DNA of 64,000 bases from Nicotiana tabacum. Taxonomy: Eukaryota > Streptophyta > Magnoliopsida > Solanales > Solanaceae. The stretch spans positions 110,024,289-110,088,288 of the forward strand of contig NC_134081.1 in assembly GCF_000715075.1 (NCBI RefSeq), read 5' to 3'. Of the stretch, positions 1-64,000 are shown piece by piece. The notes beneath the pieces are model-generated. The model made no database searches and was not told where the DNA came from. It saw only the letters and a list, made by a program, of their open reading frames with translations. Each line of letters begins with the position of its first letter. Position 1 is the stretch's first letter. The translations under genes and the position numbers were made by a program.

Positions 1-3000
1 TCTAGGACGGAGGCAGTTATATCAGATTCTGTTATCACATGTACTGTTTCGGTCTGTCATAGAGATGCATCAGTCTTATTTTATCTAGGCTCCACTTATT
101 CCTATGTGTCATCTTATTTTGCTTCGTGTTTGGGTGTATCCCATGATTCTCCGAGTTTACCTGTTTATGTATCTACACCCGTTGGTGATTCTATTATTGT
201 TGACAATGTGTATCGGTCGTGTTTGACTGTTCTTAGTGATTTTGAGACCAAAGCCAATTTATTATTGCTCAGTATGGTGGAATTAGATGTTATTTTGGGC
301 ATGGACTAGTTGTCTCCCTATCACGCTATCCTTGATTATCATTCCAAGACGATGGCGTTGGCTATGCCGGGTCTACCGCGGCTAGAGTGGAGAGGTACCT
401 TGGATCATGTTCCTAGCAGGGTTGTTTCATTTCTTAAAGCTCAGCGAATGGTTGAGAAGGGGTGTGATGCGTATCTGGCCTATGTGAGAGATGTCAGTGT
501 TGATACTCCTACTGCCAAGTTAGTTCCGGTAGTGAGGGATTTTGCAGACGTATTTCCAGCAGATCTTCCGGGCATGTCGCCCGACAGAGATATTGACTTT
601 GGCATCGATTTGTTACCGGGAACTCAGCCTATTTCTATTCCACATTATCGTATGGCCCCAGCAGAGTTGAAAGAATTAAAGGTGTAGTTGCAAGAGTTGC
701 TCGATAAGTGCTTCATTCGGCCCAGTGTGTCGCCTTGGGGTGCTCCTGTCATGTTTGTAAAGAAGAAGGATGGTTCTATGCGAATGTGTATCGATTATCG
801 CCAGTTGAACAAGGTTATAGAGAAGAACAGGTATCCATTGCCATGTATTGATGACCTATTTGATCAGTTTTAGGGTGCCAGAGTGCTCTCTAAGATTGAC
901 TTGCGTTCAAGCTATCATCAGTTGAAGATTCGGGAGTCAGATATCCTGAAGACTGCTTTCAGGACTCGGTATTGTCATTACGAGTTCCTTGTCATGTCTT
1001 TTGGGCTGACCAACGCCTCAGCAGCATTCATGCACTTGATGAACAGTGTATTCCAGCCCTATCTTGACTCTTTTGCCATTGTGTTTATTGACGACATTCT
1101 GGTGTAGTCCCGGAGTCGGGAGGATCATGAGCAGCACCTGAGGACTATGCTTCAGACCTTGAGGGAGAAGAAGTTGTATGCAAAATTTTCGAAGTGTAAG
1201 TTCTAGCTAGACTCAGTGGTATTTTTGGGTCATGTAGTATCGAGTGAGGGGATCAAGGTAGACCCGAAGAAGATTGAAGTAGTACAGAGTTGGACCAGAC
1301 CATCCTCAGCTACGGAGATCCGGAGTTTTCTTGGCTTGGCAGAGTATTACTGTCGGGTTGTAGAGGGTTTTTCGTCTGTTGCATCACCTATAACCAGATT
1401 AACACAGAAGGGTGCTCCGTTCAGGTGGACCGAGGAGTATGAGGAGAGCTTTCAAAATCTCAAGACTGCTTTGACTACAGACCCAGTGTTGGTGTTGCCT
1501 ACCGGTTCGTGGTCCTATATGGTATATTGTGATGCGTCACACATTGGTCTCGGTGTGGTGTTGATGCAGGATGATAGAGTGATTACCTTCGCATCTAGAT
1601 AGTTGAAGGTGTATAAGAAGAACAATCTTGTCCACGACCTTGAGTTAGCAGCTATTGTTCATGCCTTGAAGATCTGGCGGCACTATTTGTATGGTGTTCC
1701 TTGTGAGGTTTTCACCGATCACTAGAGTCTGCAGCATCTATTTAAACAGAAGGATCTTAACTTGCAGCAGCGGAGATGGTTAGAGTTGCTTAAGGATTAT
1801 GACATCACTATTCTCTATCATCCCAGGAAGGCCAATATGGCAGCCTATGCCTTGAGTCACAAGGTAGAGAGTTTGGGTAGTTTAGCATATCTACTAGTAG
1901 CATAGAGACCTTTAGCCTTGGATGTTCAGGCCTTAGTCAACCAATTTGTTAGATTGGATGTTTCCTAGCCTAGCAGAGTTTTAGCTTTTATGGTTTCTCA
2001 GTCTTCTATCTATGATCGTATCAGGGAGCGTCAGTATGATGACCCCCATCTGCTTGTCCTTAAGGACGTGGTTCAGCACGGTGATGCCAATAAGGTCACT
2101 ATTGGAGATGACGGCATATTACGGATGCAGGGTAGGCTATGTGTGCCTAATGCAGATGGGCTGCGTGAGTTGATTCTCCAAGAGGCTCACAGTTCGCGGT
2201 ACTTCATTCACCCGAGCACCGCGAAGATGTATCAGTTTTTGAGGCAACACTATTGGTGGAGACGGATGAATAAGACATAGTGGAATATGTGGCTCGGTGC
2301 TTAAATTGTCAGCACGTGAAGTATGAGCATCAGCGACCGGGTGGATTACTTCAGAAGTTAGAGATTCTTGAGTAGAAATGGGAGTGGATCACTATGGATT
2401 TTGTTGTTGGGCTTCCATAGACTCAGAGGAAGTTTGATGTTGTTTGGGTGATTGTGTATAGATTGACCAAGCCAGCTCATTTCATTCCTATGGTTACTAC
2501 TTACTCTTCAGAGCAGCTGGCTCAGGTTTACATCCGCGAGATTGTCAGGCTTCATGGCATACCGGTATCTATCATCTCTGACCATGGTACGCAGTTTACA
2601 TCGCGGTTCTAGAGAGCCGTACAGCGTGAGTTGGGTACTCGTGTGGAGTTGAGTACAGCATTTCACCCTCAGACGGACGGACAGTCTGAGCACACTATTG
2701 CATGTGTGATTGATTTTGGGGGTGCTTGGTATCAGTTCTTGCCACTTGTAAAGTTTTCCTACAACACGAGTTATTAGTCGAGCATTCAGATGGCACCGTA
2801 TAAGGCTTTATATGGTAGACGGTGTCGATCTATAGTGGATTGGTTTGAGCAGGGCGAGGCTAGGCTATTGGGTACAGACTTGGTTCAGGATGCCTTGGAA
2901 AAAGCTAAATTGATTTAGGATCGACTTCGCACTGCCCAGTCCAGGTAGAAGAGTTATGCAGATCATAAGGTTCGCGACGTTGCATACATGGTTGGGGAGC

Positions 3001-3455
3001 GGGTCTTGCTCTGGGTTTCACCCATTAAGGGTGTTATGAGGTTCGGAAAGAAGGGAAAGTTGATCCCTAGGTATATCACGCCTTCTGAGATCCTTGAGAG
3101 AGTTGGAGAGGTGGCTTACAGACTTGCACTACCACCTAGTCTCTCTGCAGTTCATCCAATATTCTATGTTTCCATGCTCCAGAAGTATCACGGTGATCCG
3201 TCTCATGTGTTAGACTTAAGCTCAGTCCAGTTGGACAAGGACCTATGTTATGTTGAGGAGCCAGTGGCCATTTTGGACAGGTAGGTTCGAAAGTTGAGGT
3301 CAAAGGACATCGCTTCAGTGAAGGTTCAGTGGAGGGGTCATCCGGTCGAGGAGGCGACTTGGGAGACCGAGCATGATATGCGCAGCCGTTATCCTCATCT
3401 TTTCACCACTTCAGGTATCTCTCTATACTCGTTCAAGGACGAACGTATGTTTTAA
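1..3455 (+). pseudogene. Decayed Tekay pol polyprotein (PR-RT-RH-IN-chromodomain)
   Basis: The protein would process the polyprotein, copy the element RNA and integrate the DNA. Protease is at about 60-300; its catalytic D-x-G-S reads YLGS, so the aspartate is lost. RT is at about 690-1240, with [17 protein letters not shown] and FIDDIL as its YxDD-type active site. RNase H follows at about 1510-1860. Integrase is at about 2150-2950, with HPSTAKMYQFL in its N-terminal part and SDHGTQF and HPQTDGQSE in its core. A chromodomain (VQWRGHPVEEATWE) sits at 3290-3410, before a TAA at 3453. One base is lost near 2272, moving the frame. In-frame stops, all TAG, fall at 307, 685, 871, 1105, 1204, 1600, 2373, 2418, 2610, 2775, 2916, 2946 and 3282, among others. 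Domain calls are secure; domain edges are approximate. Confidence 0.9.
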
Positions 3456-3466
3456 GAGGGGGAGGA
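3454..3466 (+). other. Polypurine tract of Tekay element
   Basis: AAGAGGGGGAGGA lies directly after the pol stop codon and directly before the TG that opens the LTR. This is the place where plus-strand DNA synthesis is primed, and it fixes the LTR start. Confidence 0.8.
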
Positions 3467-6146
3467 TGTAACGACTCAGCCGGTTGTTTTGAGAGAATTA
3501 GCCCCGAACCCCTATTTATTGCTTCCTCTATTTCATTTTTTGGTTTTGTGACTTGCCGGGAGGATTTGTCTTTCGTTTCGGAGTGAAATGGTATACGTAG
3601 TCCTTAAAATGAAAGTTTAAGTCGTAGGAATCGACCGTAGTCCGAACTGTGTGAAGACGACTCCGGAATGGAGTTTTGATAGTTCCAATATCTTCGTAGG
3701 GGTGATTTTGGTCTTTGGAGCATGTTCGGAGGTTGAATTGGAGGAATGTAGGTCATTTTAGCGTCAATTGGCGAAAGTTGGAAATTTAATGAATTTTTGG
3801 AAGGTTTGATCGGGAGTGGACTTTTTGATATCGAGTTCGGATTATGATTCCAAAAGTTGGAGTAGGTACTTAATGTCAATTATGACTTGTGTGCAAAATT
3901 TGAGGTCAATCGGACTTGATTTGATAGGTTTCAGCGTCGGGTGTAGAAGTTTGAAGTTTTAAAGTTCATTAGGCTTGAATTGATGAGCGATTTGTATTTT
4001 TAGCATTGTTTGATGTGATTTAAAGGCTCGACTAAGTTCGTATGATGTTTTAGGACTTGTTAGTAAGTTTGGTTGAGGTCCTGGGGACCTCGGGTGAGTT
4101 TTGGATGGTTAACGGATTATTTTTGGACTTAGAAGATCTTCTGGTGTTGGGCTGGTTCTGGTGTAATCGCACCTGCGCAAGGTTGACCGCAGGTGCATGC
4201 CCGCAGAAGCGAAAATGGGCGAGGCTTCTGTAGAAGCGGACGAGGGACCGCAGAAGTGTATCCCTAGATGCAGATATTTGGATGCAGGTGCGGAATCGGG
4301 GAGCTTAAGTGAACTCCATAGATGCGTAGATTTCACCACAGAAGCGATGTCGTAGAAGCGGAATTTGGTCCGCAAAAGCGGAAAGCCTGGGCAGACTATA
4401 TTAAATCAAGGGTTCGTGATTTTTATGATTTTGGACATTTTGAGCTCGAGTCTTGGCGATTTTTGAGAGCATTTTTGAGGGGTTTCTTGAGGTATGTCCC
4501 TTGTGTTTATTTTTGATCAATAATCTTGTTTCCCCATTGATTTTCCCACCTAGTTAGTGTGTATTTAAGGTGAAAATTGAGGGTTTGAGGTTAGGGATTT
4601 GGGGAGCTGATTTGAGGAATTGAGTGACGATTTGGTGTCGGATTTTGGTAATTTTGGTATGGGTGAACTCGTGGTCGAGTGGGTATTCGTATATTATGAC
4701 TTTTACCCAATTCCGAGACGTGGTCCTGGGTCGACTTTTTGGGCCGAATTTTCGATTCTTTGCTAAATTCGTAGTTTCATTACTTAAATTAGTTTCTTAT
4801 AGTTATATTTATAGTATGAAACTATTTTGTCTAGATTCGAGTCGATCGGAGTTGGAAAGTCGAGGGAAAGGCATACTACTTGACTGATTGAGCGAGATTT
4901 GAGGTAAGTGACTTGTCTAACCTTGTGTGGGGGGGAAATCCCCTTAGGTTTTGGTACTGTTGTAACAATTTGTGATAAGTGAGCGCCGTGTACGCGAGGT
5001 GACGAGTGCGTACACGGGCTAGCTATGGAAAATTTCGGTACGTGCTGAGTTGTCTTCTTTAAAATTCATTAACGGAGCCGCCTTAGCATATGCAGTGATC
5101 ATGTTTAGCGTAGTATCATATGTCTACGTGCCTTAACTCTTACTTGAAATTTGTGCAACATGCTTAGTTGAATTACCTACTTTCCTTGATTTGAACTAAA
5201 TCTTTAACTGTAAGATTCTTGCTGTAAATTCGTGTTTCCTTCGATTACCTGCTGCATATTTACTTTAGGACTACGAAGCAGTTCCTCGGGAGATCCCCCT
5301 GTACTGCATATTTATTTTGGGACTATGAGGTGGTTGCTCGAGAGATCCCCCCTGTCTTGCATGTTTATTTTGGGACTACGAGGCGATTACTCGGGAGATC
5401 CCCCTATACTGCATATTTACTTTGGGACTATGAGGCATTTACTCGGGAGATCACCCTGTCTTGCATATTTACTTTGGGACTACGAGGCGGTACCTCGAGA
5501 GATCCCCCTTTGTCGTACATATTTACATTTGAGACTACGAGGCGGTATCTCGGGAGTGCCCCTGTTGTTTACCTCCATTTACTGTGCTGATATTTTCTGA
5601 AACTTCTTATTGTTTAAATTCTCAGTCATTTCAAAATATTATTATATCTTCTGTCTTACTTTTTTTTAAACCAGTAGAGCCCTGACCTGGCCTCGTCACA
5701 ACTATACCGAGTTTAGGCTTGACACTTACTGGGTACCATTGTGGTGTACTCGCACTACACTTTTGCACATCTTTTTGTGCAAATTCAGGTTCTTCCCACC
5801 AGACCAGATACCAGTGAATTGGACCGCAAGTGGAGACTTCAAGGTATATCTGCCAGCGTCCGCAGACCTCGGAGTCCCCCTCTATCCTTACTATGTTGTT
5901 TTCTTTTTTTTTCTTTAGACTCTGATGTATAGAGACACTTAGTATTTGCTCTTAGAAGCTTGTGACTTGTTTCCACCGGATTTTGGGAGTTGTAATTATT
6001 GAATGGCAGTTTTATAATTATTTCATGTGTTGAGAATTGGGCATCAGTTTTATATTATGTATTTTCGCAAATCTGTTAGGCTTACCTAATCTTAGAGACT
6101 AGGTGTCATCATGACATACTACGGAGGGTGAAATGAAGTCGCGACA
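3467..6146 (+). repeat. 3' LTR of Tekay element
   Basis: The LTR opens with TGTAACGACTCAGCCGG straight after the polypurine tract and ends GAAGTCGCGACA, giving TG...CA ends and about 2680 bp. It holds runs of the motif CGCAGAAGCG at about 4150-4380, a short motif GAGGTGACGAGTGCGTACAC at 4998-5017, and a 52-bp tandem repeat at 5269-5575. Short open frames inside it (for example 4322-4516, 4624-4887) show no protein similarity I recognise. The 3' boundary rests on the match of its end to the reverse complement of 11762-11790, the end of a related LTR. Confidence 0.8.
5269..5575 (+). repeat. 52-bp tandem repeat inside Tekay LTR
   Basis: Six copies of a unit beginning GACTACGAGGCGGT and containing TCGGGAGATCCCCCTGT start at 5269, 5321, 5374, 5426, 5478 and 5533. 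The spacing is mostly 52 bp (52-55). Because the unit is not a multiple of three and lacks stops, two frames stay open across it by chance; neither is a gene. Confidence 0.85.
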
Positions 6147-6844
6147 AAGGGGGTGTAAGGAACAATAATTGGGTGGCTATTTCTGTTTTCCCGCTTTTTT
6201 ATATATGGGATAGTTAATCCTGTTATTTTACTAGAAACTATTGTTGGAATTAATTAATACTCATAACGGTAAGCGGGGGTAAAATAATCCCGCATTTTAT
6301 GTGGGATTTTAGTACCAAAATAATCCCGCGATTTATCTATGGTTGAAGGCACTATATGTCCCACTTTTGTTTCTTGTGGTGCACGTTAAGTGCACGAGAC
6401 AAAGTAATTCATATAGTTTAATATGCAATAATTTAATGCCTTGTGTCCACTGCACTGATAAACCATTTATCCATGAGTTCAAATGGAATAACGTGGTATT
6501 GTTTATTTGAAAAATGACATACAAGTAATGTTTTATTCACTTGTGGATGCAGAATTTATATGTATGTTTTTGTATTTATCTTTGAATTTATATTCAAATT
6601 CTTTTCTTATAGCTATAAATAGGAAATCTTCTTGATTATTGAAACTCATATCAAATTCTCATCTTCAAACCTTGCTCTTAACTGTTACCATCGAAAAGGA
6701 AGCATTTCAAAGAAGAATGGTCTGTGATAATGTAAGCATAACAAAGAATGCAGACTGAGGAATGCAATTATTCAAGTGCAGGTATAATTTATTCAGATAA
6801 TGAAATTAAGTTATCATAAAACAATGTCAGGTTAGAGTAAATTT
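6147..6844. other. Intergenic, no gene seen
   Basis: AT-rich sequence between the Tekay LTR and the inverted-repeat element. It contains short inverted stretches around 6265-6335 (GGGATTATTTT-type motifs such as AATAATCCCGC occurring twice) that could be an old MITE fragment. The only longer open frame (minus, 6333-6524) has no recognisable features. Confidence 0.5.
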
Positions 6845-7905
6845 CACGTATAGTTATTCAACTTTGTGTCAATTACCCAAAAGTCATTTTTCTTTCTTTA
6901 GTTACACAAAAATCATTCAACTTTGTATTTATTACCCAAAAGTCACGTATCTTTCTTTTATTATACAAAAATCATTTTACTATGCTCTAGTTATCACAAT
7001 AATTACTTTGACCAGCTTTTACAAACCTTTCATCTGAAAAGTCTATTATGCCCTTGACATTATAAGTTCTTCCATTTATGTAATACCTTCTATATTATAT
7101 ACTATATAATATACTTTTACCCAGGTATTTTACTTATAATTAAAATAACTTAATATTATTTTATTTATTATTTTTATAATATATTCGTACATTTAAATTT
7201 TTTTTAATATTAATTTTCAAGATATATAAGTAGCATTATTAAATTTGTCAGTAACATTACCATGAACAAATCTCAAGTCCTCGTTCTTAATCATGCTTAA
7301 TGAAATATGTTTAATGAAAGCTAAAAAACCAACGCTCATTGATTTATCGTCCAAGGCATACACATTAATTTATTAAATAAAATACCCCTATTTAGAAAAA
7401 TGACACATCAGATTAATACTTTCAAATAAATAATATTAACAGATAAAGCTTTAAAAAACTTAATATTAAACACAAATATTTTTGAAACTTCTTTTAAAAA
7501 TTTTATTGACTATAAAAAAACTATCATTTGTTAAACAAATCTGTTTTTATTATTTTAAATAAATATTAAAAAATAAATAGTTTTTTATTATTTTTATATT
7601 TAAAATATGTTCATGTTTAAATATGATTAAACAAAGTGATTGCCATGAAAAAATTAAATGTATGAATATATTATAAAAATAATAAATAAAATAATTTAAA
7701 GTTATTTTAATTATAAGTAAAATACCTAGGTAAAAATATATTATATAGTATATAATATAGAAGATAAATGAGAGGATTTATAATGTCAAGGACATAATAG
7801 AATTTTCAAGTAAGTATTATAAAATCTGGCCAAAGTGATTTTTGTGATAAATAGAGCAAAAAAGTGACTTTTGCGTAATCAACACAAATTTCAATTAATT
7901 AACCT
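6845..7905. mobile_element. Long terminal-inverted-repeat (foldback-like) element
   Basis: The left arm (about 6845-7196) and right arm (about 7653-7905) are reverse complements. For example, CTTCTATATTATATACTAT at 7087-7105 and TTTTATTTATTATTTTTATAA nearby recur inverted at 7660-7765. The outer arms share ATTCAACTTTGTGTCAATTA with its inverted form near 7885. Within the left arm the unit ATTCAACTTTGT...ATTACCCAAAAGTCA is repeated about twice. The roughly 450-bp centre is AT-rich and has no ORF. It is non-autonomous; the superfamily (Mutator-like is a guess) and exact ends are unknown because I could not identify a target duplication. Confidence 0.7.
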
Positions 7906-8177
7906 TGAAAAAATTATGTTCATACCGAAACTGTTAAGGCCATCAAAGAATCGCGACAACTATCTGGTATGCGTCACTAGCGAGCTTATTTTGATAAGTT
8001 GTGGTAAATACAGAAGCGACTTATTCGAATAGATTTTTCTCACGATTACTGATTGCAGAATGTTCAACTCTCAAGAAAATTGGCAACAAAATGTTTTATA
8101 TTAAAAACTCAGAGTTCCACCGGAGTCGATAACTAAGATGTGCTTTGGTCTCTATTGTCACATTGACAACATTATTA

Positions 8178-8426
8178 CTCCCACCGTTTAAATTTACGGG
8201 AATCTATTTCCATTTTGGTACGTTTCAAAAAGAATGACCTCTTTTTAAATTTGAAAATAATTTAGTTTAAACTTACAATTCTACCCTTAATGAGAAGCTT
8301 TTATAACCACTCAAATACTATGGGCTCTTTTTTGATTTGTTTAGGATCACAAATTCCAAAAGTCTTTATTTTTTCTTAAACTCCGTGCCCAGTCAAAGAG
8401 GTTCATATAAATTGGAACGGATGGAG
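8178..8426. mobile_element. Stowaway-type (Tc1/mariner) MITE
   Basis: A 249-bp element starts CTCCCACCGTTTAAATTTAC and ends with the imperfect complement TAAATTGGAACGGATGGAG. The termini match the Stowaway consensus CTCCCTCCGT. It is flanked on both sides by TA (8176-8177 and 8427-8428), the target used by this superfamily. It has no coding capacity. Confidence 0.85.
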
Positions 8427-8512
8427 TAATTATTTAGCTAATTTTCTTCTGCAAAGCTCCATTCTTTTGGCTCTCTTCTGATATAAAAGGACTGATAATT
8501 TTGAGTAACTTA

Positions 8513-8737
8513 TAGTGGACTACACAAGTGGGTTGATTTAGTGATGAGCACACTCCACTTCTGATCAAGAGGTTGTGAGTTCGAGTCACCCCAAGAGCAA
8601 GGTGGGGAGTTCTTGGAGGGATAGAGCTGAGGGTCTATCGAAAACAGCCTCTCTACCCCATGGTAAGGGTAAGGTCTGCGTACATACTATCCTCTCCAAA
8701 ATCCCACTAGTGGGATTATATTGGGTTGTTGTTGTTG
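8513..8737 (+). mobile_element. TS-type tRNA-derived SINE
   Basis: The left part contains a pol III B box (GGTTGTGAGTTCGAGTC at 8570-8586) and an A-box-like stretch (TTTAGTGATGAGCAC at 8537-8551). The body includes CCCCATGGTAAGGGTAAGGT and ends GGGTTGTTGTTGTTG, the TTG-repeat tail typical of the tobacco TS/SolS SINE group, recalled from memory. It lies just 3' of CONSTANS-LIKE copy A. The 5' boundary is uncertain by about 20 bp. The small open frame across it (8575-8799) is incidental. Confidence 0.8.
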
Positions 8738-8801
8738 GTGTAACAGTGGAGTACCTTAATACTCTGGCAAAGCAGAAGAGGCTAAAATCAGCTGTCTGAG
8801 C

Positions 8802-10712
8802 TCAGAAATCCCTTATTGCTAATGGGTCATAATCATAAGCTTCCCCAGCCTTACCAAATCTATTTAACCCTTCTCTGGTATCCGCCCTTGCCTTACGCGA
8901 AGCATATCTTATTTGCTTACCAAACCTGAGGATGAACAATAACATTAACATGTCAATAAAACTGAAAGTCATAATTTACATGAAATAACACTTATTGTCA
9001 AATTAATGATGCATCTAATTAAGACTGAGGTGCATGCATGCTATGACTGAACAGTAGAATCTATTTACGTTCTGGTTTTCTTTTTCTCGTTATATCTCAT
9101 CTTGGCCTTTTTCCTTTGTGATCGATTACTAGTTTCCATATCCAAGTTCAACTCCCATGGTGATTCAGCAGTAAGAAAGGAGGCCGGCGAAAATCCACAA
9201 TCTTGAGAATCAGTTGCTGCACTACTTTCACCTGTGATGTTGGAGAGCGACAATGAAACGCTTGAATGGACTGATCCAGGTGGAAGTACTAAACATATGC
9301 TTCCATTGCAACCGGAATTCATAAGCATAGAATTGGCTGTGACACTCATTGCGTCTGCAACAGATTCACTGAACTAGCTGCTTCAGCTATTTGTGAGGAC
9401 TGAAATCCTATGCACTCTTGTCCGGAAGCTGATGCCTAAAAAAAATAAGATATCATAATTAACACACATGCCAAAGGAAAAAAAATGTTAAATACATCTT
9501 CATGAATTAAGCAACTGTTAGTAGCAAATTAAATCAGCAAAACTGATTATCATATTGAAAACAAAAGGTTTTAAACAAGTGTAATGTTGACTGTACTAAT
9601 GCCAGAACTGTATGGAGACTTCCTTAAAACTTGGTTTTGAGTAGAAAGGAAAGACAGAATAGTTGGAGACAACAGCAGGACAGAGAAGAACCTCTAGAGC
9701 AGTTTCAGCATGACTTAAAGATTCAGTGACCGATAAGTTCCTCTCCTTGACAAGGCAATCCAAACCCCTGCTGTTTTCACTAGTATATGTTGGATGGCTT
9801 TGTTGTGTACTGCCAAAAATCTCGTAACCACAATCAAAGCTCAATGCCGCGTCATCCAAGTCAATAGCTTCTGAGAGATTATCTCCTCCTTGAAATCCAA
9901 GATCCTTAATGTTGGAACAACCTAGCTGCATTTAAGGAAACAAAAATAACATCAGTAACACGTTCTAGCGAGATAGCGATATTACAGCCATCCTAGTGGA
10001 AAGACTTGACGTATATACACTATCACTATCAGTATATTTTAATATGTTATAGCAAGTAATTACTTTTGATGATCTGACTCTTTCTACATGGTGAGTGCAT
10101 AGACTTGGGAGCGAAAAAATGGTACTAAAAATTATTAAAATGGAAAAAAGACGAGAAAAGAATATTTAACCTTTGGGAGACTAAATTCATTGGGGAGGAG
10201 AGGTACTGAATCTCTATTGAAGGGTGTCAAGTAAGTGAGATTAGAAGGGATGGGGAGAGATGGAGTAGTAACCAAGGAACTTAATTCATTTCCTCTAAGC
10301 TCCAAACATGCAGTTGAGGAATTATTTTCATTGGCACTCAGTGAGCTACAAGAGGTACCAAAGCTAACATTACTATTTAGGCATTTCACCAACTCCAGAC
10401 CAAATCTTAGCAAACTCATCAGACGAAGGACAATCACTATAAGAATTCAACTTCTGGCGTCGATGTCCTGTACCCCTACAGCCATTTCCATTGGAATCAC
10501 AGGATTGACATAGGCACATTTCATCATCCAGGCATTTTATGGTAGCTGGATGTGAATTGCATTTCTCGCAAAATAAGTAAACGAGGGTGCCTTCGCGATA
10601 AAAAATTTGCTGAATGCACCAATCCATCACAATCCAAACAAAGCCTTGCTAAATCTGACGTGCAATACACCACTGCCTTCACTACCCCACGGAAGTCACA
10701 TAGAGGCTCCAT
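8802..10712 (-). pseudogene. CONSTANS-LIKE (two B-box + CCT) pseudogene, copy A
   Basis: Related proteins are nuclear transcriptional regulators of light and flowering responses. Four exons are readable: 10171-10712, 9692-9925, 9069-9435 and 8802-8925. All three introns have GT-AG ends and matching phases, as in the COL9-COL15 group with three introns. Exon 1 starts at MEPLCDF and encodes two B-boxes (CLDCDGLVHSAN; then CEKCNSHPATIKCLDDEMCL). Exons 3 and 4 together encode the CCT domain (MRYNEKKKTRT joined to [16 protein letters not shown], ending [13 protein letters not shown]). Damage: a zinc cysteine is Arg (CDFRG); one extra T near 10580 breaks the frame between the B-boxes; two extra bases near 9350 break exon 3; the CCT core is altered by small indels ([10 protein letters not shown] in place of roughly TRKRVKGRFVK). 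Assembly or read errors could explain a single break but not all of them. Confidence 0.85.
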
Positions 10713-11454
10713 TTAACTAACATAATACGATATCTTATGTTCTTTTAAATTTTCACCAGATCACCTCAGAATCCTGCATCATTCAGATACATTTTTGTGA
10801 TTCGGTTCAAACAATGTTAGTATCAATCAGAAAAGTATAGACATCGAGAGATGAATATCTTACTGATGAAATAAATATGAAAAGTGCCACCACGTAAGAG
10901 GCAGTGGGTGCACGTGAGCAACAACATATAATTTGATACCGTAGGATGCTAGTAGTTCGATGCAGAATAATATGGAGCAGAGCAAAACAGCTGTAGAGAA
11001 GAGTTGGCAATAATAATAATTTGAGAGGGAAAGTGATCTGAAATCCATTTGTTTGTTTTTCACCCTGCCCAAATTTGGGCTAGGGCCAAAATTCTTCCTT
11101 GCTCTAAATACCTTTTGATTCGTAAATTAATAGAACCTAATCCAAGCTGAAAAACTGGACATAGACATAAAATAACTATATTTAAAATTATGCAATTTGA
11201 CTATATTATATTCTTCTTCATATATGAATGGATTCAAATGCGGTGCGAGTTAGCAGGTAACCCGTGGAATTAGTCTAGCTGCACACAAACTAGCCCGAAT
11301 ATCATGGTTATCAAAAAAAAAAGGAAAAGAAGAAAAGATTCAAATCTTAGATTTTACTTACGATCTAGGAAAGTAGAATCCGTCCCGCTTCTGTTAAACT
11401 ACTAACAGAAGCAAAAGCACATTAATCAATGGATATGTTCTTGAGATCCAACAG
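10713..11454 (-). promoter_or_regulatory. 5' region of CONSTANS-LIKE copy A with G-box
   Basis: About 740 bp upstream of the exon-1 ATG. A perfect G-box CACGTG lies at 10911-10916, about 200 bp upstream of the ATG, with a second ACGT core (CCACGT) at 10890-10895. The stretch up to about 11210 is collinear with the region upstream of copy B, where both cores are changed. No coding sequence is evident; the two minus-strand open frames at 10807-11072 are not supported by any family resemblance. Confidence 0.5.
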
Positions 11455-11987
11455 AGATGTAGAAGTTGTCACGACCTTGAATTCCCACCATCTGGACCGT
11501 AATGACGCCTAACATTTCACTTGCTAGGCAAGCCAATGTTAGATGTAGTTATTAATCATTTTTAACAAACTTCAAATACGATGACAATAAAGAAACTGAA
11601 TAGTCTGAAACAAGGTAAATAAACTAATTGTTTGACCAAAAATATAAATCTTGGTTCAAATAATTAAATTTATATAAACAAAGGTTAATCTTGAGATCCA
11701 ATGGATAAGGTTGCAGAGAATAGGAAAAAGCAAACAAAAAATCTAATAGAGATGTAGAAGTTGTCACGACCCGGAATTCCCACCCTCAGGACCGTGATGG
11801 CGCCTAATATTTCACTTTCTAGGCAAGCCAACGCTAGATGTAGTTATTAACTATTTTTAACAAACTTCAAATACGATGACAATAAAGAAACTGAATAGTC
11901 TGAAATAAGATAAATAAACTAATTGTTTGACCAAAAATATAAATCTTGGTTCAAATAATTAAATTTATGTAAACAAAGGTTAATCTT
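11455..11987. repeat. 295-bp direct duplication across a retrotransposon junction
   Basis: Unit 1 starts at 11455 and unit 2 at 11750, both with AGATGTAGAAGTTGTCACGACC. Each unit holds 174 bp of Tekay LTR end followed by the first bases of the Tat-1 LTR (TGTTTGACCAAAAATATAAA); in unit 1 these stop after 64 bp at 11692. About 57 bp of unrelated filler (11693-11749) joins the units. The copies differ at roughly 14 of 174 positions by eye, with CpG changes mostly in unit 1. Confidence 0.85.
11467..11923 (-). repeat. Tekay-type LTR fragment, left piece
   Basis: Read on the minus strand this ends GGGTGGGAATTCCGGGTCGTGACA (at 11762-11785), comparable with the end of the Tekay LTR at 6146. It is the 3' end of an LTR fragment whose remainder resumes at 23261, beyond Tat-1. 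It is present twice because of the 295-bp duplication. No pol sequence is attached, so this is a solo or truncated LTR. Confidence 0.7.
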
Positions 11988-12657
11988 ATCTAACAATAAT
12001 ATCGTTAGATCTTAGTTTACGAAAAGAGCAATTGATGCTATATAGATTTGGACGAACAATGACAATATCACGTGATAAATGCTATGGGAAATCAGGAACA
12101 GTAATGTAGTATATAATATTTAATGAATAACAATAAATGACATTTAAGCAAATAGGAGGAATGGTTCACCCAATAGAGAGTAGAATGAATGGATCTTCCT
12201 CCTGACAGTGATTGACAAATAAATAATCAAGGATTTCTCAGATCTGATGATAAAGCGTCGACAAGAATTTCAGTGAAAAGGTGATCTTTGTATCAAGTGA
12301 GAGCATAATCCTTTAAGTCAAAATGTCTTTTTTACAAATGAATGTCACATGCCCCTTCTATCATTGTCTCTTTTTATATTTATATGGGGCATGTTCCTAA
12401 AAAAACCTAATAGTACAAATGCAGAGAATATTCACTAGAATATTCCCTTTAATATCATATCTTGAAAACTAGCCGTTACTGCTCTATTAACGGTATTCGA
12501 CCTCGACCCTTGTTGACGCCTTGACTACGACTCTCGTCGACTCTTCGACCACAGGCTTTGCGGCTTCTCGGACCATCTTAACAAATGATGTTTTGAGGGT
12601 TCTTCCCGTAGTATTATCTTGACCTAAATATTCTAAGGGAGGATTTTGACCCGTACA
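11924..12657 (-). repeat. Tat-1 3' LTR
   Basis: 734 bp, TG...CA ends, nearly collinear with 22516-23255. A TATA-like stretch (minus CATATAAATATAAAAA) lies at about 12371-12386. By eye the two LTRs differ at roughly 6-7 percent over the first 420 bp, so the insertion is not recent. Confidence 0.9.
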
Positions 12658-12682
12658 GTTAGTCCCTCCGCATATTGAGGCC
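12658..12682 (-). other. Tat-1 polypurine tract
   Basis: Read on the minus strand, GCGGAGGGACTAAC directly precedes the TG of the 3' LTR. The same string is found at the equivalent place in Tat-2 (35851-35870). It primes plus-strand synthesis. Confidence 0.7.
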
Positions 12683-12991
12683 GGTCTCAGGCGGGCTTGA
12701 TGAGCGGATTTAGTTCATTGTGATCGAAATGACTAGGTGAGCTGAGCGGGTCGTGATGATAGTGGTGAACTGGTAACGTGGCCCTTCGTGAGCTGCGAGT
12801 CTCGAACACTTCATTTCACGGTCAGTTTGTTGGAGTTATGCTGTCCACAAATCAGGGTGATTTCATGACGCCATGCGTCACCATGACGCGTATTCCCGAT
12901 GTGTTGCTTCATTTTGCATGTGACTCCTGATTGGACCTACCGCTTCGATTTTGGTGCCATGTAATGATGAGCTGATTTTTCCGTTCTAGTG

Positions 12992-13012
12992 CCTGAGTCC
13001 TTGTAAATAGGG
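12992..13012 (+). promoter_or_regulatory. Candidate TATA region of Tat-1 antisense gene
   Basis: GAGTCCTTGTAAATAGGGATG lies about 168 bp before the start of the antisense gene. The homologous place in Tat-2 reads TCCTTATAAATGAGG, a good TATA box, so this copy appears to have a mutated one (TATAAAT to TGTAAAT). Promoter activity is inferred. Confidence 0.4.
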
Positions 13013-13170
13013 ATGTTAGGATATAACTTTAAATTTTTCAGGTTTCTTGTGTCGAAACCCTATATCCCCTTCTTTCTCTCCCATTACTTTGCATTTTTCC
13101 CCTCTGTTCCAGCGATTCCCATCGTTTTTAATCCTCCATTATTTGATACTTCTTTCTCTTTTGTTAAAAA

Positions 13171-16032
13171 GTGTCTAACATACCTTTTGAGTCTAGTGAG
13201 AGAAGTGATGTGGTCCCTCTAGCGATGGTCTTTCCCCCTCACGCGGAGAACGTTCCCACCGCCGCCGAGGATGGAAGCTTCCCAATGGTGGAGGAGATAG
13301 TTCCTCGCAACCCCGATACCAGGTCTGATTTCTCCAACTTGCCTGATGTCAACCCTGGAACCTTTAAATCAGCGATAACATAGGCCGATTTGGTAGAGCT
13401 TAAGGCTAAATACGGCCTTCCACACCACTTCGAGTTAATCCATGCCGAATGGGACACAGTGCAGGTCTACTGTCCTGGGTATTGCGCCTTTTATGCCTAC
13501 CCCTTTCACGTCGGCTACACTCTTCCTCTCTTTCTATTGGCGGGGGAATTTTGTCGCTATTACGGCATTTTCACGGCTCAGCTCGCGCCGTATGTTTACA
13601 AACTCATAAGGATGTTCACCAAATTTGTGGAGCTGGCCGAGGTCGAACTCGTATTTCGACATTTGACGCACCTGTTCGCCCCCAGCTTTTATAGGGGCAT
13701 GATGCTGAATCTTTGCCACCGAGGAGGTAAATACTTGGTGGTGAAGATGGATGACAAAGCTAACCGCCAATTCTGGTTCAACCTTTTCTTTGTTAGAACT
13801 GAGGATATGGTGGCCAACGCCGATGGTTTTCTCGAGGCTTGGAATTGTACTCGTAAGTATATAACTTCCTTGTTTGGAGGTATCGAATTTTTCTTTCGTG
13901 TTTGGCCGTGGTTCTAACCTTCTGTCCTTTTTTGTGCAACTAACTGTTTACCTCCCTCTTTGGTCGATAATATTTCTGGCTGGGTAGGTCGGCTCCTCCC
14001 TCACATCGTGGGGATACGCGAGTGGTCGGGTTTCTTCAAGAAGTTTGGGCCTCCTCTCCCTTTGACTAGTAAATTGTTCTTGTCATCGGCCTCTTAGTTA
14101 TTTCTTCTTTTGGTTTACTTTGGCTAGCCTTCTTCTTCATTTGTACTTTCCTTACCTTCAGCTAGGGGGTCCTCGAAGAGGTAGAAAGCTCCAACACCCA
14201 CGTTCTGAAAGAGGAAAAACACTAAGCCCTCACCTTCCGCTCCCTCCTCGACTGTGTCGACCTCTACTCGTGCCCCGATCCCTTCTTTGACCATGGCTAC
14301 CTCTGCTCGTGCCCTGGTCCCCCCCTGTTGTTGCGTCTTGTCCTGCTCCTTCCTCGGCCTCTTCATTATACCGTTTTAGAGAAAGACGGTGAGCTTGTAG
14401 CTGGTGAGGAAGATTTGATGCCTCGCAAGAGGAGGTCCATAGATACTAGTGATGGGATCACCCGGGCCGTTGACTTAACGGAGGGTGATTTTTCTCTTCA
14501 CGAGACGGCGACCATTATCATCGGGGACAACGTCGGGCCGATGTCTGAGATTTCGAGGTTGGCGGAGGCCAACGTGGGTACGTCTCTTCCTTCTGTTATG
14601 AATGAGGCAGAAGGGCTAACCACTGGAGTTCTCGATACTTTATGGCAAGAGGAGTTGTCGACTTCGCGACCAGCTGATGATACTTCTTTGTCGGCCAATG
14701 AGAAAGGCAAAGGCATTGCTGAGGAAGGCTATGAGATGGGTTCGGACAGTGATGCGGGTGACCTGAATATGATAGAGGAAGCGTTTACCCAACTTGAGAT
14801 AAGGTTGGAGGGGTCTACGAGGACCATTGTGACCCCTATGGATCGTGATTTGCTGAAGAATACGGAGGATGTGGTCCCCATCCTCGGCCCCCTTTGTTCC
14901 GAGATAGAGGGTAAGACTCTTAAAGAGTTGGATGACGTTACTCTATCGAAGAGCGTTGCTGGTATTGCCCTTAGAGTGAGTGTTTAGTGTTTTGTTCTTT
15001 TCCTCTTTTTGTCTTTGTTTTTCAGGGCATTTTTGTTTCTGACTCACTTCTTTTCTTTTTCTGATCGCAGACGATGATTTTGGAGATTGAGAGCGCCATA
15101 AAGGAGGAGAGGCATAGGGAAATTTTTGTAAGATTGAAAAATAAGTACTTTGAGTATCGACACAAGTACCGGGAGTTTTATCGGCGACTTGATGAGGATG
15201 GCGACATGCAGGCTCTTCGAATGAGTTGAAGGAGAAAGATGATGACCTGGTGAAGGCCATTGAGAAGTGAAGCATCCTCGAGGGGACATAACGGAGTAAG
15301 GAAGAGGAGCTTGAGGTTACCAGGGGTGTGAAGGTCCAATTCAGTGACCTTCAAGCACAAGTGGTCGAACTGCGCGAGCAATTGGAAGAATGTCTGCTTC
15401 AGCTGGAGGGCCTTAATGGTGAGGTTGCTGAGAAGCAGAGCGAGCTTGAGAAGGCAAAATCTTTCCGTTTGGACGCTAAGAGGAAATTGGAGATGCTTGA
15501 GCTATGGAACAACACCCTACAGGCCGAGCGGGAGAATGACTAGTCCATGGTGAAAGCTAAGGAAGATCGACTAGAGGGGAGGGTGAGAGAGCTAGAGAAG
15601 GATAAAGCCCTCATTCATGATCGGGTGGTCGCATTGGAAGCTGAGAAGGCTCAACTGCTTGCGTAGCCCTTTTCTTCTCGTACTTCGAAAATTCCCAACG
15701 TTCCTCAGGAATTGTATAAGGAATGGATTTACGCCGAGGCTCAGTTAGATGTGTATCGAGATTTGCATAAGGCGGGGTCCCTTTTCAAGGTCGCCCTCAA
15801 GGATGTTCGTGTTTAAGGCTCGTGAAGATCGAGTCGCTTGTGAGTATGATCCAGTTACACTTGAGGGCGATGAGGGGGATTATGAAGGCGTAGATTGACT
15901 TGAAGAGGATGCTTGGTATGACACCGCTTATCCTGAGGGCGAGGACGGTGAAGGTGGGGTGATCGAGGTGGCGAGGGTATCGGTGGCCAAGGTGGTGAAG
16001 GAACTGGAGATCGTGATGGTGGCGATCAGTAG
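13171..16032 (+). pseudogene. Tat-1 antisense additional gene (aORF), spliced
   Basis: The gene is coded opposite to gag-pol. Exons by comparison with Tat-2: 13171-13852, 13940-14068, 14162-14975, 15071-16032. Exon 1 has the block AYPFHVGYTLPLF...EFCRYYGIF and ends at EAWNCT. I recall this region as the family named putative gypsy-type transposon (Transposase_28 type). Exon 3 is acidic and Ser/Thr-rich. Exon 4 is a long coiled coil (VELREQLEECLLQLEG) ending in a Gly/Asp/Glu-rich tail. Function is unknown. Damage: the start is GTG where Tat-2 has ATG; there is a TAG at 13381; the first acceptor is AA rather than AG (13938-13939); frameshifts occur near 15222 and 15780. In transcription sense it points toward integrase, so the two gene sets converge. 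Confidence 0.8.
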
Positions 16033-16283
16033 TTTTGTTTTTGCCTTGTAACCTTTTATGTACTTTTACCGGCGTCTTCATGAGCCTTTGTAAAAATGTT
16101 TAAGTATGAAATGTCAAAGTTTTTTTTACATTTCCTTCCCTTCCCGAGATTTACCTTTTGTACTTGTATGTTTTTGCTTTTATTGTTTGCCTGTTTCGTT
16201 TTTTCCTTCGTTGGTGTTATTTTTTGGCTGGTCGTGGCATTGCGGCTGGTTACACATTGTTTCTTCTATTTTTTGTGTTGTGA

Positions 16284-16521
16284 TGCAGCCGAAGGCCGAT
16301 AGGTGTTTGTTTGATTGCAATTAAATGCGGTTGAACGCAACCTTTCATTAGTATTGCAGCCTAGGGCCGATAGGTGTTAGTTCGAATAGATTGAACGTAA
16401 CCTTTCATTAGTATTGTGGCCGAGGGCCGATAGGTGTTTCTTTAAACAGGTCGAACGTAACCTTTCATTAGAATTGCATCCGAAGATCGATAGGTATTTG
16501 TTCGAACGGGATCAAGCATAA
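16284..16521 (+). repeat. About 60-bp tandem repeats between Tat-1 antisense gene and pol
   Basis: Four units marked by GGCCGATAGGTGTT...CGAACGTAACCTTTCATTAG begin near 16294, 16365, 16425 and 16485 (spacing 71, 60, 60). They sit between the 3' ends of the convergent antisense gene and integrase. Tat-2 carries seven units of a related repeat at the same place. Confidence 0.85.
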
Positions 16522-16928
16522 CCTTGACATGTAGAAGGCGTGCTGATAAGTGTAAATTTCTTATTGCTTTGACATTGTTGCTTTGGTTACATACTTGGAG
16601 AACATTTTTTTTTTGGGTGTTGGATGGTGTTCTATTCCCAATCCCAGTCTATCTAATCCCTTCATTGGTTGACCTGGAGAATATTGAAAGGTCGAGCAAT
16701 GAAAAAGCAATCACGGCCTTGCCTTCGCATACTTCAACTTGAAGTGTTCCCTTTATCGCCTCGTTAAAAACCTCCTTGAGAAAACCCAACTGGGACAAAA
16801 CTCAAGTGAGGGAAAAATGAGTACGACTTGTGGGATGCCTTTTCTCTTAGAAGGTGAAGTATTTGAGGTGGCTGATATTCCAGTTGTTTGGTAGTAGCTT
16901 TCCTTCCATTGTTAATTGGAATGAACCC
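16522..16928 (-). other. Tat-1 region between repeat array and integrase, no gene
   Basis: This stretch is conserved in Tat-2 (about 39886-40269), including TTGAGAAAACCCAACTGGG, but has no open frame shared by both. It is probably the 3' untranslated part of the pol transcript. Confidence 0.5.
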
Positions 16929-18165
16929 TTATTTGCTTTTGCTGTGATTTTTGTATGGACCATCCCAATTTGTTCCTAACTTGGCTTCCCTGGGATTTTT
17001 GCTCGCTTGAGTTTTAGCTTTCAGTACGTAGTCCCTGACTTTGAGCGGCCTGACCTTTGCTTTCTTGTTATAATAGTGTTTTGCTTGTTGTTTTTGGGCG
17101 ATCATTCTTATATAGGCCATATCTCTTCGTTCGTCTACTTCGTCGAGTTCCCTACCTTCTGCTCCCGTAGTTGCCAGCGCCGCTCTCATGGGAGTACCTT
17201 AGGCTGGGTTCTCCGACCTCGACTAGTATTACTACCCCAGTCCCATAGACCAAAGAGTAGGGCGTCTCTCACGTGCTCATTTTCGGAGTTGTTCGGTAGG
17301 CCCACAATACTTCTAGTAGTATTTCCGGCCACAGTCCCTTAGCGTCCTCAAGCTTCTTCTTCATGATTTTTAGTATCTATTTGTTGGAGGACTCTTCTTG
17401 CCCGTTGCCCGCGGGGTGGTATGGGGTCGAGAGTATCCTTTTGATATGCCATTTCTCAAAGAATTCGGTGAGTTTCTTTCCCATGATCTAGGGTCTGTTG
17501 TCGCAGTTGATTTCTTTGGGAAGGTCGAACCAGCATATGATATTTCTCCATATAAAGGTGATTACCTCATATTCTCGTATTTAGGTGAATGCTCCTTCTT
17601 TCACCCACTTAGAGAAATATTCAATTAAAACCAAAAGAAATCGTACATTACCTCGTCCTACTGGGAGGGGGGCCACGATGTCTATTCCTCATTTGATGAA
17701 CGGCAAAGGAAACGTGACTAAGTGGAGATGCTCGTTTGCTTGGTGAATCATTGGGGCATACTTTTGGTACAGTTTGCATCTACTTACGAAGTCTGCAGCC
17801 TCCTTTTTCATAATGGGCCAGTAATATCCTGCCCGTATGAGACATCTGACAACTGCCCGGTTGCCAGAGTGAGCCCCGCAATGAACTTCGTAGACTTCTT
17901 CGAGGAAGCGCCGAGTTTTGTTCGGTCCCTAGCACTTCGCTAAAGGACTGCCGTAAGTCCTCTTATATAGGTCATTATGGAGGATATTGTATCTGGCCGC
18001 TTGCATCCTAAGTTTCTTGGTCCCCTTTTTATCACCAGGGAGTGTGCCGTCCTGCAGGTATGTGATAATACAATTGCGCCAGTCCCAAGTTAAGTTTATG
18101 GTTCTTACCTCGACGTGGTCTAGCAATGAGTTGAGAAGATGTACCATGTTTTTGTCTCCGGTCAT
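16929..18165 (-). pseudogene. Tat-1 integrase
   Basis: Inserts element DNA into the host genome. In element sense a zinc-binding N-terminus is readable at about 17700-18000 (HCGAHSGNRAVV, CKLYQKY). A DDE core follows at about 17200-17690, with GIDIVAPLP (first Asp), a second Asp in CDNRP, and Glu in NGQEESSNK. A C-terminal part ends at AKHYYNKKAKVRPLKVRDYV. Several stops and frame changes interrupt it. Long plus-strand frames across the same DNA are antisense shadows. Confidence 0.85.
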
Positions 18166-18216
18166 GATGCTTTTGGTAGCTGCGGCTAGTTTGGCGAGAT
18201 CATCTGCCTCGAAATT

Positions 18217-18575
18217 CTATGCTCGTGGGATTTTATCGAGCTGGCATTCGTCGAACTCAGGCATTAGCTTGCAGATTTCGGTCTGGTATTTTTGCAATCT
18301 ATGTTCCTTGATTTGGAAAGTCCTTGTGACTTGGTTGACTACGAGCTGGGAATCACATCGTAGTTTCAACCGTTTTACTCCATATTTGAGTGCTAGTCTT
18401 AAACCTGCAATTACGGCCTCATACTCGGCCTCGTAATTAGTCTTATCTGGGCACCTTATGGACTGGCGAATCACTTCGCTTGTTGGGACTTTAAGTATGA
18501 GTCCCAGCCCGAACCCCAATGCGTTCGAAGCACCATCGGTGTATAGGACCCAGAGGTCTTGTGTTCGGGGGGGAG
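18217..18575 (-). pseudogene. Tat-1 second RNase H (archaeal-type, aRH)
   Basis: A second RNase H domain lies between the ordinary RNase H and integrase and defines the Tat clade. YTDGASNALG supplies the first catalytic Asp, NYEAEYEAVIAGLRLAL the Glu, and LRCDSQLVVNQV the second Asp. The catalytic residues look intact although the surrounding pol is broken. It is thought to help degrade the RNA strand during reverse transcription; that role is family knowledge. Confidence 0.85.
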
Positions 18576-18668
18576 AGACTTTGGATGGCCTCCCTTTCGA
18601 CTTCAGGCATTACTTTTGCCAGTGAAGTCGGTGACGAAGTCGTCGATCACTTGTGACTTTATCGCCAT

Positions 18669-19870
18669 TCACTGCTGGTACGTGATATTGTACTCGCTTA
18701 GCTCGATGGCCCATTTGGCCAGCCTTCCCGACAGCTCGGGTTTATGCAAAATACTTCTTAGGGGGAAAGTTGTGATGACCGAGATGGGGTGGCATTGGAA
18801 ATATGGTCTAAGTTTTCGTGAAGCTACGACCAAGGCTAAAGCCAATTTCTCGAGGTGCGGGTACCTCGTCTCAACATCGACGAATGTTTTGCTGATGTAA
18901 GAGATGGGAGATTGCGTACCTTTATTTTTTTGAATTAATATTGTGCTTACGGCTACCTCGGATACGGCTAAATAAAGGAGGAGGCATTCTCCCTGCTCGG
19001 GTTTTGAAAGCAAGGGTGGTGATGAGAGGTATGCCTTTAATTCTCGCAGAGCCTGGACGCACTCAGAAGTCCATTTGAGGTTGTTGTCTTTCTTGAGTAT
19101 GCCAAAGAATTTATGGCACCTATCCGATGACCGCGAGATGAACCTTGATAGGGCGGCGATGCGGCCAGTGAACCTTTGGACCTATTTTTTGGTGGTCAAG
19201 AGTTCTGGTATTCCTTCGATAGCTTTAATTTGGTCTGGGTTAACCTCGATCCCTTGTTGTGATACCAGGAAACCTAGGAACGCTCCCGAGGCTACACGGA
19301 ACGCGCATTTCTCAGGGTTCAGCTTCATTCCATACCGCCTGAGTAATTCAAAAGTTTCTTTTAGATGATCGGTGTGATCTTCTCCCCTTTTGAACTTGAC
19401 CAGCATGTCATCTATATATACTTCCATTGTTTTGCTGAGATGATCTTTGAACATCTTCGTTAGTAACCTTTGTAAGTAGACCCATCATTCTTTAGTCCAA
19501 AAGGCATAAACTTGTAGTAATATGTTCCTTGGTGGGTGATGAACATAGTTTATTCATGGTCTTCTTCTCCCATGAGGATTTGATTATAGCCTGAGTAAGC
19601 ATCCAAGAAGCTTAGTAGCTCATGTCCGGCGGTTGCGTCAATCAGTTTGTCGATATGAGGCAGTGGGAATGCATGCTTTGGGCATGCTTTGTTCAAGTCT
19701 GTGAAGTCCACGCACATCCGCCATTTCCCATTCTTCTTTTTAGTCATTACTACATTGGCGACCCACTTGGGGTAATTCGACTCCCTGATGGAACCATATT
19801 CTAATAGTTTTTCCACCTCCTCGTGCATTGCTTCATTGATTGCGGAGTTGAATTTACGCCTGACCTATCT
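18669..19870 (-). pseudogene. Tat-1 reverse transcriptase and first RNase H
   Basis: RT starts near HEEVEKLLEYGSIRE and carries KKKNGKWRMCVDFTDLNKA, FPLPHIDKLID and FLDAYSGYNQI. The active site is VYIDDMLVKFKRGEDH (about 19380-19430), followed by FLVSQQGIEVNPDQIKAI. RNase H continues with LYLAVSEVAVSTILIQ and ETRYPHLEKLALALV. The frame is broken in at least two places (near 19500 and 19080). Confidence 0.88.
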
Positions 19871-20292
19871 CACTAGGGGTGGAATGGGTCAACATTTAAT
19901 TTGTGCTTGGCGATTTCCTTTGGGATGCCTGGCATATCTGCAAGGATGAAAGCAAATAAATCCGTTTTAGCTTTTAAGAATTGACTGAATTTACCTGGTT
20001 CCTGAAGTTTGCAACCGATATAGGCCTTCTTGCTATGGTCGTTGGGGTCTAATTTAACGGGGTCGAGGTCTTCTATGGTCGATCCTGCAGCTTCAACCAT
20101 ATCGGGGTCTTTGATGCCGTCCCCAGTCTCGTCATGCTCCGACCTCGACCCTGCTGATTGCTATGCCTCTTTTTCTTTGTCCTTTCTTTTTTGGGTGGCC
20201 ATGCTATCTAAGACAATGCGATAGCACTCCCGGGATGTATGATGTACTCCTCGTATGCTGAATATTCCCCATAGAGTTAGGAATTTGACGAC

Positions 20293-20634
20293 TTAGTATA
20301 AGCTGGAGGGGACGGCATTCATGGGGTGTATCCACAGTCGTCCCACTATGGTGTTGTACGTGGTGTCTTGGTCCATGATGTGGAATGTTGTTTTCAGAGT
20401 TACGCCGCCGGCCAAAACGGTGAGTGTAATTTCCTCGGATGTCCGTTCAACTGCATTGTTAAAACCAGTTAGCGTGATGCAGCGCGATACTATCTTATTC
20501 TCGAGTTTCATTTGGGTAAGTAATCGGAGATGGATAATGCACGCGCCGCTCCCGTCATCTATCATAACGCGTTTAACATTGGTATCTAAAATTCGTAAAG
20601 TAATAGCGAGGGCATCATTATGAATAAAAGTCAA
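20293..20634 (-). pseudogene. Tat-1 aspartic protease
   Basis: Cleaves the gag-pol polyprotein. VKRVMIDDGSGACIIH contains the D-x-G-S catalytic motif, preceded by FIHNDALAITLRI and followed by the conserved TLTGFNNAVERTSEEITL and the late motif TYNTIVGRLWIH. It ends in a TAG. The segment 19873-20290, downstream in element sense, is the linker to RT (PGIPKEIAKHKLNVDP). Confidence 0.85.
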
Positions 20635-20699
20635 ACCGCCATCATCCGACTTGTCGAAGATGATACTTTCTTCGAGTTCGTCGTACCGTTCGCGGGTGA

Positions 20700-22412
20700 T
20701 AGATCATTTGAGTTTGTGGTTAGTGGTGAACTTCACGCTGTTGATGGAGGCGTCATCGTTGCCGCCGATGATCATGTTGATGGTACGAGCTGGTGAGGGT
20801 GGCTTAGTCGGTCCTTGGTGTTCGCGTCCTCTAGCAAAATTGGTTCTCCCCCCGTCGCTTATTAGCTCTTTAAGGTGCCCTTGTCGCAACATGTTCACGA
20901 CTTCCTACCTCAGAGCGATACAATCTTCAGGTTTGTGCCCTTGTTCTTGGTGGAACTCACAAAGGGCATCGGACTTTGTGGTGTTTGGGTCAGATCTCAT
21001 CTTTGACGGCCACTTCACTTTGGTCCGAGCTTCTCCAGGGCGTATACTATCTCTGTAGGTGACACACAAAAATTGTGAGCAGATAATAAGGGAGGCATAC
21101 CTCTTTCTTTCCGATGATTTCCTGTCCTTGGTCTAGGTAGGCCTTCTTCGTAGCGGGGGGAGGACACAACTGCCGTTCGAACATACAGATGATGTTGTTC
21201 CCTGTTAGGTCACAGAATTGGGTGATACCTTCTTCAATCTCTTCTGGATTCAGCTTGTACCGAGGTTAGTCATGAGTTGGTCTATTGAGGCCGTGCTTAT
21301 CTGTTCGGACCTCGGCACAATAAGTATTATAGATCTCGTCCCAAGTGGTTGAAGGATACATTATCAACCGACTCAACAATTTTCTAGTTTCTCTTGAACC
21401 ATCTCTACTCAACCCATTTTGAAAAGCTGTGACCGCCATCCTTTTAGATACGTTTGCCAGAGTCATACTTACTCGGTTGAACCGGGCGAGGAAGTCCCTC
21501 TCCCAGAGACTGTTTAATAGCAAATATGTCATTCATTTTTGCCTCGGCCTTCTTGGCTCCGGCGTGGACCGTTACGAACTTATCGGCCATTTCTTAAAAC
21601 ATTTCTATGGAGCGTGCTGCTAGTTGTGAATACCATGTTAGCGCCCCTCCTGTCAGGGTTTTGCCGAACTTCTTTAGCAAGATGGAAGACACCTATTCTT
21701 TGGCGAGGTCGTTGCCTTTTATGGAGGTGACGTAATGAGTCACATGATCTTCAGGTTCGGTCATGTTGTCGTATATCTTGAGGTAGGGCAGCATTTTGAA
21801 GGTTTTTGGTATGGCAAGCGGTGCTGCATCATCACTGTACGGCTGCTTGACGAACCGGTTAGCGTCCCTCTTCGGCAACAGCTTAGGAGCGCCTGGTATT
21901 TTATCGACCCTTTCTTGGTGTTCTTTCATTTGATCTCGAAGCGCCTTGTTTTCATTTTCCATCTCTTTCATCCTTTTTAGGATGGACACGAGGGTGTTGT
22001 CACCTGCACTGTCAATGACATTGTGAGTAATACATGTCGTTGAAGGGAGAGGTGGGTTGTATTACTCGTCTATTTGTTGTATCGTGCAAGTCCTTGCAGT
22101 TTCTGCAGTCGTGCCTGGAGCGGGCTTGTTGAGGACGCATGTTAGTGTGTCAGTTAGCCACACTTTGAGGAGCTTCTTCATAGCTGGGGGCATCCCTTCC
22201 TCCACATATGTGGAGGCTCCTTTACCACGGGATTTTGTTATGCTGCAATGTGGGGGTGGTAACCCATCTCGCCTAGGGGATGGACTGGGCGTCGTGTCGT
22301 CACCTGTCGTTTCACAGCTTTCGTTGATGACATTCATGATGTTGTTTGGGAAGTCATTTGTTATTCTCGTACTTTCTTCTCGGTTACCTGCCATGTAGGG
22401 TTTTCTATACAC
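20700..22412 (-). pseudogene. Tat-1 gag
   Basis: Capsid/nucleocapsid protein. It probably starts at MAGNREESTRITN (22394). The capsid part contains KIYDNMTEPEDHVTHYVTS and FQNGLSRDGSRETRKLLSRL. A zinc-knuckle-like CEFHQEQGHKPEDC lies at about 20910-20957. Stops follow TSIKGNDLAKE (21693) and RTDKHGLNRPTHD (21266), and the frame changes at several points. Confidence 0.82.
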
Positions 22413-22496
22413 AAAGAAAGGAGATTTTGGATTTTTTATGTTAGTGACCTGTGTTCGTTGTAGATCTAGAGGAAACTAAAATTTAACTAAGAAATC

Positions 22497-22515
22497 CCCA
22501 CAGACGTCACCAAAT
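22497..22515 (-). other. Tat-1 primer binding site
   Basis: Read on the minus strand directly after the 5' LTR: AATTTGGTGACGTCTGTGG. It corresponds to the TTTGGCGC-type site in Tat-2 and Tat-3, slightly mutated. Such sites pair with the 3' end of a host tRNA to start minus-strand synthesis. Confidence 0.7.
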
Positions 22516-23255
22516 TGTTTGACCAAAAATATAAATCTTGGTTCAAATAATTAAATTTATGTAAACAAAGGTTAATCTTAGCTAATAATAATATCCTTAG
22601 ATCTTAGTTTACAAAAAGAGAAATTGATGCTATATAGATTTGGACGAACAATGACAATATCACGTGACAAATGCTCTATGAAATCACGAATAGTAATGTA
22701 GCATACAATATTTAATGAACACCAATAAATAGCATTTAAGTAAATAGGAGGAATGATTCACCCAATAAAGAGTACAATGAATGGATCTTCCTCTTGAGAA
22801 TGATTGACAGATAAATAATCGAGGATTTCTCGGATCTGATGGTAAAGTGTCGACAAGAATTTCAGTGAAAAGGTGATCTTTGTATCAAGTGAGAGCAGAA
22901 TACTTTCAAGACAAAATGTCTTTTTTACAAATGAATGTCAGATGCCCCTTCTATCAATGTCTCCTTTTCTATTTTATAGGACATGTTCCTAAAAAATTCT
23001 AATAGTACAAATGCAGAGAATATCCACTAGAATATTCCCTTTAATATCCTATCTTGATAACTAGTTGTTACTGCTCTATCAACGATATTTGATCTCGAAC
23101 TCGAACCTTGTTGACGCTTTGACTACGGCTCTCGTCGACTCTTCGACCACGGGCTTTGCGGCTTCTCGGATCATCTTAACAAATGATGTTTTGAGGGTTC
23201 TTCCCATAGTATTATCTTGACCTAAATATTCTAAGGACGGATTTTGATCCATACA
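22516..23255 (-). repeat. Tat-1 5' LTR
   Basis: 740 bp with TG...CA ends, followed on the plus strand by the target duplication CTAAT. It drives gag-pol toward lower coordinates. Confidence 0.9.
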
Positions 23256-23260
23256 CTAAT

Positions 23261-24794
23261 AATTGTGGAAATCCAAATACAAACCCCGGAGCTGGTGTTA
23301 CGAATACATGAGCATCGAAGATACTACATATATTGGTCTAAAATAAACATAACTGTCTGAATCAAATAAACAGCTAAAAGTAGTAGAAAGGGACTTCAAA
23401 GTTGCGGACGCCATGCAACTGTACCTCAAGTCTCCTCTGAATAGTTGGATCCGAGCAAGTCTGCGAAACGTCATTGGGACTAACTATGGTATCTACACAA
23501 GAAGTGTAGAGTGTAGTATGAGTACAACTGACCCTGTGTACTCTGTAAGTGTCGAGCCTAACCTTGATGAAGTAGTGACGAGGCTAAGGTGGGTCACTTA
23601 CATTAACCTATACGCAGTAGAAATAATAATAACAGAAAATACAGGAAAAAAAGTAAAGCAGGTAATTCATATCAACGAACTCAACCCCAACTAACAGAGA
23701 TTCCCCAATGACAAATCATGTAACTCATCTTAACAACTGAGGCCAATCCAACAATCACAACAAATATAACTTTTATCAACTTATTGCGACGTGCAACCCG
23801 ATCCCACAATATAAACTTTAAACAATCCATTCTGGCGTACAACCCGATCCCACAATATAATCATCTGTCAACATCATAGTCCGTCCTTATTCCGCCTTTT
23901 CAATTCATTTTCTTTCAATTTTTGTTGTGGCGTGCAACCTGCTACCCAAACAAGTTTAGTTAATAATATTAACTCAATAATCAAGATTTACGAGAAATCA
24001 TACGTCAAGAGAATAAATGTACGAGCAATAGAGAATAACATGATAACCGAAGAGACTCAGACTGCTTGGATGTCTCAGTTTTACCAACTTAACGGAATCT
24101 ACCATTTAACAATGCATTCAAGTGAAACTACATCAATGAAGGCAACAATTAATACGAAACTATAAGGCAAACAAGACATAAGACAATTTAGATATGGGAA
24201 GCAAATAGAGACAAGTAGTAAATAAGCATGGAATCATGGAGGAGATGGACAATTTAATACAAAAAAATACTAAATGGCAAGTAGCAATTATGGCATGGAA
24301 ATAAAATAAGCATGTAGCAATTAAGGCATGAAACAAGATATACTATGAAGCAATGAAAGTAGGGAAGCAAGTAATGTAATGGCGTACATACACTCGTCAC
24401 CTCGCATATACGCCGTTTCACACATATTCACATAACATGTAATCCAAGGATCCCTAATTCCCTCAAATCAAAATTAGACCCAACACTTATCTCACTCCGT
24501 AAGCAAATCAAAGCTCAATTGGTGTATTCCCTCTAAAATCCTCCTCTAAACCAATCGAATCTAGCCAAAATTGACTCAATAACATCAAATAATGCTAGAG
24601 AAATCAATTACAATACATAAAGTTAAGATCTTTACACTTTTTCCAAAAAGTCAACAAAAGTCAACACCGGACCCATTTGGTCAAAACACAAGATTTGGAC
24701 CAAAACCCAATTACACATTCACCCACGAGCCCGGTTATGTGATTATTTTTGAAATCCGGCCTCAATTTGAGGTCTAAATCTCAATTTTACAAAG
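23261..24794 (-). repeat. Tekay-type LTR fragment, right piece
   Basis: This continues the Tekay LTR interrupted by Tat-1: removing Tat-1 and one CTAAT joins 11923 to 23261. Read on the minus strand it contains GCGAGGTGACGAGTG (about 24395-24410), shared with the Tekay LTR at 4995-5010. It also has repeated CGTGCAACCCGATCCCAC motifs at about 23790 and 23835. It stops abruptly at 24794 against copy B of the CONSTANS-LIKE gene and is truncated there. Small open frames (23413-23694, 23932-24165, 24592-24777) are not genes. Confidence 0.7.
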
Positions 24795-24913
24795 TAGAAG
24801 AAGCTAGAAATCCCTTGTTGCTAATGGGTCGTAATCATAAGCTTCCCCACCCTTAACAAATCTACCTTTAAATCTTCTTCTGGTATCTTCCCTTGCCTTA
24901 CGCATAGCATATC

Positions 24914-25823
24914 TGATAGGTTATATGTATCCCTGTTATGTTTTGATGATCTAACAAACTTAATGATAAGAACCAGATAAGGAACCTGTTACACATCCTC
25001 AAGTACTTAAAGAACAACAAGTCTCAAGTCGGGGACATGGTTCAACTCTTTAGAGTCAAAGGAACAACAGAGGGAACATATGGCCACCAGTTCCCTTGGT
25101 GACGGTACAAGTCAACTCCTCACAACTGTAAAGTTGCTGCATGCACATGCAATAGTGCAAAAACAGTGCAGCAGTCAACTTTATAGGGAATGCCCTTTAC
25201 CTAACTTGCTTGCATCATTCAAGTGATGTCACAAATGAATTATTAACATCAAGAAAAGGCAAAACAAAACACTTGCACATTCATAATCGATCAAGCATTT
25301 TCTTAAGTCTGTGTCAATTTTGCAAGTGATTCTAAAGGGCATCAAGAACAAAGAACAACATAACGAAGGACCAGTTTCCTGTATTGAGTCATTACATGTC
25401 CTTAGTTGTGTTGCACCTTTGTTAAAGCACTTTACTTGTAATTCCTACTTAGCTTATTTAGAAGCATTGTGTAGGACATCTTTGTAAAATCATAAGCCTT
25501 ATGTTTGTGTCTTGACTAGAGTTAGTCGAGTTGTAAGTCTTTGTAATAGAGTTATTACAAAGTGGCTTGTAATAGAGTTGTTACAAGTTAGTGAGAGACT
25601 AAGAGGTTAATTCCTAGGTTATAATAGGTTGTAATCTAAAGTTTGCTCAATAATGAAGTTGAAATCCTACAAGGATAGGTCGTAATTTTTAATCCCGTGA
25701 GCTGGAAGTTTTCCACGTAAAATTCCATTGTGTCATTTATTTACTATTGTGTGTGTGCATTTTGAGGGAACTTATAGAGAACCTGGTTCTCTATATAGTT
25801 TGGTGGACCCTTAGTTTTTATCA
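24914..25823 (+). repeat. SIRE 5' LTR
   Basis: 910 bp, beginning TGATAGGTTATATG and ending TTAGTTTTTATCA; the short terminal inverted repeat TGATAGG/CCTATCA is perfect in the 3' LTR and partly mutated here. It contains GAGAACCTGGTTCTC at 25778-25792, one of the palindromes scattered through the element. Confidence 0.92.
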
Positions 25824-25825
25824 AT

Positions 25826-25837
25826 TGGTATCAGAGC
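25826..25837 (+). other. SIRE primer binding site (initiator Met tRNA)
   Basis: TTGGTATCAGAGC follows the LTR after a short spacer. TGGTATCAGAGC complements the 3' end of plant initiator tRNA-Met and is the usual primer site of Ty1/copia elements. Confidence 0.88.
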
Positions 25838-25879
25838 AGGTTCTTTCTAAAAGGTTAACACCTATAAAGGATCTTCATC

Positions 25880-27034
25880 ATGGCTGCTCCACCAAACTTC
25901 GAGGAAGGACAATCAACGTACAGACCACCTAGATTCAACGGCCAATACTATGGTTGGTGGAAAACAAGAATACATGATTTCATCATGGCTGAGGACTCAA
26001 AGTTGTGGGATGTTATCTGTGACGGGCCTTTTGTTCCCATGAAAATTGTTGATGAGGGAACAACTACAGTCCCAAAAATGAGAAAAAAGTACAATGATGC
26101 TGACAGAAAGGCTATTGAGAAGACTTTCAGGGAAAAAGGATTCTTGTCTGTGGCATCGGACCAGATAAATACAACCACATCTTAGCTTGTCAGAGTGCTA
26201 AGGAGATCTGGGAAGCTCTTCAAACAGCACACGAAGGGACAACTCAAGTCAAGCAGTCAAAGATCGACATGTTGACAACTGAATATGAGCTCTTTAGAAT
26301 GAAGAACGACGTGTCCATTCAGGACATGCACACTCGCTTCACCTCTATCATCAATGAGCTTCACTCACTGGGAGAAATCATTCCCAGGAACAAACTTGTC
26401 AGGAAAGTACTTAGTGTATTACTTGGTTCCTGAGAAAGCAAGGTAAATGCCATCATAGAGGCAAAGGATTTGCAGAAGCTGACCATTGATGAACTCATTG
26501 GTAATTTGAAAACTTATGAAATGAAGAAGAATAAGGACAATGAGAGAAGAGAGCCCAAAAAGGGAGAAGAACCTGGTCCTCAAGACAGACAAAAATGACT
26601 CAAGTGGTGAGGATGCCGACATGGCTTACCTTATAAAGAGATTTCATAAAATGGTTCGCATAAATGGAGGTATTCCAAAAGGGGAAGCTCTAGCAATCCA
26701 ATAGGCTATGACCTATGTCATAAGTGTGGGAAACCAGTACATTTCATCAAGGATTGCCCCCTCCTTAAGTAAGATAACTACAAACATAACACAGACAAAG
26801 CAGTCAAAAGGAACCAAGTTCCTGACAAATAGTTCAAGAGAAAAGATGCCGCTGACAATGTTGTGAAACAAGATCTTGTTGTATGGGGAGACTCCTCTAG
26901 CGAATCTAGAGATGATGATGATCAAGGTGACAACTCCATGATGGCAGTAGAAAGTGAAGCAGCTAAATATGATTCCATATTTGCTCTAATGGCTAAATCG
27001 GATGAGGATGAGGAAGATGATGATGAAGATTAGG
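25880..27034 (+). pseudogene. SIRE gag
   Basis: Structural protein. It starts MAAPPNFEEGQSTYRPPRFN with the copia gag pattern FNGQYYGWWKTRIHDFI. The frame shifts near 26130; the next frame reads GIGPDKYNHILACQSAKEI and later FTSIINELHSLGEIIP. A zinc knuckle CHKCGKPVHFIKDC (C-x2-C-x4-H-x4-C) is at about 26713-26755. An acidic stretch (DEDEEDDDED) closes it at 27030. Stops at 26184, 26432, 26596 and 26770 show decay. Confidence 0.85.
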
Positions 27035-27054
27035 GAGCAGTGAAATGAAGCAGC

Positions 27055-30000
27055 CAAAGATGGTACATGGATAATGGCTGCTCGAAGCATATGACTGGAA
27101 GCACTAATGATTTTCTTTCACTCAAAGCCCTGCAAGGAGGGAGTGTATCCTTTGGAAATGACAAAAAGGGATACATTCTTGGAGTTGGAAGAATTGGGAA
27201 GTCTCTCACTCACTCAATCGAAAATGTGTATTACGTGAATGGACTGAAGTATAGCTTGCTGAGTGTCTCTCAGATCTGCGACAAAGGCAACAATGTGGAA
27301 TTTGTGTCAAAAATCTACAGTCACAAATCTTGTGACTGGTGATGTGATCTTGATGACAAAAAGATACAAGAACATCTATGTCGCTGATTTTGAGTCACTA
27401 CATAATGGGGATCTCACATGTCTGAGTATTGTGGATGATGATGCTGAACTATGGCACGGAAGGTTGGGCCATGAAAGTTTTACACTGCTGAACAAGTTGG
27501 TCAGGAAGGACCTAGTTCGTGGATTGCCTAAGTCAAGCTTCAAAGATCACAGGGTGTGTGATGCATGTGCAAAAGGAAAGCAGATTAGGTCCTCCTTCAA
27601 ACCCAAATATTAAGTAAGCACCTCAAGGCCACTTGATCTCCTCCATATGGACCTATGCGGACCTATGAGAGTGCCAAGTAGAAGAGGAAATAAGTATTGT
27701 GGATGATTACTCCACGTTCACATGGACCTTGTTCCTCAGAACCAAAGATGAGACTTTTTCAGTGTTTGCTGCCTTTGTCAAAAAGATCTAAGTAAAGATA
27801 AGCCATAATGTTGTGAGTATAAGATCTGATCATGGTACAGAATTTGACAATGCAAAGTTCGACGAGTTCTATGCTGAAAATGGTATAAGTCACAATTTTT
27901 CAGCTCAGGGAACACCTCAACAAAATGGTGTCGTGGAAAGGAAAAATAGAACTCTTAAAGACATAGCTAGGATAATGCTTATTGATAGTGGTGTTACAAA
28001 AGGTTTCTGGGCAGAGGCAGTCAACACTGCATGCTACTTAATGAACAGGTGCATGATCAGGTCCCTCCTAAACAAAACCCCATATGAACTGTTGAATGGG
28101 AGAAAACCTAAGCTAACACACTTGAGGACATTTGGTTGCAAATGCTTTGTCCTCAGTAATGGTAAGGAAGCTCTAAGAAAGTTTGATGCCAAGAGTGATG
28201 AAGGAATATTTCTTGGATATTTATCACAAAGCAAAGCCTACAAGGTATACAACAAAAAAAACTCAATGTGTTGAGGAAAGCATACATGTGATCTTTGAGG
28301 AAGCACAACACCCTCTTGGAAAAGCTGCACATGATAAGGCTGATCAAGATGGAGAGTTATCAAATGTCCTTAGTGAAGTTATTGACATGTCAAATGGAAA
28401 GGCCGATATGATGAGTCAGGTCAAGGAATCAAATGACAATGGCACAGCTGAATCTCCAGCTGACATGGAGAAACCTGGTCCCTCAATCACAATAACTGAA
28501 GTAGAAAACAGAGTTGTGGATGTTGTACATGGAACTCCAGCCATTGAGGTGAGTAACAGGACGTGTGGATCATATACAGAAGAATCTAGAACCTCTCATA
28601 ATGAAATTCAGGTGTCCAACTGGAAGCACAAAAGTGCACACCCTCTTCAAAATATGATCACCCCCCTTGACTCAGGAATTCAAACTAGATCAAAGTCTAG
28701 AAACTCACTTGCCTTCTCTGCATTTCTCTCTCAAATTGAGCCCAAAATTATCAAAGAAGCATTGAAAGATGCTGACTGGATTACGGTTATGCAAGATGAG
28801 CTTCATCAATTTGAGAGGAACAATGTGTGGCACCTGGTTTCTCGACTTGCTGACAGAACTGTCATAGGAACCAGGTGGGTATTTAGAAACAAACTTGATG
28901 AGTTTGGAAACACCACAAGAAATAAGGCAAGGTTAATAGTTCAAGGGTACAATCAAGAAGAAGGAATTAACTATGATGAAACTTTTGCTCCAGTTGCTCG
29001 AATGGAGGCCATTAGAATCCTTATTGCCTTTGCATCTCATATGGAATTCAAATTGTTTCAAATGGATATCAAAAGTGCATTTCTGAATGGCTTTCTTAAA
29101 GAAGAAGTTTTCTCTTAGCAACCGCCTGGTTTCGAGTGCCATGAGCATCCTGAGCACGTGTTTAAACTTGACAAGGTATTATATGGACTGAAGCAGGCTC
29201 CTCATGCATGGTATGAAAGGCTTCCCAAGTTTCTTCTAAAAAATGGCTTTACAAGAGGAAAAATTGACAACACTCTATTTCTGAAGAAAAGGGGGAGGAA
29301 TTTGCTCATAGTGCAAGTCTATGTTGATGACATTATCTTCGGAGCAAAAAACTCTTTGTGTGAGGAATTTGCAAGACTCATGGGAAGTGAGTTTGAAATG
29401 AGCATGATAGGGGAATTGAACTTCTTCTTGGGTCTACAAGTCAAGCAAACTCCTAGGGGAACAATGATAAGTCAGCAAAAGTACATCAAAGAGCTTCTGA
29501 AGATATTGGAGATGGAGAGTTCAAAGATCATTGATACACCTATTGCCACTGTCACTCGCCTGGTTATGGATGAACCCGGTTCTCCTGTAAATGAGACTAT
29601 GTATAGAGGCATTATTGGGTCACTTCTGTATCTCACAGCAAGTAGACCAGACATTGTTTTCAGTGTGGGACTCTGTGCCAGGTTTTAATCCAATCCAAAG
29701 GAGTCTCATCTGAAGGCTGCAAAGAGAATTCTGAGGTATCTCAAAGGAACGTAGGACCTGGTTCTCTACTATCCCTCAGGAGATAACTTTGACTTAATAG
29801 GGTATGTTGATGCTGACTATGCTGGTTATCTGGTGGATAGGAAAAGCACTTCTGGTATGGCATATTTTCTCGGTTCATGTCTAATCTCATGGGGCACAAG
29901 AAAACAAAACACAATGGCCCTTTCAACTGTTGAAGCTGAGTATGTGGAAGCTGCCTCTTGCTGTGGTCAACTATTGTGGATCAAGCAACAGCTAGAAGAT

Positions 30001-30261
30001 TTCGGTGTATTTTCTGATTGTGTGCCCTTACGATGTGACAACACTAGTGCTCTCAACATGGTAAAAAATCCAGTTCAACATAAGAGAATAAAGCATATTG
30101 ATGTGCGAAATCACTTCCTCAGAGACAATATTGAGAAGGGGCTCATCTGCATGAAGTTTTGCAGCACAGAAGATCAAATTGCAGATATCTTCACTAAAGC
30201 ACTGAGCAGAGAGCACTTTGAAAAGAATCTCTTGGCACTAGGGTTGATGAAATCTAGCTAG
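27055..30261 (+). pseudogene. SIRE pol (protease, integrase, RT, RNase H)
   Basis: Protease starts WYMDNGCSKHMTGS; the catalytic Asp is kept but the usual DSG is DNG. A gag-pre-integrase zinc region (LWHGRLGHESF, CDACAKGKQ) spans about 27450-27600. Integrase core: SDHGTEFDNAKFDEFY and GTPQQNGVVERKNRTL (27820-27960); part of the N-terminal core near 27690-27790 is frame-broken. RT runs from [18 protein letters not shown] to VYVDDIIFGA (about 28780-29345), with [11 protein letters not shown]. RNase H includes DADYAGYLVDRKSTSG, VEAEYVEAASCCGQLLW and KHIDVRNHFLRD, ending at TAG 30259. Stops at 29116, 29686 and 29752 interrupt a long, otherwise readable RT-RNase H. Confidence 0.9.
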
Positions 30262-30767
30262 GGACCTGGTCCCTTGATGATTGGCTATGAAAGAAATGTA
30301 CAGGTAAAATAGCTAAAAAAGTATTTCCTGGCAAAGTCTAACTCATCTCTATACCATTGCAGGTAGACACGCATGATGATTATAGAGGAAACAAGTAGCC
30401 AATGATATCGCATTTCAGTCAAAAGGATGAAGTTCACATTTACAAAATCTATCAGGGAACCTGGTTCTTTTGACACAGGTTAGTAGTTCATATGTACTCT
30501 CATCCACATCTTTTTAATGGCTAAAATGGTGCCACATCATTAAAATGTCAATCTTTCCTTTATCTCTCTTTTTGGAACTCAGTGTCCTACCCGTTATGAA
30601 ATGACCCGTCTACCCAACTTGATACCCGTTCCAAACCGATCCCTCACCACTCTTAAATAACCTCTATCACGGTCACTATCATAATTGTCCACATCAAAGC
30701 CAAAAATTCCCTTTTTCCTTCAAACCAAACACTCTCTTCTTCCATCAAACTCTCATTATCCTCCACC

Positions 30768-33180
30768 ATGTCTGAAAATCTGGAGACTCAGATTGTTCCA
30801 AGCTTCGTCCCCACTATGTCATCACCCATTGAAACCCCAGTGCTAGAACCTATAATCCCTATAACATCTAGTCCAAACCCTAAGCTAGAGTCACAACCAC
30901 CTACTCGTTCCTCTCCAAATCAGTCGAGCACTGGCTCTCATAGGAGTCGCAAAACCTCGACTCCCAAGAAATTTGTGGCAGCAACCTCTCTTTCTGTCTC
31001 GTCGGAAAAAATGGTAGAAGTAGATACAGTGGCAAAAAAAGACAATCAGGAAATTTCTAGTCGACCAGTGGAAGAATGTTCTGAGATGCAAGGAGTGGGT
31101 TGTAACAGTAATGAATCAACAAAGACTACCCCAGTTCTTGATTTGAGTGTCGCCGAGTCTACAGGTGATGCTCTTCTTATGTTTTCTGAGTTTACTTTGG
31201 GTTTGCAAGAACAAGAGGCCATAGAGAATATGTTGTCAATCGTTGCCGAGGGCTGTGTAGTTAGTGAGTATAAAGGCATGTCTGAAACAAATAGGTCTAA
31301 GGGGGAAGGTGATAGTCTACTGGTAGAGGGAAGGGAACTAGTGCCTGTCAAAAATCCGGCACCAGACAGTACTACTGGGGAACTTTCTGAGAGACCTGAT
31401 CCCCCCACACAAGAGGAGCACTATAATCCTACTTGGGATGAAACTCCCTGTTCTTCTAAATAACCCCAGGTCAATACTGATCCCGCTCCCTCTCCTCATT
31501 TCTATGCTGAGCCATTGGCCATTGTTCCTCCCGAGATGAGATCTTTGTCTGAGGAGGAAAATGAAGGGAGTGAAGATGACTATGACAATGTGGCTCTTGC
31601 GAGCTTCATCAGGGTTAGGAGTAGTCAGGAAAATCCCCAAGAGTCAACTTCTAAGAGACCTATCACTAGGTTGCAGAAGAAGGAAGAACTTGAGTCTGTT
31701 TTAAGGAAAAACAAAAAAGCAAAAGAAGAAGAGGAGATTGGTGAAAGATGGAAAGGTTGTAAATGAGAAGGTGGTGCCTCCTACACTAGTTGTTGATGTT
31801 GATGATGAGGTAGAAGAGGAACCTGGTTCCTTGGTTCGTAAGTCCTCAAAGAAACTTACTGTTCCAAAGTCCAAAAGGGAGTCATCTGTGAGTGAAATGG
31901 ACTTGAGCAAGGTTGAGGGTGAAAAATCTTGTGAGAAAGTAGCTGAGAAATCTGGTGAGAGGGTGGTTGAGGAGTCTGGGAAGAAAGTGACTGAAGAGTT
32001 AGTTGAACAAGTGTCTGAGAAAATGATGTCTGAGAAATCTGCTGAGAAAAGAAAAAGTGCAAGACAATCAGTGAAAAGGAAGTCTAGTGCCAGTGAAGAA
32101 CCCGGTTCCTCCAAGAAGGCCAAGGTTGGTGCAACCCAGGATGCTAGAAGGGAAACAACTGAGAATCCAAAAAGTACTGTGGGGCCATACATTTGCCCCT
32201 AATATTCTGGATATGTCAGGAATGCGCCAATTGGGGGAGATTTGTGAATTCCAACAGTGGACACATCTGTTCACAACTGACAATCCCAAGGTATATGAGG
32301 CAGAAGTGCGTAGTTTCTATGTTGACTTCTTCACAGTTGAGGATGATAACATTTGTCAGAAAGTGAACAGTGTTGATTTTGTGATGGACACTACTGTACT
32401 GGGCGCTATTTTGGGCGTGCCCACTGATGGGATGTCCTCCATTGAGGGGGTATGCTCTACAAATTTTAGAAACTCCATTGTGAAGGATAAGGCAGTACAG
32501 CAAGAGTAACGGGTACACAAGAAGGCCTTCTAGTGTACCAACTGCTATTCAAAATGGTGAACAAAGTTCTGCTCCCACGTGCTGAAAGACGCTCTATTAC
32601 ATCACGAGCAGACTTGGTTCTCATGGAAGCACTAGATGGCTACACCACTATAAACCTGTCTGGTTTTATGATAGAGCACATAAAAAAAGTAACAGAGTTC
32701 AAGGAAGGTAATCATGGGTTGCCTTACGGGTTTCTCCTCACTAAAGTATTTGAATTCTTCAAGGTTCCTTTGGGACAGGCTAAAGCTGGAATTCGCAAGC
32801 AATATTTCTCCAAAACCACCCTTGAAGAGTGTGAGTGCATTGATAGGAGTGGAGGGGTTGGCAGTAATTCAACCATTTCTTAGCTGATCAACGCTCAAAT
32901 AGTGCGACTAAAGAAATAAGGAACCTGAAGGCTCGGAATTCCATTCTTGAAGGTCAGCTCAGTCAGACCCAGGAGGCAGCTAGTTCGAGTAGTGCCCAAA
33001 ACACTGATGATGCCCGCCTGACAAAGGAAAATGTTGCTCTCAGGAAATAGGTTGTGGACCTGAAGGAAAGGTTGCTAACCGAGAAAGGGTCTGCAAATGA
33101 TCGTATGGACATCCTTCTTAGAACCCTTGCCTCTTCATCTTCCTCTGCCTCCAGTTCTCCCCCTTCCAGTGCTCCTTAAT
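30768..33180 (+). pseudogene. SIRE extra 3' ORF ('envelope-like' position)
   Basis: The ORF starts MSENLETQIVPSFVP, 0.5 kb after RNase H. The first third is Pro/Ser/Thr-rich. The middle is Lys/Glu-rich with repeated EKxxEKSxE-like units (about 31900-32070). The third part is a compact domain (SGMRQLGEICEFQQW, FFTVEDDNICQKVNSVDF, then GLPYGFLLTKVFEFFKV) that I recall as a plant-transposon-protein type. The end is a coiled coil (VRLKKEIRNLKARNSILEGQ) and a Ser/Pro tail before TAA at 33178. Frames change near 31735, 32190 and 32530, and a TAA lies at 31461. I see no convincing signal peptide or membrane anchor, so an envelope role is unsupported; its function is unknown. Confidence 0.75.
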
Positions 33181-33589
33181 AGCCGTCCTGTTCCCAGTGT
33201 CAAGTTCCTGGTGTTCGTCCTCTGTTTTTTGACTTAATGATGTTTATGACTGGTACCTTTTGTTGTTTTTATTTTGTGGATGGTTTGGTAACAATGGAAC
33301 TGCTCGTTGCTTAATTTCCAAAAATTAATGGACGTTTCATCATTTCTGCTGTGTATGTCTTGCTCTTTTGCTCTATTTTTAGTCATGATTGTGTGCACAC
33401 ATGTGGCATGACTTAACCAAGCTAGACTTCTTTTTGCTTATTGCTTGCTACTGATCCTTTTATGATGCCAAAATGGGGGAAATAATTAAGGGGGAACAGA
33501 TTCAGGGGGAAAACATGAAATTGATCTACCATTCTGGTTCTTTAGGGGAACTTCAATTATAAGTTTGTCATCATCAAAAAGGGGAAAAT
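33181..33589 (+). other. SIRE 3' untranslated region and polypurine tract
   Basis: No gene is seen. The segment is rich in GGGGAA motifs (33476-33515) and closes with AAAAAGGGGAAAA at 33576-33588, the polypurine tract just before the 3' LTR. Confidence 0.75.
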
Positions 33590-34499
33590 TGATAGGTTAT
33601 ATGTATCCCTATTATGTTTTGATGATCTAACAAACTTAATGATAAGAACCAGATAAGGAACCTGTTACACATCCTCAAGTACTTAAAGAACAACAAGTCT
33701 CAAGTCGGGGACGTGGTTCAACTCTTCAGAGTCAAAGGAACAACAGAGGGAACAGATGGCCACCAATTCCCTTGGTTACGGTACAAGTCAACTCCTCACA
33801 ACTGTATAGTTGCTGCCTGCACACGCAACAATGCAAAAACAGTGCAGCAGTCAACTTTATAGGGAATGCCCTTTACCTAACTTGCTTGCATCATTCAAGT
33901 GATGTCACAAATGAATTATTAACATCAAGCAAAGGCAAAACAAAACACTTGCACATTCAGAATCGATCAAGCATTCTCTCAAGTCTGTGTCAATCTTGCA
34001 AGTGATTCTCAAGGGCATCAAGAACAAAGAACAACATAACGAATGACCAGTTTCCTGTATTGAGTCATTACATGTCCTTAGTTGTGTTGCACCTTTGTTA
34101 AAGCACTTTACTTGTAATTCCTACTTAGCTTAGTTAGAAGCATTGTGTAGGAAATCTTTGTAAAATCATAAGCCTTGTGTTTGTGTCTTGGCTAGAGTTA
34201 GTTGAGTTGTAAGTCTTTGTAATAGAGTTATTACAAAGTGCCTTGTAATAGAGTTGTTACAAATTAGTGAGTGATTAATAGGTTAATTCCTAGGTTACAA
34301 TAGGTTGTAATCTAAAGTTTGCTTAGTAGTGAAGTTGAAATCCTACAAGGGTAGGTCGTGATTTTTAATCCCGTGAGCTGGGAGTTTTTCACGTAAAATT
34401 CCATTGTGTCATTTACTTACTGCTGTGTGCGTGTGTTTTGTGGGAACTTATAGAGAATATGGTTCTCTACATAGTTTGGTGGACCCTTAGTTCCTATCA
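33590..34499 (+). repeat. SIRE 3' LTR
   Basis: 910 bp, the same length as the 5' LTR, beginning TGATAGGTTATATG and ending TTCCTATCA. The duplication ATATC follows, and then the CCT exon of copy B resumes. Confidence 0.92.
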
Positions 34500-35112
34500 A
34501 TATCTTATTTGCTTACTAAACCCGAGTCATAAAAGATGAATAATAACATTAACATGTAAATGAGAAGTCATGAGTTACATGAAATAACACTTCTTCTGAA
34601 AATAATGACTCATCTAATTGACATAATGGAAAAGTCATTATTTTCATTTTTTATGTTCTTACAAAAGATAAAGAGTTAAGCCTAAGATGCATGCTATCGC
34701 TGAATAGTATGATCTTCTTATGTTCTGGTTTTCTTTTTCTCGTTATATCTCATCTTGGCTTTCTCCCTTTGTGATCGATTACTAGTTTATGTATCCAAGT
34801 TAAACTCCCATGGTGATTCAGCAGTCAGAAAGGAGGCCGGCGACAATCCACAGTCTTTACAATCTGTTGTTGCACTACTTTCTCCTGTGATGTTGGAGAG
34901 TGACAATGAAATACTTGAATGAACTGGTCCAAGTGGTAATGCTAAACCTATGCTTATATTGCAACCGGAATTCATAAGCCTAGAATTGGTTGTGGCACTC
35001 ATTGTCTGCAACAGATTCAGTGAACTAACTGCTGCAACCATTTGTGATGATCGATTTCCTATACGTTGTTTCTGTCCTAAATATGATTCCTAGAAAAATA
35101 CAATATCATAAT

Positions 35113-35850
35113 TGTTTGACCAAAAATATAAATCTTGGTTCAAATAATTAAATTTATATAAACAAAGGTTAATCCTAGTTAATAATAATATCCTTAGATC
35201 TTAATATTAGAAAAAGCAATTGATAGGTGTTCATGCGGACAGTAAAGTCACCACGTGATAAATACTCTGAAAAATCAAGAATAGTGGTGTAGCATATAAT
35301 ATTTGATGGGAAATAATAAATGGTATTTAAGTAGATAAGGGGAATGATTCAATCAATAAAAGGTGGAATAAATGAACCTTCCGCCTTACAATAATTGAAA
35401 GACAAATCCTTGAATAATCGGGGATTTCTCGGATCTGATTGTAAAGTGTAGATAAACATTTCAGTGAAAAGTAGATCTTTGTATCGAGTGATGACCGAAT
35501 TTTTTTGTCAAAGTGATTTTCTTACAAAATGAATGCCCCCCCCCCCTTTCTATCATTGTTTTTTATTCTATTTATATGGGATATACTTCCAAGAAACCCT
35601 AAAGTACAAGTGCAGAGAATATCCAAGGGAATTCTTTGTTTGATATCATATCTTGAAAACTAGTCGTTACAGCTCAATTGAACGTACTCGACCTCGACCT
35701 CGACCTAAATCCTTTTTGACACCTTGACTATGACTTTCATCAACTCTTCAACCGTGGGTCGTGCGGCTTCTCGTAATAAGTGACAACTTGAGGATTCTTT
35801 ATGTAATGTTATCTCGCCCTGAATACAATGGTCGGATTTTGACTAATACA
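35113..35850 (-). repeat. Tat-2 3' LTR
   Basis: 738 bp, TGTTTGACC...GACTAATACA, collinear with 51531-52298. Read on the minus strand it is preceded by the polypurine tract GCGGAGGGACTAAC (35851-35864). Confidence 0.9.
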
Positions 35851-36204
35851 GTTAGTCCCTCCGCTTATTGAGGTTGGCCTAGGCTGGCTTGATGAGCGAA
35901 TTCTATTCATTTCAGTCAAAATGATTGGGCGAGTGGAGCGGGTCGTGATGATTGAGGAGAACTGGCAATGTGGCCCTTCGTGAGCCGCAAATTTTGGATA
36001 CTCCATCTCACGTTTAGTTTGTTGGAGTTGTGCTATCCATGAATCAAGATGACATCATGCGTCATCATGACGCGTATTCCCAATGCGTTGCTTCATTTTG
36101 CGTAGGACTCCTGATTGGGACTTCATTTTCCCAATGCGTTGGATTTGCCGCTTCGGTTCCGGTGCCAGGTAATGATGAGCCGATTTTTCGGTTCTGATGC
36201 CTGA

Positions 36205-36221
36205 ATCCTTATAAATGAGGA
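36205..36221 (+). promoter_or_regulatory. Candidate TATA box of Tat-2 antisense gene
   Basis: ATCCTTATAAATGAGGA contains TATAAAT at 36210-36216, about 179 bp before the ATG at 36389. The Tat-1 counterpart (TCCTTGTAAATAGG) and the NA-Tat antisense gene (CTTATATATACTTC) have related sequences at similar places. That it works as a promoter is an inference. Confidence 0.5.
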
Positions 36222-36388
36222 TATGATGGTGTAATTTCAATGTTTACATATTTCCTATATCGAAACCCTATATCCTCTTCCTTTTTTTCTATTATTGTGC
36301 ATATTTCCCCTCTATTCCAGCGATTCTCGTCATTTTTAATCCTCCGTTGTTTGGTACCTCTCTCTCTCTCTCTCTCTCTTGTTGAAAC

Positions 36389-39241
36389 ATGTCAAACGTA
36401 CCTTCTGAGTCCAGCGAGTGAAGTGACGTGGTCAGTCTAGAGATGGTATTTCCCCCCTCATGCGGAGAACGTTCCCGCTACCATCGAGGATGGAAGCTTC
36501 CCAATGGTGGAGGAGATAGTTCCTCGTAACCCCAATACCAGGTCTGATTTCTCGAAATTGCCTGAAGCCGAGCTCAGAACCTTTAGATCAGCGATGAAGT
36601 AGGCCGATTTGGTATAGCTTAAGGCTAAATATGGCCTTCCCAATCACATCGAGTTGATCCCTGCCGAGTGGGATGCGGTGCAGGTCCACCGTCTTGGGTA
36701 ATGAGCCTTCTATGCCTACCCCTTTCATGTTGGCTACACTTTTCCTCTCCTTCCGGTGGCGGAGGAGTTTTGTCGCTTGTACAGTGTTTTCCCGGCTCGG
36801 CACGTGTCGTATATTTACAAAATCTTAAGGATGTTCACCAAATTTGCGGAGCTGGCCGGGGTCGAGCTCACACTTCAACATTTGACGCACATGTTCTCCC
36901 CCAGCTTTTATAGGGGGACGATGCTGAATCTTCGCCACCGAGGAGGTAAATGCTTTGTGGTGATGATGGACGACAAAGCTAACCGCCAATTTTGGTTTAA
37001 CCTTTTCTTTGTTAGAACTGAGGATGTGGTGGCCAACGCCGATGGTTTCCTTGAGGCTTGGAATTATACTCGTAAGTACACACTTCTTTGTTTGTAGGTA
37101 TCCAATTTTTCCTTCATGTTTGGATGTGGTTCTAATCTCATGTCCCTTCTTGTGCAGCTACACATTTGCCTCCCCCTTTTGTCGATGATATTTCTGACTG
37201 GGTGAGTCTGCTCCTTCCTCACATCGTGGGGATACACGAGTGGTTAGGCTTCTTCAAAAGGTTTGGGCCCCATCTCCCTTCGACTGGTAAGTTTTTCCTG
37301 TCTTCGGCCTCTTAGTTATTTCTCTTTTTTGGTTTACTTTGGCTGACTTTCTTTTCCCTTTGTAAATCCCTTAACTTCAGCTAGGGGGTCCTCGAAGAGG
37401 TCGAGAGCTCCCACACCTACATTCCGATCGCTAAGGCCTCGCCTTCTGCCCCCTCCTTGACTGTGTGCACCTCGGCTCGTGTCCCAATTTCTTCTTCGAT
37501 CGTGGCTGCCTCTGCTCGCGCCCTATTGGTGCATCTTGTTCTACTCCTTCCTCGGCCATGGGAACCTCGACCTCTTTATCAAACCGTCTTAAAGACGAAG
37601 ATGAGGAAGAGCTTGTACCTGGTGAGAAAGATTTGATGCCTCGCAAGAGGAGGTCTGTAGATACTGGTGATGGGGTCTCCCGGGATGTTGACTTAATGGA
37701 GGGTGATTTTACGTTGTGCGAGACAGCGACCATTGTCATCAGAAATGACGTCGGGCCGGTATCTTAGATTCCGAAATTGGTAGAGGCCGACGTAGGTATG
37801 TCTCTTCCTTCTGTGATGATGGAGGTTGAAGGGCCAGCCACTGGAGTTTTCGACACTTCACGGCAAGAGGAGTCGTCGACTTCGCGGCCAGCTGATGATA
37901 CTTATTTTCTAGCCGATGAGAGACGCAAAGGCATTGTTGAAGAAGGCTATGAGATGGGTCAGATGTTAGTGTTGGTGACCTGAAGATGATGGAGGAATGG
38001 TTTACCCAAATTGAGGTAAGGTTGGAGGGGTCTATGAGGACCATTGCGATCCCTATGGATGGTGATTTGCTGAAGAATGCAGAGAACGTAGTCCCCAGCC
38101 TTGGCCCCCTTTGTTCCCAGATAGAGGGTAAGACCGTTAAAGAGTTGGATGACGATACTCTGTCGAGGAGCATTATTGGTATTGCCCTTAGAGTAAGTGT
38201 TTAATGTTTTGTTTTTCTCTTCTTTTTGCCTTCGTTTTTCGGGGAGTTTTCGTTTCTTACTCCCTTCTTTTCTTTTTCTGATCGCAGACGGTGATTTTGG
38301 AGATCGAGAACGCCCGAAGGGAGGAGAGGCATTGGGAAATTTTTGTAAGGTTGAAAAAAAAGTACTTTGAGTATCGACGCAAGTACCGGGAATTTTGCCG
38401 GTGACTTAATGAGGGTAGCAACATGCAAGCCCTTCAGGATAAGTTGAAGGAGAAAGATGATGAGCTGGTAAAGGCCATTGAGAAGTGCAGCATCCTCGAG
38501 GGGAAGTTGAGGAGTCGTGAAGAGGATCTTAAGGTTAGCAGGGGCGTGCAGGCCCAATGCAATGATCTTCAAGCACAAGTGGTCGAATTGTGCAGGCAAT
38601 TGGACGAAAGTCAGCTTCAACTGGAGGGCCTCAATGGTGAAGCTGCTGAGAATCAGAGCGAGCTTGAGAAGGCAGAATCTTTCCATTTGGACGCTAAAAG
38701 GAAGTTGGAAATGCTTGAGCTAGCGAACAGCACTCTCTGGGCCGAGTGGGAAAATGACTAGTCCACGGAGAAAGCTAATGAGGATCGACTAGTGGGGAGG
38801 GTCGGAGAGCTGGAGAAGGATAACGCTCTCCTTCATGATCGGGTGGTCGCATTGGAAGCTAAAAAGGCTCAACTGCTCGCGCAACCCTCTTCTTCTCATA
38901 CTTCGAAATTTCCCAGTATTCCTCGAGAATTGTATGAGGAATGGATTCACATCGAGGCTCAGCTGGATGTGTATCAATATTTGCATAAGGTGGGGTTCGT
39001 TTCTGAGGTCACCCTCGAGGATGTTCATGTTAAGGCTCGTGAAGCTCTAAATGCTTGTGGGTATGATCCCGCCACACCTGAGGGCGATAATGAAGGCGTA
39101 GATTGGTTCGAAGAGGATTCTTGGTACGACACTGCTTATCTTGAGGGCGAGGACAGCGAAGGTGGAAGTGATCGAGGTGGCGAGGGTATTGTTGGCCAAG
39201 GCGGTGAAGGCGCAGAAGATCATGATGGTGGTGATCTATAG
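36389..39241 (+). pseudogene. Tat-2 antisense additional gene (aORF), spliced
   Basis: Coded opposite to gag-pol. Exons: 36389-37071, 37158-37286, 37381-38192, 38288-39241. The introns are short and have GTAAGT donors and CAG acceptors (TTGTGCAG, AACTTCAG, GATCGCAG). Junction phases join into one frame: EAWNYT, then PTHLPPPFVDDISDWV, then ARGSSKRSRAPTPT. Exon 1 holds YPFHVGYTFPLLPVAEEFCR; exon 3 is acidic; exon 4 is a coiled coil (VELCRQLDESQLQLEGLNG) with a Gly/Glu/Asp-rich end (VGQGGEGAEDHDGGDL). Damage: TGA at 36419, an extra C near 36450, TAG at 36600, and further breaks in exons 1 and 3. The cellular role is unknown; the coiled coil suggests self-association. Confidence 0.82.
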
Positions 39242-39481
39242 TTTTTCTTCTTCTCATTTTTTTAAACTTTTGTGTATTTTTGGCGGCGTCTCCACGAGCC
39301 TTTGTAAAAGAATGTTTTAAGTATGAAATGGCAAAGTTGTTCTCTGCATCTGCTACTTTTCTTGTGGTTTTTTTTCTGTATGTTTTTTGCTTTTGTTGTT
39401 CGGCTGCCTTTGCTCTTTCTTTGTGCGTTGAAACATGGCCGATATCGTCGACTTGTTTGGTCATGGCCTTTCATTCAATTG

Positions 39482-39885
39482 CGGTCAAGGGCCGATAGGT
39501 GTTTGTTCGAGTGAGGTCGAACATAATGTTGCAGCCGAGGGCCGGTAGGTGTTGGTTCGAGCAAGGTCGACCATAACCTGAATTTATTTATGGCTGAGGG
39601 TCGGTAGGTATTAGTTCAAGCAAGGTATCGTAACCTAAATTTAGTTATGGCCGAGGGCCGGTAGGTGTTAGTTCGAGCAAGATCGCACATAACCTGAATT
39701 TAATTATGGTCGAGGGCCGGTAGATGTTAGTTCGAGAAAGGTCAAACATAACCTGAATTTAATTATGGCCGAGGGCCAGTAGTTGTTAGTTCGAGCAAGG
39801 TCGAACATAACCTGATATTAATTATGGCCGAGGGCTAGTAGGTGTTAGTTCGAGCAAGGTTGAACATAACCTGAATGCGAGAAAA
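39482..39885 (+). repeat. 59-bp tandem repeats between Tat-2 antisense gene and pol
   Basis: Seven units marked GAGGGCCGGTAGGTGTTAG begin near 39489, 39539, 39598, 39655, 39714, 39773 and 39832; the spacing is 59 bp except for 50 and 57 at the start. They occupy the same convergent zone as the four units of Tat-1. Confidence 0.88.
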
Positions 39886-40269
39886 ATGTGCTGATAAGTG
39901 TAAAGTTTATTGCCTTGACATTGTTGCGTTTGTTACATACTTGGAGAAATTTATAGATTTTTGGGTGTAAGTTGGCATTCCAGTCCCGATCTATCTAGTC
40001 CCTTCATTGGTCGATCTGGAGAATAGTGAGAGGCCGAGCAATGAAATAGTAACCATGACCTTGCCTTCACATACTTCGACTTGGAGAGTTCCCTTCGTCA
40101 CCTCGTTAAAAACCTCCTTGAGAAAACCCAACTGGGACAAAACTCAAGTGACGGAAAAAAGAGTATGACTTGGGGGAAGCTTTTTCTCTTAGAAGTTGAA
40201 ATATTTGAGGTGGATGATATTCCAGTTGTCTGGTAGTAGCTTTCCTTCCATTGTTTCTAGTTGAACTGA
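39886..40269 (-). other. Tat-2 3' untranslated region of pol, no gene
   Basis: Collinear with 16522-16928 of Tat-1, including TTGAGAAAACCCAACTGGG. No open frame of note. Confidence 0.5.
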
Positions 40270-41350
40270 TCATTTATTTGCTTTTGCTGTGATTTTGTAC
40301 AGACCGTCCCAATTTGTTCCTAGCTTGCCTTCCCTGAGATCTTTACTCGCTTGAGTTTTAGCTTTCAGGACGTAGTTCCCGACTTTGAGCGGCCTGACCT
40401 TTGCTTTCTTGTTATAATATCGTTCTGCTTGTTGTTTTTGGGCGATCATTCTTATATAGGCCATATCTCTTCGTTCATCGACTTCGTCGAGTTCTTGCCT
40501 TCTTCTCTCGTTGTTGCTTGCTCTGCTATCAGGGAGTACCTTAGGCTGGGATCTCCGACCTCTACTGGTATTACTACCTCAATCTCGTATACCAAATAAT
40601 AGGGCGTCTCTCCTATGCTCAGTTTTGGAGTTGTTTGGTAGGCCCACAATACTTCTGGTAGTACTTTCGTCCACAGTCCCTTGGCGTCCTCAGGCTTCTT
40701 CTTTATGATATTTAGTATCGATTTTTTGGAGGACTCTGCTTGCCCGTTGCTTGCGGGGTGGTACGGGGTTGAGAGTATCCTTTTGATATGTCATTTCTCA
40801 AAATATTTGGCAGTTTTCTTTCCTATGAACTGGGGTCCGTTGTCGCAGCTAATTTCTTTAGGGAGGCCGAACCGGCATATGATATTTCTCTATATAAAGT
40901 TGATTACCTCTTGTTCCCGTATTTGTGCGAACGCTCCTGCTTCCACCTACTTAGAGAAATAGTCAGTTAAAACCAAAGGTAATCGTACATTACCCCCGCC
41001 CTGCTGGGAGGGGGCCCACGATGTCCATTCCACATTAGATGAATGGCCAAGGTGAGGTGACCGATTGGAGATGTCCGCCTGCTTGGTGAATCATTAGGGA
41101 TTACTTTTAGCGTTGTTCGCATCTTTTTACGAAGTCTACAACCTCCTTTTTCATGGTGGGCTAGTAATATCCTGCCCTTATGAGGCATCTGACCAGTACT
41201 CGGTTGCCGGAATGAGCTCCGCAATGGCCTTCGTGGACTTCTTCAAGGACGCGTGGAGTTTGGTTTGGGCCCAGACACTTCGCTAAAGGGCCGCCATAAG
41301 TTCTCTTATACAGGTTGTTGTGGAGGATATTATATCTGGCCGCTTACATT
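40270..41350 (-). pseudogene. Tat-2 integrase
   Basis: Same domain as in Tat-1, more decayed. The C-terminal part is readable (ERYYNKKAKVRPLKVGNYVL) and is preceded by VWAYQTTPKLSIGETPYYLV of the late core. The zinc-binding and early core regions (about 40800-41300) are recognisable only piecemeal across stops and small deletions. Confidence 0.8.
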
Positions 41351-41469
41351 CCCAGTTTCTTAGCCTCTTTTTTATCGCCTGGGAGTGTGTCGTCCTTCAA
41401 ATATGCGATACCGCGATTGCGCCAGTCCCAAGTTAAGTGTATGGTTCTTACCTCGACTTGGTCTAGTAA

Positions 41470-41915
41470 TGAGTCGAGGATGTGAACCACGTTTTTGTCT
41501 CCGGTTGTGATGTTTTTGGTGGATGCGGCTAGTTTAGTGAGGCCATCTGCCTCGACATTCTGTGCTTGTGGGATTTTGTCGATCTGGCATTCGTCGAACT
41601 CGGGCAGCAACTTGCAGATTTCGGTCTAGTATTTTTGCAATCTTTGTTCCTTGATTTGGAAAGTCCCTATAACTTGGCTGACTACGAGTTGGGAATCACA
41701 GCGTAGTTTCAGTCGTTTTGCTCTGTACTTGAGTGCTAGTCTTAACCCTGCAATTACGGCAGCATACTCGGCCTCGTTGTTAGTCATATCTGGGCACCTT
41801 ATGGACTGGCGAATTACTTTGCCTGTGGGGACTTCGAGTACGAGTCCCAGTCCGGACCCCGATGCGTTGGATGCGCCATCGGTGTATAGGACCTAGAGAT
41901 CTTGTGTTTGGAGGG
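41470..41915 (-). pseudogene. Tat-2 second RNase H (aRH)
   Basis: YTDGASNASGSGLGLVLEV, NNEAEYAAVIAGLRLALKY and LRCDSQLVVSQVIGTFQIK give the expected Asp-Glu-Asp order, so the catalytic residues look retained. One TAG follows KYQKLQ-type sequence near 41628. The linker PEFDECQIDKIPQAQNVEAD leads on toward integrase. Confidence 0.83.
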
Positions 41916-41929
41916 AAGTTTGGACGGCT

Positions 41930-42935
41930 TCCCTTTCGACTTCAGGCATTATTTTTTAGCGCTAAAGTCGGCGACGAAATCAGGGAGCACTTGTGACTTT
42001 ATTGCCGTTCGCGGCTGGTACGTGATATCGTGCTCGCTTAGCTCGATAGACCATTTGGCCAGCCTTCCCAATAGCTCGAGTTTATGCAAAATGCCTCTTA
42101 GGGGGAAGGTCGTGACGACCGAGATGGGGTGACATTAAAAATACGGTCTAAGCTTTCGTGAAGCTACGACTAAGGCCAAAGCCAATTTTTTGAGGTATGG
42201 GTACCTCATCTCGGCGTCGACGAGTGTTTTGTTAATGTAATAGATGGGAGATTGTGTACCTTTGTTTTCTCGAAGTCATACTATGCTTACGGCTACCTCG
42301 GATACGTCCAGATAGATGAGGAGATGCTCCCCGGGCTCAAGTTTTAAAAGCAGAGGCGGCGGTGATAGGTATGCTTTTAGTTCTCGCATAGATTGGATGC
42401 ACTCGAAAGTCCATTCGAGGTCTTTGTCTTTCTTGAATACGCCAAAGAATTTATGGCATCTATCCGATGACCCGAGATTAACCTTGATAGGGTGGTGATG
42501 CGACCAGTGAACCTTTGGACCTGTTTTTTGGTTGTCAAGAGTTTTGGTATCCCCTCGATGGCTTTGATTTGGTCTGGGTTGACCTCAATCCCTCGTTGTG
42601 ATACATTAAAACCTAGGAACTTTCCCAAGGTTACACCGAACGAACATTTCTCTAGGTTTAGCCTCATTTCGTACCGTCTGAGTATGTCGAAAGTTTCTTT
42701 CAAATGATCGATATGATCTTCTCCCCTTTTTGACTTAACCAGCATGTCATTTATATATACCTCCATTGTTTTTACCGAGATGATCTTTGAACATCTTTGT
42801 TACCAACCGTTGATAAGTAGCCCCTGCGTTCTTTAGTTCAAATGGCATGACCATGTAGCAATACATTCCTTGGTGGGTGATGAACGGAGTTTGTTCCTGA
42901 TATTCCTCTTCCATGAGGATATGATTATAGCATGA
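41930..42935 (-). pseudogene. Tat-2 RT (C-terminal part) and first RNase H
   Basis: The part of RT that follows the Athila-like insertion in element sense. It has VYINDMLVKSKRGEDH (about 42730-42766; the usual YIDD reads YIND, losing a catalytic Asp), then FNVSQRGIEVNPDQIKAIEG, then RNase H remnants to about 41930 with several stops. Confidence 0.82.
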
Positions 42936-42941
42936 GTAGGC

Positions 42942-42997
42942 TGTAGTAAATTAGAATGCTATAAGCAACTAAAACACGCAATTATAGCCTACCATCA
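42942..42997 (-). repeat. 56-bp remnant of Athila-like 3' LTR
   Basis: The 56 bp from TGTAGTAAATTAG to GCCTACCATCA match 48618-48673 with only about four differences. Read on the minus strand they are the first bases of the LTR. The rest of the LTR is absent, yet the target duplication GTAGGC lies directly outside. Confidence 0.85.
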
Positions 42998-44629
42998 ACA
43001 CCCCACACTTAAACCATTGCTCGTCCTCGAGCAATCAAACTACACTTTATATAGACACGACCTCATTACACAACTCTCATAACTCATCATACCAAGAATA
43101 TTTAAAATAGATTAAACACAATAATGTAACATCCTAGCCTTAACATTTGACTCGTAAGTACCACGCATTATTTATAACCCACTCACTTACTCTAACATAG
43201 AGGTCAACAACATTACCTTTCCTTTAAGAATCAAGTGCCCTCACAACAAAAGAGAGTAGTTCCACACAGAAAAGACGTTAAGAAAAATTAGGAACTCAAG
43301 ATATAAATAATTCACTCACTCTTAGAAATAACATTCATATGCCATAAAAGATAAACCATAGGCTTGTCCGTAGTGTACTACTCCACTAATTGAGTTCATT
43401 CAGTCAGGGATCAAGTAGGACTTTAATTGGTTGTAATGTAAGCTGCGGGACAGGTAGGATACATTTAAATATAAGAGTGACTACACCTCCCTAGGCACTT
43501 TAATACATACATTTCATTGTTAAAACCCCACACTTATGTCAAACCAATACTCCACCTTCACATCAATTTACATTAACTCCCGACTTTTTTAAGCACAAAT
43601 ACATCAAGAGTTACCACTTATCAATGAATAATTTTCACAACAATACTAATATATTTTTTTCTTTTTCAATTTAAGTGGCCTCTTACTTTTTCAAAACAGT
43701 GCACATTTCTCCTTATTTCATTAGTTCCACTCAAAAACCAACCCAATCATCCCACATTTCAACTTTTATAAAGTTCATAACAATTTCAAGTGCTCATGAG
43801 AGGTAAATGGTTCAAATAAATGGTCAATTCAAACAAAAGGGTAAGGCTTGTAATGTGGTTGCCAAAGGAACAGGATTACAGGCTCAATGGGGTTAACTAA
43901 GATATAATAATTAACGGGTAGAAGCATGTAACTGGCTCAATAAAGAAACGCCTATATCACTTCCAAGACTGAATAAAACTACTATTTCGCTTTGTAAACA
44001 CACGCGAAAAGTTCTAGATATCAAATGCAATGCACAGAATAATACAAAAACCTCACACACACATGGCACATAACTCACTCAGAATCGGACTCATCAAGAC
44101 ACTCTAGCCAAAGCAGTTAAGCAAAGTTAAGATTATAAAATTTAAGGTACTTATCCAAGAGTGAAAAATGGAGCCTAAGCGTCACAACTAAAGTACTCAC
44201 TATTCTTAAGGCATAATAAAGTCAAGAGATATCGCTTTCCATTCAAAACACAACACAAGGTTTTCTACTCCTAACTAAAATATAAACTAACTACACCCGA
44301 TTCAAACAAAACCCTTGGAAAAGAACCGCAGCACAAAGAAAACCCAAGGGGGAATGAATACACTAACTACAAAAAAGATCTTTTTGTCTTTTCCTTTCAA
44401 CTTTAATCCTTCAATAAACCCACCGAATGATATCCATCGTCGGGAAAAATTGAAAATTTTAAATTTTTTATGGTTTTCCAATTTTTTTCTATCAAACTAC
44501 TACAACTAACCAAATTAATATACATATAACACACATATAAATATATCCCCCACCCCACACTTTAAGTTGTGGAATGTCCCCATGACACACAATTTAAAAG
44601 CATAAGGTAGAGGAAACTTTCCTGAATCT
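42998..44629 (-). other. Athila-like non-coding 3' region
   Basis: About 1.6 kb without a supportable gene, between the protease end and the LTR remnant. It has TTAAGTGTGGGGTGT (minus, next to the remnant), a likely polypurine tract, and a similar AAAGTGTGGGGTGG at about 44549-44564. RT, RNase H and integrase would be expected here or before it and are missing. Confidence 0.6.
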
Positions 44630-45469
44630 CTAGTCGGGGTCTGAGTCAAAGTCGGGCTCCATTCTTCGTGCCCGAACTAGTGCATACATCCACGCGGACA
44701 ACTTCTTCTCAGCCTTCTTGGGGTACACCCTACACTTGTCTTTTTCACTCATCGCAGCCTTCTCTTTCGAACTTTTCCGTTTCCACTCTATACTTGTAGA
44801 TGGCTTCTCCTTTCTCACCCCCGTCTCTACATTCATATCGAACGTTACAGTCTCTTCACCCACTCTAAGCATGAGTATTCTATCATGTATATCTAAAATT
44901 GCTCTACCCGTTGCTAAGAATAGTCTTCCTAAGATTAGGGGTATCTCCTTGTTCTCCTCCATCTTCACCACTATGAAATCTACAAGAAAGACGAACTTAT
45001 CTACCCTAACTAAGACATCTTTAACAATCCCCTCGGGTATAAAAGCCATTTGGTCTACAAGCTGCAAAGATATTGGCGCACACCTTATCTCTCCAAGCTC
45101 ATTCTCCAATTTCATGTAAATAGACAAAGGCATTAAATTAATTGAGGCACCAGAATCACATAAAGACTTATCAAAATTAAGAGTGCCTAACGAGCAAGGT
45201 ATAGTAAAACTCACTGGATCTCCACACTTTTGTGGGAGTTTGTTTTGCAAGATTGTGTTGCAATTCTCTGTGAGCTTGACCACTAATGTCTCTTCTATCT
45301 TCCTCTTCTTTGTAAGGATCTCCTTCAAGAATTTGGCATAAGCTGGCATTTGTAAGAGAACTTCTATGAATAAATTTACATTAACCTGTCTCAGCATATC
45401 TAGAAATCTCTCAAACTGCTTGTCCAGCTTTCCTCTATACATCTTTTGGGGAAAAGGTAGAGCAGGCAT
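44630..45469 (-). pseudogene. Athila-like gag C-terminus and aspartic protease
   Basis: The longest clean frame of this element (279 codons). It includes KLDKQFERFLDMLRQVNVNL and NCNTILQNKLPQKCGDPVSF, then the protease motif LCDSGASINLMPLSIY (D-S-G) and late motif IPLILGRLFLATGRAILDI. It ends PDFDSDPD with a stop. The N-terminal junction with the upstream gag frame (45470-45603) is shifted. The catalytic Asp is present. Confidence 0.85.
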
Positions 45470-47055
45470 GTACTCGCTCTCATTCGATCCTCCTTTCTCG
45501 AAGTGCCCTCCTTCTTCTTTTTTTCAGCTCCCTTCTTGCCTTTCTTCTTCTTATCAACTTCATTTTTCAGCTGCTCCTCAACTTCTTTTTCAGGTACACT
45601 CACTTGTTGGACAGGCGGGATCTTTCAACACTTGCTCGCTTCTCAAGTTTATAGTGTTCATTGTTTCTTTGGGGTTTCTTTCAGTATCAGCTGGCAGAGT
45701 ACCAGAGATTCTCTCTGATAATACAGTGGCAATTTGCCCCACTTGCTTCTCTAAGTTTTGTAACCCTGTGCCAAGTTCTTTGATAGCAGCACCATTAGTA
45801 TCTAGCCTCTCATCCGTCTTGACAATGAAGGACATCATTAGATCTTCTAACCCAGACTGAATTGGCTATTGAGGCTGAAACTGTGGCCTCAGCTGATTCA
45901 CAAAGCCAGGAGGTCCTTGAAATTTGGGATTATTTTGTTGCCATGCATTTGCAATACCCCCAGGTGAACTCCATGAAAAAATGGGGTGCTTCTGACCCAT
46001 TGCATTGAATTTATAATTCCCGACAGCATTAACTTCCTCGATTGAGGCTTGACACTCATGAGTAGGGTGTCCTCTTCTACATATGTCACATGCTGCATGA
46101 TTCTCGCTCTGTATTGAAGCTAAGGTCAGCTTCCCTATCTCTTTTGCCATAGTATCAAGTTGTACCTGCACAAATGTGTTAGCATCAACCTGGTGAACAC
46201 CATTCGCCCTTCTTCTTTCAGCACTTTCAGAGGGACACTGATTTGCGTCTTCAGATAACTCATTTAGAATTGTGACTATCTCCTTTGGAGTCTTCTTCAT
46301 CAACGGACCTCCAGCTGCGTTGCTCAATGTTCTGCATGAGGCCGGTGTCAATCCATCCCAAAAATCCTGGGGTTGCATCCAGAGTTCAATTCCACTATGT
46401 TGACACTTTCGAATTATCTCTTTAAACCTCTCCCAAGCTTCAAACACAGTTTCAGTCTCGTTCTAGCAAAAGTTATAGATTTCTCTTCTAAACTTGCCTG
46501 TATTAGCAGATGAGAAATATTTGTCAAGAAATTTTCTAGTCATCTCATCCCATATTCTAATTGATCCATTAGGAAAGCTTCAAAGCCAGTGCTTTGCATC
46601 GTCTTTGAGTGTGAAGGGGAATGCCCTTAAGTAGACTGCATCTTGTGACACACCATTAAATTTAAAGGTGTTCATAATCTCCTCGAAGTCCATCAGATGA
46701 TTGTTTGGATCTCCATTCATCTTTCCTCTGAAGATACAACTGTTTGAAGAGTTTGGAGCAACCCTTGCTTCAGCTCAAAATTATTAGCTGCAACTGGAGG
46801 TGGTTTCACACTTGATAAGCCTTGGTTGTAGACCAGTCTAGCATAATCGCCCAGTGGTCTCCCAACATCGGGAGCTATATTTCCGAATTGGTCTGCACCC
46901 AAAGGTTGATTCTGAACAATTCTCCAAGCCCTTTCCTCCTCGTAGACAAGTTGTGCATTTCGAAGAGTTGTATCCTCAGCATCTCGTACAGCTTTTTCTC
47001 TTTGTTGGGATGCCTCTCTTGCAGCCAAATCAACATTATCATCATCTCCCGCCAT
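45470..47055 (-). pseudogene. Athila-like gag
   Basis: Structural protein. It starts MAGDDDNVDLAAREASQQRE. A middle part reads AFPFTLKDDAKHWLRSFPNG and FLDKYFSSANTGKFRREI, then ETVFEAWERFKEIIRKCQ, an Athila-type gag pattern. A zinc knuckle CDICRRGHPTHEC lies near 46050-46090. Breaks: a frame change near 46716, a TAG at 46463-46465 where Gln is expected, and a frame change near 45600. Confidence 0.83.
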
Positions 47056-47302
47056 AATTTCTTTGGTTGAGGATTGCCCAACCTTCTCTATATTCTCGGG
47101 GAGATTTTTTTTCCTTCCTCAACTGTCACAGTTGCTTCTCAATTTCTAGTTCATATGGTAGCACTTCCCAGAGGATCGAGTCATACACCAATCTAACTTG
47201 TAGCCTGCGCACAGTCAAGTAACACCAAATATAAAAAGAGAAAAAGAAAATAAAAAGAAAAATTCCTGAATTAGCACTATAACTATTTCAAACACTATTA
47301 AT

Positions 47303-47330
47303 TGCCAATCCCCGGCAACGGTGCCAAATT
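47303..47330 (-). other. Athila-like primer binding site
   Basis: Minus strand, next to the LTR end: TTTGGCACCGTTGCCGGGGA. It matches the TGGCGCCGTTGCCGGGG-type site of Athila elements (tRNA-Asp in my recollection) and fixes the inner edge of the 5' LTR. Confidence 0.8.
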
Positions 47331-48673
47331 TGACGAGCGCAAAAATATGCTCGCTAGTCAAATATAGTATAATATAATATCGTATCCACAAGGATTGGAG
47401 TTAAACAGTATTTTCGTAATTTATAGCTAGATTGCTATCCAAGATAATCAACAAGTGAGATTTATGTGATAAAAACCAAAACTAACTAAGAGTCTAAACT
47501 TTTGGCTAATGACAATTACAACAAGAGTAAGCAAAGAAGCTATCAATGGGAGAAAATAGGGGTTGATTAGATAGGTGCAAGATACTTGTCTGGGATTTAA
47601 CTCTAGTTAATTCACTTCTAAGGTTTAAGTGAGTCTCTCGAATTCACTCTATTATTAGTTCGAATGTTCAGTAGAAACTCCTCTCTCGATTAAGTTTCAA
47701 CCCCACAATATGAACTAAGTTAAGCTTGGTGAAGATATGTAAGAATTTGTAGTGGATTGGTTTGTAAGAGAACCTCTTTCGATTATTCTCCTAGCTAGGT
47801 CTAAACAGTAATTCAACTAGCCTCTTTCGATTACTAAGAAGAATCAATGAATTCAACCAATAAGATAATGCAAAAACATCACAAGTTATACCTCTTTCGA
47901 TTACATAAACATGTGAATATATATGCAATAATTAAAACACCCAAAATGATTCAATACATAAAAACTAGAGTTAATATCCATAAACAATTCTCAAAACACC
48001 AAATCCATCAATCTCTAAAGAAGAATTACTCCATAGATATGGAGAAATTCATCACAAATAAGTTTAAATTAAAGGAAAATATAAAATAATCTAAACCCTT
48101 GTCTTGAATGAGGATTGGAGGATGAAATCCTTGTGCTCTTGCTTCTCCTACTTCTCCTTAGCCTCCTTAGGTCTTAGATGTGTCAAAAGTCCCAAAACAT
48201 ACTGTTCTTCCATGCATATATACCAAGTAGGGTCGGGCCCAAACGAACACATCTTCTTCTACGTGAAATAGCACTCTTTCCAGAGTTAGACGTGCGTGGC
48301 CGCGCACCTGAGAGTATGCTCACGCATATGGCCATGCATTTTGGATGGTCTTCTGCCTTACATGCACGCCCAATGCGCGATCGCAAACCTGGGTGACGTC
48401 TGGCTCGATTCTCTGTTTCTCTCGTTAAGTGCACGTTTGTCCGTTGATCCCCGAATTTGATCCCAACTTAATCCTTGGGCTTTCACTCAGACTTCAAAAC
48501 TCCAAAATAGCATGAATTAATGCCACAACATCTACATAGTTTGGAATCACTCCTAATAGGTATAAAACACATAATTAGTGCAAAACACTAGCGATTAAGG
48601 CTAAAACTCAATAAAAGTGTAGTAATTTAGAGTGCGATAAGCAACTAAAACACGCAATTATAGCCTACCATCA
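47331..48673 (-). repeat. Athila-like 5' LTR
   Basis: 1343 bp, TGACGAGCGC...GCCTACCATCA on the plus strand. It contains spaced CCTCTTTCGATTA motifs (about 47774, 47821, 47891), a short dispersed repeat. Open frames on both strands at 48178-48434 overlap each other and are not supported as genes. Confidence 0.82.
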
Positions 48674-48679
48674 GTAGGC

Positions 48680-49140
48680 ATCGAGGAAACTTAGTAGTTC
48701 ATGCCCGGCTATTGCATCGATTAGTTGGTAGATATGAGGCAACAGGAATGAGTCCTTCGGACATGCTTTGTTCAAGTCTGTAAAATCCATGCACATCCGT
48801 CATTTCCACCTCCTCATGCACTGCATCATTAATTGTGGGGTTGAATTTAGGACTGATCTGTCTCATTGGGGGGTGTAATGGGTCGACGTTTAATTTGTGT
48901 GTGGCGATTTCCTTCGGTATGCCTGGCATAACTGCATGGCTGAAAGTAAACAAATTTGCATTAACTTTTAAGAATTGACTAAATTTACCTGGCTATTGAA
49001 GTTTGCAACCGATATATGCCTTCTTGCTATGGTCGTTTGGGTCTAATTGAACGGGGTTGAGGTCCTCTATGGTCGATCCTGCAACTTCAACCGTGTCGGG
49101 GTCTTTGATGTCGTCCCCAATTTCATCATGCTCCGACCTT
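48680..49140 (-). pseudogene. Tat-2 RT N-terminal part and protease-RT linker
   Basis: RT residue stretches before the Athila-like insertion: MPGIPKEIATHKLNVDPLHP, then HEEVE. Compared with Tat-1, about 85 bp are missing at 48804-48808, between CATTTCC and ACCTCC; this removes the KKKNGKW region. The upstream linker (about 48990-49100) matches Tat-1 20000-20100. Confidence 0.8.
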
Positions 49141-49324
49141 GACCCTGCTGATAGCTACGCCTCTTTTTCTTTGTCCTTTCTTTGTTGGGTGGTTGTGTTG
49201 TCTAAGGCAATACAATAGCATTCCCAAGATGTACATTGTTCCCCTCGTATACTGAATATTCCCCACGGAGTTAGGAAATTGATGACTTGGTACAAGCTAG
49301 AGGGGACGGCTTTCATATCCACGG

Positions 49325-49762
49325 TCATCCTACTATGGCGTTGTACGCGGTGTCCTGGTCCATGATGTGGAATGTTATTTCCAGAGTTACGTCGCCAGCC
49401 AGAACGGGGAGTGTAATTTCCTCTGATCTTCGTTTAACTGCATTGTTAAAACCAGTTAGCGTGATGCAGCGCGGTACTATCCTATCCTCGAGTTTCATTT
49501 GGGTAAGTACTCGAGGATGGATAATGCATGCGCCGCTCCCGTCATCTATCATAATGCGTTTAACATCAGTATCTAAAATTCACAGAGTAATAACGAGGGC
49601 ATCATTATGAGGAAAAGCCAAATTGTCAGCGTCCGACTTGTCGAAGATGATACTTTCTTCGAGTTCGTCATACCGTTCGCGGGTGATAGATCGCTTGATT
49701 TTGTGGGTAGTGGTGAACTTCACACTGTTAATAGAGGCGTCATCGCCACCACCGATGATCAT
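49325..49762 (-). pseudogene. Tat-2 aspartic protease
   Basis: The D-x-G-S motif reads MIDDGSGACIIHPRVLTQMK, as in Tat-1, with TLTGFNNAVKRRSEEITLPV and the late motif DTAYNAIVG. The preceding linker (49580-49762) has MIIGGGDDASINSVKF and ERYDELEESIIFDKSDADN. Confidence 0.83.
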
Positions 49763-51415
49763 GTTGATGATACGAGCTGGTGAGGGTGGCTTAGGCGGTC
49801 CTTGATGTTCGTGTCCTCAGGCGAAATTGGTTATTCCCCTATAGCTTAGAAGCACTTTAAGGTTTCCTTGTCGTAACATATTCACGACATCCTACCTCAG
49901 GGCGATGCAATCTTTAATTTTGTGCCCTCGTTCCTGGTGGCACTCACATAGGGCGTTGGATTTTCTGGTGTTAGGATCAGATCTCATCTTTGCCGGCCAC
50001 TTCACTTTTGGCCTGAGCTTCTCCAGGGCGTAGACTATCTCTGTAGGTGACACTCAAAAATTGTGAGCAAATAATAGTGGGGCATACCTGTGTCATTCCG
50101 ATGAGTTCCCATCCTTGGTCTGGATGGACCTTTTTCATAGCGGGGGGAGGGTGCGGCGACCATCCTGATATATGGTTGATGTTGTTCCTTGTTAGGTCGC
50201 GGAACTGGATGATCTCTTCTGGCATTGTCTCTTCAATCCTTTCTTGATTTGCCTTGTACCAAGGTTAGTCGGTGGGTTGGCCCATTGAGGTCGTCCTCAT
50301 CTGTACGGACCTCGACACAATAAGCATTGTGGATTTCATCCCAAGTGGTTGGGGGTACTTCATCAACCGACTCAGCAGTTTCCTAGTTGCTCTTGAACCA
50401 TCCCTACTCAGCCCGTTCTGAAAAGCTTCGACCTCCATCCCTTTGGATACATTTGGCAAAGTCATTCTTACTCAGTTAAACCAGGCGAGGAAGTCCCTCA
50501 GTCCCTCTCCCGGAGATTGTTTAATAGAAAATATGTCATTCACTTTCGCCTCGGCCTTCTTGGCTCCGGCGTGGGCCGTTACAAACTTGTCGGCCATTTC
50601 TTCAAAGGTTTTTATGGAGCGTGTTGGTAGCTACAAATACCATGTAAATGCCCCTCCTGTGAGGGTTTCGCCAAACTTCTTCAGGAAGATGGAAGACACG
50701 TGTTCTTTGGTGAGGTCATTGCTTTTTTGGTGATGTAATGAGTCACATGATCCTCAGGGTCAGTCGTGCTGTCTTATATCCTAAGGTAGGATGGCATTTT
50801 GAAGGTTTTTGGCATGGCATGCAGTACTTCATCATCACTGTAGGTCTGCTCGATGAACCGGCTGGCTTCCTTCTTCGGCAACAGCTTAGGGGTGCCCGGT
50901 ATCTTATCGTCCCTTTCTTGGTGTTCTTTTATTTAATCTCGGGGCGCCTTGTTTTCATTCTCCATTTACTCCGTCCTTTTTAGGATGGTCGTGAGGGCGC
51001 TGACATCTGCACTGCCAATGACATTGTGAGTAATACCTATCGTTGAAAGGAGAGGTGGGTTGCATTGTTTGTCTATTTGTTGTATCGTGCAAGTCCTTGC
51101 GATTTCTGCAGTCGTGCCTGGAGCGGGCTTGTTGAGGATGCCCGTTAGCATGTTGGTCAGCCATGCCTCGAGGGGTTTTTGTGTAGCTGGGGGTGCCACT
51201 TCCTCTACAGACGTGTAGGGTCCTTTCATACGAGGTTTCGTTATGCTATAGTGTGGGGGTGGTGACCCATCTCGCCTAGGGGATGCGCTGGGTGGCATGT
51301 CCTCATCCGCCGTTTCAAATCTTTCATTGATGACGTTCATGAGGTTGGTTGGGAGATCACTTGTTATTCTCGTCCTTTCTTCTCGGTTATCTGCCATATA
51401 GGGTTTTGTATACAC
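49763..51415 (-). pseudogene. Tat-2 gag
   Basis: It probably starts MADNREERTRITSDLPTNLM (51397). Capsid fragments include KGMEVEAFQNGLSRDGSRAT (about 50380-50450). A zinc-knuckle-like CHQERGHKIKDC lies near 49905-49945. Stops and small indels interrupt at about 50966, 50735 and 50265. Confidence 0.8.
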
Positions 51416-51509
51416 AAAGAAAGGAGATCTTGGGTTTAGTGATGTCAGTGACTCGTGTTAGTTGTAGATCTAGCGGAAACTAAAATTTTAACTAAGAAAT
51501 CCCCACAGA

Positions 51510-51530
51510 CAGCGCCAAATTATTTGACCA
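51510..51530 (-). other. Tat-2 primer binding site
   Basis: Minus strand next to the 5' LTR: ATTTGGCGCTGTCTGTGGGGA, the TTTGGCGC...GGGGA pattern used by Tat elements. Confidence 0.78.
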
Positions 51531-52298
51531 AAAATATAAATCTTGATTCAAATAATGAAATTTAAATAAACAAAGGTTAATCCTAGTTAATAATAATATC
51601 CTTAGATCTTAATATTATAAAAAGAAATTGATAGGTGTTCATGCGGACAGTAAAGACACCACGTGATAAATACTCTGAAAAATCAAGAACAGTGGTGTAG
51701 CATATAATATTCGATAGGCAATAATAAATGGCATTTAAATAGATAAGGGAAATGATTCAATCAATAAAGGTGGAATAAATGAACCTTCTGTCTGATAATG
51801 ATTGAAAGATAAATCCTTGAATAATCAAGGATTCTCGAATCTGATGGTAAAGTGTAGATAAGAATTTCACTGAAAAGTAGATCTTTCTATCGAGTGAAGA
51901 CCGAATCTTTTTGTAAAAGTGCTTTTCTTACAAAATGAATGTCACCTCTTCTATCATTGTTTCTTATTCTATTTATATGGGATATACTTCCAAGAAACCC
52001 TAAAAGTACAAGTGCAGAGAATATCCAAGGGAATATTCTCTTTGATATCCTATCTTGAAAACTAGCCGTTACAGCTCTATTGAACGTACTCGACCTCGAT
52101 CTCAATCATTGTTGACATCTTGACTACGACTATCATCGACTCTTCGACCGCTAGCCGTGCGGATTCTCGAACCATCTTAATACGTCGACCGCTGGCCGTG
52201 CGGCTTCTCAAACCATCTTAATAAGTGACAACTTGAGGATTCTTCCAGTAATGCTATCTCGCCCTGAATATTCTCAGGGCGTAATTTTGACCCATACA
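51531..52298 (-). repeat. Tat-2 5' LTR
   Basis: 768 bp. A short local duplication near 52135-52215 (GACCGCTAGCCGTGCGG and GACCGCTGGCCGTGCGG) makes it longer than the 3' LTR. The plus-strand start is TATTTGACC instead of TGTTTGACC. Confidence 0.88.
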
Positions 52299-53431
52299 GT
52301 AACTAACACACATGACAAAGGAAAAAAGATTAAATACATCTTCATCAATTGAGCAACTGTGACAAAAGCAGGCCAGAGAACCTCTAGAGCAGTTTCAGCA
52401 TGACTTAAAGATTCAGAGATAGATAAGTTCTTCTCCTTGACAAGGCAATCCAAACCCCTATTGTCTTCACTAGTATATGTTGGATGACTTTGTTGTGAAC
52501 TGCCAAAAATCTCATAACCACAATCGAAGCTCAATGTTGCATCATCAAGTCAATAGCTTCTGCGAGATTATCTCCTCCTTGAAATCCAAGATCCTTAATA
52601 TTGGAACAACCTAGCTGCATTTAAAGAAACAAAAAAAACATTAGTAATGCATTCTAATAAGAGAGCGATATTTACAACAACCCTAGTGGAAAGATTTGAC
52701 GTATGTACACTATCATTGTCAGTATATTTTAATATGTTGTAGCAAGTAATCTGTCTTATTCTCCAGATCACCTGTGTTAATTTTGATGATCTGACTCTTT
52801 CTACACGGTCAGTGCATAGATTTGGGAGCGAATAAATGGTACTAAAATGTATTAAAATGGAAAAAAGACTAGAAAAGAATATATATTTAACCTTTGGGAG
52901 ACTAGATTCATCTGGGAAGAGAGATACTGAATCTCCATTGAAGGGTGTCAAGTAAGTGAGATTAGAAGGGATGGGTAGAGATGGAGTAGTAACCAAGGAG
53001 CTTAATTCATTTCCTCTAAACTACAAACATGCAGTTGAGGAATTATTTTCATTGACACTCAGTGAGCTACAAGAGGTACCAAAGCTAACATTACTATCAC
53101 GCATTTCACCAACTCCAAACCAAATCTTAGCAAACTCATTAGACGAAGGATAATCACTATAATAATTCAACTTCTGGCATCGATGTCCTGTACCCCTACA
53201 ACCATTTCCATTGGAATCACAGCACTGGCATAGGCACATTTCATCATCCAGATATTTTATGGAACTAGATGTGAACTGCATTTGTCGCAAATAAGTGAAC
53301 GAGGGTGCCTTCGCGATAAAAAAATTGCTCAATGCACCAATCCATCACAATCCAAACAAAGCCTTGCTAAATCTGACGTGTAATACACCACTGCCTTCAC
53401 TACCCTCACAAAAGTCACATAGAGGCTCCAT

Positions 53432-53992
53432 TTAACTAACATAATACGATTATCTTATTTTCTTTTAACTTTTTACTAGTGCATCACAAAGTAGGGATAA
53501 AGTCTGCACACACACTACCCTCCTCATACCCCACTTGTAGGATTACACTGGGTTTGTTGTTGTTGTTGTTGTTTATCACCAGATCATCACCTCAAAATCC
53601 TGCATCAGTCAGAACATTTTTGTGATTAAGTTCAAACATAGTTAGCATCAATCAACAAAGTATAAACATCGAGAGATTGAATATCTTACTGATGAAATAA
53701 ATATGAAATGTGCTACCACATAAGAGGCAGTGGGTGTACGTGAGCAAAAACATATAATTTGATACCGTAGGATGCTAGTAGTTCGATGCAAAATAATATG
53801 GAGCATAGCAAAAAAGATGCAGAAAAGAGTTGGCAATAATTATAATTTGAGAGGGAAAGTGATCTGAAGTCCATATGTTTGTTTCACCCTAACCAAATTT
53901 GGGCTAGGGCCAAAATTCTTCCTTGCTCTAAATACCTTTTAATTCATAAATTAAAAGAAATTAATCCAAGCTGAAAAACTGGACATGGACAT
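53432..53992 (-). promoter_or_regulatory. 5' region of CONSTANS-LIKE copy B
   Basis: Collinear with 10713-11170 of copy A except for the SINE remnant at 53475-53573. The G-box of copy A (CACGTG) reads TACGTG here (about 53737-53742), and the CCACGT core is CCACAT (about 53716). The region is cut at 53992 by NA-Tat and resumes for 35 bp at 60392-60426 before Tat-3. Confidence 0.5.
53475..53573 (+). mobile_element. 5'-truncated TS-type SINE
   Basis: CACAAAGTAGGGATAAAGTC and ACTACCCTCCTCATACCCCA lead into GGATTACACTGGG followed by five TTG repeats, matching the 3' half of the SINE at 8513-8737. It is absent from the homologous place in copy A (about 10753), so it inserted after the gene duplication. 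Confidence 0.8.
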
Positions 53993-54649
53993 TGTATTAG
54001 CGGAAAAAGACAATACATGTGGACTATCAATAAGCTGACGGGGCATGGTATGTGGAACATCGATGAAAGGACAAGTGGCGTTCTTAATTAGGCGAGTTAA
54101 AGAATGCGGAAAAGGCACGAGAGAAACTCCCACGGGGTTACACTGAGGAAATAATCGGACCTGGCAGATGTAAAAGGAGAAACATGAACGAAATGAATAA
54201 AGGCTGTGAAGAAGGGAAGATACACAAACCTGTCATAAATAAGTAAGGGAAATTGGTGCAACAACAAGAAATCTTTAATCATAAATATTTTTATTACGGC
54301 TGTACATGGTAACGGGCAATCAAGACAATTAATATCATTAGTGAGCCCAAATTAAATAAGGGAACCGTTACAATTGTATGCTCCTATATAAGAATTGAAA
54401 TCTCATTTGTAATGGCAAGAAATAATTATTATTGAAATTTATAGAGCTATTCTTTGCTTTACTCTCAAAAGTTCTAAGCCAAATTTTGGGAGTGATTATC
54501 AGTTTATTTCATATTTTCTTTGTCAATTATTTTCATTCCTTGATCTATTCTTTCAAATTGTTAGGAAAGTGAAGTAAATCTTGGCTACCAGTAGCCCGAT
54601 TTCTTCTAGATATTGAATTTGACCGAAAAATCTATTTTTGGATTAAACA
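53993..54649 (+). repeat. NA-Tat 5' LTR
   Basis: 657 bp, TGTATTAGCGGAAAAAGAC...TTTTGGATTAAACA, with a TATA box CTCCTATATAAG at about 54381-54392. Confidence 0.88.
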
Positions 54650-54672
54650 GATTGGTTCCGTTACCGAAAATC
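54650..54672 (+). other. NA-Tat primer binding site
   Basis: GATTGGTTCCGTTACCGAAA follows the LTR. It resembles TTGGCGCCGTTGCCGGGAA with several transitions, so it is probably a decayed site of that type. Confidence 0.6.
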
Positions 54673-54710
54673 TGATAATCTGTTCACTTTTCAATCTTTA
54701 ACAATACAAT

Positions 54711-56365
54711 ATGTCAACTGTTAACGACAACAACCAGCTGAACCAACAAGGTACAACTCCACCATACCACACACCTATGGGATCCCCTCAACAGTCCTAT
54801 GGAAGTTCGCCTGAAAGATCTACTTCACGTACTGATGATCAGCAGGGAAACGACCAAACCGTGGAGCAAGATGCTCTAAAGCAATTGATTGCAGAACACG
54901 TGAATAATGCACTACAAGATTTTGTTAAGGGATTACCCAATGCGGCGCAAACTCCTCCACTAGTTAATACAACAACTTTGGAGAACCCGCGTTCAGGGCT
55001 TGATAATTCTGGAAGTAGAGAAAATTCTAGTGAATCTTATGATGGAGGGTTAAGTACTCCAAATAATTCTAATTTACAAAGTTTAGTGCTAACTTTGCAG
55101 AAACAGTTGAAGGAACAGAATGATCTTATAGAGCAGATACTAGGTATACCACCCATAATCAAAGGGGTGGATATTGACAAGTATTCACAACAACCCTGGA
55201 AGCCAAGTGTGGTACCTTTACCAATTTTTAAAAGTTTAAAATGCCTAATATTCCCAAATATGACGGAACAACTAACCCTCGAGATCACATAACTGCGTTC
55301 ACTACTGGTGTGAAAGGCAATGACTTAACCAAACAGGAAATCGAATCGGTTTTAGTTAAAACATTTGATGAAACACTCACAAAGAGAGCGTTAATGTGGT
55401 ATTCTCTTTTACCCAAAAATTCTATTGATTATTTTACTGAGCTTGCACATTCACTTATAAAAGCACATTCGGGGGCTCAAAAAGTTAAAAAAATGATGGA
55501 ATACATCTTTAAGGTTAAACAAGAGAGTACAGAATTGCTTATGGAATTCGTAGATAGATTCCAGCTAGAGAGGATGATGTTACCTTGAGTACCTGATAAT
55601 TGGGCGGCTATGGCATTCGTGAGCAACTTGAACGAGAAAAGTTCAGAAGCCACGAGGAGGCAGAAAGAAAGTTTGCGAGAATTTCCAACAACAACTTAGA
55701 ACGATGTGTACAACAGGTACAGTACAAAGTTGCGGATATAAGAAGATATGGTCGCACAGCCAAGGGCCGATGAGAGGCCAGGATCGAGACGTTCAGAATC
55801 AGAAAGAAGGCCCGGTAAAAATAGCTATGAGCCGTACATGGGACCCGCAGGGCGAGACTCTCGATCTAAACAGGAGAGTGCATGATTCGATTCAAGACTA
55901 AGACAAAAAGACACGAGTTCTTCATCTAAGTTCAAAAAGGAACGAGATGCCCAAAGCAACGATTCCAATACGCAAGCAAGAATATGAGATTACAGTTTTA
56001 ACATCAGTACCTCCGAGTTAGTAGCTGTTTTAAGAGGTATGGGGGATAAGGTGCGATGACCTAAAGAAATGATATCAGATCCAAGCAAAAGAAATCCAGA
56101 TTTCTGGTGCGAATTTCATAACGATCATGGCCATAGAATAATAGATTGTAGGCTTCTGCAAGGAGAGGTCGAGCATTTGTTGAAGCAGGGTTATCTTACC
56201 GATCTGTTCAGTGAGAAAGGAAGACAATCATACATGAAGAACAGACAAAAACCCCAAAAACCTCCATCACCAAAAAGAACAGCCAACGTAATAACTGGGG
56301 GAGATGAGGTCAATGGAGTAACATATACAGCCGCAAAAAAGACATCAAAAGTCACGGTCTATTAA
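54711..56365 (+). pseudogene. NA-Tat gag
   Basis: It starts MSTVNDNNQLNQQGTTPPYH. A coiled coil (LQSLVLTLQKQLKEQNDLIE) precedes the capsid: MPNIPKYDGTTNPRDHITAF and KRALMWYSLLPKNSIDYFTE. A zinc-knuckle-like CEFHNDHGHRIIDC is at about 56105-56150. It stops at 56365 after KKTSKVTVY, just where the linker into protease would begin in a complete Tat element, so the pol deletion starts here. Breaks: a frame change near 55240, a TGA at 55586, and others to 56060. Confidence 0.85.
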
Positions 56366-56735
56366 AACATAAAACTTCCTCAAATTATCTCTATTTTCAT
56401 GTCTACTTCATGTTTTATATATTTGCACCAATATGAAGATGAGATGTCATCTTCATCAGTGTCGTTAATATAAAAGGGCCCTCTTTTATAAAAACCCATA
56501 TATATCGAAGTCACGATCTATTAAAGCATTTTTAAGTACAAGAGAAAGCTCAAATACTAAAAGGGCAGAAAGCATAATATGCGGCAAAAGAAATAAATAT
56601 ATTTATATCATAACCCCAAAATACATGGGTAGAAAAAACAAACCTTCCAAAAAAGTTGTCCAAAAAACATAAGGGAGTTCCAAGCAAAAACCAACAAACA
56701 AACACTTTTGACAAAAAGCTAGAAAAGAGGAAAAG
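56366..56735. other. Convergent spacer of NA-Tat, no gene
   Basis: 370 bp between the end of gag and the end of the antisense gene. The string GTCACGGTCTATTAAA (56353-56368) recurs as GTCACGATCTATTAAA near 56511-56526. No tandem array like those of Tat-1 and Tat-2 is present. Confidence 0.55.
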
Positions 56736-59342
56736 CTAAGGAGCATCATCAACAGGAGAAGAAGGATCAACTCAGGGAGAAGAGGGTTGAACATCAGCTT
56801 CACCAGGAATAAATCCATCTCCATTACCCTTAGAACCTTCATCTTCAGGTCTGGAAAAGCTTTGACGTTGCTGAGTTTGTTTAATTTCTTCTCTGGCCTT
56901 AGCAATCTCAGCGTTAATGTCAAAACCTTCCTGATTGGCTTCAGTTAAAGTCTCGAGGCGAGTGTTCAAAAAAGCACATCTAACATCCAGGGATGACTTA
57001 TCCTCGAGGGCTTCATATTTTTTCTCCCACTGATCAATTTCAGCTCTCAACTCTTCTTTTTTTACTTCCGAGGCTTCATAAGTTGTCTTCAAAGGAGCAA
57101 GAGAACTTTCCAAGAAATTAATTTTATCTGTAGAGGTGCGGAGATCTTCCTGATCTTGGGTAAGAATTTAAACCAATTCACCCGCGTAAACCTCTTTTTG
57201 ATTGAGGAGTTCTTTCAAACCTCTTATCTACTCAGTAGCCTTGGAAAGTTGTTCAACAAAAGAGGATTCTAGTCTATCCTTATCCTTCTCAACTTGACTA
57301 GAAGAAGCTTTTAGAACTGCTAACTCAGCAGATATCATTCCCATTTGATGTTCTAAAGCTTTTTTCTCTTCTGCAAGAACGTCCTTTTCCAGCTGAAGAC
57401 CTTCAAATTGTTCTCTCCAGTTATCAGACTTAGTACGCAATTCAATTAGTTGTTGATCAGTCCAAGAGACCCTTTTCATAAGCTTTGTGCCTATCAAATT
57501 AATATATAAAAAAGAAGGAAGTTACGAATGAGGTAAAGGAAGGAAGGGAATGTAAGTAAATTTATACCTTAAAAGAAGAATGAACAATATCATTCATTAA
57601 GGTTAAGAAACTGTGACCCTCTAACTTCTTCTTCTCCACGGGTCCTAACAATGGCTTCAACCACATGTCAGCTTGTCCAGACTTCCTCAATAAATTTGCA
57701 CCCTCGGGGACATCAATCACAATTTTTTTCATTTCCCGCCTGCTCCTAGAAGGCTCAGCTTCTACATGAGAAGTGGCAGCGGGAGAAACCACTAGAGTAA
57801 CACCGGAAAAAGACATAGGGGTTTAACAGTAGATAAAACTGGAAAGGAAGCAAGTGGCAATTCTTCAAAAATAGGCATGAGGCCTTCTTCACCCTCAAAG
57901 CCATGGGAGAATAACCTTTCAACAGGACTTGATAGGGGATTAGCTGTGTTACCAGCATCTTCATCAGAAATTTCTAAAGGGGCATTCTCTGGCTCATCAA
58001 TGAGTCTGAAGGGAATTGAACTTGATGGGGGATCATGAGAGACAGGGGTTTGATCATTAGAAACCACGCGTCTCCTGACACGCGGTTTTCTCACCAAAGA
58101 ACCTTATTCTATATCCTCTTCATCATCAGACCCACGGGCGTCGACAGTTTTCCTCTTGGAGGAAGAAGCACTCAAAATCCGTTCTTGAGCAAGACTTACA
58201 GAAAGCCTGATTGATGGAACAGATGCGGGACTAATGCCACGAATAGTAAACCCTAATAAAAAGGGGGGAATGATGAAAATTTTATGTATAAGCAAGTAAA
58301 AGAGGAGAGGAACTGCAAAGATAAAGAGTACCGTGAGTCTTCACTTTCCAAGATCTTTTGTCCATAGGAGCAGCAGTCAACATTTTTTCTACCCAAGTAC
58401 GGAAGTTAGGAATTTCTTCGAATACTTCCATGGTTGCTGAAAAATAAATATGTGGTTACATAAAGGAATTCAAGGCAACAAACAAAACAAACCTTACGTG
58501 CAAAGTTCCATTTTTTCTGAAAAAGGCATGTTTTCTTCACCCACTAACCCACTAGTGGGGGCAGCAACAAAGCAGACGTACCAGCCATGGTCACGGTCAT
58601 CCTTGGAGGTGACTAAAACCCTTTTAATTCTAACCACGAGGGAAAAGATTCATTCACGAAACAACTTAGGAGAGTTAAGATGAAGTGAGTGACAGAAGTT
58701 AAAAGGAGCAAAAACCAAATCCGACAAATAGCGAAAGCATGCCACAGCCCTCCACACGATGGGACCAATCTGGCCAAGGCAAACATTAAAATAGCGACAA
58801 AACTCGATGATCACGGGATCAATAGGAGGCTTAAACACTAAAGTGAAAGGGTAGGTATAAACGAAAGAAAAGCCAGCATAGTAAGAGGTGATTCTTTGAT
58901 TGGCACCAGGAATTAAAATTGGGAAATTTGGTTTCCAATAACATTCTCATCGAACTAAAAAAAGAAGACTAGGAGTGATTAAACTTGGGTAACGTTCAGC
59001 AGGGTTAAGGGAAGCTATAGAAGAAACTTGATTGTTCATGGTCTCACAATCTAACACAAAGAAAGCGCTTAAGGAACAATCTAAGAAACCGTAGGCTAAC
59101 GCATAGTTTCATTCAGGTCCCACCCAAATTTTAGAAGAAGATCTAAGGGTCAAAGGAGCCCTAGGTATAGAAGAAGATGGCCTGGCAGAACTACTTTGAG
59201 AAGTAGAACCATGAGTAGATAACGAACCAAGGCTGTGAACTATACCACCTCTCCTACTCCTAGTAGGGGCAGTAGAAGGAGCAAGCTCGTCAAGGATCAC
59301 AACTTTGCGAGGGTCTGGTATTGAAGAAGACATGTTTAACAA
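56736..59342 (-). pseudogene. NA-Tat antisense additional gene (aORF), spliced
   Basis: Starts at MLNMSSS or MSSSIPDPRKVVILDELAPS. Exon 1 (to 58498) contains YTYPFTLVFKPPIDPVIIEF with CRYFNVCLGQIGPIVW, then ends MPFSEKWNFA. Introns with GT-AG ends: 58437-58497 (GTAAGG donor, TTTTTCAG acceptor), 58253-58331, and about 57505-57571. The middle is Ser/Pro-rich with basic stretches (RKPRVRRRVV). The rest is a coiled coil (WREQFEGLQLEKDVLAEEKK). It ends VDPSSPVDDAP with a TAG at 56736-56738. Stops near 59109, 58650 and 56772 break it. Exon-1 block spacing and first-intron phase match Tat-1 and Tat-2, so these genes are homologous. Role unknown. Confidence 0.78.
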
Positions 59343-59435
59343 AGAAAATACAGAGGAAAGGTACAGAAATACGAAGAAGAGTTAAGATGGTGGATAAAGA
59401 GAAGAAGGAAGAAGGTTTCAAAAAATCAAAAAGGA

Positions 59436-59452
59436 TGAAGTATATATAAGGA
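59436..59452 (-). promoter_or_regulatory. Candidate TATA box of NA-Tat antisense gene
   Basis: Minus strand CTCCTTATATATACTTC lies about 100 bp before the antisense start codon. It resembles TCCTTATAAATGAGG upstream of the Tat-2 antisense gene. Activity is inferred. Confidence 0.45.
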
Positions 59453-59716
59453 GATACAACCGTCGTTAAAATTGGTCATTATGAAGTGTCATAATGGAAC
59501 CATCACTTCATGACTGATGCAGCCGCAGAAAAAACCCTAAAAAGCATTGAGAAACTACATAACCAATCATAAGAAGCCATGTAGCATGGACATTAAATGA
59601 ATGTGACATACGTCACATCGATTCTGAATGAGGCATAATGATACTCGAGAAACGGGGGTAAAGAATTCCCGCCATAAAAACTTACCACTTCCCGAATATT
59701 CAGTTAAGAATATTCA

Positions 59717-59734
59717 GAAAGTGGGGGGAGTATC
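59717..59734 (+). other. NA-Tat polypurine tract
   Basis: GAAAGTGGGGGGAGTATC lies directly before the 3' LTR start TGTATTGG. Its presence supports the LTR boundary. Confidence 0.75.
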
Positions 59735-60386
59735 TGTATTGGTGGAAAAAGACATTACATGTGGACTATCAATAAGCTGACGGGGCATGGTATGTGGAAC
59801 ATCGATGTAAGGACAAGTGGTGTTCTTAATAGACGAGTTAAAGAATGCGAAAAAGGCACAAAAGAAATACCCACGGGGTTACACTGAGGAAAAAAACGGA
59901 CCTGACAGATGAAAGGAGAAATAGAAAAAATGAATAAAGACTGTGAAGAAGTGAAGATACACCAACCGGTCATAAATAAGTAAGGGAAATCGGTGCAGTT
60001 ACAAGGAATCTTTAATCATAAATGTTTCCATTACGGTTGTACATGGTAACAGGCAATCAAGGCAATTAATATCGTTAGTGATCCCAAATTAAGTAAAGGA
60101 ACCGTTACAATTGTATGCTCCTATATAAGGAATGAAATCTCATTCGTAATGGAAAGAAACTATTATTATTGAAATTTATACAGCTATTCTTTGCTTTACT
60201 CTCAAATTTCTAAGTTGTAATTTTGGGAGTGATTATCTGTTCATTTCATATTTTCTTTGTCAATTATTTTTATTCCTTGATCTATTTTTTCAAATTTTTG
60301 GGAAAGTAAAGTAAATCTTGGTTATCAGTAGCCCGATTCCTTCTGGATATTGACTTTGACCGAGAAATCTATTTTTGGGTTAAATA
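59735..60386 (+). repeat. NA-Tat 3' LTR
   Basis: 652 bp, collinear with the 5' LTR, with its own CTCCTATATAAGG TATA box (about 60119-60131). A GACAT duplication follows. Confidence 0.88.
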
Positions 60387-60426
60387 GACATAAAATAACT
60401 ATATTAAAAATTACGCAATTTGACTA

Positions 60427-61101
60427 TGTATACGGATAAAACCGAGGCTAATGAGCACCCTGATTTCCTGATGAAGCAAACGAAGCAAGGACATGACTGC
60501 AAGGAATCGGAATTAGACCCAGGAGCCTCTCGTATCAGGGCTTGAGAAAAACACCTATCATCGGAGCCATCGAGACCACGCCCTCGGGTCCGGTTCAAGT
60601 TCCAAGACCTCGGAGAGCATTACCGAATCACCACACACGATTAACAAAGGGTCGTGATATCCGTGCCCAATCAGATATCACGGTGTGAATCTTGGCCCGT
60701 ATCGGTAGTAAAACGGTGATTAGCGAAAAGGAGGATTTTTATCTTTCTTAGAACTGTACTTAGGGTAAAACTCCCGTACTATATAAAGGGGAAGCTAATT
60801 ATTCATTAGGGGAATTGTAACACGCATACCAAGGCAATCCACATCTATTTTCTCTGTTTCTAAAGTTATTCAAGATTCTTAATTTTGTTCAAAGTTCTTC
60901 ACAAGTGTTTGGCTCCTAACCGAAAGGCAGATTACTTGTTAAGCTTATAACCGATCCCGAATACAATATTGCTACTGGTTTGGTCATTTATCGTGTCTTT
61001 AATTCGCTTATCTAATGTTATTAATCAATTATATTGAATTATTCCACATATTCTTAAAATCGCGTATAAATTCAATTTTTATCCATTTTTAAGGGTAAAC
61101 A
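60427..61101 (+). repeat. Tat-3 5' LTR
   Basis: 675 bp, TGTATACGGATAAAACC...TTTTTAAGGGTAAACA. A clear TATA box, TACTATATAAAGGGGAAG, is at about 60778-60795. Confidence 0.85.
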
Positions 61102-61122
61102 GTTTGGCGCCCACCGTGGGGC
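61102..61122 (+). other. Tat-3 primer binding site
   Basis: GTTTGGCGCCCACCGTGGGG directly follows the LTR. It has the TTTGGCGCC...GGGG form of Tat primer sites. Confidence 0.8.
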
Positions 61123-61214
61123 TAAGGATAATAGTGGTAGTTTGATATAAATTTCCATAACACAATATATTTTATGCTTGTTCTTTGAGATTTTAATTTC
61201 AGATCTACCTAAGG

Positions 61215-62880
61215 ATGTCAAACTCTCAGTCTGCTCACTTCAACATTGATGTTGAGTCTGGTCATCATGGCGAAAACAACAATATAGCACCTAGCAGCGA
61301 GGTGCCCCCTACTGATCCCAACGGGGTCCTAGATGCAGATCCGATCGATGCCAACTTGCATATGGCCATCGACGCCAACCTGTCAACCGACCCTGAGAAC
61401 AGCATTCGTGGAGGAGCCCGACCAACAACTCGAGGTACGCACGAAGGTGAAGGCGACGGGATCAATTTGCGGGTGATCTTCAAAATGTTACAAGCCCAAC
61501 AGGTGGCAATAGCACAGCTGCAGAACCAAAGTCGCACCCCTAGAAAAGTTGAGTCCTAACAATCCCGGGAAAACACCCGAAGGAATGAGCAAGTCACGGA
61601 AATCCCGGGAGAAGTTGAGCCAGGACCAACCCCAAAATAATAAAGATGCTTGAGGAACTGGCAAATCGGGTGGAATTGGGGGAGAAGAAAATTGAGGCCA
61701 ACGACAAAAAAGTGGAGACCTATAACTTCAGAGTTGATCAAATCCCAGGAGCGCCCCCGATATGGAAAGGCCTGGCCTCCAAGAAATTTGTCCAGAAACC
61801 TTTCCCTTCGAGCGCGGCACCAAAGCCAATCCCGAAGAAGTTCTGTATGCCCGATATTCCGAAATATATAGGAGCCATGGATCCAAATGAGTTCGTGACC
61901 TCCTACACATGTGCCATTAAGGGAAATGACTTAGAACTTAGAAGATGATGAAATCGAGTCGGTTTTGCTGAAAATATTCAGACAAACCCTGTCAAAATGA
62001 GAGATGATATGGTATCACAACTTGACCCCAAATTCTATTGATTCATTTCCTATGCTTGCAGATGCCTTTGTAAAAGCACATGTCGGGGCTATTAAGGACG
62101 AGACTAGAAAATCGAACCTTTTTAAATTAAAACAAAGAGATAACGAAATGCTCAGGGAATTCGTGTCGAGGTTTCAAATGGAACGAATGGATCTACCTCT
62201 GGTTGCGGACGATTGGGCCGTTCAAGCATTCACTCAAGGACTCAACCCCCGAAGTTCCTTAGCTTCACAGCACTTGAAACAAAATTTGATAGAATACCCG
62301 ACGGTAACTTGGGTTGATGTCCATAACAGGTACCAATCAAAAATCAGAGTCGAGGACGAACAGCTCGGGGCCCCCTCCGGGTTTGTTTATACCGTCAGAA
62401 CTAATGAAAGGTCTAAAAGAGTCATCGATCATGAACCAAGACCGAACAGAGAACAGTATCAACCGTATAATGGAGATCGAAGGGGTAGCGGATATGAGCG
62501 TAACCCTACGAAAAGTGAAAAAAGGAATGATCGAGGCTAGAGTAGCCGGAGACTCGTGAGCAAAAACGATTTCGATAGGACACTCCGGGCCAGGGAGGCA
62601 CAAAGGTTATCAGAATACAACTTCAATGTCGATAATGCTAGCACAGTATATGCTATCGGGCACATCAAAGACACCAAGTGGCCACGACCATTGCAGTCCG
62701 ACCCTACCCAGAGAGACCCTAACTTAATGTGTAAGTATCATGGCACTTATGGCCATAGAATCGAGGACCGCCGACAGTTAAGAGAAGAAGTGGCCCAGTT
62801 ATTCAATAACGGGCATCTCTGGGAATTTCTGAGTGATCGAGCCAAAAATCACTTCAGGAATAGGGACTCCAACAAACAGA
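61215..62880 (+). pseudogene. Tat-3 gag
   Basis: It starts MSNSQSAHFNIDVESGHHGE. The capsid region has MPDIPKYIGAMDPNEFVTSY, PNSIDSFPMLADAFVKAHVG and FVSRFQMERMDLPLVADDWA. The zinc-binding region reads CKYHGTYGHRIEDR, with the last Cys replaced by Arg. Breaks: TAA at 61557, TAA near 61638, a frame change near 61940, TGA near 61998, and a frame change near 62540. Confidence 0.85.
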
Positions 62881-63455
62881 CCAAACAAGAGGAACCTCAG
62901 TGTGTCATCAACATGATCATTGGTAGAGTCGACGTTCCCCATAGACCAATGCTAAAGCGCACCAAGGTGTTTATCACAAGAGAAAAACGAACCCAAGATT
63001 ATATCTCGGAGGGAACCATTTCGTTCAATGATGAGGACGTCGAAGGCATCGTAGAACCGCATAGTGATGGACTAGTAATATTCATACTTATAAATAAATC
63101 TCAAGTTAAACATGTGTTGATTGATCCAGGTAGCTCAGCCAACATCATCAGATCGAGGATCGTAGAACAGTTAGGTCTACAAGACCAAATAGTGCCAACA
63201 GTTCGAGTTCAAAATAGATTCAACATGGCATGCAAAACTACCAAAGGAGAAATAACCCTGCCAGTAAATACTACCGGGACAGTTCAAGATACCAAATTTT
63301 ACGTGATCGAGGGAGACATGAGGTATAGCGCCTTATTTAGAAGGCCTTGGGTTCACAACATGAGAGCAGTACCCTCGACACTACACCAGGCACTAAATTT
63401 CCCCACTCCGGGAGGAATCAAGACGGTCTACGGAGAGCAGCCGGCCGCAAAATAA
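62881..63455 (+). pseudogene. Tat-3 aspartic protease
   Basis: VLIDPGSSANIIRSRIVEQL carries an intact D-P-G-S catalytic motif in a 299-codon open frame (62556-63455) that also holds the end of gag. It is followed by TKGEITLPVNTTGTVQDTKF and a late motif ALFRRPWVHNM (the usual LGRPW-type reads FRRPW). The frame itself is unbroken here. Confidence 0.85.
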
Positions 63456-63573
63456 ATGTTTGCAGTCGATGAAGTGATTCCGATTTCCGCACTCTCGATA
63501 TAAAAGAAGACGGAGCCGGTCGGGAGAAAAGAAAATAAATAGCAATCACCTACACCGGCTGGAGCAAGTCGTA

Positions 63574-64000
63574 TTGATCAAACACTTGCCCGATCGGAAG
63601 GTATACTTGGGCACGGGGTTAACTTCCGAGCTCAGGAAAAAACTCATTAAATTCCTTATAGCTAACATAGATTATTTCGCTTGGTCCCATCTTGATATGA
63701 TAGGGATCCCGCCGGAGATAACCACTCACATGCTGAATTTGAATCCGAAGTTCTTCCCGCTTAAACAGAAGAGGAGACCTCAGTACGAAGTCAAGCATGC
63801 ATTCATCAAAGTCAATTTGAAACATTGACGACATGTTAGTTAAGTCTTTGCGAGGAAAGGACCATTTGAAGCATTTGTAGAAAACCTTTGACATATTGAA
63901 GAGATACAATATGAAGCTGAATCCCGGTAAATGCGCATTCGGAGTCGGGTATAGAAAATTCATTGGGTTCATGGTGTCCAACCGAGGGATCGAGATCAAT
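63574..64000 (+). pseudogene. Tat-3 RT, internally deleted
   Basis: The N-terminal linker YFAWSHLDMIGIPPEITTHM and LKQKRRPQYEVKHAFIKVN are followed at about 63818-63830 directly by DDMLVKSLRGKDHLKHL, the end of the active-site motif. Next come [19 protein letters not shown] and [14 protein letters not shown]. Compared with Tat-1, about 430 bp of fingers/palm are missing. RT function is lost. Confidence 0.83.

Follow-up and report, generated by a model that had tools for sequence, protein, structure and literature searches.

An intron-bearing antisense gene between pol and the 3' LTR in two diverged families of Tat-type retrotransposons from Nicotiana

Known antisense genes and introns in LTR elements

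Antisense ORFs with a Transposase_28 domain (TRP28; PF04195), located between pol and the 3' LTR, have been described in Retand elements (Vicient 2025, PMC11963269), as the first-pass annotation of our locus recognized in treating antisense ORFs of Tat-type elements as known. The gene reported here resembles them in place, strand and domain, with a domain match below the Pfam cut-off in our case; in both, tandem repeats are found nearby and some elements are non-autonomous. That paper contains the string 'intron' nowhere and 'splic' twice, in references only, and its main text has neither 'Nicotiana' nor 'Solan'. Its ORFs were obtained with ORF Finder, so that a four-exon gene would be expected to show there in part only. 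Within the limited literature covered, we found no published report of conserved introns in antisense Transposase_28 ORFs.

A second close system is gene23 of maize Grande, described in passages of PMC7264820 as an antisense gene with its own promoter and a nuclear protein product. Compared by description only, the present gene shares the antisense orientation and the promoter of its own, here a TATA box. Functional introns in plant LTR elements are also known: Ogre and EVADE are presented as notable exceptions to the intronless rule among the passages listed from PMC12786077 and PMC6317226. In both cases, however, the introns are sense-strand features that function in gag-pol expression, whereas those described below are on the antisense strand. 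A further likeness, of logic only, links our gene to HBZ of HTLV-1. HBZ is spliced and has a coiled-coil (bZIP) region. It is cited as a nuclear antisense retroviral gene in PMC11963269, and the HTLV antisense promoter is placed in the 3' LTR in PMC7264820, whereas the TATA box of the Tat-2 gene lies about 440 bp internal to the LTR.

We describe here the anatomy of a four-exon antisense gene, its presence in two diverged element families, purifying selection on its spliced frame and, in one family, a sequence that lacks introns 1 and 2. The first-pass observation is confirmed, with the corrections given below, and its interpretation is supported; none of the three outcomes it named as refuting turned up.

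Elements in the window

The window, a 64,000-nucleotide stretch of Nicotiana tabacum DNA, contains three copies of the gene, in elements called Tat-1, Tat-2 and NA-Tat. All three appear decayed by eye. Domain matches comprise RT_RNaseH, RT_RNaseH_2 and RVT_3/RNase_H in Tat-1 and RVT_1 in Tat-2; the Tat elements of the window thus display reverse transcriptase and RNase H domains of Ty3/gypsy type, an additional RNase H-like domain, and a long region with an antisense ORF from pol to the 3' LTR. The second RNase H is, we assume, a mark of the Tat/Retand clade of Ty3/gypsy. Based on the domain matches and the long antisense-ORF region, Tat-1 and Tat-2 are putative members of this lineage. Integrase-like matches on the minus strand end near 40192 in Tat-2 and 16850 in Tat-1. 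The 3' LTR of Tat-2 (35110-35773, minus strand) is 89.5% identical to its 5' LTR (51518-52169), and the same identity, 89.5%, separates the 3' LTR of NA-Tat (59735-60388, plus strand) from its 5' LTR (53993-54651).

The reading of NA-Tat as non-autonomous holds for the window copy but not for its family. In six of eight sister copies similarity breaks off at window position 56364, and five of these six carry integrase-like frames, identified by eye, beyond that point; we therefore rejected a non-autonomous family. Pfam analysis of two such integrase-like pieces gave one integrase-type SH3 match, below cut-off (E 3e-05), and none for the other piece.

Anatomy of the antisense gene

Conservation was assessed in sets of 40 Tat copies, 30 NA-Tat copies and 18 copies of a third, more distant group, the latter for intron 1 only. 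In Tat-2 the gene is on the plus strand, and its TATA box (TATAAAT) is at 36210-36216. TATAWA is present at this site in 35/40 copies, versus 0/40 in each of eight adjacent 40-nt tiles. The equivalent NA-Tat box (TATATATA in the window copy; 59441-59448, minus strand) reads TATAWA in 27 of 30 copies, so that the proposed TATA match is kept in both families.

Exon 1 of Tat-2 (36389-37071) encodes a low-complexity N-terminus followed by a Transposase_28-like domain. Its start ATG is kept in 34/40 copies; in the window copy, stops and a frameshift are seen by eye upstream of 36705. Intron 1 (37072-37157, phase 1; GT in 36/40 and AG in 33/39 copies) follows WNYT and a single C, as had been claimed, and exon 2 (37158-37286, 129 nt) opens with CT, completing a P codon, then T. 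Intron 2 (37287-37380) is again in phase 1 (GT 35/39, AG 27/39). It precedes exon 3 (37381-38192), which has a basic start and then a linker. Intron 3 (38193-38287) is in phase 0 (GT 28/38, AG 30/38), and exon 4 (38288-39241) encodes a coiled coil and an acidic, aromatic C-terminal tail, ending in a TAG stop at 39239-39241. The GT...AG ends of all three introns are exactly where the first-pass annotation had put them.

NA-Tat carries the gene on the minus strand. Exon 1 (58498-59333) is frameshifted in the window copy; its start codon is at 59333 and not at 59342 as first proposed. EKWNFA was reported to precede intron 1: most other copies are in that frame, but the window copy has an extra A before WNFA. 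Intron 1 (58437-58497, phase 1) has GT in 24/29 and AG in 28/30 copies, and the junction reads C|CA ACC, again P-T, so the shared P-T opening of exon 2 is borne out at both junctions. Exon 2 (58332-58436) measures 105 nt here and about 43 codons in several sister copies. Intron 2 (58253-58331, phase 1; GT 26/30, AG 28/29) is followed by exon 3 (57568-58252), discontinuous in frame in the window copy. For intron 3 (57483-57567, phase 0; donor GT 24/27), two candidate acceptors exist, AG being found in 25/30 copies at 57483 and in 22/29 at 57491; 57483 is probably the site used, because it keeps the frame. Exon 4 (56772-57482) encodes a coiled coil whose open frame stops at 56772, leaving the suggested gene end at 56736 unconfirmed.

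Tat-1, on the plus strand, is more degraded. Exon 1 (13171-13852) has no ATG and contains a stop codon at 13381-13383, and intron 1 (13853-13939) has an acceptor decayed to AA. Thus GT-AG ends, initially attributed to all its introns, are both present only in intron 2 (14069-14161) and intron 3 (14976-15070). Exon 2 could be read at 13940-14068; exon 3 (14162-14975) has 253 open codons, from 14226 into intron 3; and exon 4 (15071-16032) has several frame breaks. In the third, more distant set, the intron 1 donor is GT in 15/16 and the acceptor AG in 15/18 copies, as counted by eye.

Homology between the two families

Exon 1 profiles of the Tat and NA-Tat families align with an hhalign probability of 99.0 (E 2e-18), which confirms the predicted similarity between the Tat-2 and NA-Tat proteins. 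The alignment ends at WN[CYF]T/WNFA, that is, at the intron-1 donor. Together with phases 1, 1 and 0 in both families (intron 3 of NA-Tat being placed as above), this supports the intron position said to be common to these diverged elements. Exon 2 profiles align weakly, with zero offset to the introns (E 0.018, probability 2.5), as do exon 3 profiles over the last 64 NA-Tat codons, with zero offset to the intron (E 0.01, probability 4.0). No alignment was obtained between exon 4 profiles. In sequence comparisons between the families, the antisense protein is 25-30% identical, versus 40-56% for the integrase-like pieces. A motif YPF-x13-EFCRY[FY] followed by Q at equal spacing had also been noted; YPF-x13-EFC occurs in all three window copies, but Tat-2 lacks the later Q, which the other two have.

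A C-terminal coiled coil was likewise announced for all three copies. The heptad score of Tat-2 38405-38758 is reached by 13 of 500 shuffled sequences and that of NA-Tat by 12 of 500, whereas 463 of 500 reach that of a short Tat-1 piece and 427 of 500 that of the remainder of Tat-2 exon 4; a coiled coil in all three copies is thus not borne out by these scores. Given that exon 4 profiles do not align, any likeness between the Tat and NA-Tat coiled coils is one of character.

Selection on the spliced frame

The proposed comparison of dN/dS across family copies reveals purifying selection, weaker in NA-Tat. For Tat pairs with dS>0.3, dN/dS in the gene's frame is 0.26 in exon 1, 0.35 in exon 3 and 0.28 in exon 4, versus 0.73-0.94 in the remaining forward frames. 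NA-Tat values are 0.37 in exon 1 (0.63-0.79 in other forward frames) and 0.54 in exon 3 (0.66-0.74). The opposite-strand frame sharing third positions is nearly as low in the Tat family (0.35, 0.44 and 0.35), and assignment of the strand therefore leans also on stops and open frames; stop counts and dN/dS together favor the frame and strand of the antisense gene.

In each of the four Tat exons, old variation is distributed by codon position (informative sites at positions 1/2/3: 16/16/31 in exon 2 and 163/130/203 in exon 3), while singletons show the reverse. Tat introns have no codon signal and vary freely in length and sequence. NA-Tat counts were taken by exon in the frame of a guide copy, the window copy being frame-broken; the exon-4 guide, L034, proved to carry unrelated sequence and its row was left out. 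Selection on the joined frame is observed in the Tat family and, more weakly, in NA-Tat exons 1, 3 and 4, and no codon-position signal is seen in NA-Tat exon 2 (11/5/5).

Character of the protein

No member compared reaches the Pfam gathering score for Transposase_28. The best match is exon 1 of an NA-Tat sister copy, L027 (E 4e-05, 24.2 bits, cut-off 26.2); seven of ten further proteins score 13.9-20.9 bits and three give nothing at E 0.1. On these profile scores, the protein looks like a diverged Transposase_28 relative rather than a clear member. Searches for relatives gave one match among solved structures, not meaningful at E 0.39, none in 100 pattern matches among viral contigs, and none significant among 1217 candidate long proteins with an X-padded exon-1 query. 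Basic clusters are visible by eye. Two AlphaFold predictions are of low pLDDT (44.1 and 52.6), so the predicted fold gives no backing to a DNA-binding role.

Proposed role and evolution

Introns on the copied strand of RNA-copying elements are normally lost, which makes an intron-bearing antisense gene unusual. We favor, with reasonable though incomplete confidence, an RNA polymerase II protein-coding gene (TATA box, four exons, three introns) between pol and the 3' LTR, encoding a putative nuclear regulator on an HBZ-like logic. The element would be copied via its sense RNA, in which the introns of the antisense gene read CT...AC; unrecognized and not removed, they would be carried through retrotransposition and persist for this reason. 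More speculatively, the protein may act in the nucleus, regulating the transcription or life cycle of its own element. This nuclear role, probable in our view, draws on published Grande data and sequence character only. Strand choice is one route to keeping introns, not the sole one: Ogre retains a sense intron by partial splicing.

The most serious alternative, although we consider it rather unlikely, is a genuine spliced gene whose protein has another site of action: it might be a particle component, help the integration complex to enter the nucleus, or suppress RNA silencing. Selection indicates a protein function without specifying which, the coiled coil would fit assembly, and a nuclear-entry role is discussed in passages of PMC7264820. 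A promoter and RNA separate from gag-pol, however, lower the odds of a stoichiometric particle protein, and the basic clusters seen by eye suggest the nucleus. It is quite improbable that the antisense RNA itself is the functional product, pairing with genomic RNA and feeding small-RNA regulation, with the frame secondary. Such a possibility is raised beside a protein role in the same passages of PMC7264820, and the TATA box is kept; yet codon-position bias and the low dN/dS of the spliced Tat frame (0.26-0.35) contrast with introns that vary freely.

Returning to the nuclear regulator, we may tentatively extend it to the whole Retand lineage, as an ancient intron-bearing antisense gene with its own promoter that predates the family split, keeps its introns by antisense position and encodes a required regulator. 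This broader scenario is possible but doubtful. If true, the presence of introns would imply that the gene was acquired as DNA or by antisense read-through, not from spliced mRNA. Because every cycle goes through RNA, few introns are expected in retroelements; three introns conserved in most of the copies read indicate that strand choice can evade this rule. A gene with such introns also bears on the origin of the Transposase_28 gene. The exon structure also suggests that surveys of uninterrupted ORFs would recover the gene in fragments. Exact junctions are now available for comparison with RNA data.

Candidate spliced sequences and annotated Nicotiana proteins

P0027, an assembled sequence of the NA-Tat family, is contiguous across junctions 1 and 2; at the genome locus L103, by contrast, it is encoded in three exons interrupted by introns 1 and 2. 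Among the first 20 genome matches listed for P0027, 17 begin at residue 90-92, which corresponds to junction 2. P0025 also crosses junction 1. Both are presumably RNA-derived, taking the source tag 'lgn' to denote public-read assemblies; an intronless DNA copy is conceivable. Five genome places that appeared to span a junction were read individually, and none showed precise intron loss; one of our loci, L108, lacks most of intron 2 along with the start of exon 3.

Of eight annotated Nicotiana proteins retrieved, seven extend across junction 1. The eighth, P0004, the only one retrieved with a Tat-2 query, does not: it leaves the exon-1 frame upstream of the junction, and no spliced Tat-2-family sequence was seen. 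Junction 1 is present in 7/7 of the other gene models and junction 2 in 5/7, P0020 and P0021 having different junctions after junction 1; P0020 uses neither placed acceptor of intron 3.

Could the expressed spliced copies be host-captured genes, whose splicing says nothing of the element? 'Uncharacterized' annotated Nicotiana proteins exist, and at L103 neither an integrase-like match nor a 90-codon frame was found over the next 3.5 kb past the gene. The L103 gene, however, is antisense to an NA-Tat-like element with an LTR piece and retains its upstream region, and host take-over would leave unexplained the splice sites and selection seen across tens of element copies; we regard it as very improbable. 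Least probable of all are chance GT-AG pairs within an unspliced antisense ORF, which single-copy ORFs running through an intron (such as P0010 and P0011) might suggest, but which introns without codon signal, P0027 (if RNA-derived), the gene models and a homologous intron position across diverged families contradict.

The antisense gene of the element, as we favor it, would thus account for some 'uncharacterized' Nicotiana proteins, the name under which its annotated relatives are recorded.

Splice sites, promoter and start codon

The gene antisense to gag-pol was compared in 40 copies of the Tat family (2 in the window, 38 fetched) and 30 copies of the NA family. The searches scored the best 40 of 1516 (Tat) and the best 40 of 1634 (NA) first-look candidates, so that the closest copies are sampled; several Tat copies are incomplete at their ends. 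The three Tat-2 introns proposed in the first-pass annotation (37072-37157, 37287-37380 and 38193-38287) proved exact on sequence check. With gaps left out, donor GTs are found in 36/40, 35/39 and 28/38 Tat copies at introns 1, 2 and 3, and acceptor AGs in 33/39, 27/39 and 30/38; for comparison, the average match to Tat-2 over all dinucleotides of the intron is 0.55, 0.58 and 0.48, respectively. In the NA family, where counts include some copies with unrelated sequence around intron 3, the donor is kept in 24/29, 26/30 and 24/27 copies and the acceptor in 28/30 and 28/29 at introns 1 and 2, and, for intron 3, in 22/29 at 57491 and 25/30 at 57483. Intron length varies freely (Tat, 69-87, 58-95 and 0-159 nt; NA, 49-80, 39-91 and 4-104 nt); we attribute the zero lengths at Tat intron 3, in two copies, and the short NA intron 3 values to copies that were truncated or replaced. 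A search with P0008, a database protein, as query gave a third, more distant set (best 150 of 14217 first-look candidates scored). In 18 places hand-picked among those listed without inner stops, 16 of which include the donor, intron 1 has GT in 15/16 and AG in 15/18, as counted by eye.

The TATA match noted at first pass is real and conserved, since TATAWA is kept at 36210 in 35/40 Tat copies and in no copy at any of eight further 40-nt tiles. At 59448-59441 it is kept in 27/30 NA copies, the four remaining tiles giving 0, 1, 0 and 0. The Tat start codon is ATG in 34/40 copies.

Selection on the spliced reading frame

We counted old, informative sites, where a second base occurs in at least 4 copies; these are mostly older than insertion. 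Position 3 is over-represented among old Tat changes: codon positions 1/2/3 hold 80/56/135 sites in exon 1, 16/16/31 in exon 2, 163/130/203 in exon 3 and 188/145/240 in exon 4. Single-copy changes number 54/67/26, 11/9/4, 33/46/14 and 14/34/4, the low count at position 3 arising in part because informative sites consume those positions. In the NA family, exon 1 (44/40/68, p 8e-4) and exon 3 (67/53/81, p 9e-3) give a signal, as does exon 4 (p 0.012-0.015 with two guide copies, whose open frames set the codon positions); exon 2 (11/5/5) gives none.

Purifying selection across copies, implied by the first-pass reading, is apparent in dN/dS, although copy pairs are non-independent and guide copies were picked for open frames: for Tat exons 1, 3 and 4 (pairs with dS>0.3) the gene frame gives 0.26, 0.35 and 0.28, other forward frames 0.73-0.94, and the opposite-strand frame sharing third positions, the next lowest, 0.35, 0.44 and 0.35; for NA exons 1 and 3 the gene frame gives 0.37 and 0.54, other forward frames 0.63-0.79 and the best opposite frame 0.41 and 0.62. 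Under the same limits, and with the guide copy left out, stops make up 0.6-2.1% of codons in the gene frame versus 1.1-11.4% in the other five, and the gene frame has the fewest in 7/7 exons tested.

Homology of the introns between families

Exon-1 profiles were built from 30 Tat and 27 NA copies with an own open frame of at least 100 (Tat) or 90 (NA) codons. The protein similarity between Tat and NA-Tat that had been suggested is detected (hhalign probability 99.0, E 2e-18). The aligned region stops at WN[CYF]T versus WNFA, that is, at the intron 1 donor, which bears out an intron position common to diverged elements. In hmmsearch, each set against the other's profile gave E values as low as 1e-20 for 27-30 sequences, and the Tat profile recovers 17/27 NA pieces. 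Matches are weak for exon 2 (E 0.018, probability 2.5) and for the final 64 codons of exon 3 (E 0.01, probability 4.0), both with zero offset to the intron; four other exon pairings, including exon 4 with exon 4, gave E 0.1-0.6. Tat intron phases are 1, 1 and 0. NA-Tat introns 1 and 2 are likewise of phase 1, and intron 3 would be of phase 0 with the acceptor at 57483, which is preferred because it keeps the coiled-coil frame, 57491 leading to a stop. Between families, identity is 40-56% in integrase-like pieces versus 25-30% in exon 1.

Evidence for splicing

Annotated relatives of the gene occur in Nicotiana tomentosiformis, N. sylvestris and N. tabacum. NA exon 1 has 18 relatives, including seven annotated Nicotiana proteins. 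All seven run WNF[AE] directly into PTM at junction 1, and five have junction 2 as predicted; these gene models may be pure predictions. The sole annotated match of the Tat-2 query, P0004 (N. tomentosiformis), departs from the exon-1 frame ahead of junction 1, and the Tat-2 family is therefore without annotated-protein support for splicing.

The source tag of P0025 and P0027 is lgn; this source apparently applies no splicing in silico, since its members P0018 and P0019 continue into the intron. The P0027 sequence is uninterrupted. In the genome, its residues 4-47 (100%), 46-92 (96%) and 92-279 (100%) are encoded in three separate stretches, with a GT...AG intron at each of junctions 1 and 2. 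We read P0027 as a probable spliced RNA, its support being limited to introns 1 and 2, not intron 3. The P0027 locus (L103 1-1101, C18:155119280-155120380), whose product thus occurs as an assembled sequence, is antisense to an NA-Tat-like element that includes a piece of LTR; the 3.5 kb beyond the gene gave no integrase-like match. Similar Nicotiana proteins, annotated as 'uncharacterized', appear to derive from element genes.

Persistence of the introns and previous reports

The genomic RNA is the sense strand, on which introns of the antisense gene lack splice signals; because of this, they would be copied intact every cycle. This argument is established splicing logic applied to the element rather than drawn from experiment. 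Neither the five suspicious places that were read nor introns 1 and 2 in the aligned copies showed precise intron loss.

Antisense Transposase_28 ORFs are already known. In PMC11963269 the string 'intron' is absent and 'splic' occurs twice, both in references. Passages of other sources single out Ogre and EVADE among plant LTR elements as notable exceptions that bear introns (PMC12786077), mention an intron for Ogre only (PMC6317226) and hold nothing on introns in the antisense gene (PMC11728184, PMC7730604, PMC3091746); nor did such introns appear among the titles and abstract starts listed from the literature searched, which includes few subscription papers. The conserved introns may be new.

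Predicted protein

The first half of the protein matches Transposase_28 just under the Pfam cut-off. Exon 3 encodes basic clusters (by eye), and part of exon 4 has a heptad pattern. In Tat-2, 39085-39190 encodes an acidic C-terminal stretch that includes aromatic residues, SWYDTAYLEGED. Of the 40 Tat copies, 16 have such a tail around WYDTAY, and the misses include incomplete copies. This tail resembles acidic activation domains. Provided that the gene is real, we give an even chance to its product being a nuclear regulator of the element. DNA binding is predicted for the Transposase_28 domain of other plants (PMC11963269) and a nuclear protein is reported for Grande (PMC7264820).

Anatomy of the elements

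The sense genes of Tat-2 lie on the minus strand, between a 3' LTR at 35110-35773 and a 5' LTR at 51518-52169 (89.5% identity), with reverse transcriptase (RT) at 42380-42799 (RVT_1) and integrase-like matches at 40192-40829. Tat-1, whose LTRs are 91.1% identical, has an RNase H of RT type together with another RNase H-like domain. From a start some 600 bp internal to the 3' LTR, the antisense gene extends in the direction of pol.

NA-Tat, with LTRs at 53993-54651 and 59735-60388, contains part of gag at 55232-55585 (Retrotrans_gag E 3e-07), gag-like frames (by eye) and the antisense gene; no pol was seen in its internal region. We fetched the adjoining 1.9 kb for eight sister copies: one had no match, one matched over the gene end only, and in six the homology to the window stopped at 56364. 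Past this point, reading by eye showed integrase-like frames of 75 or more codons in five (L079-L083) and none in L084. The L080 piece matches SH3_Tf2-1 below the Pfam cut-off (E 3e-05), the L082 piece has no Pfam match, and each of the two has matches in Tat-1 and Tat-2 in the interval from RT to the antisense gene. Because sister copies carry such frames, the window copy has most likely lost a pol that its family retains. The 56364 breakpoint directly follows gag-like sequence, leaving gag and the antisense gene as the remainder.

Immediately downstream of the Tat-2 antisense gene, 39515-39866 is a tandem repeat of period 59; arrays of this kind are described for Retand elements in PMC11963269. 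At 42772-48870 the spacing of matching Tat-1/Tat-2 pieces shifts by about 5.65 kb, which is a nested insertion in Tat-2; within it, 45869-46462 is a gag-like ORF (Retrotrans_gag E 0.001, below cut-off). A 96% identical direct repeat (24914-25213 and 33590-33889, 8676 bases apart) flanks long plus-strand ORFs at 27792-32883 and, with them, looks like a younger LTR element. At the right window end, 62001-63455 (plus strand) carries Retrotrans_gag (E 1e-12) and weak aspartic-protease-like ORFs. An inverted repeat at 7084-7202 and 7648-7766 has arms of 119 nt, 94% complementary and 445 nt apart.
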